Positions 1 through 35,249 of a stretch of DNA of 35,249 bases are shown in pieces. The first letter of the stretch is position 1. Each line of letters starts with the position of its first letter. Source of the DNA: Solirubrobacter phytolaccae (GTDB lineage: Bacteria > Actinomycetota > Thermoleophilia > Solirubrobacterales > Solirubrobacteraceae). The stretch spans positions 1 through 35,249 of the forward strand of contig NZ_JAPDDP010000080.1 of the NCBI RefSeq assembly GCF_027587195.1, in the 5' to 3' direction. Made by a program: the position numbers and the translations under genes. Below the pieces are notes generated by a model. It saw only the letters and a list, made by a program, of their open reading frames with translations. It was not told the DNA's origin and did no database searches.

Positions 1-87
1 GGCGCCGCCACGTGCGCTCGCCGGCACGGCGCCGACACGTGCGCTCGCCGGCACGGCGCCGCCACGTGCGCTCGCCGGCACGGCGCG
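1..87. repeat. 27-bp direct tandem repeat, three copies plus a partial fourth
   Basis: Three adjacent 27-base units (1-27, 28-54, 55-81) begin GGCGCCGMCACGTGCG and differ at a single base; a fourth starts at 82 and diverges after about six bases. The unit length is a multiple of three. The frame beginning at base 1 stays open through the repeat to a TGA at 127-129, which overlaps the GTG start of the next gene at 126. The repeat may therefore be the repetitive C-terminal tail of an upstream gene cut by the window edge. Another frame would add the repeat to the SDR N-terminus, which is unlikely because the SDR fold begins at the GTG. Confidence 0.85.
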
Positions 88-125
88 ACCCCGCGCGTTC
101 TTCGTGCCTTCCCCGAGGCTTGCGC

Positions 126-941
126 GTGACGCGGCTCGCGCTCGTCACCGGCGCCGCGCGCGGGATCGGAGCGGCGACGGTCACGCGGCTCGTCGCCGAC
201 GGGTTCGACGTGCTCGCGATCGACCGCGACGGGGACGACGCACGGCTGCCGTACGCGCTCGGTCGGTTCGCGCCCGCCGCGGACGCGCCGAGCGCACCGC
301 GCTCCGCCGCGGAGATGTCGCTCGCGGCGGACGCGCCGCGCCGCGGGCACGTCACCCGCGTGCGCGCGGACGCGACCGACACGGAGGCCTTGCGTGCGGC
401 GATCGACGCGGCCGGTGGCGAGCTCGACGTGGTCGTCGCCGCCGCCGGCGTGATCGCCGGTGGCGTGCCCGCGTGGGAGCTCGACCCGGCGGCCGAAGCG
501 GCGGTGCTCGAGGTCAACCTCGGCGGGGTAATGACCGCCGCGCGGGTCGGCGTGCCGGCGCTGCTGCGGCGCACCGAGCCACGCGAGGGGCGGTTCATCG
601 CCGTCGCCTCTGCCGCAGCGACACGCGGATTGCCGCAGCTGGCCGCGTACTGCGCGGCGAAAGCGGGCGTCGTCGGGTTCGTGCGTGCGCTGGCCGTCGA
701 GCTCGGCGGGACGGGCGTGACCGCCAACGCCGTCTCCCCCGGCTCCACGCGCACGCCGATCCTCGACGAGAGCGCACGACTGTACGGCCTCGAGTCAGCC
801 GAGGCGTTCGCCGCGCAGCAGCCGCTCGGTCGCCTGATCGAGCCCGAGGAGGTCGCGGCCGTGATCGCGTTCCTGGCCTCCCCGGAGGCGCGCGCGGTGA
901 CCGGCGCGGACTACGCCGTCGACGGCGGCCTCTCGCTATGA
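126..941 (+). CDS. Mycofactocin-coupled SDR family NAD(P)-dependent oxidoreductase
   Basis: This is a classical short-chain dehydrogenase of 271 residues. The Rossmann motif TGAARGIG lies at residues 8-15, the catalytic serine is about S162 and the YxxxK pair is Y175/K179 (YCAAK). The C-terminus ends in the usual VTGADYAVDGGLSL form. After the second strand it has an extra segment (around DDARLPYALG, residues 38-75). Such an insert is typical of SDRs that depend on the redox cofactor mycofactocin, which hold their nicotinamide cofactor tightly and hand electrons to mycofactocin. I chose the GTG at 126 because the fold starts immediately after it; extending upstream would only add the repeat-encoded arginine-rich tail. 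The adjacent mftF supports the assignment. The alcohol substrate cannot be read from sequence. Confidence 0.85.
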   Translation: MTRLALVTGAARGIGAATVTRLVADGFDVLAIDRDGDDARLPYALGRFAPAADAPSAPRSAAEMSLAADAPRRGHVTRVRADATDTEALRAAIDAAGGELDVVVAAAGVIAGGVPAWELDPAAEAAVLEVNLGGVMTAARVGVPALLRRTEPREGRFIAVASAAATRGLPQLAAYCAAKAGVVGFVRALAVELGGTGVTANAVSPGSTRTPILDESARLYGLESAEAFAAQQPLGRLIEPEEVAAVIAFLASPEARAVTGADYAVDGGLSL

Positions 942-984
942 GGCGAGCGCGCGCTGCCGCCGCCACGAGCGGCGCTCGGCCGTC

Positions 985-2115
985 GTGAGGCTCATCCTCG
1001 ACCCCGCCGTCCGCCTCTACGCCGGCGGGCGCGTCCTCGCCGCGCGCGGCCGCATCATCCGGCTCAGCGAAGGCGGTCCGGCCGCGCTGCGCGCACTGCT
1101 CGCCGACACCGCGACGCCCGCGCAACGCCGCCTCGGGGAACGCCTGCTCGACGCCGGCTTCGCCCACCCGCGCCCCGCCCCCACCCACGTCGAGATCACG
1201 ATCGTGATCCCCGTCAAGGACGACGCCGCCGGCCTGGCCCGCTGCCTCGCCACGCTCGGCGGCCGCGGCGCGGACGCGCCCGCCGCAACGTCGCCGCCCG
1301 CCACGACGTCGCCGCCCGCCACGACGTTGCCGCCCACCGCGACATCGCCGCCCGCCGCGACATCGCGCGCCGGCGGCGGCGCGCGTCCGTCGCCGCCCCG
1401 CGTCATCGTCGTCGATGACGGCTCGGCCGTGCCGATCCCGGGAGCGGTGCGCCGTGACCGCACCGGCGGGCCGGCCGCCGCGCGCAACACCGGGCTCGAG
1501 CACGCGCGCACGGAGCTCGTCGCGTTCCTGGACGCCGACACGCTCCCGCCGCCCGACTGGATCGAGCGGCTCGCCGGGCACTTCGACGATCCCAAGGTGG
1601 CGGCGGTCGCGCCGCGCGTCCGGGCCGCCAACCGGCGGCGGTCGCCGCTCGACATGGGTCCGCGCCGGACCGTGCCGTACGTGCCGAGCGCGGCGCTGCT
1701 CGTCCGCACGCCCGTGCGCTTCGACGAACAGCTGCGCTACGGCGAGGACGTCGACCTCATCTGGCGACTGCAGGACGACGGCCAGCGCGTGATCTACGAC
1801 CCGAGCGTCGTCGTCCTGCACTACGAGCGCCGCACGCTCGCGCGCACCTTCCGGTACGGCACGTCCGCCGCGCCGCTCGCGGCCCGTCACCCGACCCGGC
1901 TCCGGCACGTCACCCTCGCGCGTCCCCGCCCGTTCGCGCTCGCCCGACTGCTGCACGCGAAGGGCGTGCCGCGCCACGTCGCGCTGATCTGGACCGCCCA
2001 ATCGCTCAAGCAATCCGCCCTCGGGCTCGCACACCTGGCCAGCGCGTATGGAATCGGGGTCGCCTGGGGTAAGATACGAGGACTTCCAACTATCTCAGGT
2101 CCACGCATTTCATGA
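985..2115 (+). CDS. mftF: Mycofactocin biosynthesis glycosyltransferase MftF
   Basis: A 376-residue GT2-family glycosyltransferase. MftF attaches glucose units to premycofactocin to make the oligoglycosylated redox cofactor. The N-terminal stretch (residues 1-60, [18 protein letters not shown] and [11 protein letters not shown]) is the characteristic MftF lead-in before the GT-A fold. The first strand is [10 protein letters not shown], the second VIVVDDGS, and the nucleotide-sugar/metal DxD motif is D183-A-D185 ([12 protein letters not shown]), followed by an ED motif in [11 protein letters not shown]. Residues about 92-133 form a Pro/Thr/Ser-rich insertion between the first two strands, encoded by 18-bp repeats, which most GT2 enzymes lack. 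It starts with GTG at 985 and its stop overlaps the next gene by ATGA. The other mft genes would be expected upstream, outside the window. Confidence 0.88.
1288..1359 (+). repeat. 18-bp in-frame repeat encoding TSPPAT-like hexapeptides in mftF
   Basis: Four consecutive 18-base units encode [18 protein letters not shown] and TSPPAA (residues 102-125 of MftF). The first two copies are identical at the DNA level and the later ones carry substitutions. The tract sits in a loop of the glycosyltransferase fold, so it may vary in length between strains without destroying the active site. Confidence 0.85.
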
Positions 2116-3716
2116 GCGCGATCAAGCACGACCCCCAGCAGGCCGAGCGCACGACGCTCTCCGGCGAGCCGATCAAGGCGCTCTACGGGCCGGAGGACGT
2201 CCGGGAGCACGACGCCAACATCGGTGATCCGGGCCAGTTCCCGTTCACGCGCGGCGTCTACCCGTCGATGTACCGCGGGCGGCTGTGGACCATGCGGCAG
2301 TTCGCCGGCTTCGGCACCGCCGAGGAGACCAACGAGCGGTTCCGCTACCTGCTCGAGCACGGGCAGACGGGCCTGAGCACCGCCTTCGACATGCCGTCCC
2401 TCATGGGCCACGACAGCGACTCTCCACGCAGCCTCGGCGAAGTGGGCCGTGAGGGCGTCGCGATCGACACGGTCGACGACATGGAGACGCTCTTCCAGGG
2501 CATCGACCTCGGCGACGTCACCGTGTCGATGACCATCAACGCACCCGCGGCGATGATGCTGGCCTTCTACGTGGTCGCGGCCGAGGAGCAGGGCGTCCCC
2601 GCCGACAAGCTCGGCGGCACGATCCAGGCCGACATCCTCAAGGAGTACATCGCCCAGAAGGAGTGGTGCTTCCCGGTCGACCCGGCGATGCGCCTGCTGG
2701 GCGACATGATGGAGTGGTCCACGCGCAACATGCCGCGCTGGCACCCGGTGTCGATCTCGGGCTACCACATCCGCGAGGCGGGAGCGACCGCCGCGCAGGA
2801 GCTCGCGTTCACGCTCAAGGACGGCTTCACCTACGTCGAGGAGCAGCTCGCGCGCGGGATGGACGTCGACGACTTCGCACCGCGCCTGTCCTTCTTCTTC
2901 AACGCGCAGATCGACTTCTTCGAGGAGATCGCCAAGTACCGCGCCGCGCGCCGGATCTGGGCGCGCGAGCTGCGCGACACGTACGGCGCGAAGAACCCGC
3001 GCAGCTGGCTGATGCGCTTCCACACGCAGACGGCCGGCGTGAGCCTCACCGCCCAGCAGCCGCTGAACAACATCATCCGCACCGCGATCGAGGCGATGGC
3101 GGGCGTGCTGGGCGGCACGCAGTCCCTCCACACGAACTCTTACGACGAGGCGCTCGCCCTCCCCACCGAGGACGCGGTCCGGATCGCGCTGCGCACGCAG
3201 CAGGTGATCGCGCACGAGACCGGCGTGACCAACACGGTCGACCCGCTCGGCGGCTCCTACTTCGTCGAGGCGCTGACGGACAAGATCGAGGAGCAGGCCT
3301 ACGCCTACTTCGCCAAGATCGACGAGCTCGGCGGCATGGTCGAGGCGGTCAAGCGCAACTACCCGCAGCGGGAGATCGCGGACGCCGCGTTCGAGCTGCA
3401 GGAGAAGATCGACGCCGGTGAGCGCGTCGTCGTCGGCGTCAACCGCTACACCGAGGGCGACGACGGCGAGACCCCACTCCTGCGCATCGACCCCGATCTC
3501 GAGCGCAAGCAGATCGGCCGTGTGCAGGCCGTCCGCGCGCGTCGCGACGGCGCCGAGGTCGAACGGCAGCTGGCCGAGCTGCGCGCCGCGGCCGCCACGC
3601 AGAGCAACCTGATGCCGATCCTGATCGCCTGCGCCCGCGCGCACGCGACCGAGGGCGAGATGGTCGACGCGCTCCAGCACGTCTGGGGTGCCTACACGGA
3701 GTCGCCGGTCTTCTAA
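2112..3716 (+). CDS. Cobalamin-dependent acyl-CoA mutase, large (substrate-binding) subunit, methylmalonyl-CoA mutase family
   Basis: A 534-residue stand-alone large subunit with the acyl-CoA-binding TIM barrel but no C-terminal B12-binding domain (no DxHxxG), so a separate small subunit must be supplied from elsewhere. It is collinear with the two-subunit archaeal/bacterial methylmalonyl-CoA mutases: [61 protein letters not shown] and [20 protein letters not shown] are all recognisable. R194 and H219 align with Arg207 and His244 of Propionibacterium MutB. The position of MutB Tyr89 is Phe64 here (MRQFAGFGT), as in isobutyryl-CoA mutase, yet the carboxylate-binding Arg is kept. The substrate could therefore differ from methylmalonyl-CoA. 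The ATG overlaps the mftF stop (ATGA), implying co-translation. A MarR gene follows by 15 bp. Confidence 0.88.
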
Positions 3717-3721
3717 GTAGG

Positions 3722-3739
3722 CTCGGCAGCCTTGCCGAG
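3722..3739 (+). promoter_or_regulatory. Hairpin covering the TTG start of the MarR gene
   Basis: CTCGGCA (3722-3728) and TGCCGAG (3733-3739) form a perfect 7-bp stem with a 4-base loop, followed by TTTCG. The TTG start proposed for the MarR gene (3732) lies at the loop/stem edge. It could lower MarR translation or act as a weak terminator after the mutase gene. If it is a terminator, the true MarR start may be the ATG at 3807. Confidence 0.45.
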
Positions 3740-4226
3740 TTTCGATCCAGTACAAGAAGCGGCCCGCAACTGGGCCAAGCACTTCGGCGAGGACCCGGTC
3801 CCGTCGATGGCGGCGGTCACGAGCATCATGCGCGTGCAGCAGATCCTGCTCGCGCGCCTGAACGACACGCTCAAGCCGTTCGACCTGACGTTCCCGCGTT
3901 ACGAGGCGCTGATGCTGCTGTTCTACAGCCGCAAAGGCGCGCTGCCGCTGGGCAAGATGGGCGACCGCCTGCAGGTGCACCGCACGAGCGTCACCAACAT
4001 CATTGACGGCCTGGAGCGGTCCGGGTTCGTGACGAGAGAACCGCACGAGCGCGACCGGCGCACGACGCTCGCCGCCTTAACGGACAAGGGCCGCCAGACG
4101 GCGGCCCAAGCCACAGAGATCTTGAATCAGATCCACTTCGGCACCGAGCCCCTCGCGAAGGAGGAGCTCGATGCCGTCACTCGCACGCTGCATCGCCTGC
4201 GAGCGGATGCCGACGGCTTCGATTAA
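3732..4226 (+). CDS. MarR family transcriptional regulator
   Basis: A 164-residue winged-helix repressor. The core runs from about residue 27 (AAVTSIMRVQQILLARLNDTLKPFDLTFPRYEALMLL), through the recognition region (LGKMGDRLQVHRTSVTNIIDGLERSGFV), to the wing (REPHERDRRTTLAALTDKG) and a C-terminal dimerisation helix. The family usually senses small acids, CoA esters or aromatic compounds and represses neighbouring genes. The start is inferred as TTG because the N-terminal PSFDPVQEAARNW segment resembles actinobacterial homologues that I recall being linked to acyl-CoA mutases. There is no strong ribosome-binding site and a hairpin spans the start. It lies directly downstream of the mutase, so it probably controls acyl-CoA mutase expression, but its operator cannot be identified here. 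Confidence 0.85.
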   Translation: MPSFDPVQEAARNWAKHFGEDPVPSMAAVTSIMRVQQILLARLNDTLKPFDLTFPRYEALMLLFYSRKGALPLGKMGDRLQVHRTSVTNIIDGLERSGFVTREPHERDRRTTLAALTDKGRQTAAQATEILNQIHFGTEPLAKEELDAVTRTLHRLRADADGFD

Positions 4227-4233
4227 GAAGCCG
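4214..4233. terminator. Hairpin between convergent MarR and binding-protein genes
   Basis: CGGCTTC (4214-4220) and GAAGCCG (4227-4233) form a perfect 7-bp stem around a 6-base loop that contains the MarR stop codon. The site lies in the 15-bp gap between convergent genes, so it could serve both strands. No clear T-tract follows on either side, so the call is tentative. Confidence 0.4.
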
Positions 4234-4241
4234 CAGGCGAT

Positions 4242-5279
4242 TTAGAAGCCGAGGCTCATGAACTCGTCGACGTTCTCCTGCGTGACCGTGGTGGCGGCCA
4301 GCGTGATGCGGGAGGGGATTTCCGGAGCGGCGAAGCCCGGGATCCCCTTGTTCTGGCCGAGCAGCGACGCCAGGTAGACGGCGTCAGCGGACATGGCCGG
4401 GTTGTAGAGGAACGTCGCCTTCCACAGGCCACCCTCCTTGACCTTCTCCATGACGGCCTTGGAGCCGCCGGCGCCCGTCATCCACATCTCGTCCTGACGG
4501 CCGGCGTTCTCGATGGCCGAGGCAACGCCCTCGCCCATGTCGTCGTCGTGCGTGTAGACGGCGTCGATCTGCTTCTGGGCCTGGAGGATGTTCTCCATGA
4601 CCGAGAGGCCCTTGTCCGGGACGAAGTCGGCCGGCTGCGAGGCAACGATCTTGATGCCGTCGTTGCAGCGCTTCTTCAGCTGGTCGGCGAAGCCCTTCGA
4701 GCGCTGCTCGGTCACCGAGATGCCCGCGACGCCCTGGATCTCGACGACGTTGCCCTTGCACTGCAGCTGGTCGGCGAAGAAGTTGCCGGCCTGCACGCCG
4801 ATGCCGTAGTTGTCGCCACCGATGACCGTGTGGTACGCGGACGCAGCCGAGAACTCACGGTCGATGTTGATGACCTGGATGCCCTGGTCCATCGCCTTCT
4901 GCGCGACGGGGGTCAGCGGCTCACCCTCGTTCGGCAGAACGACGAGCACGTCCGGCTTCTCCTGGATCAGCGTCTCGATCTGGTCAGCCTGCTCGGCCGA
5001 CGTCGTGGCCGAGTCGTTGACCGTCATGTCAAGGCCGAGCTCCTCAGCCTTGGCCTTGGCGTTGTCCGACAGGGCCTTGAGCCAGCCGTGGTCGGCGGCC
5101 GGGGCCGAGAACGCGACCTTGACGTCGGCGTTCTGAGCGGCCTGCTCCTCCGTCGTGGCCGACTGCGTGGCCGTGGCGGTGGCGTTGCCTTCCGGCTCGT
5201 CCTCGCCGCCACAGGCGACGACTCCGAGACCGAGGGCGAAGCCGGCACACACCACCGGCACGACACTCTTGAACTTCAT
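4242..5279 (-). CDS. Sugar ABC transporter substrate-binding lipoprotein (Peripla_BP_4 family)
   Basis: A 345-residue type I periplasmic binding protein of the ribose/inositol class, tethered to the membrane as a lipoprotein: the signal peptide ends in VVAC with the lipidated cysteine at C23. An acidic/Thr-rich linker follows, then two Rossmann-like lobes (VKVAFSAPAADHGWLKALSDNAKAKAEELG; VLVVLPNEGEPLTPVAQKAMDQGIQVINIDRE; NVVEIQGVAGISVTEQRSKGF; DAVYTHDDDMGEGVASAIENAG). The ATG at 5279 is preceded by GAGGAGGAG, an excellent ribosome-binding site; upstream codons read into the previous gene region. It is the last gene of the dehydrogenase-ATPase-permease-binding-protein set, 73 bp after the permease. 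The exact sugar or cyclitol cannot be told from sequence. Confidence 0.9.
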   Translation of the reverse strand: MKFKSVVPVVCAGFALGLGVVACGGEDEPEGNATATATQSATTEEQAAQNADVKVAFSAPAADHGWLKALSDNAKAKAEELGLDMTVNDSATTSAEQADQIETLIQEKPDVLVVLPNEGEPLTPVAQKAMDQGIQVINIDREFSAASAYHTVIGGDNYGIGVQAGNFFADQLQCKGNVVEIQGVAGISVTEQRSKGFADQLKKRCNDGIKIVASQPADFVPDKGLSVMENILQAQKQIDAVYTHDDDMGEGVASAIENAGRQDEMWMTGAGGSKAVMEKVKEGGLWKATFLYNPAMSADAVYLASLLGQNKGIPGFAAPEIPSRITLAATTVTQENVDEFMSLGF

Positions 5280-5352
5280 GTTGGCACTCCTCCTCATTGC
5301 AACGAGCGATCTAGGGTGATTCCGTTCGGTTACTTCTGTGTTGAGAATCCGT

Positions 5353-6327
5353 TCAGCTACTGCTGCGGCGCTGCAGCAGCACGGCGGCGAGGATGATCCC
5401 GCCCTTGGTGATCGACTGGATCTCAACCGCCAGGTTCATGAGCGTGAGCAGGTTGAACACGATGGCGAAGGTGATCACGCCGAGCACCGTTCCGACGATC
5501 GTCGCGCGACCGCCGGCGAGGCTCGTTCCCCCGATCACCACGGCGGCGATCGCGTCGAGCTCGTTCAGGTTGCCGGCCACGGGCGAAGCGCTCGCGAGCC
5601 GGCCGCACAGCAGGATGGCGGCGATGCCGACGCAGAGCCCGGACAGCGCGTACACGCTGAACAGGATCCAACGCACCTTGATGCCCGCGATCCGCGCGGC
5701 CTCAGGGTTGCCGCCGACGGCCACGACATAGCGGCCGTAGGGGGTGCGGTTCAGCAACACCCAGCCGATCGCTGCGACCGCCAAGAAGACGATCAGCGAC
5801 GACGGGATGCCGATGACCTCGCCCGTGCCGAACCAGCGCACCGCGTCGAGGTCAAAGAGGGAGATCGGGGTCTTGTCGCTCATCCACAACGCGAGGCCTC
5901 GCGCCATCAGCAGCATGGCCAGCGTGGCGATGAACGGGACGACCTTGCCGTACGCGACGGCGAGGCCGTTGACCGCGCCGAGAGCAAGGCCCATCAGGAT
6001 CGCGCCGACGATGAACGCGAACGAGCCCGAGTCGACGAGGAGACCACCGGCGACGCCCGAGGCGGCGAGCATCGAGCCCACCGACAGGTCGATGCCGGCG
6101 GTGGCGATCACGAACGTCATGCCGATCGCCAGCACGCCGACGATCGAGCCCTGACGGAGCACGTTGAAGAGGTTGTCCGTCGAGAGGAACGAGTCCCCCT
6201 TCAGGATCGTCCCCGCGACGACCAGGAGCGCGATCACGCCGACGAGGGCGTACTCCTGGATGTCGAAGCTCTTGCCGCTTCCGGCCGCTTTCTTGTTGGC
6301 GGGAGGCGCCGCCTCAGCCGTGCTCAT
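5353..6327 (-). CDS. Sugar ABC transporter permease (RbsC/BPD_transp_2 family)
   Basis: A 324-residue polytopic inner-membrane permease. A short soluble N-terminus (residues 1-25) precedes roughly eight to ten hydrophobic segments. The family signature is clear: VLAIGMTFVIATAGIDLSVGS, and later GNPEAARIAGI (the EAA-like cytoplasmic loop contacting the ATPase) and VVIGGTSLAGG. It pairs with the upstream RbsA-type ATPase, whose stop overlaps this start by ATGA, so the two are translationally coupled. Known members import ribose, xylose, inositol and similar compounds. Its length matches the family and nothing is unusual. Confidence 0.92.
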   Translation of the reverse strand: MSTAEAAPPANKKAAGSGKSFDIQEYALVGVIALLVVAGTILKGDSFLSTDNLFNVLRQGSIVGVLAIGMTFVIATAGIDLSVGSMLAASGVAGGLLVDSGSFAFIVGAILMGLALGAVNGLAVAYGKVVPFIATLAMLLMARGLALWMSDKTPISLFDLDAVRWFGTGEVIGIPSSLIVFLAVAAIGWVLLNRTPYGRYVVAVGGNPEAARIAGIKVRWILFSVYALSGLCVGIAAILLCGRLASASPVAGNLNELDAIAAVVIGGTSLAGGRATIVGTVLGVITFAIVFNLLTLMNLAVEIQSITKGGIILAAVLLQRRSSS

Positions 6328-7859
6328 CGTGTCTCCTCCAAAACAACATTGGTGTCAGTCGGCGCGACCGCATGGCTCAGCAGCTCAACCTCGGTCGCGG
6401 TGCTCCCGTCGACCTCGGCGACCAGCTCGCCCTCGCGCATGATCAGGATTCGGGAGCTCAACCCCATCAGCTCCTCCATCTCGGAGGAAACCACCACGAC
6501 GGCGATACCCGCCGCCGAAAGCTCGGCGATCAGCCGGTAGATCTCGGCCTTGGCGCCGACGTCGACGCCGCGCGTCGGCTCGTCGAGCAGCAGGACGCGG
6601 CACTCGCGCAGGAGCCAGCGGGCCAGGACGACCTTCTGCTGGTTGCCGCCGGACAGCTCGCGCGTGATCCGGTTCGGGTTGTCCGGCACCGTGTTGAGCT
6701 CGCGCAGCTTCTCGCCGGTCTGCTTGCGCTCCTCGCGCAGGTTGATGAAGCCGGCCGTGGTGAAGCGGCTCATGTCCGCGACGCTCACGTTCTTGGCCAG
6801 GCTCCACTGCAGCAGCAGGCCCTGGGACTTGCGGTCCTCGGGGGCCAGGCCCATCCCGCGCTCGATCGCGACGGCGGGATTGCCGGCCGGGAGCTTCTTG
6901 CCGTCCAGGTGGACCTCGCCGGTGTTCGGCTTGTCGAGGCCGTAGACGAGGCGCAGCAGCTCGGAGCGACCGGCGCCGACGAGACCGCCGATGCCGAGCA
7001 CCTCACCCGCGCGCACCTGGAACGAGCACTCCTTCACGCGCGGGAGACCCGAGACGCCGCGGACGTCCAGCACCACGTCGGCGTCCGGGGCGACCTTCGC
7101 GCGGTCCGGGAACAGCTGGTCGACCTTGCGGCCCACCATCTTCTCCACGAGCTGCGCGCGGGGCGTGTCGGCCGGCAGGCCGGTCGCGACCGTGCGGCCG
7201 TCGGAGAGGACCGTGACGCGATCGCCGATGCGCGGGATCTCGTCCAGGCGGTGGGAGATGTAGATGACGCCGACGCCGTCGGCGGTGAGCTTGCGGACGA
7301 CGCCGAAGAGGATCTCGACCTCGCCGTCGTCGAGGATCGCGGACGGCTCGTCCATGATCAGCAGCTTCACGTTGCGCGACAGGGCGCGGGCGATCGAGAC
7401 GATCTGCTGCGCGGCGGGGCGCAGCTGGCGGACGAACATGTCCGGCTTGATGTCGCCGTGCTCGAGGCGCTCCAGGAGCGCGGTCGTGTCGGCGCGCATC
7501 TTCGCGCGGTCCAGCAGGCCGAGCCGGCGCGGCTCGTGGCCGAGGAAGATCGACTCGGCGACGCGCAGGTCCTCGACGAGGTCGAGCTCCTGGTAGATCG
7601 TGCCGATGCCCAGCGCCATCGACTGCGACGGCTCACCGACCGGAAGGGGCTTGCCCTCGATCAGGATCTCGCCCTCGGTCGGCGCATGCACGCCCGAGAT
7701 GCACTTGATCAGCGTCGACTTGCCGGCGCCGTTCGGGCCGAGCAGGCAGTGCACCTCGCCGGCGCGTACGTCGAAGTCCATGCCCTTCAGGGCCATGACT
7801 CCCGGATACTGCTTCGTGATCCCTCGGACCTCGAGCAGCGGAGCGGTGCTCTCGCTCAT
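6324..7859 (-). CDS. Sugar ABC transporter ATP-binding protein, tandem-domain RbsA type
   Basis: A 511-residue protein with two fused ABC ATPase domains, as in RbsA/MglA. Domain 1 has a canonical Walker A (GPNGAGKST) and Walker B (LLIMDEPSA), but its signature is altered to RQLRPAAQQ. Domain 2 has a degenerate Walker A (GLVGAGRSE) typical of the family, an LSGGNQQK signature and LLLDEPTRGVD. This asymmetry is normal for the group. I chose the ATG at 7859 because MSESTAPLLEVRGITKQYPG is the standard family start and it overlaps the dehydrogenase stop by ATGA. The protein energises the RbsC-like permease downstream. Confidence 0.93.
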   Translation of the reverse strand: MSESTAPLLEVRGITKQYPGVMALKGMDFDVRAGEVHCLLGPNGAGKSTLIKCISGVHAPTEGEILIEGKPLPVGEPSQSMALGIGTIYQELDLVEDLRVAESIFLGHEPRRLGLLDRAKMRADTTALLERLEHGDIKPDMFVRQLRPAAQQIVSIARALSRNVKLLIMDEPSAILDDGEVEILFGVVRKLTADGVGVIYISHRLDEIPRIGDRVTVLSDGRTVATGLPADTPRAQLVEKMVGRKVDQLFPDRAKVAPDADVVLDVRGVSGLPRVKECSFQVRAGEVLGIGGLVGAGRSELLRLVYGLDKPNTGEVHLDGKKLPAGNPAVAIERGMGLAPEDRKSQGLLLQWSLAKNVSVADMSRFTTAGFINLREERKQTGEKLRELNTVPDNPNRITRELSGGNQQKVVLARWLLRECRVLLLDEPTRGVDVGAKAEIYRLIAELSAAGIAVVVVSSEMEELMGLSSRILIMREGELVAEVDGSTATEVELLSHAVAPTDTNVVLEETR

Positions 7860-9010
7860 CCTGCGACCCCCGCAGATTCGATCGAAACGTCGACCCAACG
7901 GTCCTCACGAGCGGACCGAAGGACAGCGTCGGTGAGCCGGGCGGCGCGCAGGCCGTCCGCGAACACCGGCAAACCATCGGCAACCGTACCGGTCTCGACC
8001 GCGTCGTAGACCTCCGCCGTGAAGGCGTCGAAGCAGTCGGCGTAGCCCTGCGGATGACCGGGCGGAAGCACGGCGTAGCGCTGGGCGGCGGCGGACATGT
8101 GCTCCGGGTCGCGCTTGACCAGCGTGACCGACTCGCGCCGGCCGACCCACAGCTCCTCCGGCTCCTCCTGGCAGAACTGGAGCGCCTCTTCACCGCCGTC
8201 GATCTCGAGCCACAGGCGGTTCTTGCGGCCGGCGGAGATCTGGCTGATGACGGTGGAGCCCACGGCGCCCTGGTCGGTCTCGAACTGCACGACCGCGGCG
8301 TCCTCGGTGCCCACGGAGCGGGCCTCGCCGGCGCCGTTGGCGCTCGAGAAGGCGGCGTGGGCCTCGGTCTTGGTGCGCTCGCGGTTGGCGATCAGGGTGC
8401 GCGCGCACAGGCGCACGATGCGATGACCGGAGACGAACTCGGCGAGGTCGCACCAGTGCGAGCCGATGTCCGCGAACGCCCGCGAGGCGCCGCCTAGATC
8501 CTCTTCGACGCGCCAGTTGTCGTCGGTCGCCTTCAGGAGCCAGTCCTGGAGGTACGTGCCGTGAATGAGACGCACGGGACCGGTGCTCTGGTTGCGCACC
8601 CGCTCGCGCGCCTCGCGCACTGTGGGGTAGAAGCGGTAGACGAACGGGACTGCAGCGATCTTCCCGGACTGCGCGGCCGCGTCGGCCAGGGCCTGGGCGC
8701 TGTCCGCGTCCATCGCGATCGGCTTCTCGAGGATCACGTGCTTGCCCGCGGCGAGGGCCGCCTCGGCGAGCGGGACGTGAAGATGATTAGGTGTGCAGAT
8801 GTGGACGACGTCGACGTCGTCTGCAGCAACCAGCTCGTCGGCGGACTCGAACGCGCGCTCAGCGCCGAGCGCCGCGGCGGCACGCCGGGCGCTTTCTGGC
8901 GAGGAAGCGGCCACCCCCACGAGGGAAGCCCCCGCAAGCCGGGCGGAGCGCGCATGTACGGCACCGATGAACCCGGTCCCTGCGATGGCAACACGAACAC
9001 CTCGTGACAT
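7856..9010 (-). CDS. Gfo/Idh/MocA family NAD(P)-dependent oxidoreductase
   Basis: A 384-residue sugar/cyclitol dehydrogenase. The N-terminal Rossmann fold begins VRVAIAGTGFIGAVHARSA; the family motif EKPIA lies near residue 95, and the C-terminal domain carries the conserved GGASRAFADIGSHWCDLAEF segment with the catalytic Asp/His region. Members oxidise myo-inositol, glucose-6-phosphate, 3-keto-sugar precursors and related compounds. It is the first gene of the minus-strand importer operon, so the imported compound is probably oxidised by this enzyme. The ATG at 9010 is chosen because a good promoter ends 7 bases before it and no ribosome-binding site is seen, which suggests a leaderless transcript. 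The gene diverges from the first ROK regulator. Confidence 0.9.
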   Translation of the reverse strand: MSRGVRVAIAGTGFIGAVHARSARLAGASLVGVAASSPESARRAAAALGAERAFESADELVAADDVDVVHICTPNHLHVPLAEAALAAGKHVILEKPIAMDADSAQALADAAAQSGKIAAVPFVYRFYPTVREARERVRNQSTGPVRLIHGTYLQDWLLKATDDNWRVEEDLGGASRAFADIGSHWCDLAEFVSGHRIVRLCARTLIANRERTKTEAHAAFSSANGAGEARSVGTEDAAVVQFETDQGAVGSTVISQISAGRKNRLWLEIDGGEEALQFCQEEPEELWVGRRESVTLVKRDPEHMSAAAQRYAVLPPGHPQGYADCFDAFTAEVYDAVETGTVADGLPVFADGLRAARLTDAVLRSAREDRWVDVSIESAGVAG

Positions 9011-9017
9011 GCAAACC

Positions 9018-9046
9018 AAGCTAGTACGACTTCATCCGAGTGTCAA
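9018..9046 (-). promoter_or_regulatory. Sigma70-type promoter of the dehydrogenase/ABC operon
   Basis: On the minus strand a perfect -35 TTGACA (9046-9041) is followed by a 17-base spacer and a -10 TAGCTT (9023-9018). The -10 ends only 7 bases before the ATG at 9010, so the predicted transcript starts at or next to the start codon. A CAAAAGCC half-site (9048-9055) abuts the -35 box, a plausible spot for repressor binding. Confidence 0.7.
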
Positions 9047-9147
9047 GCAAAAGCCTGTCGACGAATAACCAAGTTCGTCAGACAATCGAAGTCTTCGGTT
9101 GGACACTTCAGTCGATTTGACCCGAGAAGTCTGGTTAACTCGACGGC
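9047..9147. promoter_or_regulatory. Divergent control region between the dehydrogenase operon and the first ROK gene
   Basis: This stretch holds an inverted repeat CGAAG-T-CTTCG (9087-9097), the half-site CAAAAGCC (9048-9055), a TTGACC hexamer (9117-9122) and a TTAACT box (9135-9140). The last two are too close (12 bases) to be one clear sigma70 promoter, so the ROK promoter itself is uncertain. The position between a regulator and its probable target operon suggests ROK binding here. Confidence 0.5.
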
Positions 9148-10377
9148 ATGCTGATGGCGGGAGAGGGCAACGGCAGCACATCACCGACCGGTGCGGGGCG
9201 TGTTTTGTCGCTCATCCGCGATGGGGAGGCCGTTACGCGCGCGGACCTCGCCCGCCGTACGGGACTTGCCCGCTCCACCGTCGCCCAGCGCGTCGAAGCA
9301 CTCCTGGCGCACCAGCTGGTCTATGAGGCCGGCGGCAGCGCCTCGACCGGCGGCCGGCCGCCGACGGTCTTGGCGTTCAACCGCTCGGCGGGCGTCGTGC
9401 TCGTGGCCGATCTCGGCGCGACCCACTCCCGCCTGGCGGTCAGCGATCTGTCCGGTGCGCCGCTCACCGAACGTGCGTACGACACCGACATCGCGCGGGA
9501 CCCCGAGGACGTGCTCGCGTGGGTCAACGAGCGGTTCGAGGAGCTGCTGGCGGAGGTCGGGCGGGGCGCCGAGGACGTGCGCGGGATCGGCGTGGGCGTG
9601 CCCGCGCCCGTGGCCTTCTCTCGCGGCGAGCCCGTCGCGCCGCCGATGATGCCGGGCTGGGACGGCTACTCGATCCCGGACTGGTTCGCCCAGCACTACG
9701 ACGCGCCGGTGCTCGTCGACAACGACGTGAACATCATGGCGCTCGGCGAGCACTGGATGCACTGGCGCGACACCGATCACCTGCTGTTCGTCAAGCTCGG
9801 CACGGGCATCGGCTGCGGCATCGTCACCGACCGGCGGATCCACCGCGGCGCGCAGGGCGCGGCCGGGGACATCGGGCACGTGCGGCTCGCCGGGCACGAC
9901 GACGTCGTCTGCCGCTGCGGCAACGTCGGCTGCCTGGAGGCGGTCGCGGGCGGGCGCGCGCTCGCGGCGCAGCTCGCGCGCCGCGGACTGGACGCGACGA
10001 CCTCGCGGGACGTCGTCCGGCTGGTGAAGGCGGGCGAGCCCGCCGCCGTCGCCGCGGTCCGTGACGCCGGCCGCTTCCTCGGCGAGGTCCTGGCCGAGTG
10101 CATCAACTTCTTCAATCCGGGCGCCATCGTCATCGGTGGCGACATCGCCGACGCGCACCAGCATCTCCTCGCGGGCGTGCGCGAGATCGCCTTCGGACGG
10201 TCACTGCCGATGGCCACGCGAGACCTCCGGATGGGCTGCTCGCAGCTGGGCGACCGGGCGGGCGTCATCGGCGCCGCGATCATGGTCGTCGAGCACGTGC
10301 TGGCGCCGGACACGGTCGACCGCGCGATCGCCGCCGATATGGCGGGTGCGGCAAAAAAGCGCCCCGCGACGGCTTAA
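9148..10377 (+). CDS. ROK family transcriptional regulator (XylR/NagC-like), copy 1
   Basis: A 409-residue repressor with an N-terminal winged helix-turn-helix (about residues 15-70: GEAVTRADLARRTGLARSTVAQRVEALL) fused to a ROK sugar-kinase-like domain. The ATP/phosphate loop (DLGATHSR), the VDNDVN motif, GDIGHVRL and the zinc-binding CRCGNVGCLE are all kept, so ligand sensing and perhaps residual kinase function are possible. It starts at ATG 9148; the in-frame ATG at 9154 is an alternative. It diverges from the dehydrogenase/ABC operon and probably represses it in the absence of the sugar. It is followed by a second, very similar ROK gene, so the pair arose by tandem duplication. Confidence 0.92.
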   Translation: MLMAGEGNGSTSPTGAGRVLSLIRDGEAVTRADLARRTGLARSTVAQRVEALLAHQLVYEAGGSASTGGRPPTVLAFNRSAGVVLVADLGATHSRLAVSDLSGAPLTERAYDTDIARDPEDVLAWVNERFEELLAEVGRGAEDVRGIGVGVPAPVAFSRGEPVAPPMMPGWDGYSIPDWFAQHYDAPVLVDNDVNIMALGEHWMHWRDTDHLLFVKLGTGIGCGIVTDRRIHRGAQGAAGDIGHVRLAGHDDVVCRCGNVGCLEAVAGGRALAAQLARRGLDATTSRDVVRLVKAGEPAAVAAVRDAGRFLGEVLAECINFFNPGAIVIGGDIADAHQHLLAGVREIAFGRSLPMATRDLRMGCSQLGDRAGVIGAAIMVVEHVLAPDTVDRAIAADMAGAAKKRPATA

Positions 10378-10390
10378 GACCAGCGGGTTG

Positions 10391-10421
10391 GCGCAAGTCG
10401 GCCGGAGTTCGACTTTTTGTG
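10391..10421. promoter_or_regulatory. Operator-like inverted repeat upstream of the second ROK gene
   Basis: AAGTCG (10395-10400) and CGACTT (10410-10415) form an inverted repeat with a 9-base spacer. Read on the minus strand, the right half is CAAAAAGTCG, close to the CAAAAGTC half-site found upstream of both secreted isomerase-like genes. It could be an autoregulatory ROK operator. This is inference from pattern similarity only. Confidence 0.4.
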
Positions 10422-10518
10422 CGGCCGCCAGCGAAACTTTCCGTCAGAAGGCACGGCGAGCCGCCGCCCCCTCTGCTTTACTTCCGTCGATGGCGGACCC
10501 TCAAGCGAACCAACTCCC

Positions 10519-11685
10519 ATGACCGGCGCGGGGTCGTTACTTCGCCTGATCCGCAACGGGGAGGCGGTCACGCGCGCGGATCTCGTGCGCCGCACCGGTC
10601 TTGCGCGCTCAACAGTCGCGCAGCGGCTTGACGCACTGCTCGCCCATCAGCTCGTCTATGAGGCCGGTGGGAGTGCCTCCACCGGCGGCCGTCCGCCCAC
10701 GGTGCTCGCCTTCAACCAGGGCGCGGGTGTCGTCCTGGTCGCCGATCTCGGCGCCACGCACTCCCGCCTCGTCGTGTCGGATCTCGCGGGCGGCCCGCTC
10801 GCGGAGACCACGTTCGACATGGACATCGCCGACGGTCCCGAGATCGTGCTGGAGAACGTCAATGAGGCGTTCGTCGGCCTACTCACGGAGATCCAGCGCA
10901 GCCCGGACGACGTCCGCGGCATCGGCGTCGGCGTCCCCGGCCCGGTCGCCTTCTCGCGCGGCGAGCCCGTCGCGCCGCCGATCATGCCCGGCTGGGACGG
11001 CTACTCCATCCCCGGCTGGTTCAGCTCGCACTACGACGCGCCGGTCCTCGTCGACAACGACGTGAACATCATGGCGCTCGGCGAGCACTGGACCTACTGG
11101 CGCGAGATCGAGCACCTGCTCTACGTCAAGATCGGCACGGGCATCGGCTGCGGCATCGTCGCCGGCCGCCGCATCCACCGCGGCGCCCAGGGCGCGGCGG
11201 GAGATATCGGCCACGTCCGTCTCGCGGGCCACGACGAGGTCATCTGCCGCTGCGGCAACATCGGCTGCCTCGAGGCCGTCGCCGGCGGCCGCGCGCTCGC
11301 CTCCAACCTCACCGCCGCCGGCCTGCACGCCGAGTCCTCGCGTGACGTGGTCACGCTCGTGCGCGCGGGTGAGCCCCAGGCCATCCAGGCCGTCCGCGAC
11401 GCGGGCCGCTATCTCGGCGAGGTGCTCGCCGGCTGCGTGAACTTCTTCAACCCGGGCGCCATCGTCATCGGCGGCGACATCTCCGAGGCCCACCAGCAGC
11501 TGCTCGCGGGCGTGCGCGAAGTCATCTTCCAGCGCTCACTGCCGCTGGCCACGGGAGACCTCCGCATCGTGCCCTCCCGTCTGGGCGACCGCGCCGGCGC
11601 GATCGGCGCCGCGATCATGGTCATCGAGCACGTGCTCGCGCCCGAGGCCGTGGACCGCGCGATCCAGGCCGGCCTGGCCGCGTAG
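10519..11685 (+). CDS. ROK family transcriptional regulator (XylR/NagC-like), copy 2
   Basis: A 388-residue paralogue of the preceding gene, collinear over its whole length and by eye about three-quarters or more identical. It has the same winged HTH (GEAVTRADLVRRTGLARSTVAQRLDALL), DLGATHSR, VDNDVN, GDIGHVRL and CRCGNIGCLE zinc motif. Differences cluster in the linker strands (EIVLENVNEAFVGLLTEIQ) and in the kinase-lobe surface. The ATG at 10519 is chosen because it aligns with the start of the conserved HTH region of copy 1; frame extension upstream shows no homology. The recognition helix is nearly unchanged between copies, so both may bind similar operators but answer to different sugars. 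Confidence 0.9.
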   Translation: MTGAGSLLRLIRNGEAVTRADLVRRTGLARSTVAQRLDALLAHQLVYEAGGSASTGGRPPTVLAFNQGAGVVLVADLGATHSRLVVSDLAGGPLAETTFDMDIADGPEIVLENVNEAFVGLLTEIQRSPDDVRGIGVGVPGPVAFSRGEPVAPPIMPGWDGYSIPGWFSSHYDAPVLVDNDVNIMALGEHWTYWREIEHLLYVKIGTGIGCGIVAGRRIHRGAQGAAGDIGHVRLAGHDEVICRCGNIGCLEAVAGGRALASNLTAAGLHAESSRDVVTLVRAGEPQAIQAVRDAGRYLGEVLAGCVNFFNPGAIVIGGDISEAHQQLLAGVREVIFQRSLPLATGDLRIVPSRLGDRAGAIGAAIMVIEHVLAPEAVDRAIQAGLAA

Positions 11686-11799
11686 CAACCCGCGCGCGGG
11701 CACGCCCGCGCGCGCCGTGGCGCGTCCTCGCCGTGGAGCTCCGCGCGTGACGCGTCTCGCCGTGTTGCCGTGTCCGGGGAGCACACCGTCGGGCGCCGC

Positions 11800-11861
11800 G
11801 TCAAGAAACTCGTGGCCGCCACGGCGGCGGGGTGCGCGGCGGTCGTCACGAGTTTCTTGAC
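11800..11861. repeat. 15-bp perfect inverted repeat with a GC-rich loop
   Basis: GTCAAGAAACTCGTG (11800-11814) and CACGAGTTTCTTGAC (11847-11861) match perfectly across a 32-base loop, which itself can pair GCCGCC with GGCGGC. The stem contains AGAAACTCG, a motif repeated in the neighbouring hairpin. Confidence 0.85.
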
Positions 11862-11936
11862 CCGACGCGGCCGGCGCGCTCTGGGCTGGTCAGGCCGGCT
11901 GGGGCCGGCGAGCCCGGGCGCGGGCCAAGTGCGCAC

Positions 11937-11994
11937 GTGCACTCGAGCGCTGGGTTTCTGGGCGCAGCGACCAGAAACTCGACGCTCGATGCAC
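11937..11994. repeat. Long imperfect hairpin, 24-25-bp arms
   Basis: The arm 11937-11961 (starting GTGCACTCGAGCG and ending GTTTCTGG) pairs with 11971-11994 (CCAGAAACTCGACGCTCG...) around the 9-base loop GCGCAGCGA, with one bulge and two mismatches. AGAAACTCG is shared with the hairpin at 11800-11861, which suggests a common origin. Confidence 0.8.
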
Positions 11995-12076
11995 CGAGCA
12001 AGAGCGCGCCGCCCGACGGTGTGCTCCCGGACGCGACACCGCACCCGGGAGCGCCACTTGAACTGAGCGCCGCGCC

Positions 12077-13468
12077 CTAAGAGGCGCGTGCGGCCTCGGT
12101 GACGCCGGCCAGGTCCAGCAGCAGGTCGCGCACGTCCGTGGCGGCCACGCGGTCCCGCGCGTGCGAGCCCTCGCTGCACAGGAACACCGGGCCGTCCTCG
12201 TCGCCGGGCGGCATGAGGCCGTGCGTGCCCTTGATGTACTTGGACGCGTCCAGGCCGACGACCGAGAGGACGTAGCGGAAACCCGTCTTCTTGCGCACGA
12301 GGGCCTTGGCGCCGCGGATCTTGGCGCCCTTCTCGTCGTCCGGGTCCCAGAGCAGCTCGGCGGGGTCGTAGCCCGGCTTGCGGTGGATCTCGACCTGCTG
12401 GCCGAAGTCCGGAGCGTGCTTGTTGTCCAGCCAGTAGTGGTAGGTGAACCAGGCGTCGCGCTCGGCGAGGACGACGAGCTCACCGGAGCGCTCGTGGTTC
12501 AGGCCGGCCGCGGCCAGCGACTCGCCCTCGAGCACCTCCCCCACGCCCTCGAGGTTCGTGAGCAGCTCGCGCACCGCGGGGATGTCCGCCGCGTTGGGCA
12601 CGTAGACGTGGCCGATCTGGTGGTCGCTCACGCAGAACGCGCGCGAGGTCCACGGATCGAGGTACTCCATGCCGGCCTGCGTGTAGACGTTCAGGAAGCC
12701 GGCGCGGCGCAGGGCGCGGTTGATCTCGACCGGCCGCCGGGCCTCGGTGATGCCGTACTCGCTGAGGACCACGATCTGGTCGCCGCGGGTGCGGCAGTGG
12801 TCGATCAGGTCGCCGAGCACCTCGTCCAGCTCGCGCGCGGCGGTGAGCGCCTCGGGCGACTCGGGGCCGAAGCGCTGGTGGTCGTAGTCCAGGTGCGGCA
12901 GGTACACGAGCGCCATGTCGAGGTTCTCGTTGTCCAGCACGATCTTCGTGGCGTCCGCGATCCACTTGGTGGACTTGATGTTCGCGGTCGGTCCCCAGTA
13001 CTGGAACAGCGGGAACTCGCCGAGCGGGCCGACGAGGTTGTCGTGCAGCTGCGGCGGGAACGTGTAGCAGTCGGGTGCCTTGGCGCCGTCGGCGTAGTAG
13101 ATCGGGCGCGGGGTGACCGTGAGGTCGGTCGAGGCGCCCATCGCGTACCACCAGCAGACATTCGCGACGCGGAAGTCGGACTTCGCGCGCCGAGCCGTCT
13201 CCCAGACCTTCTCGCCCTGGACCAGCTTGTTGTGCTGGCGCCAGAGGAAGACCTCGCCGAGGTCACGGAAGTACCAGCCGTTGCCGACGATGCCGTGGTC
13301 GGTCGGCTGCTTGCCGGTCACGAACGACGCCTGCACCGAGCAGGTGACCGCCGGGACGATCGGGTCCAGCGCGGCCTGGAAGCCGGTAGCGCCCAGCTTC
13401 GCCGTACGCGGCATGTGCTTGAGCGCGCGCGGCGTGAGTCCGACCGCGTCCACCACCACGAGCGTCAT
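12077..13468 (-). CDS. Alkaline phosphatase/nucleotide pyrophosphatase superfamily protein (EboF-like)
   Basis: A 463-residue protein of the alkaline phosphatase superfamily, close in layout to nucleotide pyrophosphatase/phosphodiesterases. It has an N-terminal metal Asp (D7 in VVVDAVGL), a probable nucleophile Thr42 in PAVTCSVQASFVTG, a YLPHLDYDHQRFGP segment (D194, H197) and a late His in DHQIGHVYV. Where typical members have SDHGM, this protein reads SEYGI (E237, Y238), so one metal site looks altered. No signal peptide is seen, so it is probably cytoplasmic. It is the last gene of the Ebo-like operon; its ATG shares one base with the eboE stop (TAATG) and a GGAGG lies just upstream. Ebo clusters often end with such a phosphatase-like gene. 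The substrate is unknown. Confidence 0.8.
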   Translation of the reverse strand: MTLVVVDAVGLTPRALKHMPRTAKLGATGFQAALDPIVPAVTCSVQASFVTGKQPTDHGIVGNGWYFRDLGEVFLWRQHNKLVQGEKVWETARRAKSDFRVANVCWWYAMGASTDLTVTPRPIYYADGAKAPDCYTFPPQLHDNLVGPLGEFPLFQYWGPTANIKSTKWIADATKIVLDNENLDMALVYLPHLDYDHQRFGPESPEALTAARELDEVLGDLIDHCRTRGDQIVVLSEYGITEARRPVEINRALRRAGFLNVYTQAGMEYLDPWTSRAFCVSDHQIGHVYVPNAADIPAVRELLTNLEGVGEVLEGESLAAAGLNHERSGELVVLAERDAWFTYHYWLDNKHAPDFGQQVEIHRKPGYDPAELLWDPDDEKGAKIRGAKALVRKKTGFRYVLSVVGLDASKYIKGTHGLMPPGDEDGPVFLCSEGSHARDRVAATDVRDLLLDLAGVTEAARAS

Positions 13469-14601
13469 TACAGAACCTCCGCTCCCAGCGCGACCAGACG
13501 GTCGCGCGTCCATTCCAGCTCGGAGGCCAGCCCGGCCACGAGCCCTTCGTCATCCGTGGGCGCGTCCTTCATGACGCTCCACGTGTAGGTCTCGACCTCA
13601 TAGTGCCGCGTCCGCGGCGCCGCGCCCCCGGCGAGCTCGCCCAGCGTGTCGACCAGCTCGTCCTGGGTCGTGTGCTCGTGCGTGTGCACGGGCACATGGA
13701 AGTGCACGCGCCACTGGTCCTTCGCGGGCAGCGCGCCCTCCAGGGCTTCCGGCAGGTCGTCCGTGCCCTGAACCCGCGCGTCCACGATCTCGCGCGTCTG
13801 ATGCAGGAACTTCGGCTCGACGAACCCCGCGAGCAGCTCGCGCCCCGCCTCGGACGACGGGTCATCCACCCGCAGAGCGGAAGACACCTGCGTCTTGACG
13901 ACCGACACGCCCGCCTCGTCCAGCGCGGCGACCGCGCCCTCCCCCGTCTCGAACTGCACGGCGAGATGGCACGCGTCCAGGCACACGCCGATCCAGTCGG
14001 GAGCGAGGCCGCGCAGCGCCTCACAGGCCTGCGCGATCGTCTCGATCGTGCAGCCCGGCTCCGGCTCGAGCGCCAGCCGAACCCGCTTGCCCGTGTCGCG
14101 GTGCACGCGCTCGAGCTCAGCGGCGACGTCGGCGAGCCCGCGCAGGGACTCCTCCTGCTCCGCCGGGCCCCATCCCTCGCGCCAGCCCAGCGGCAGCGTC
14201 GAGATCGAGCCCTCCTCGACGTCGTCGGGCAGCAGGCGAGCGAGCAGCCGCGCCAGCCCCTTCGTGTACTCGCGCCGGGCGTCCTGCGCCCAGTGCGGCC
14301 AGTACACGTCGGTCTTCACCACGTCGGCGTGGAACGCCTTGTACGGGAAGCCGTTGAGCGTCACCACTTCCAACGACAGCTTGCGCAGCTGCTCCGACAA
14401 CCGGTCCGCGGCCGCCTCGTCGGCCACCGCCGGCGCCGCGACCCACAGGCCGACGCCCAGCGACGGCACGTCGAGGCGCTCGCGCACGCGCGCCGTGTAG
14501 CGCTCGAGCTGCGCCGCGACCCCGTCGAGGTCGTCAGCCGGGTGGACGTTGGAGCAATACGCGAGGTGAAGCAGGCTGCCGTCGGGGTGACGCAGACGCA
14601 T
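13468..14601 (-). CDS. eboE: Metabolite traffic protein EboE (xylose isomerase-like TIM barrel)
   Basis: A 377-residue TIM-barrel protein. It starts with MRLRHPDGSLLHLAYCSNVHPADDLDGVAAQLERY, an opening typical of the EboE family. Metal-binding elements of the isomerase-like fold are visible: LALEPEPGCTIET (Glu), GVCLDACHLAVQFE (Asp and His), VKTQVSSAL, and WRVHFHVPVHTHEH near the end, with a conserved YEVETYTWSVM close to the C-terminus. In cyanobacteria ebo genes are needed to move the scytonemin monomer to the periplasm; the chemical activity of EboE is not known. It follows eboB by 7 bp and runs into the phosphatase gene. No membrane segment is visible. Confidence 0.88.
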   Translation of the reverse strand: MRLRHPDGSLLHLAYCSNVHPADDLDGVAAQLERYTARVRERLDVPSLGVGLWVAAPAVADEAAADRLSEQLRKLSLEVVTLNGFPYKAFHADVVKTDVYWPHWAQDARREYTKGLARLLARLLPDDVEEGSISTLPLGWREGWGPAEQEESLRGLADVAAELERVHRDTGKRVRLALEPEPGCTIETIAQACEALRGLAPDWIGVCLDACHLAVQFETGEGAVAALDEAGVSVVKTQVSSALRVDDPSSEAGRELLAGFVEPKFLHQTREIVDARVQGTDDLPEALEGALPAKDQWRVHFHVPVHTHEHTTQDELVDTLGELAGGAAPRTRHYEVETYTWSVMKDAPTDDEGLVAGLASELEWTRDRLVALGAEVL

Positions 14602-14608
14602 CCGTGCC

Positions 14609-15469
14609 CTACCGCTCCCCGCGCAGCACGCCGCTGCCCTCGAAGGTCGCGGTGAGGTCCGGCGCCTCGATGTCGTCGATGATCAGCTGCCCGCTCTGGG
14701 CGAAGAACTCGACCGGGTTGCGCCACACGAGGCGATCGATGTCGTCGGCGCTGAAGCCGGCCTCCGCCATCGCGTCGGCGGTCTTGCGGACCTTCAGCGG
14801 GTCCGAGACGCCCCAGTCGCAGGCGGAGTTGACCAGGATCCGCTCCAGGCCGTGCTCCTGCGCGACGCGGACCATCCGGTACTCGTCCATCTTCGTGCCC
14901 GGGTAGATCGAGAAGCCGGCCCAGCAGCCGGAGTCCAGCACGTCCTTGACGGTCAGCTCGTTGTTGTGGTCGATGACCACGAACTCCGGCTTGACGCCCG
15001 ACTCGATCACCATCTCGATCGTCTTGCGCGTGCCGTGCGCCTTGTCGCGGTGCGGCGTGTGCACGAGCACCGGCAGCTCGAACTCGACGGCGAGCTCGAG
15101 CTGGGCCTTCATCGCCCACTCCTCGGCGGCGGTCATCGCGTCGAAGCCGATCTCGCCGACCGCGACCACGCCGTCCTTCGCCAGGAAGCGCGGGAGGACC
15201 TCGATGACCTCGCGCGCGAGCGCCTCGTCGTTGGCCTCCTTGGGGTTGAGGCCGATCGTGCAGTGATGGCGGATGCCGAACTGCCCCGAGCGGAAGCGCT
15301 CCCAGCCGAGCAGCGAGTTGAAGTAGTCGATGAACGAGCCGACCGCGGTGCGCGGCTGCCCGAGCCAGAACGCCGGCTCCACCAGCGCGCGCACGCCCGA
15401 GGCGTACATCGCCTCGTAGTCGTCGGTCGTGCGCGACGTCATGTGCGCGTGCGGGTCGAAGATTCTCAT
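14609..15469 (-). CDS. eboB: TatD family metal-dependent hydrolase EboB
   Basis: A 286-residue amidohydrolase-fold protein. The first metal motif HxH is at residues 7-9 (FDPHAHM); others are VGEIGFD (Glu), VLVHTPHR (His), FVVIDHNNE (His) and NSACDWGVSDP (Asp), so all expected ligands are present. TatD-like proteins cut phosphodiester or related bonds, but EboB members are tied to metabolite export clusters and their substrate is unknown. The ATG overlaps the eboA stop (ATGA), showing translational coupling. The TRTTDDYEAMYASGVRALVEPAFWLGQPRT segment distinguishes it from the housekeeping TatD DNase. Confidence 0.87.
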   Translation of the reverse strand: MRIFDPHAHMTSRTTDDYEAMYASGVRALVEPAFWLGQPRTAVGSFIDYFNSLLGWERFRSGQFGIRHHCTIGLNPKEANDEALAREVIEVLPRFLAKDGVVAVGEIGFDAMTAAEEWAMKAQLELAVEFELPVLVHTPHRDKAHGTRKTIEMVIESGVKPEFVVIDHNNELTVKDVLDSGCWAGFSIYPGTKMDEYRMVRVAQEHGLERILVNSACDWGVSDPLKVRKTADAMAEAGFSADDIDRLVWRNPVEFFAQSGQLIIDDIEAPDLTATFEGSGVLRGER

Positions 15470-16188
15470 GCGTTCTGCTCCTGGACGTTCCGGTAACTCA
15501 GCGCACGCTCGGCCGCCGCGCGGCGGTCCTCGAACGGGCTCTGCAGCTCAGCTTCGATGGCCGCGATGTGCTCCGCGGACGGGTACTGGTCGATGACCGT
15601 CCAGACCTCGGGCGGCAGGTCACGGCCGGCCGCCACGCGCTCGTGCACGAAGGCGGCGAGCATGCGCGCGCCGTCCGGCGTCACGCGCTCGGGCAGGCCG
15701 TCGATGCCGAGGATCGGCACGCCGACGAAGACGCACTTGATCACGGCCTGGTCGAACTGGGCGTCGGACAGGTGCTTGGTCGCGTACGGCCCGAGCGCCG
15801 CAGCGATGAGCCGCGTGTCGTTCGTGCGGATCGCGTCGTCGACGAGTCCGAGCCCACGGTCCTCGATGTCCAGGTACGCGAGTGCGCGCAGCACGCCGCG
15901 CCGCTCGGCGGCGTCACCGAAGCGGTACAGCTCGGCCAGCTCGGCCTCGGCCCGCTCGCCCGCGGCGAGGAGGAGCAGGACGCGCGCGGCGTCGTCGACG
16001 GTCCACGCCCACACGTCGGCGGGGTCGGCGGACGGGTCCAGCGGCTCACGCCCGACCTTGCGGCCGACCATCGCGAACTTCGTGCGCAGCGCGGCGGCGT
16101 CGGCCGCCACCGCGGCGCTCGTCTCGCGCAGCCAGGCCAGTCCTTCGGGCCGGGCCCGCTCCTCCAAAGCAGCAGTCAGATCTTTCAT
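15466..16188 (-). CDS. eboA: EboA domain-containing protein
   Basis: A 240-residue, mostly helical protein with no transmembrane segments. The central part (VDDAARVLLLLAAGERAEAELAELYRFGDAAERRGVLRALAYLD) and the later IKCVFVGVPILGIDGLPER and MLAAFVHERVAAGRDLPPEVWTVI segments match the EboA domain pattern. The second half looks like helical-repeat structure. The function is unknown; it is always found beside eboB and eboE, so it is probably a scaffold or partner in the same pathway. The ATG at 16188 follows GAGGCG at good spacing and overlaps the isomerase stop (ATGA). Confidence 0.85.
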   Translation of the reverse strand: MKDLTAALEERARPEGLAWLRETSAAVAADAAALRTKFAMVGRKVGREPLDPSADPADVWAWTVDDAARVLLLLAAGERAEAELAELYRFGDAAERRGVLRALAYLDIEDRGLGLVDDAIRTNDTRLIAAALGPYATKHLSDAQFDQAVIKCVFVGVPILGIDGLPERVTPDGARMLAAFVHERVAAGRDLPPEVWTVIDQYPSAEHIAAIEAELQSPFEDRRAAAERALSYRNVQEQNA

Positions 16189-17027
16189 CGAATCGCCTCA
16201 CGCTCAGCCGCGCGCAGCGCGGACTTGGCCGCCGGCACCGTCTCGTGCGCGGCATGGGAATGTCGTGAGAGCTCGACCGCGACCATCCCGGTGTAGTCGA
16301 TCTCGGAGAGCACCCTCAGGCTCTCGTCGAGGTCGAGCTCGCCTTCGCCGAACATCAAGTGCTCGTGGACGCCGCGCCGCATGTCCTCGATGTGGACGTG
16401 CGCGAGCGTCGGTGCGCCGCGGCGCACGCACTCGGTCACCGACATCGGCTCCAGGCAGACGATGTGGCCGATGTCGAGCGTCAGCCCGAGCGCCGGCGGG
16501 CTGCCGAGCCGCCGCTGCAGCTCCTCGTAGTCCGACAGCTGCTCGACGAGCATGCCCGGCTCGGGCTCGAAGGCGAGCGTGATGCCGTTCGCCTCGGCGT
16601 GGGTGAGCACGCGCTCGCAGCCGTCGACCAGCAGGTCCCACGCCTTCTCGGGCGACTCGTCGGGCGCGATCGAGCCGCTCCACATCGAGACGACGGGCGC
16701 GCCGAGCTCGGCCGCGACGTCGACCGCGGTGCACAGCAGGTCCACGCGCTTCTGGCGGCCGTCGCTCACGAGCGTCGGGAAGTGCTTGCGGCGCGGGTCC
16801 AGCACGAAGCGTGCGCCCGTCTCCACCACGCACGTCATCCCCCGCGCTTCCAGTTCCGCGCGCACGCGCGCCGCACGCGCGCGCAGGCGCGGGGCGAACG
16901 GGTCGAAGTGGATGTGGTCGAGGGTCAGCGCGATGCCGCCGTAGCCGTTCTCGGACAGCAGCTCGAGTGCGTCCTCGAGGCGGTGGTCGGACAACCCGTT
17001 CGAGACGTAGCCGAAGCGCAGGCTCAA
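16185..17027 (-). CDS. Sugar phosphate isomerase/epimerase (AP_endonuc_2 TIM barrel)
   Basis: A 280-residue TIM-barrel isomerase of the IolE/hydroxypyruvate isomerase type. Metal-site segments are clear: LAFEPEPGMLVEQ (Glu), LGLTLDIGHIVCLEP (Asp, His), LAHVHIEDM (His) and MVAVELSRHSH (Glu). I place the start at TTG 17027, overlapping the EboC stop as TTGA, because AGGAGG lies 8 bases upstream and MSLRFGYVSNGLSDHRLEDALELL is the expected first strand; the long upstream open frame only shadows the prenyltransferase gene. In the operon it sits between eboC and eboA, and it is a second TIM barrel in addition to EboE. Its position in a cyclitol cluster suggests action on an inositol-derived or sugar intermediate. 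Confidence 0.85.
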   Translation of the reverse strand: MSLRFGYVSNGLSDHRLEDALELLSENGYGGIALTLDHIHFDPFAPRLRARAARVRAELEARGMTCVVETGARFVLDPRRKHFPTLVSDGRQKRVDLLCTAVDVAAELGAPVVSMWSGSIAPDESPEKAWDLLVDGCERVLTHAEANGITLAFEPEPGMLVEQLSDYEELQRRLGSPPALGLTLDIGHIVCLEPMSVTECVRRGAPTLAHVHIEDMRRGVHEHLMFGEGELDLDESLRVLSEIDYTGMVAVELSRHSHAAHETVPAAKSALRAAEREAIR

Positions 17028-17923
17028 GTCACTTTCCTCCTCTTGGCCATCTTCCGGGCGAGCGGGAACAGCGCCGCGATGCCCGCGGCGGGCCCGAGCG
17101 AGCCCGACCCGGCGAGCAGCCCGGCTTCGAGCGGCATGAGGCCCATGATCCCAGCGCCGACGGACTTCTGCAGGCGGGCGGGGGTCGGCTCGGCGATCGC
17201 GTCCACGTGCGCGCGGCCGACGAACGCGCCGTAGGCGCCGGCCAGGCCGAAGGCCGCGCCGCGCGTGAGCTTCGGCGCCCCCTGGGCCAGCAGCGCGCTC
17301 ACGCTCGCCACGGCGGCGGTGCCCGCCAGCGCGCGCTTGGACACGCCCGGGTCGCCGCCGGTGACCTCCTGGCGCGAGACCTCGGTGACCATGGTGATGT
17401 GCGCCGTGACCACCGCGGCGGCGGGCAGGGCGGCGGCCGCGCCGCGCGTCCCGGAGCCCATCAGCACATCCAGCCCGCGGCACGCGGCCATCGACAGCGA
17501 CGCCACCGGGGTGTCCTTGCCGAACAGGTCGTAGCCCCAGACCGCGGCGGCCAGCGGCCACGCGACCGGCAGCGCGCGGCGACCGTCGGCGGCCACGGCC
17601 AGCGCGAGCGAGCCTGCGGTGAGCGCGCCCGCGAACCCCAGCGCGAACTCGGGCGAGACACGCCCGGAGGGAATGGGCCGTGAGGGACGCTCGACCGCGT
17701 CGACCTCACGGTCGGCGTAGTCGTTGAGCGCCATGCCGGCGAGGTACATCATCGACGACGACGCGACCAGCCCCGCGGTCCGCGGGACGTTGCCGAGCTG
17801 GCCGGACGCGGCGACGCCGACGAGCACGTCGCCCGGCACGGACAGCACCGCGGGCAGCCGGACCAGCTCGGCGATGTCACCCGCGCGGCGAATCCGAGCC
17901 CGTCGCCGAAAGCCGCGCTGCAT
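17024..17923 (-). CDS. eboC: UbiA-like prenyltransferase EboC
   Basis: A 299-residue polytopic membrane protein of the UbiA superfamily with about eight or nine hydrophobic segments. The first Asp-rich, magnesium/prenyl-diphosphate-binding motif is NDYADREVD, followed by ERPSRPIPSGRVS, both diagnostic. The second region reads GYDLFGKDTPVASLSMAACRGLDVLMG. Family members transfer a prenyl chain to a small acceptor. With the adjacent inositol-phosphate synthase, a prenylated or lipid-linked cyclitol is a reasonable hypothesis but not proven. Its ATG is 3 bp after the stop of the synthase gene, and its stop overlaps the next gene. Confidence 0.85.
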   Translation of the reverse strand: MQRGFRRRARIRRAGDIAELVRLPAVLSVPGDVLVGVAASGQLGNVPRTAGLVASSSMMYLAGMALNDYADREVDAVERPSRPIPSGRVSPEFALGFAGALTAGSLALAVAADGRRALPVAWPLAAAVWGYDLFGKDTPVASLSMAACRGLDVLMGSGTRGAAAALPAAAVVTAHITMVTEVSRQEVTGGDPGVSKRALAGTAAVASVSALLAQGAPKLTRGAAFGLAGAYGAFVGRAHVDAIAEPTPARLQKSVGAGIMGLMPLEAGLLAGSGSLGPAAGIAALFPLARKMAKRRKVT

Positions 17924-17926
17924 CGC

Positions 17927-19090
17927 CTAAGCGACGACCCGCTGGAGTACCCAGCGCTCGAGCATGTCGTACTGCGTGTGGAGGGCGTGCTCGCTGGTGC
18001 CGACCGGGTCCTTGAAGAAGAACGCGAGCGAGCTCATCGGACCGCGTTCGCCGCGCTCGAGGGCGAGGCCCATCAGGCGGATGAGGTCCAGCAGCAGCGG
18101 GGCGGCCAGCGTCGAGTCGCAGCCTTCCCACGTGAACTGCAGCTTCATCCGGACGCCCATGAAGCCTTCGAAGACGATGTGGTCCCAGGCGGTCTTCCAC
18201 TCGCCCATGTCCTTGACGTCCTCGATCCGGATCGGCGCCTCGACCGGGTAGCCGAGGATGTCCTCGAGCAGCTTGCCCTTGGAGTCCAGCTTGGACTGCG
18301 CGCGCTCGGGATCGGCCAGCGCGGCACCGTCGCCGCCGCCGAGGATGTTGTACCCGGCCCACGAGCGGACCTTCAGGTTGCGCGTGCCGAGCGCCGGCGC
18401 CAGCACGGACTTCATGAACGTCTCGCCCGTCTTGCCGTCCGAGCCCGCGACCGGGACCTCGTGGGCCTCGGCCAGCGCCTCGATGGCGGGCAGGCGCGCG
18501 CCGACGGAGGGCGTGAAGTCCACGAACGCGGCGCCGACCTCGATCGCCGCCAGCGCGTACAGCGCGCTGGGCGGCAGCACGCCGAGGCCGCGGTCCAGCG
18601 CGTCCATCAGCAGCGCGGGGTCCTGGTGCGCGGGGTGCGGCTCGACCGGCGCCTCCGTCGAGGAGACGTTGACGACGACCAGGCGCTGCAGGTCGTGACG
18701 CGTCTTGAACGAGCTGAGGTCCGAGACGATCCGGCCCAGCGCGGGGCGCGGCTCGGTGCGCGCCTCGTGGCCGGTGATGCCCGGACGTTGCTCGGACTCG
18801 GCGGCCTCGATGGCGGCGCCGAGCGCGTTCGGCAGCCCGTGCGGCAGCACGCCGTCGTCGACCAGCTTCGCGGCGCGCAGCGCCAGCGGCGTCTCGACGA
18901 CGTCGTGGCCGCCGAAGACGAGATCCCCGAGCTCCGGCATGCCGGCCTCGGTGAACGGCGGACGCATCGTCACCATGCCCGTAGGCTCGGTGAGACCGGC
19001 AGCGACAGCCGCCGCGCCGGTCAGCGCGGTGGTCGCAACCGACCCGCGACCACCGACGAGCCACACGCCGACCCGGCGATCGGTACTCAT
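17927..19090 (-). CDS. ino1: Inositol-3-phosphate synthase family protein
   Basis: A 387-residue protein of the myo-inositol-1-phosphate synthase family, close to the length of actinobacterial enzymes. The NAD-binding start is VGVWLVGGRGSVATTALTGAAA; the most conserved catalytic block is VAGSDGKTGETFMKSVLAPALG with NILGGGDGAALADPE, matching the family's lysine-rich active site and NxGxxDG loop. The C-terminal GCDSTLAAPLLLDLIRLM segment is also typical. The enzyme converts glucose-6-phosphate to inositol-3-phosphate using internal NAD. It heads the seven-gene minus-strand operon and diverges from a ThuA-like gene. Ebo clusters normally carry EboD, a dehydroquinate-synthase-like cyclase; here a different sugar-phosphate cyclase takes the place. 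GGAGGG upstream of the ATG supports the start. Confidence 0.87.
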   Translation of the reverse strand: MSTDRRVGVWLVGGRGSVATTALTGAAAVAAGLTEPTGMVTMRPPFTEAGMPELGDLVFGGHDVVETPLALRAAKLVDDGVLPHGLPNALGAAIEAAESEQRPGITGHEARTEPRPALGRIVSDLSSFKTRHDLQRLVVVNVSSTEAPVEPHPAHQDPALLMDALDRGLGVLPPSALYALAAIEVGAAFVDFTPSVGARLPAIEALAEAHEVPVAGSDGKTGETFMKSVLAPALGTRNLKVRSWAGYNILGGGDGAALADPERAQSKLDSKGKLLEDILGYPVEAPIRIEDVKDMGEWKTAWDHIVFEGFMGVRMKLQFTWEGCDSTLAAPLLLDLIRLMGLALERGERGPMSSLAFFFKDPVGTSEHALHTQYDMLERWVLQRVVA

Positions 19091-19109
19091 GACCTGGGAC
19101 CCTCCACTA

Positions 19110-19130
19110 CACGACGAGCGTAGCGTCGTG
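19110..19130 (-). promoter_or_regulatory. Inverted repeat in the leader of the ino1-ebo operon
   Basis: CACGACG (19110-19116) and CGTCGTG (19124-19130) form a perfect 7-bp inverted repeat with a 7-base spacer, 20-40 bases upstream of the synthase ATG. It may be an operator or a leader hairpin ahead of the ribosome-binding site. A minus-strand TTGACA lies further upstream (19172-19167), but no convincing -10 follows at normal distance. Confidence 0.5.
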
Positions 19131-19223
19131 CCTCTCCTCGCTTCATCGCGTCCACTTTATGCTGCATGTCAAGACCAAGTCTGTTCGTTGCCCGGCAAAA
19201 CAAATCTTTCGGCTAGGTACGAG

Positions 19224-19991
19224 ATGGTGACCCGCGTACTCGTCCTGAGCTTCATGCTGACGCTAGCGTCCGCTTGCGGGAGCCAGGCCAGGACCGGACA
19301 AATGAACGACCGTCCGCGTGTTCTCGTGTTGACGAAGACGACGGGCTACCGCCACGACTCGATCCCGGCCGGCGTACGCGCCATCCAGAGGCTAGGACAG
19401 TCGCACCGCTTTACCGTGGATACGACCAGTTCGACCAGTCGGTTCACCACCAAGGGACTGGCCCGCTACGACGCGGTGATCTTCCTCTCGGCCACCGGCA
19501 CGCCGGTCGCGCGCCGCGCCCAGCAGCGCGCGTTCGAGCGCTACATCCGGGGTGGCGGCGGCTACCTCGGCGTGCACGCCGCGTCCGACACCCGCGGCAA
19601 ATGGGCGTGGTACGAGGGCCTGGTCGGCGCGCGCTTCACGCGTCACGCGCCCGGGACCGCCCGCGCCACCGTGAGGGTCGAGGACCGCGAGTCGGCGGCC
19701 ACGAAGGACCTCCCCGCCGAGTGGACGCGCACGGACGAGTGGTACGAGTTCGATCGCAACCCACGCGGGCGCGTGCGCGTGCTCGCCACCGTCGACGAGT
19801 CCACCTACCGCGGCGGGACGATGGGCGCGGACCACCCGATCGCCTGGTGTCACCGCTACGATGGCGGCCGCTCGGTGTACACCGCGATGGGGCACACGCG
19901 GGAGTCCTTCTCCGAGCGGCGGTTCCTTGCCCACCTTCAGGGCGCAATCGAGATGGCCACCGGCCGCGCGAGGTTTGACTGTGCGCCTTAG
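19224..19991 (+). CDS. ThuA-like domain lipoprotein
   Basis: A 255-residue secreted lipoprotein: the signal peptide ends in LASAC with lipidation at C18. The mature part is a ThuA domain, a class I glutamine-amidotransferase-like fold: PRVLVLTKTTGYRHDSIPAGVRAI, YDAVIFLSATG, RYIRGGGGYLGVHAASD, and the later ADHPIAWCHRYDGGRSVYTAMGHTRESF all match. ThuA domains are common next to sugar dehydrogenases and isomerases and are implicated in handling oxidised sugars, though activity is poorly defined. ATG 19224 is adopted; GTG 19227 is an alternative. It overlaps the next gene by 11 bp and diverges from the ino1-ebo operon. Confidence 0.87.
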   Translation: MVTRVLVLSFMLTLASACGSQARTGQMNDRPRVLVLTKTTGYRHDSIPAGVRAIQRLGQSHRFTVDTTSSTSRFTTKGLARYDAVIFLSATGTPVARRAQQRAFERYIRGGGGYLGVHAASDTRGKWAWYEGLVGARFTRHAPGTARATVRVEDRESAATKDLPAEWTRTDEWYEFDRNPRGRVRVLATVDESTYRGGTMGADHPIAWCHRYDGGRSVYTAMGHTRESFSERRFLAHLQGAIEMATGRARFDCAP

Positions 19992-20934
19992 TCCAGTTCC
20001 GCTGATGCTCTGCTTCGTCCTGGCCGCGTGCGGCGGGAGCGATCCGCAGCCGTCAGACCCGACGTCCGAGCCGACCACGGAGGCCACGGCCGAGCCGGAC
20101 GGCGGCGGCGACGCGCAGCTGTCGTCCACGCCTCCCCCGGCCGCGGGCGACAACTCGAGCCCCGCGGTCAACTCGATCGCGGTCGACCCGGGCGACGGCA
20201 CGATCATCGTCGGCACCGGCCCGGCGCTGTTCCGGATCGACCCGGGCGCCAAGGACGGCGAGCGGATCCTCGGCCAGCTGAGTGGCCTGAGCGCGCCGGC
20301 CACGGTGTCAGGGAACCTCGTGGTGCGCTTCACGGGTCCGGGAGAGCTGCTCGCCTCCGGCCACCCGCAGGAGGGCGACGTGTCAGAGAACCTGCCGTTG
20401 ATGACCTCCAGCGACCACGGCGACACGTGGCAGGTCGTGCCCGACACCGTCGAGGCCGACTACCACGAGCTGGAGATCTTCGGCGACCAGCTGATCGCCG
20501 TCAGCGTCGAGTCGCCGGACATCCAGGTCAGCCGCGACGGCGGCGTCACGTGGGAGAAGCGCACGCCGCCGCAGTTGCCGATCGACGTCGTGGTCGACCC
20601 GTCCGACCCCGAGCACTGGGCCGTCTCGACCGAGCAGGGCACGTTCCTGTCGACCAACGGCGGCAACTCCTGGCGGCCGCGCGATCCCAGCTCTGGGGCC
20701 AGGCTCGCCTGGCCGGCCAAGGACAAGCTCTACAGCCTCGAGCGCAACGGGCAGCTCCGAGTGAGCGCGGACGGCGGCCAGAGCTTCAAGCCGGCCGGCG
20801 ATGTCGGCGGACTCCCGAGCGAGTTCACCGCAGACGGACAAAAAGATGAGCTGTACGTGGCCGTGGTCGGCGGGAAGGTCCGCAAATCCGCGGACGGCGG
20901 AAAATCCTGGACCACGGTCGCGACCTTGAAGTGA
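19981..20934 (+). CDS. Asp-box (BNR/sortilin-like) repeat lipoprotein
   Basis: A 317-residue lipoprotein with lipobox VLAAC (C17) and a Thr/Pro/acid-rich linker (residues 20-62). The rest is a beta-propeller with at least five Asp-box motifs: SSDHGDTWQ, SRDGGVTWE, STNGGNSWR, SADGGQSF and SADGGKSW. This pattern matches secreted glycosylhydrolase-like or sortilin/Vps10-like propellers, but no catalytic residues can be named. I chose GTG 19981, overlapping the ThuA stop, since GAGGT is well spaced and the signal peptide starts there. Co-expression with the ThuA lipoprotein suggests a shared surface role. Confidence 0.8.
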   Translation: MRLSPVPLMLCFVLAACGGSDPQPSDPTSEPTTEATAEPDGGGDAQLSSTPPPAAGDNSSPAVNSIAVDPGDGTIIVGTGPALFRIDPGAKDGERILGQLSGLSAPATVSGNLVVRFTGPGELLASGHPQEGDVSENLPLMTSSDHGDTWQVVPDTVEADYHELEIFGDQLIAVSVESPDIQVSRDGGVTWEKRTPPQLPIDVVVDPSDPEHWAVSTEQGTFLSTNGGNSWRPRDPSSGARLAWPAKDKLYSLERNGQLRVSADGGQSFKPAGDVGGLPSEFTADGQKDELYVAVVGGKVRKSADGGKSWTTVATLK

Positions 20935-20953
20935 TTCGTTGATTACACGAATC
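20933..20953 (+). terminator. Hairpin after the Asp-box lipoprotein
   Basis: GATTCGT (20933-20939) and ACGAATC (20947-20953) pair perfectly over a 7-base loop and are followed by GCTTTGG. The stem starts at the gene's stop codon. The T-tract is short, so efficiency is uncertain. Confidence 0.5.
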
Positions 20954-20973
20954 GCTTTGGAGGTGGCATCGAA

Positions 20974-21013
20974 CAAAAGTCCATTGTCTTTTGGGCGTAA
21001 CTTCAGGTAGCGT
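20974..21013 (+). promoter_or_regulatory. Promoter and overlapping operator of the first secreted isomerase-like gene
   Basis: A -35 TTGTCT (20984-20989), 18-base spacer and -10 TAGCGT (21008-21013) form a sigma70-type promoter. Overlapping the -35 is a palindrome CAAAAGTC-N4-GTCTTTTG (20974-20981 and 20986-20993) with one mismatch. The same arrangement occurs upstream of the paralogue at 23822, which supports function. The regulator is likely one of the nearby ROK proteins, by inference. Confidence 0.65.
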
Positions 21014-21019
21014 TCTCAT

Positions 21020-21052
21020 CGGGTTGTCACCCGGACCCCATGACTGGGTCCG
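21020..21052 (+). promoter_or_regulatory. Two leader hairpins upstream of the ribosome-binding site
   Basis: CGGGT-TGTC-ACCCG (21020-21033) is followed, with slight overlap, by CGGACCC (21032-21038)/GGGTCCG (21046-21052). The AGGAGGAG ribosome-binding site follows within 10 bases. The GGGTTGTCACC block and a GGACCC-type stem recur in the leader of the paralogue. They may regulate stability or translation; no known riboswitch class is recognised. Confidence 0.55.
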
Positions 21053-21069
21053 TAACGAGGAGGAGTTAC

Positions 21070-22947
21070 ATGAAGGGAATCTCTCGGCGCACGCGTGCGT
21101 GCGCCGTTGCGGCAGGCATGGCGGTCTTCGCGACCGCAGCCACCGCCCAGGCCCAGACGCGCCCGGAGAAGGTCGGCGACGGCATTCCGACCGGCCAGAT
21201 GAGCGTCCAGATGTTCAACTACGGCTCGTTCATCCAGCACGGCCTGCGTACGAGCTTCGGTCCTGAGCTGCCGCAGAGCGCCGTGTCGGCCGCCTGCGTC
21301 GCGCCCGAGGGCCAGCAGACCGGGCAGGGCGCGCCGCCCAACCCGGCCAACACGGCCGCGTGCCACGCCGAGCGCCTCGAGGCCCTCTTCGCCTTCCTGC
21401 AGAAGAAGGGCGTCACGAGCATCGAGCTCTTCAGCCACTCCGGCTTCCCGGGGCTGACCGACGCCACGGCCAACCAGAACTACCGCAAGCTGCTCGAGAA
21501 GTACGGCCTGCGCGCCGCCGGCTGGCACGGCAACATGCAGACGTCGGTCAACCAGGCCTGGCGCGACCGCGTCCAGCAGGCCAAGTGGCTCGGCGCTGAC
21601 TCGCTCGGCACGGGCGGCTACGGCAGCCCCGGCATCGGTACGTACGCCAACGTGCTGCAGACCGCGCAGAACCTCAACGCGCTCGGCAAGTACTCGGTCG
21701 AGGCCGGCGTCGGCGCCGTCTACGTGCACAACCACACCGCTGAGTTCGACACCAAGTACACGCACAACGGCGTCCTGAAGTCCGCGGTCGAGATCCTCGC
21801 GGAGCTCACCGACCCGCGCTACGTGTTCTTCGAGCTCGACGTCTTCTGGTCCTCGGACGCGTTCGACGACGAGACCGGCAACGCCAGCGCCGCCATCATC
21901 AACTCGATGCCGACCCGCGTCCGGATGCTCCACATCAAGGACGGCATCAACGTCGCCAACCGCGCCTCCGCGACCGACAGCCGCGCCGGCTCGCCGCGCG
22001 CCACGGGCACGGGCGTCGTCGACTTCCGGCCGATCTTCGCGGCCGCGAAGAACCGCGTGCAGTACTACCACCAGGAGCACGACGGCGGCAACATGGCCGA
22101 CGCCGGTGTGTCCTTCACGAACCTGAAGGGCATCAACACCGCGTCCGTCCCGACGCTGAACGGCTTCCCGTCCGGCCCCGCCGCCGCGGGCCCGGCCAAC
22201 AGCACCAACTCGTTCAAGGTCAACGTCACGAACACCGGCGACAAGCCGCTCGCGATCACGACCGCGTCGATCGTCGGCGACAACGCCGCCGACTTCGCGA
22301 TCGCCACCAACGGCTGCCTCAACCAGACGCTGGCCAACGGCACGCTCGCCACCGAGACGGCCCCGGCCGTCGCGCGCGGCACCTGCGAGGTCACGGTCAA
22401 CTACCGGGCCACGGCCAACCTGAAGAGCTCGGTCGCGTACCTGCAGTTCGCCTCCAACGCGGATGACGCCACGGAGCGGGTCCTGCTCACGGGCCAGACC
22501 ACCAGCTCCTACGTGGCCGACAGCCCCGTCGGTGGCACCGTCGGCGCCACCCTCGCGCTGAGCCTCGGCGCGCCGGTGAACTTCGGTGCGTTCGTCCCGG
22601 GCGTCGCCCGCAACTACGACCAGAGCGCCACCGCCTCCGTGCTGAGCACGGCCGGTGACGCGACCCTGTCGGTCTCCGACGCGGACACGGTCAACACGGG
22701 CAAGCTCGTCAACGGCGCGTTCGCGCTGGCCTCGCCGGTGCAGATCAGCGCCAACAACGCGGCCAACCCGGCGATCGCCTACAAGGCGGTCGGCGCGTCG
22801 ACCTCGCTGCTCACCTACGCCGCGCCCACTCCGGGCACGGACGCCGTCACGCTGAACTTCCGTCAGTCGATCGGGGCGAGCGATCCGCTCCGCACCGGCG
22901 CCTACGCGAAGACGCTGACGTTCACGCTCTCCACCACCACGCCGTAG
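21070..22947 (+). CDS. Secreted TIM-barrel sugar isomerase/epimerase-like protein with Ig-like C-terminal domains, copy 1
   Basis: A 625-residue exported protein. An arginine-rich signal peptide (MKGISRRTRACAVAAGMAVFATAATAQA) is cut about residue 28. Residues about 35-345 are a xylose-isomerase-like TIM barrel with metal-site motifs VHNHTAEF (E225), FELDVFW (D257), MLHIKDG (H288) and YYHQEHD (E336), plus the diagnostic GTGVVDFRPIFAAAK. Residues about 375-475 resemble an ASPM/SPD-2/Hydin-type Ig-like (choice-of-anchor) domain, and a second beta-rich domain runs to the end (TLTFTLSTTTP). The fold suggests an extracytoplasmic isomerase or lyase acting on sugars or keto-sugars, with the C-terminus perhaps for wall or partner binding. 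The start has a strong AGGAGGAG. A paralogue lies 0.9 kb downstream. Confidence 0.83.
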   Translation: MKGISRRTRACAVAAGMAVFATAATAQAQTRPEKVGDGIPTGQMSVQMFNYGSFIQHGLRTSFGPELPQSAVSAACVAPEGQQTGQGAPPNPANTAACHAERLEALFAFLQKKGVTSIELFSHSGFPGLTDATANQNYRKLLEKYGLRAAGWHGNMQTSVNQAWRDRVQQAKWLGADSLGTGGYGSPGIGTYANVLQTAQNLNALGKYSVEAGVGAVYVHNHTAEFDTKYTHNGVLKSAVEILAELTDPRYVFFELDVFWSSDAFDDETGNASAAIINSMPTRVRMLHIKDGINVANRASATDSRAGSPRATGTGVVDFRPIFAAAKNRVQYYHQEHDGGNMADAGVSFTNLKGINTASVPTLNGFPSGPAAAGPANSTNSFKVNVTNTGDKPLAITTASIVGDNAADFAIATNGCLNQTLANGTLATETAPAVARGTCEVTVNYRATANLKSSVAYLQFASNADDATERVLLTGQTTSSYVADSPVGGTVGATLALSLGAPVNFGAFVPGVARNYDQSATASVLSTAGDATLSVSDADTVNTGKLVNGAFALASPVQISANNAANPAIAYKAVGASTSLLTYAAPTPGTDAVTLNFRQSIGASDPLRTGAYAKTLTFTLSTTTP

Positions 22948-22970
22948 TAGTTCCCCTTTAGGGGGTCGAT

Positions 22971-23010
22971 CGAGGGGCGTCGGCCGCGAGGCCGGCGCCC
23001 CTCGTGTTAT
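22971..23010 (+). terminator. Strong GC hairpin after the first secreted isomerase-like gene
   Basis: CGAGGGGCG-T-CGGCC pairs with GGCCG-G-CGCCCCTCG (22971-23004) around a GCGA loop, followed by TGTTAT. The stem is long and GC-rich but the T-tract is weak. The next gene starts 18 bases later, so partial read-through is likely. Confidence 0.65.
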
Positions 23011-23021
23011 CTGGAGAAGGT

Positions 23022-23636
23022 ATGAGGAACCGGATTGGAGTCCTCGCGCTCGCCGCGCTGCTGGCGGGGTGCGGCTCCGACAACAAGACCGACGAGCCGA
23101 CGCCGTCCGCGACGGCCGCGGCCGAGCAGGCGGCCGGCGGGCACGACCTCGACGGGTACTCCGAGGGCGTCAAGAAGTTCTACGGCGAGCCCCACGCGCA
23201 CGAGGGCGAGGGCGGCGACGTCGAGGCCGAGTACCACCAGCCGCCGCTGCCGCCGGAGACCGCGCTCGGCGGGCCGATCACATTGACCGGCTCCAACATC
23301 GGCGTGCGGCTGGTGATGAAGCCGACCGAGCTCAGCCGCGAAGGCGATTTCACCGTGGTCGAGTTCGAGGCCGAGAACACCGGCATCGCCAACTTCGAGG
23401 GCGCGTTCCGGAACGCCGAGATCACCTACGACGACGGCGAGACCAAGCCGGTCGCCACGCGCGAGAAGGCCGACTGCTCCAACGGCTGGGACGCCGAGTA
23501 CCTGCGCATCGACACCTCCGCGAAGGTCGAGGGCTGCCTGCTGTTCCCGCGGTCGGGCGATGCGAGCCCCGAGCGGTTGCAGCTCGCGCTCGAGGACGTG
23601 CCGACCGAGGCCGGCGGGATCTGGGATCTGCGCTGA
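23022..23636 (+). CDS. Hypothetical secreted lipoprotein
   Basis: A 204-residue protein with a lipoprotein signal (LLAGC, C17) and an ATG preceded by GGAGAAGG. An acidic, His-containing spacer (residues 20-75) leads to a beta-rich C-terminal domain (ITLTGSNIGVRLVMKPTELSREGDFTVVEFEAENTG) that looks like an immunoglobulin-like fold of the DUF4352 kind, with two cysteines (DCSNGWD and EGCLLFP) that could form a disulfide. I do not recognise a specific family. It lies between the two secreted isomerase-like paralogues and is probably part of the same envelope module. Confidence 0.75.
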   Translation: MRNRIGVLALAALLAGCGSDNKTDEPTPSATAAAEQAAGGHDLDGYSEGVKKFYGEPHAHEGEGGDVEAEYHQPPLPPETALGGPITLTGSNIGVRLVMKPTELSREGDFTVVEFEAENTGIANFEGAFRNAEITYDDGETKPVATREKADCSNGWDAEYLRIDTSAKVEGCLLFPRSGDASPERLQLALEDVPTEAGGIWDLR

Positions 23637-23717
23637 GCGCAGCGACTTTCAGCCGCCCGAGCCTCACATGAGAGCTAGATGAGGCAAATCTGCTGGACCT
23701 TTGGATGGCTCCTGGCG

Positions 23718-23761
23718 CAAAAGTCGGTTGACTTGGGCGCCTAACCTACGCTAGCGTAGGT
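23718..23761 (+). promoter_or_regulatory. Promoter with -35 operator and perfect 18-bp palindrome over the -10, second secreted isomerase-like gene
   Basis: A -35 TTGACT (23728-23733), 18-base spacer and -10 TAGCGT (23752-23757) match the layout of the promoter at 20984-21013. CAAAAGTC-N4-GACTTGGG (23718-23737) covers the -35, with AAGTC/GACTT as perfect inner arms. The -10 is embedded in a perfect palindrome ACCTACGCTAGCGTAGGT (23744-23761) that the other promoter lacks. Confidence 0.68.
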
Positions 23762-23775
23762 AGCGGGTTGTCACC

Positions 23776-23804
23776 GGGTCCCGTCCCTGTCGCTTAAGGG
23801 GCCC
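23776..23804 (+). promoter_or_regulatory. Leader hairpin upstream of the second secreted isomerase-like gene
   Basis: GGGTCCC (23776-23782) pairs with GGGGCCC (23798-23804) through one G-U pair over a 15-base loop. It lies just after the GGGTTGTCACC block (23765-23775) shared with the paralogue's leader and just before AGGAGGAG. The stem sequence differs from the other leader but the position is conserved. Confidence 0.5.
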
Positions 23805-23821
23805 TGAAGAGGAGGAGTCTT

Positions 23822-25576
23822 ATGAATGGAATCTCTCGGCGCGCTCGCTCGTGCGCCGTGGTTGCCGCAACGGGCGTCGCGGTGCTTGCCACCTCGACCG
23901 CGGCGCACGCTCAGCGTCCCGCCAGCATGGGCGAGGGTCTGCCCGTCGGCCAGACCGGCATGCAGATGTTCAACTTCAGCCAGTACATCAATGGCGACGC
24001 GGCGCAGCAGAAGACCCGCACCGAAGAGGTCTTCGCGATGCTGCAGTCCAAGGGCGTCCGCGTCGTGGAGCCCTACAGCCTCCACGGCATGACGGCCACT
24101 GAGTTCCGCGCGCTGGCCGACAAGTACCAGCTGCACATCGTCGGCCGTCACGGCAGCGCGCTCAGCGACGCCAACACCGCCGACAACATCAACACCGGCA
24201 AGACGCTGGGCCAGCAGTTCGTCGGCTCCGGCGGCACCGCTTCCCCGGGTCAGGGCACCTACGCCCAGACGCTCGCCACCGCGGCTCAGCTGAACCGCTC
24301 CGGCAAGCTCTCCGTCGAGGCGGGCACGGGCAAGGCCTACATCCACAATCACACGGCCGAGTTCGAGACCAAGTACGAAGTCAACGGCGTCGTGAAGTCC
24401 GCGTGGGAAATCCTCATGGACAACACGGACCCGCGCTACGTGATGGCCGAGGTCGACGCCGGTTGGGCGACCGACGCGCCGGTCGACGTGGTCGACCTGC
24501 TCACGCGCTACCGCACGCGCATCGAGATGATGCACGTGAAGGACCTCACGAACATCGCTCCGGCCGGCCGCAGCGGCCAGCCGGTCCAGCTCGGCACGGG
24601 CGAGATCGACTACGGCCGCATCTTCGCCGCCGCCAAGAACAGCAACGTCAAGTGGTACCACTACGAGCTCGACCCGCCGAACGCCGCGTTCCCGGCGCTC
24701 CAGACGGCTCGCAACTCGTTCGACGCCATCCGCGGCGCCGCCGCTCCGGCCCTGTACGCCTCGTCGCCGAAGTTCAACGTCGAGCGCACCGTCGCCACCG
24801 CTGCCGCCTCCACGGCTGCCTCGGTGCCGGTCAAGGTCGAGAACCTGGGTGACGCCGCCCTGAACATCACCGCCGTCTCCATCGCCGCCCAGACGGGCGA
24901 GCCGACCGGCGGCAACGGCTCGACGGGCGACTTCACGATCACGAGCAACACCTGCACCACGGGCGCGATCCCCGCGGCCGTCGTCGGGCAGGAAGCCTCC
25001 AGCTGCACCGTGTTCGTCCGCTTCAACCCGCGTCGCGCGTACACCACGTCGATCGCGCGTCTGCAGTTCACGTCCAACTCGGACGCGGCCACGAACAGCA
25101 TCCAGCTCGTGGGCACCAGCGGCCAGGCCGCTGACCCGCAGGTCGTCGTCGGCGGCAACGTCACGAGCCAGCTCGGCCTGGACCTGACGGGCCCGGCCGC
25201 GCTCGGCACGTTCGTCCCCGGCACGGCCGCCGACTACACGTCGACGCTCCTCGCCGAGGTCACCACCACGACGCCGGACGCGAAGCTGTCCGTCCTCGAC
25301 AACAGCGCGACCGCCGCCGGCCACCTGGTCAACGGCACCGCCGTGCTGCGCTCGCCGCTGAAGCTCCGCGCGACCAACGCCACCCAGACCTCGGCCGCCT
25401 TCACGGCGCTGTCCGAGACCACGGGCACGCCGCTGGACCTGCTGAGCTACACGGCCCCGACCACCCGGGACCGCGTCTCGATCGGCATCCAGCAGTCGAT
25501 CGGCGCCACCGAGACGCTGCTCCGCGGCACGTACAGCAAGACGCTGACGTTCTCGGTGTCCAGCACCACCCCGTAG
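23822..25576 (+). CDS. Secreted TIM-barrel sugar isomerase/epimerase-like protein with Ig-like C-terminal domains, copy 2
   Basis: A 584-residue paralogue of the protein at 21070, sharing the signal-peptide start (M-x-GISRRxRxCAV), the TIM barrel and the C-terminal beta domains. Metal-site motifs are kept: IHNHTAEF (E180), MAEVDAGW, MMHVKDL and WYHYELD, with GTGEIDYGRIFAAAK. It lacks the roughly 40-residue N-terminal insertion with the two cysteines found in copy 1 (around AACVAPEGQQ...AACHAE). The Ig-like region (FNVERTVATAAASTAASVPVKVENLGDAALNITAVSI) and the closing TLTFSVSSTTP match. The divergence between copies suggests different substrates under common control. ATG follows AGGAGGAG. Confidence 0.83.
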   Translation: MNGISRRARSCAVVAATGVAVLATSTAAHAQRPASMGEGLPVGQTGMQMFNFSQYINGDAAQQKTRTEEVFAMLQSKGVRVVEPYSLHGMTATEFRALADKYQLHIVGRHGSALSDANTADNINTGKTLGQQFVGSGGTASPGQGTYAQTLATAAQLNRSGKLSVEAGTGKAYIHNHTAEFETKYEVNGVVKSAWEILMDNTDPRYVMAEVDAGWATDAPVDVVDLLTRYRTRIEMMHVKDLTNIAPAGRSGQPVQLGTGEIDYGRIFAAAKNSNVKWYHYELDPPNAAFPALQTARNSFDAIRGAAAPALYASSPKFNVERTVATAAASTAASVPVKVENLGDAALNITAVSIAAQTGEPTGGNGSTGDFTITSNTCTTGAIPAAVVGQEASSCTVFVRFNPRRAYTTSIARLQFTSNSDAATNSIQLVGTSGQAADPQVVVGGNVTSQLGLDLTGPAALGTFVPGTAADYTSTLLAEVTTTTPDAKLSVLDNSATAAGHLVNGTAVLRSPLKLRATNATQTSAAFTALSETTGTPLDLLSYTAPTTRDRVSIGIQQSIGATETLLRGTYSKTLTFSVSSTTP

Positions 25577-25601
25577 TCACCGGCCACTAGGCCACTACCT
25601 T

Positions 25602-25645
25602 GGGAGCGCCGGTGACACCTCGTCGCCGGCGCTCCCTCTTTTTTT
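25602..25645 (+). terminator. Rho-independent terminator after the second secreted isomerase-like gene
   Basis: GGGAGCGCCGG (25602-25612) and CCGGCGCTCCC (25626-25636) form a perfect 11-bp stem, followed directly by TCTTTTTTT (25637-25645). This is the clearest intrinsic terminator in the window. It ends 8 bases before the FKBP start codon. Confidence 0.92.
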
Positions 25646-25652
25646 GCCTGAG

Positions 25653-26207
25653 ATGAACTTTCGACTCACCTGCCTCGCCGCCCTCTCGGCCCTGGTCCTC
25701 GCCGCGTGCGGCGACTCCAAGGAGCCCGCGGCGTCCACCCCAGCCGCCACCGCCACGACGGAGGCGACGGCCACGCCGACGCCGTTCATCGAGAAGGTGA
25801 CGGGCGACCCGACCCCGATGCCCGAGGTCACGCCGTCCGGCAAGGACGAGCCCAAGGTCACCAAGCCAGAGGGCAAGGCGCCGACCGAAGTCGTCAGCCG
25901 AGACCTCGAAGTCGGCAAGGGCGAGGAGATCGCCGTCGGCAAACTCGCCGCGGTCGAGTACAAGGGCTGGCTCTTCGACGACGGCAAGGTCTTCGACTCC
26001 ACGTGGGACGGCGGGAAGCCGTTCCAGTTCATCTTCGGCGCGGCCCAGGTCATCAAGGGCTGGGACCAGGGCCTGGCGGGCATGAAGGTCGGTGGCCGCC
26101 GCGAGCTGATCATCCCTTCCGAGCTCGCCTATGGCGATCATGGCCAGGCCTCGATCCCGCCGAACGCGACGCTCGTGTTCGTCGTCGATCTCGTCGCCCT
26201 GAACTAG
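25653..26207 (+). CDS. FKBP-type peptidyl-prolyl cis-trans isomerase lipoprotein
   Basis: A 184-residue lipoprotein with lipobox VLAAC (C19), a Pro/Thr/Ala-rich linker (residues 22-75) and a C-terminal FKBP domain (about residues 80-184). The hallmark segments are VFDSTWDGGKPFQFIFGAAQVIKGWDQGLAGMKVGGRRELIIPSELAYG and the closing IPPNATLVFVVDLVALN. It catalyses proline isomerisation during folding of exported proteins on the outer face of the membrane, and its clients may include the secreted proteins encoded upstream. The ATG at 25653 sits right after the terminator's T-tract with no ribosome-binding site, so expression may rely on read-through or an unusual initiation. Confidence 0.9.
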   Translation: MNFRLTCLAALSALVLAACGDSKEPAASTPAATATTEATATPTPFIEKVTGDPTPMPEVTPSGKDEPKVTKPEGKAPTEVVSRDLEVGKGEEIAVGKLAAVEYKGWLFDDGKVFDSTWDGGKPFQFIFGAAQVIKGWDQGLAGMKVGGRRELIIPSELAYGDHGQASIPPNATLVFVVDLVALN

Positions 26208-26229
26208 CAGGACTGATTCGTGCCCCTCG

Positions 26230-26245
26230 CGGGGTACGAACCCCG
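26230..26245 (+). promoter_or_regulatory. Short hairpin just upstream of tctC
   Basis: CGGGGT (26230-26235) and ACCCCG (26240-26245) pair over an ACGA tetraloop, ending four bases before the tctC ATG. It could block ribosome access or be a weak terminator after the FKBP gene. No T-tract follows. Confidence 0.4.
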
Positions 26246-26248
26246 TCG

Positions 26249-27250
26249 ATGGGGTCCAGGCCTGTCATCGGCGGTGTGCTCGCCGTCCTCGCGCTCGTCG
26301 CGATCATCGCTCCCGGAGGGGCGTCGGGCGGCGACGACACGTCGCAGCCGTATCCGACCAGGAGTCTGTCGATCATGGCGCCGGCCGCGCCCGGCGGCGG
26401 CTGGGACTCGACCGCTCGCGCGTTCCAGCAGGCGTCGCAGGACGCGGGGCTCGACAAGGGCAGCGAGGTGTTCAACGTCGAGGGCGCGGGCGGCACGCTC
26501 GGCCTCTCCGAGCTCGTCTCCAAGTCGACCGGCGACCCGTACGAGCTGATGATGACCGGGCTGGTGATGCTCGGCGCGATCGAGACCAACGGATCCGACG
26601 TGCCGATCACGCGCACCACGCCGATCGCGACGATGATCACCGAGACCGAGGGGATCGTCGTCCCGGCCGACTCGAAGTACCGGTCGCTGAAGGAGCTCGC
26701 GGACGATCTGAAGGCCGACCCGGGCTCCGTGCGCGTCGCGGGCGGCTCGGCCGGCTCGACCGACCAGCTGCTGCTCGGCGAGCTCGCGCGGGTGCTGGGC
26801 GCCGACCCGCGCAAGACCAAGTACGTCGCGCATTCCGGTGGCGGTGAGGCGAACGCCGCGATCCTGTCCGGCTCGGTCGACGCGGGCATCTCGGGCCTGA
26901 GCGAGTTCGTCGACCAGATCGAGGCGGGCAAGATGCGCCTGCTCGCGGTCTCCTCCCCCGTCGACGTCGAGGTCGACGGCAAGCAGCCGCCGACGATCAA
27001 GGACGAGGGCATCGACCTCGAGCTCACGAACTGGCGGATGATGGTCGCGCCGCCCGGCCTCGACGACGCCGAGCGCGAGCGGATCACCGGGTACGTGACG
27101 AAGGTGCTCGACTCGCCGGCCTGGCAGGAGCAGGTCAAGCGCTACGACTGGCAGCCGTTCGTGAAGACCGGGCGCGAGCTGGACGACTTCGTGGCGAGCG
27201 AGCAGGCGCGCGTGAAGGAGATCGTCGCCGACCTCGGGATCGGCAAGTGA
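26249..27250 (+). CDS. tctC: Tripartite tricarboxylate transporter substrate-binding protein (TctC/BUG family)
   Basis: A 333-residue secreted binding protein with an N-terminal hydrophobic signal segment (PVIGGVLAVLALVAIIAPGG). Family landmarks follow: YPTRSLSIMAPAAPGGGWDSTARAFQQ, GGTLGLSELV, RVAGGSAGSTDQLL, YVAHSGGGEANAAILSGSVDAGISG and the C-terminal LTNWRMMVAPPGLDD. TctC captures carboxylates such as citrate for the TctA/TctB membrane complex. ATG 26249 is chosen since the signal peptide begins there; open frame upstream overlaps the FKBP gene. Its stop overlaps tctB (GTGA). The precise ligand is not predictable. Confidence 0.88.
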   Translation: MGSRPVIGGVLAVLALVAIIAPGGASGGDDTSQPYPTRSLSIMAPAAPGGGWDSTARAFQQASQDAGLDKGSEVFNVEGAGGTLGLSELVSKSTGDPYELMMTGLVMLGAIETNGSDVPITRTTPIATMITETEGIVVPADSKYRSLKELADDLKADPGSVRVAGGSAGSTDQLLLGELARVLGADPRKTKYVAHSGGGEANAAILSGSVDAGISGLSEFVDQIEAGKMRLLAVSSPVDVEVDGKQPPTIKDEGIDLELTNWRMMVAPPGLDDAERERITGYVTKVLDSPAWQEQVKRYDWQPFVKTGRELDDFVASEQARVKEIVADLGIGK

Positions 27251-27696
27251 TCGGCGCCCGCGCGTTCGGCGGCGTCCTGCTCGCGGTGGGCGTGATCGCG
27301 TTCGTCGCGACGCTGAACGTCGGCGACGGCTGGCAGGCGAGCGGGCCGCGCCTCGCGCCCGCGGTGGCGTCGGCGCTGCTCGTGGTCCTGTCCGCGGTGT
27401 TCCTGATCCGGCCCGCCGACGACGAGCTGCTCGCGCACCTGAAGGAGTCCACCAAGGACACGCACTGGCCGACGCCCGTCGCGCTCGTCGGGCTGCTGAT
27501 CGGCTACGCGCTCACGCTGGACGTATTCGGCTACGCGCTCGCGACCGCGATCTTCTACTGGCTCGCCGCGTGGCTGCTCGGCTCGCGTTCGCCGGTGCGG
27601 GACTTCGTGATCGCGGTCGTGCTCGGGGTGGTCACCTCGTACGCGTTCAGCGAGTGGCTCAACGTGCAGCTGCCGAACGGGCCCTGGGGCGTCTGA
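27247..27696 (+). CDS. tctB: Tripartite tricarboxylate transporter TctB family protein
   Basis: A 149-residue small membrane subunit with four hydrophobic segments, the usual TctB size. The order is one TM (ARAFGGVLLAVGVIAFVAT), a pair around ALLVVLSAVFLI, and two more in ALVGLLIGYALTL and FVIAVVLGVVTSYAFSEWL. The GTG start at 27247 overlaps the tctC stop and the gene ends immediately before the tctA GTG, so the three are one translational unit. Confidence 0.88.
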   Translation: MIGARAFGGVLLAVGVIAFVATLNVGDGWQASGPRLAPAVASALLVVLSAVFLIRPADDELLAHLKESTKDTHWPTPVALVGLLIGYALTLDVFGYALATAIFYWLAAWLLGSRSPVRDFVIAVVLGVVTSYAFSEWLNVQLPNGPWGV

Positions 27697-29205
27697 GTGC
27701 TCGTCTTCGCGGCGAACCTGCTGGACGGCTTCAGCGCCGTCCTCTCCCCGCAGAACCTGTTGCTGGCCGCGCTCGGCGTGACGCTCGGCACGCTGGTCGG
27801 GGTGCTGCCGGGCATCGGGCCGGCGCTGACGATCGCGCTGCTGCTCCCGATCACGTTCAACTTCAACGACCCGGTCGGCGCGTTCATCCTCTTCGCCGGC
27901 ATCTACGCGGGCGGCATGTACGGCGGCTCGACCACCTCGATCCTGCTCAACACACCCGGCGAGTCGGCGTCGGTGGCGACCGCGATCGAAGGCTTCGAGA
28001 TGGCCAAGCGCGGGCGCGGACGCGCAGCACTCGCGACGGCCGCGATCGGCTCGTTCGTGGCCGGCACGATCGGCATCCTCGCGCTGACGCTGATCGCGGA
28101 GCCCGTCGCTTCCCTGGCCGTGAAGTTCCGCGCGGAGGACTACTTCGCGCTGACGCTGCTGGCGTTCGCGTCGGTCACCGCGCTCACGTCCTCGTCTTTG
28201 GTCCGCGGGTTCGTGTCTTTGTCGGTCGGGCTGCTGATCGGCTTCGTCGGCATCGACCAGCTCACGGGCCAGTCGCGGCTGACGTTCGGCGTCGACCAGC
28301 TCGGCAACGGCGTGGACATCGTGATCGTCGCGGTCGGGCTGTTCGCGGTCGGCGAGGCGCTGCACATGGCCTCCAAGCTGCGATCGCGGCCCGACGAGCT
28401 GGTGCCCGAGGACCCGGGCGGGCGCTGGCTGAGCAAGAAGGACTGGCGCCGCTCCTGGAAGCCGTGGCTGCGCGGCGCGGGCATCGGGTTCCCGTTCGGC
28501 GCGCTACCCGCGGGTGGCGCCGAGGTGCCGACGTTCCTCTCCTACGCGACCGAGAAGAAGCTCAACCCCGACAAGGAATGGGGCGAGGGCGCGATCGAGG
28601 GCGTCGCCGGTCCGGAGGCCGCCAACAACGCGTCCTTCAGCGGGACGCTCGTGCCGCTGCTCACGCTCGGCATCCCGACGAGCGCGACCGCCGCGATCAT
28701 GCTCGCCGCCTTCCAGATCTTCGACCTGCAGCCCGGCCCGGAGCTGTTCGAGAAGGAGAGCGAGCTGGTCTGGACCCTGATCGCCTCGCTCTACATCGGC
28801 AACATCATGCTGCTGGCGCTGAACCTGCCGCTGATCAGCCTGTGGGTGAAGGTGCTCAAGATCCCGCGCGCGCTGCTGTACTCGGGCATCCTCGTCTTCG
28901 GCACGCTCGGCGTCTACTCGCTCAGCGGCAGCGTGACCGAGGTGCTGGTCATGTACGCGATCGGCGTCATGGGCTTCTTCATGCGCCGCTACGACTTCCC
29001 GATCGCGCCCGTGATCCTCGGCGTCATCCTCGGCCCGCTGATGGAGACGCAGGCGCGCCGTGCGCTGACCGCCTCCGGCGACGACTTCTCCGTGTTCTTC
29101 TCGCGGCCGCTCACGGTCATCCTGCTGATCATCGCCGTGGCCGCGTTCATCGTCCCGCACCTGCCGGCGCTCAAGAAGCGCCTGGCGTTCGGCGAGGACG
29201 ACTAG
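27697..29205 (+). CDS. tctA: Tripartite tricarboxylate transporter permease TctA
   Basis: A 502-residue, roughly 11-12-TM permease of the TctA family. Its motifs are unmistakable: [21 protein letters not shown] (with the [11 protein letters not shown] signature), [22 protein letters not shown], and later [35 protein letters not shown]. The protein moves carboxylates across the inner membrane with sodium or proton coupling, using TctC as receptor. GTG at 27697 follows the tctB stop directly. Length is normal and nothing appears broken. Confidence 0.93.
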
Positions 29206-29215
29206 CCTCCTGGTC

Positions 29216-29461
29216 GTGGGCCTCCTCACGACCATTCGCTACGTCATCCCCGCGGTACTCATCCTCGCCGGGTTCGTCGTCCTGTTCGCCGTCGACGACG
29301 ACATCCGCTGGGACGGCTGGGCGATGCTCGTCGGCTCCGGCCTCGCCGTGCTGCTGCTGAACGTGCTGTTCCGCTACGGCGCCAAGGGCGACCAGGAGCG
29401 TGACGACGAGGAAGCCGCGCGCGAGTACTTCTCGCAGCACGGCCGCTGGCCGGACGACTAG
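29216..29461 (+). CDS. Small two-TM membrane protein of unknown function
   Basis: An 81-residue protein with two transmembrane segments (YVIPAVLILAGFVVLFAV and WAMLVGSGLAVLLLNVLFRYG) and a charged cytoplasmic tail (KGDQERDDEEAAREYFSQHGRWPDD). It begins with GTG 10 bp after tctA, so it is probably co-transcribed. I do not recognise a named family; a tail rich in acidic residues ending in GRWPDD is the main feature. Confidence 0.7.
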   Translation: MGLLTTIRYVIPAVLILAGFVVLFAVDDDIRWDGWAMLVGSGLAVLLLNVLFRYGAKGDQERDDEEAAREYFSQHGRWPDD

Positions 29462-29483
29462 CGGCATGAGAGTCGCGCGTTGC

Positions 29484-29517
29484 GGCGCGGGAGGGGCCGC
29501 TAGGGCCTTCCCGCGCC
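29484..29517. terminator. Bidirectional hairpin between convergent small genes
   Basis: GGCGCGGGA (29484-29492) pairs with TCCCGCGCC (29509-29517), and the inner bases can extend the stem through GGCC-type pairing around GCTA. It separates the convergent genes ending at 29461 and 29500 and includes the latter's stop. No strong T-tract is present. Confidence 0.65.
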
Positions 29518-29682
29518 GACCTCGGCGCGCAGCAGGGCGGCCTGCCAGCGGCCCGGGAGGTCCTCGAACGCGCTGCCGTCGACCAGCAGTGCGGTCAGCT
29601 CCGCGCGGTCGAACTCGGACAGCGCGTTGAGCGGCTCGTTCGCGGAAGCAGCAGAAAATCGGGCGGACAGCACGCCTTGCAT
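29500..29682 (-). CDS. Small hypothetical protein
   Basis: A 60-residue frame with protein-like composition and an amphipathic helical character (LNALSEFDRAELTALLVDGSAFEDLPGRWQAALLRAE). It sits between a convergent hairpin and a divergent start (the permease GTG at 29697), as a real gene would. The ribosome-binding site is weak. I do not recognise the family, and the call could be wrong. Confidence 0.5.
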   Translation of the reverse strand: MQGVLSARFSAASANEPLNALSEFDRAELTALLVDGSAFEDLPGRWQAALLRAEVGAGRP

Positions 29683-29696
29683 CCTAGGCTGTCCTG

Positions 29697-30563
29697 GTGC
29701 CGTTCTCTGTGCAGCTTGGTCTTCTGTGCGCGGTCTTGACCGCGCTCGGCTCCATCGTCGGGTTCTTCCTCAAGCACAAGGGCGCGATGAAGGCGCCGCT
29801 GGTGGACGCGCGGCGGCCGATCCACAGCACGATCGAGCTGTTCAAGTCGCCGATCTACACGCTCGGGTGCGTGGTGGCGACGACGTCGTGGGGCTTCCAC
29901 GTGGCGGCGCTCGCGCTCGCGCCGATCAGCGTCGTGCAGTCGGTGATCGCGGGCGGGCTCGTGCTGATCACGGTCGTCGCGGACCGGTTCTTCGGGCACA
30001 GCGTCACGCGCCGGGAGTGGATCGGCGTCGCGCTGACCGCCGCGGGCCTCGCGTTCCTGGCCGCCACGCTCGAGGGGACGACCGACGAGGCGCACTCGAA
30101 CTACGACGCGTGGATCTTCGGCGTCGTGCTGGTCGGGACGACGCTTGCCGCGTTCGTGCTGGCGGCGCGCTCGGGCACGAACGGCCCCGCGCTCGCCGTG
30201 TCGGCGGGCCTGCTGTGGGCGGGCAGCGACATCACGATCAAGGCCGTGACCGGGCACTCCGGCGTCGATGCCCTCAGCGTGGCGTTCGCGGTGATCATCG
30301 TTGTGTGGTCGCTCGTGGCGCTGCTGATCTCCGCCAAGTCGCTGCAGCTCGGCCCGGTGGTGCCGGTGATCGCGCTCACCAGCGCCACGGCGAACGTGAT
30401 CACGATCGCGGCCGGCCCCGTGATCTTCCAGGAGCCGCTGCCGGACGACACGGGCCTGCTGGTCCTGCGGGTCGCCGCGTTCGCCCTGGTGATCATCGCA
30501 GCGGCGATGACCCCGCCGCCCGGCTCGGTGCTCAAAGAGAAGGTGGCGACGGCTCGCCCATAG
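29697..30563 (+). CDS. DMT/NIPA-like multi-TM transporter
   Basis: A 288-residue membrane protein with about nine hydrophobic segments. The start (VQLGLLCAVLTALGSIVGFFLKHKGA) and the later VAALALAPISVVQSVIAGGLVLITVVADRFFG resemble drug/metabolite transporters of the NIPA-like or EamA groups, including the PISVVQS segment. The substrate is unknown; NIPA relatives move magnesium. The GTG at 29697 diverges from the small gene at 29682, so a promoter must lie in or near the 14-bp gap. Confidence 0.75.
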   Translation: MPFSVQLGLLCAVLTALGSIVGFFLKHKGAMKAPLVDARRPIHSTIELFKSPIYTLGCVVATTSWGFHVAALALAPISVVQSVIAGGLVLITVVADRFFGHSVTRREWIGVALTAAGLAFLAATLEGTTDEAHSNYDAWIFGVVLVGTTLAAFVLAARSGTNGPALAVSAGLLWAGSDITIKAVTGHSGVDALSVAFAVIIVVWSLVALLISAKSLQLGPVVPVIALTSATANVITIAAGPVIFQEPLPDDTGLLVLRVAAFALVIIAAAMTPPPGSVLKEKVATARP

Positions 30564-30577
30564 GGCTCGCCGTCGCT

Positions 30578-30605
30578 GGGACATTCGCCCAGAGGGCGAA
30601 GTCCC
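30578..30605. terminator. Bidirectional hairpin between the DMT permease and the AGE-family gene
   Basis: GGGACATTCGCCC (30578-30590) pairs with GGGCGAAGTCCC (30594-30605), with a perfect 7-bp inner stem and a 4-bp outer stem around a small internal loop. It fills the 46-bp gap between convergent genes. A second perfect stem, GGCCGCC/GGCGGCC (30613-30631), lies in the 3' end of the AGE gene. Confidence 0.7.
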
Positions 30606-30609
30606 GCGG

Positions 30610-34212
<3,603 letters not shown>

Positions 34213-34241
34213 GCCCTCACTACGGAGGATCGCGCGATCCG

Positions 34242-35249
34242 TCACGCGGCGCGCAGGTTCTCCGGATCGATCGCCGCGCGCACGAACGGGCGCAGCAGGC
34301 GCACCGCGAGCCAGGCGACGAGCGCGAGCGCGGGCCCGGCCACGAGCGCTGCCGCCGCCCCCGCGCCGACCCCGTACGCGTTCAGGAGGCGCTCGTCCGG
34401 TTCCGTCAGCGTGATCAGCCCGAGGAGCGTCGTCGGGCCGAGCAGCGCGCCGAGGACGACGGCCGGGACGGCGATCGCGAGCTGCTGGCGGACGAGCACC
34501 CGACCGAGCCCGCGCTCGTCGAGGCCGAACACGCCCAGCGCCGCGAGTGGCCGGCGCGCGGCCAGCAGGCCGTCCGCGATCCCGAGCAGCAACGTGACGA
34601 CGGCGACGGCGGCGCCGAACAGGATGACGGTGGCGCCAAGCGCGTACCCGCCGAAGTAGAAGCTCGCGTCCTCGCGGGCGTCCAGGTCCTCCGTGAGGGA
34701 CTGCACGATCAACAGCGCGTCGACGCCGAGGCTGACGCCGCACACGATCAGCACGCTCGCCACACGCCCGGCCGACCGCGGGTCCGCGCGCAGTCGCCGG
34801 GCCGCGAGCAGCGCCTCGGCCGTCGGCCGCCGCGCCAGCAGGGCCGCGCAGCCGAGCACGAGCCGCGGCCCGGCGCTGAAGGCGACGATGACCAGGCCGA
34901 GGATCGCCAGCAGGCTCGGCGCCTCGCTGGGCATCGAGGCGATCAGCGCCCCGCTGAGGACGATCAGCCCGACGCCCATGAGCAGCAGCGCGAGGTTGAC
35001 CCGCCCGGGTCCGCGGCTCTGGGCGGCCCGCTCGGGGAGCGCGGTGGCCGCGAGACCGCCGGCGGCCGCCAAGACCGGCACGAGCACGACCCACGCCACC
35101 GCGTCGAGCGCGTCCGGCGCAGCGACGAGCCGCCAGCCCCACGGCGGCAGCACACCCGCAACGAGCCACAGCAGCGCGTACGCGGGCGCCGCGAGCAGGC
35201 CGCCGACCGCCGCGGCCCGCGCCGCCTCGACGCCCGCGACGACGCGCAC
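34242..35249 (-). CDS. FtsX-like ABC transporter permease, C-terminal part (partial)
   Basis: The frame runs off the right edge, so only the C-terminal 335 residues are seen. Multiple hydrophobic segments and the ending (VAWLAVRLLRPFVRAAIDPENLRAA) fit a MacB/FtsX-type permease, whose two FtsX domains flank an extracytoplasmic loop. The segment EALLAARRLRADPRSAGRVASVLIVCGVSLGV marks the start of the second FtsX domain. A GTG at the very edge could be taken as a start but is probably internal. Partners (an ABC ATPase) would lie beyond the window. Confidence 0.75.
   Translation of the reverse strand: MRVVAGVEAARAAAVGGLLAAPAYALLWLVAGVLPPWGWRLVAAPDALDAVAWVVLVPVLAAAGGLAATALPERAAQSRGPGRVNLALLLMGVGLIVLSGALIASMPSEAPSLLAILGLVIVAFSAGPRLVLGCAALLARRPTAEALLAARRLRADPRSAGRVASVLIVCGVSLGVDALLIVQSLTEDLDAREDASFYFGGYALGATVILFGAAVAVVTLLLGIADGLLAARRPLAALGVFGLDERGLGRVLVRQQLAIAVPAVVLGALLGPTTLLGLITLTEPDERLLNAYGVGAGAAAALVAGPALALVAWLAVRLLRPFVRAAIDPENLRAA

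Follow-up and report, generated by a model that had tools for sequence, protein, structure and literature searches.

An ebo operon form in which an inositol-phosphate-synthase homologue and a partner isomerase occupy the place of EboD

The window analyzed here, a stretch of 35,249 nucleotides from Solirubrobacter phytolaccae (contig NZ_JAPDDP010000080.1, positions 1 to 35,249), carries seven genes at 12077–19090, all on the minus strand. The initial annotation described them as overlapping or nearly touching, and this is borne out: in the order of transcription, the intergenic gaps are +3, −4, −4, −4, +7, and −46 bases. In that order, the genes are:

17927–19090, minus strand: INO, archaeal-type myo-inositol-phosphate-synthase homologue (387 aa; PF07994 and PF01658)
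17024–17923, minus strand: EboC-type UbiA prenyltransferase, SCO3242 family (299 aa; PF01040, NF045897)
16185–17027, minus strand: ISO, ketose-3-epimerase-type TIM-barrel isomerase, the partner of INO (280 aa; TTG start; PF01261)
15466–16188, minus strand: EboA (240 aa; NF035938)
14609–15469, minus strand: EboB, TatD-type metal-dependent hydrolase (286 aa; PF01026)
13468–14601, minus strand: EboE, TIM-barrel protein (377 aa; NF035939, PF01261)
12077–13513, minus strand: EboF, type I phosphodiesterase/nucleotide pyrophosphatase family (478 aa, start uncertain; PF01663)

A longer open frame from 17561 was considered as the ISO gene and replaced by 16185–17027, with its TTG start. EboF has an alternative start, an in-frame ATG 15 codons downstream, with which the 46-base overlap with EboE would shrink.

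The core genes match ebo families to different degrees. EboA scores 149 bits on the EboA domain model NF035938 (cut-off 50) and 90 bits, below the cut-off of 320, on the narrower family model NF035937; EboE reaches 389 bits on NF035939 (cut-off 250). The EboC-type protein matches PF01040 and carries an NDxxDxxxD motif (residue 67) and a YDxxxKD motif (residue 131); its score is 329 bits on NF045897, “SCO3242 family prenyltransferase” (cut-off 260), and 144 bits on the EboC model NF035940, below the cut-off of 250. EboB matches PF01026 and is 53–61% identical to EboB of EboD-type records in seven genera (39% for Deinococcus), while EboF (PF01663, 211 bits) is 42–49% identical to its counterpart in seven plasmid-borne EboD-type clusters and 63% identical to that at locus L089, from a relative in the same family. 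Going by the NCBI name “metabolite traffic protein,” the cluster could be a metabolite-export module in which the ring enzymes feed differing cargoes with no common scaffold; this is unlikely, however, given that enzyme families account for all the genes but EboA, which is without a Pfam match, and that Pfam and NCBIfam searches gave no transporter family for any of them.

According to the accessible sections of PMC5133447, the eboABCDEF operon of Bacteroidetes, Cyanobacteria, and eustigmatophyte plastids clusters the same EboA, EboB, EboC-type UbiA, EboE, and EboF, and, like the window, holds a ring-forming sugar-phosphate enzyme. In the window, however, this enzyme is not EboD, which is absent from the operon, but the unrelated cyclase INO, accompanied by the extra ISO, and the order is INO-C-ISO-A-B-E-F. 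Could EboD reside elsewhere in the genome? A PF01761 search returned two proteins. One is, by visual inspection of the sequence, an AroK-AroB fusion; the other, a further cyclase, adjoins a class-III aminotransferase and scores 204 bits on NF004852 (cut-off 333, with 541 bits for EboD from L089) and 299 bits on the AroB model, just under the cut-off of 305; being AroB-like rather than EboD-like, it was rejected as a displaced EboD.

INO matches both domains of myo-inositol-phosphate synthase (MIPS) above cut-off (PF07994, 154.5 bits; PF01658, 106.5 bits). Its best PDB match in a profile search is the A. fulgidus MIPS (325 bits), and its structure model aligns to 3qvw with Z 51.8 and an rmsd of 1.5 Å. 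The A. fulgidus myo-inositol-1-phosphate synthase (1u1i, 3qvw, 3qvx) and INO are alike in fold, length, and active-site lysines, but identity is only 35% and INO sits inside an ebo operon. K267, K271, K299, K360, and N248 of INO are invariant in 20 of 20 sequences, the catalytic lysines thus being intact; in this mapping, A. fulgidus K278, K367, and N255 come from mutant entries, and K274 and K306, which we take to be catalytic lysines, are placed by a constant offset of 7. MIPS catalysis is the work of a lysine network, according to the available part of PMC11348189. INO may convert glucose 6-phosphate to inositol 1-phosphate.

INO is not the only INO1 of its genome: a second one lies on another contig, is distant from INO, and is closest to the mycothiol type. 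On the mycothiol INO1 model TIGR03450 (cut-off 638), the second enzyme scores 543 bits and INO 37.9 bits, both below cut-off, and these scores rule out that INO is a copy of the mycothiol enzyme; in the INO tree, the mycothiol enzyme could not be placed (branch length 10, with a program warning).

How widespread is this arrangement? In a phylum-wide sample of 396 genomes, EboA is found in 18, and 17 of these have an INO of the window’s type at the ebo locus. A search of the same genomes with profile A1, which was trained on the very loci that it then separates, found 17 window-type INOs (543–628 bits), all in EboA genomes, with the next INO at approximately 322 bits. Of the 18 loci, 16 repeat all seven genes with their order unchanged, and the seven-gene run is complete in 64 of the best 80 named loci; because of this recurrence the arrangement is far beyond chance, and a chance neighborhood is ruled out. 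The form has been seen in Actinobacteria, haloarchaea, and Gemmatirosa; it is the usual ebo form among the actinobacterial genomes sampled and no peculiarity of one genome. The initial annotation had proposed counting co-occurrence of the synthase with ebo genes and had named two findings that would speak against its reading: the synthase as the genome’s only INO1 with no conserved linkage to ebo genes, or an eboD elsewhere forming the real cluster. Instead, a second INO1 exists, the linkage is conserved (17 of the 18 EboA genomes), and no EboD lies in an ebo setting.

The two ring enzymes appear to avoid each other. EboB was strongly matched in 51 plasmid records (three further matches of the 54, at 22–26% identity, were excluded, being taken for general members of the TatD family). 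Of these 51, 32 have INO, 16 have EboD, three have neither, and none has both among the matches listed. ISO is present in all 32 INO records and in none of the 16 EboD records (E 1e-20; EboD again among the matches listed). The EboD count covers the best 30 of 54 records, from which the 16 with at least 47% identity were taken, the others listed having at most 38%; the 51 records are not independent because many of the Streptomyces plasmid records are near-copies. L089 repeats the pattern on the other side, with EboD (52% identical to that of Gloeothece) in place of INO and ISO absent. INO plus ISO and EboD were found together in none of the records searched, taking EboD from the matches listed. 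The initial proposal that the synthase occupies the role of EboD therefore holds as to replacement but not as a one-for-one swap: it is INO plus ISO that replaces EboD.

If the genome already has another INO1, why would it carry INO in an ebo operon? INO might simply produce myo-inositol 1-phosphate that goes into inositol lipids or thiols, with the ebo neighborhood a matter of supply or convenience; the kept active-site residues fit this, as does the presence of INO without detectable ebo genes in eight of the best 80 named loci, which also counts against the explanation that we favor. But a supply gene would not explain why INO and ISO lie exactly in the place of EboD and are not found with it in any of the records searched. 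In addition, 15 of 94 loci encode ISO and EboA as a single fused protein. We regard this account as quite improbable.

The replacement appears repeatedly on the tree. In a tree of EboB, EboE, and EboF with 33 scored rows (L173, L077, L087, and L019 being left unscored), there are at least four changes between INO and EboD, and Gemmatirosa, which has INO, groups as sister to Deinococcus, which has EboD, with support of 100/100; the switch between INO plus ISO and EboD must have occurred at least twice. Part of the 80 named loci went into the trees: L014, whose identities to the window are the same as those of L013, was dropped beforehand, as were EboE of haloarchaea and of the broken L087, and Gloeothece was dropped from the three-gene tree. 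EboB alone does not place L089, which the three-gene tree nests; an AU test (p 0.073) did not reject a tree with L089 outside the INO rows of Actinobacteria, which counts against the favored explanation.

The model of ISO aligns to 3wqo with Z 32.4 and to UlaE (3cqi) with Z 29.7. E154, E156, D185, H188, and E252, which presumably correspond to the metal-binding positions of the superfamily, are kept in 21 of 21 sequences, and position 212 is His in seven and Gln in 14. The reaction of ISO cannot be named because its best score to curated epimerase, isomerase, or inosose dehydratase models is 52.7 bits, far below the cut-off of 317. No pair other than ISO-EboA is fused in the intact clusters among the 94 loci (L013 and L090 are one contig, which a few all-locus counts include twice). 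The accessible text of PMC5133447 mentions actinobacterial xylose-isomerase/EboA hybrid proteins as “data not shown,” most likely this same fusion; the operon around them is not described in those sections, and the word “inositol” is absent from the paper’s main text. L077, a second cluster copy in one genome, has ISO and lacks INO, which counts against the favored explanation. In haloarchaea, ISO matches are weak (28–33% identity) with two per cluster, and the assignment of ISO versus EboE is ambiguous.

These observations are best explained, with a probability of about 75%, by an alternative form of ebo in which a shared core (EboC, EboB, EboE, EboF, and in most cases EboA) works with one of two interchangeable ring modules, INO plus ISO or the sugar-phosphate cyclase EboD, which belongs to the dehydroquinate-synthase superfamily, leading to what would be a prenylated cyclitol. 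The substrate of INO, acting with bound NAD, would be a hexose 6-phosphate, with glucose 6-phosphate the likeliest, and its product a cyclitol phosphate with a six-membered ring. ISO has the fold of enzymes that enolize next to a ketone and, while bound to EboA, may epimerize or otherwise adjust the cyclitol or its keto form. EboC would then add a prenyl chain, EboF would take off phosphate or pyrophosphate, and EboB and EboE may trim the product, which would be held in the membrane and act there as carrier or cofactor, the role suggested for cyanobacterial ebo.

Is the ring inositol phosphate itself? A narrower version of this explanation, to which we give somewhat less than an even chance, holds that it never is: INO plus ISO would supply another small ring or a modified cyclitol (an epimer, a keto-cyclitol, or an aromatic formed via water loss) for prenylation by EboC. 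The PDB names Ari2 (6k96), a relative of INO, as a five-membered-cyclitol-phosphate synthase, the fold of ISO is ketose-3-epimerase-like, and ISO is tied to EboA. UbiA-297, the Maribacter homologue of EboC, likewise fits: as far as the accessible portion of PMC9235831 shows, it prefers an aromatic acceptor in vitro, farnesylating 8-hydroxyquinoline-2-carboxylic acid and not a cyclitol. By both identity and Z, however, INO is far nearer to the A. fulgidus MIPS (35% and 51.8) than to Ari2 (24% and 28.9).

Two of these comparisons also count against the broader prenylated-cyclitol explanation: homologues of INO can form other rings, as 6k96 indicates, and UbiA-297, the one tested EboC homologue found, takes a quinoline acid, according to that same portion of PMC9235831. 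Both UbiA-297 and the window’s EboC are prenyltransferases of ebo clusters, but the Maribacter cluster is described there as eboA-E with a 3-dehydroquinate-synthase-like EboD, which the window lacks. A ScyD/ScyE-like protein at L177, with a similar one at L089, was rejected as a general ebo partner: one query returned three loci, of which two coincide, and the other returned two, its own included.

No description of the INO-type form was found in the literature searched, which comprised open-licence papers. Clusters of ebo genes span many phyla and algal plastids, and their product is chemically unsolved in the literature examined. A swap of non-homologous ring enzymes with the rest of the cluster kept is a natural experiment: it implies that the ring-forming step is essential, narrows the product to what both enzymes can supply, and points to a ring-shaped sugar alcohol at its heart. 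The INO-type form also makes the question testable in Streptomyces, whose standard toolkit includes knock-outs, labelling, and metabolomics.

Streptomyces coelicolor may offer a case in point. SCO3242 and SCO3243, with consecutive tags, are annotated as a putative transferase and a myo-inositol phosphate synthase, and SCO3242 is the namesake of the family matched by the window’s EboC; unlike the window’s operon, they are counted as genes of the CDA cluster in the available sections of PMC3610822. Annotation and family name, rather than S. coelicolor sequence, suggest that the pair corresponds to the window’s operon, so that genes now assigned to an antibiotic cluster may belong to something else. 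A bolder conjecture, conceivable although less likely than not, is that the ebo core always prenylates a cyclitol, that cyclitol making evolved twice, with EboD using a proposed C7 sugar phosphate and INO plus ISO a C6 one, and that Streptomyces, haloarchaea, and Cyanobacteria share an undescribed prenylated cyclitol membrane lipid or carrier, to which, and not to the antibiotic, SCO3242 and SCO3243 would belong.

The ebo cluster is best seen as a core joined to an exchangeable ring module. The operon in the window carries INO, an inositol-phosphate-synthase homologue, and ISO, a ketose-3-epimerase-type TIM-barrel isomerase, in the following setting:

19090 down to 12077, minus strand: seven genes, INO, EboC, ISO, EboA, EboB, EboE and EboF
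9148-10377 and 10417-11685, plus strand: tandem pair of similar ROK-family regulators, pointing at the end of the ebo operon
4242-9010, past the two regulators: sugar ABC importer and Gfo/Idh/MocA oxidoreductase
21040-22947 and 23822-25576, plus strand: a large protein each, both containing xylose-isomerase-like TIM barrels (the second scoring slightly below the Pfam cut-off), with N-termini that resemble signal peptides by eye

From INO to EboF, the genes are spaced by +3, -4, -4, -4, +7 and -46 bases; ISO starts with TTG at 17027. All seven names are backed by Pfam and NCBIfam, with two reservations: the prenyltransferase scores above the cut-off of the NCBIfam “SCO3242 family” model and below that of the EboC model, and the names EboB and EboF are based on domain family plus position.

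What replaces EboD, the sugar-phosphate cyclase of classical clusters? The initial annotation placed another cyclase in the EboD role; INO does take that place, but the swap is not one-for-one: two genes, INO and ISO, stand in for one. In L089, an EboD-type locus from the same family as the window genome, the cyclase directly precedes EboC, followed by EboA, B, E and F, and both INO and ISO are absent. A protein labelled “3-dehydroquinate synthase” in 16 plasmid records (Deinococcus, Azospirillum, Gloeothece, Roseivivax, Mycetohabitans, Ketogulonicigenium, Salipiger, Aureibacter) shares 47-60% identity with this cyclase, and an EboB match is present in 16/16 of them. Detailed reading of seven of these loci shows classical ebo clusters that include EboE, UbiA and phosphodiesterase; EboA is present in six, Deinococcus having a small unnamed gene instead. 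In the Gloeothece stretch, EboB and EboD are the sole ebo genes shown. Over all plasmids, EboB matches 54 records, 51 of them strongly; these 51 are not independent cases, many Streptomyces plasmids being near-copies of one another. INO is found in 32 (25 Streptomyces, 2 Embleya, Nonomuraea, Halobaculum, Halocatena, Natronococcus and Gemmatirosa), EboD in 16, neither in three and both in none. The three are a Haladaptatus plasmid with ISO and two Streptomyces plasmids (L217 and L218) in which EboB, EboE and EboF alone were detected, probably remnants of an ebo cluster. At E 1e-20, ISO accompanies INO in 32/32 records, the haloarchaeal matches being weak and double, as against 0/16 EboD records. 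Among all loci read, EboD occurs in 9/9 EboD loci, which lack INO and ISO (0/9), versus 0/110 others (18+80+5+7, with one place entered twice and the 80 picked by INO).

ISO is also tied to EboA: the two share a single open frame in 15 of the 94 loci in which they are adjacent, and no other neighbouring pair in this locus set does so, save EboE-EboF in the broken locus L087. Actinobacterial hybrids of this sort are mentioned in passing, data not shown, in the first ebo paper, whose main text does not contain the word “inositol” (PMC5133447). The same paper's guess that the ebo product is a cyclitol compound (PMC5133447) gains support, because two non-homologous ring-forming enzymes are exchanged; the INO and EboD forms may make one compound or two different ones. 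The Streptomyces plasmid genes are already labelled singly in NCBI annotation, and two S. coelicolor genes, probably of this kind, have been assigned to the CDA antibiotic cluster (PMC3610822); searches of open-licence literature found no description of them as an ebo cluster that includes an inositol-phosphate synthase.

The linkage of INO to ebo genes, on which the initial annotation relied, is conserved. EboA occurs in 8/201 genomes of the order sample: the window genome and five of its genus have the complete set, one has EboD (L089), and in one the contig ends before INO. In the phylum sample, EboA occurs in 18/396 genomes (0/14 named controls); an SCO3242-type prenyltransferase exceeds the cut-off in 17/396, all 17 among those 18, and is broken in the eighteenth. 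Of 18 loci (L071-L088) from 17 of these genomes, the window genome apart, 16 have all seven genes in identical order; the exceptions are L087, from which both INO and ISO are missing, and L077, the second of two copies in genome G325 (probably a Streptomyces), which has no INO. In L077 (10817-13901), ISO is retained, and upstream lie two frames that look FAD oxidoreductase-like and inositol-monophosphatase-like. A profile of 20 INO proteins finds INO at E 1e-30 or better in 79/396 genomes, 17 at 543-628 bits and the next best at ~322, a gap partly by construction because the profile was built from the same loci. The 17 all carry EboA, with their matches at ebo loci; the absence of any high-scoring INO outside ebo clusters in these 396 genomes is not by construction. 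Linkage is less strict in named genomes: among the best 80 of at least 581 stretches with INO relatives, 62 have exactly the seven genes in order, two have an additional isomerase, three are contig ends with INO-EboC, five are other partial forms, and eight have INO alone despite 9 kb of flank on each side. In these eight (L102, L114, L118, L122, L124, L164, L165, L168), ebo genes are undetectable in the flanks; a distant isomerase lies directly upstream of INO in L164, L165 and L168, and a gene downstream of INO in L118 is 59% identical to that preceding EboD in L089.

Could INO be the housekeeping enzyme, or a true EboD lie elsewhere? The window genome (7.7 Mb, 169 contigs) has two PF01658 proteins, so INO is not its sole INO1: the second, on another contig, reaches 543 bits with the model for mycothiol INO1, whose cut-off is 638, and INO 38. 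As for a real cluster elsewhere, neither of two DHQ-synthase matches qualifies as EboD, since one resembles an AroK-AroB fusion by eye and the other (L022 6453-9018, AroB superfamily) scores 204 bits against NF004852 (cut-off 333), versus 541 for the EboD of L089, and adjoins a class-III aminotransferase, with which it possibly forms an aminocyclitol pathway.

By profile score and by model, the nearest relative of INO is the Archaeoglobus enzyme: the profile search gives A. fulgidus inositol-phosphate synthase 325 bits versus 66 for the M. tuberculosis enzyme, and the predicted model (pLDDT 92) superimposes on the former (structure 3qvw) with Z 51.8 and rmsd 1.5 A over 370 residues at 35% identity (1gr0, Z 29.0). 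The mutant entries K278A, K367A and N255A map to INO K271, K360 and N248, identical in 20/20 members, as are K267 and K299. Because lysines catalyse the reaction in the MIPS family (PMC11348189), this fold and these retained residues make INO very likely a cyclising NAD enzyme. Its product would be some cyclitol, possibly one with a five-membered ring, since a relative (6k96, Ari2) is recorded in PDB as a five-membered-cyclitol-phosphate synthase. The ISO model (pLDDT 95.5) has a ketose 3-epimerase fold (3wqo, Z 32.4; UlaE, Z 29.7) with conserved metal-site-like residues, and passes none of the curated models of known reaction. EboC retains both UbiA aspartate motifs. EboC is reported to resemble the digeranylgeranylglyceryl-phosphate synthase of archaea, whose prenyl acceptor is a polyol phosphate (PMC6282210), but the single tested homologue that was found preferred an aromatic acid in vitro (PMC9235831).

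On an EboB+EboE+EboF tree (37 rows, 33 scored), cyclase type requires at least four changes. Gemmatirosa (INO) stands beside Deinococcus (EboD) at 100/100, and L089 falls within the actinobacterial INO rows at 96/89, a nesting that is likely, not proved, because a tree that groups those rows to the exclusion of L089 withstands the AU test (p 0.073). The INO tree, which includes one very long row, has a split (96/91) between actinobacterial and haloarchaeal ebo-type INO and the INO found in other clusters; Gemmatirosa falls on the latter side.

Haloarchaeal plasmids (L170-L173: Halobaculum, Halocatena, Natronococcus, Haladaptatus) carry an archaeal form of the ebo cluster: EboB, two isomerases, UbiA, EboF and, except in Haladaptatus, INO, with no detectable EboA. 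Plasmids of Roseomonas (L174, 9851-20722) and Hymenobacter (L175, 9779-18480) have no detectable ebo genes, and their gene content points to a further pathway resting on the INO and ISO pair. There, the two families sit together with a Gfo/Idh/MocA oxidoreductase, a YcaO-like protein and a PIG-L deacetylase, to which Roseomonas adds methyltransferase and glycosyltransferase genes.
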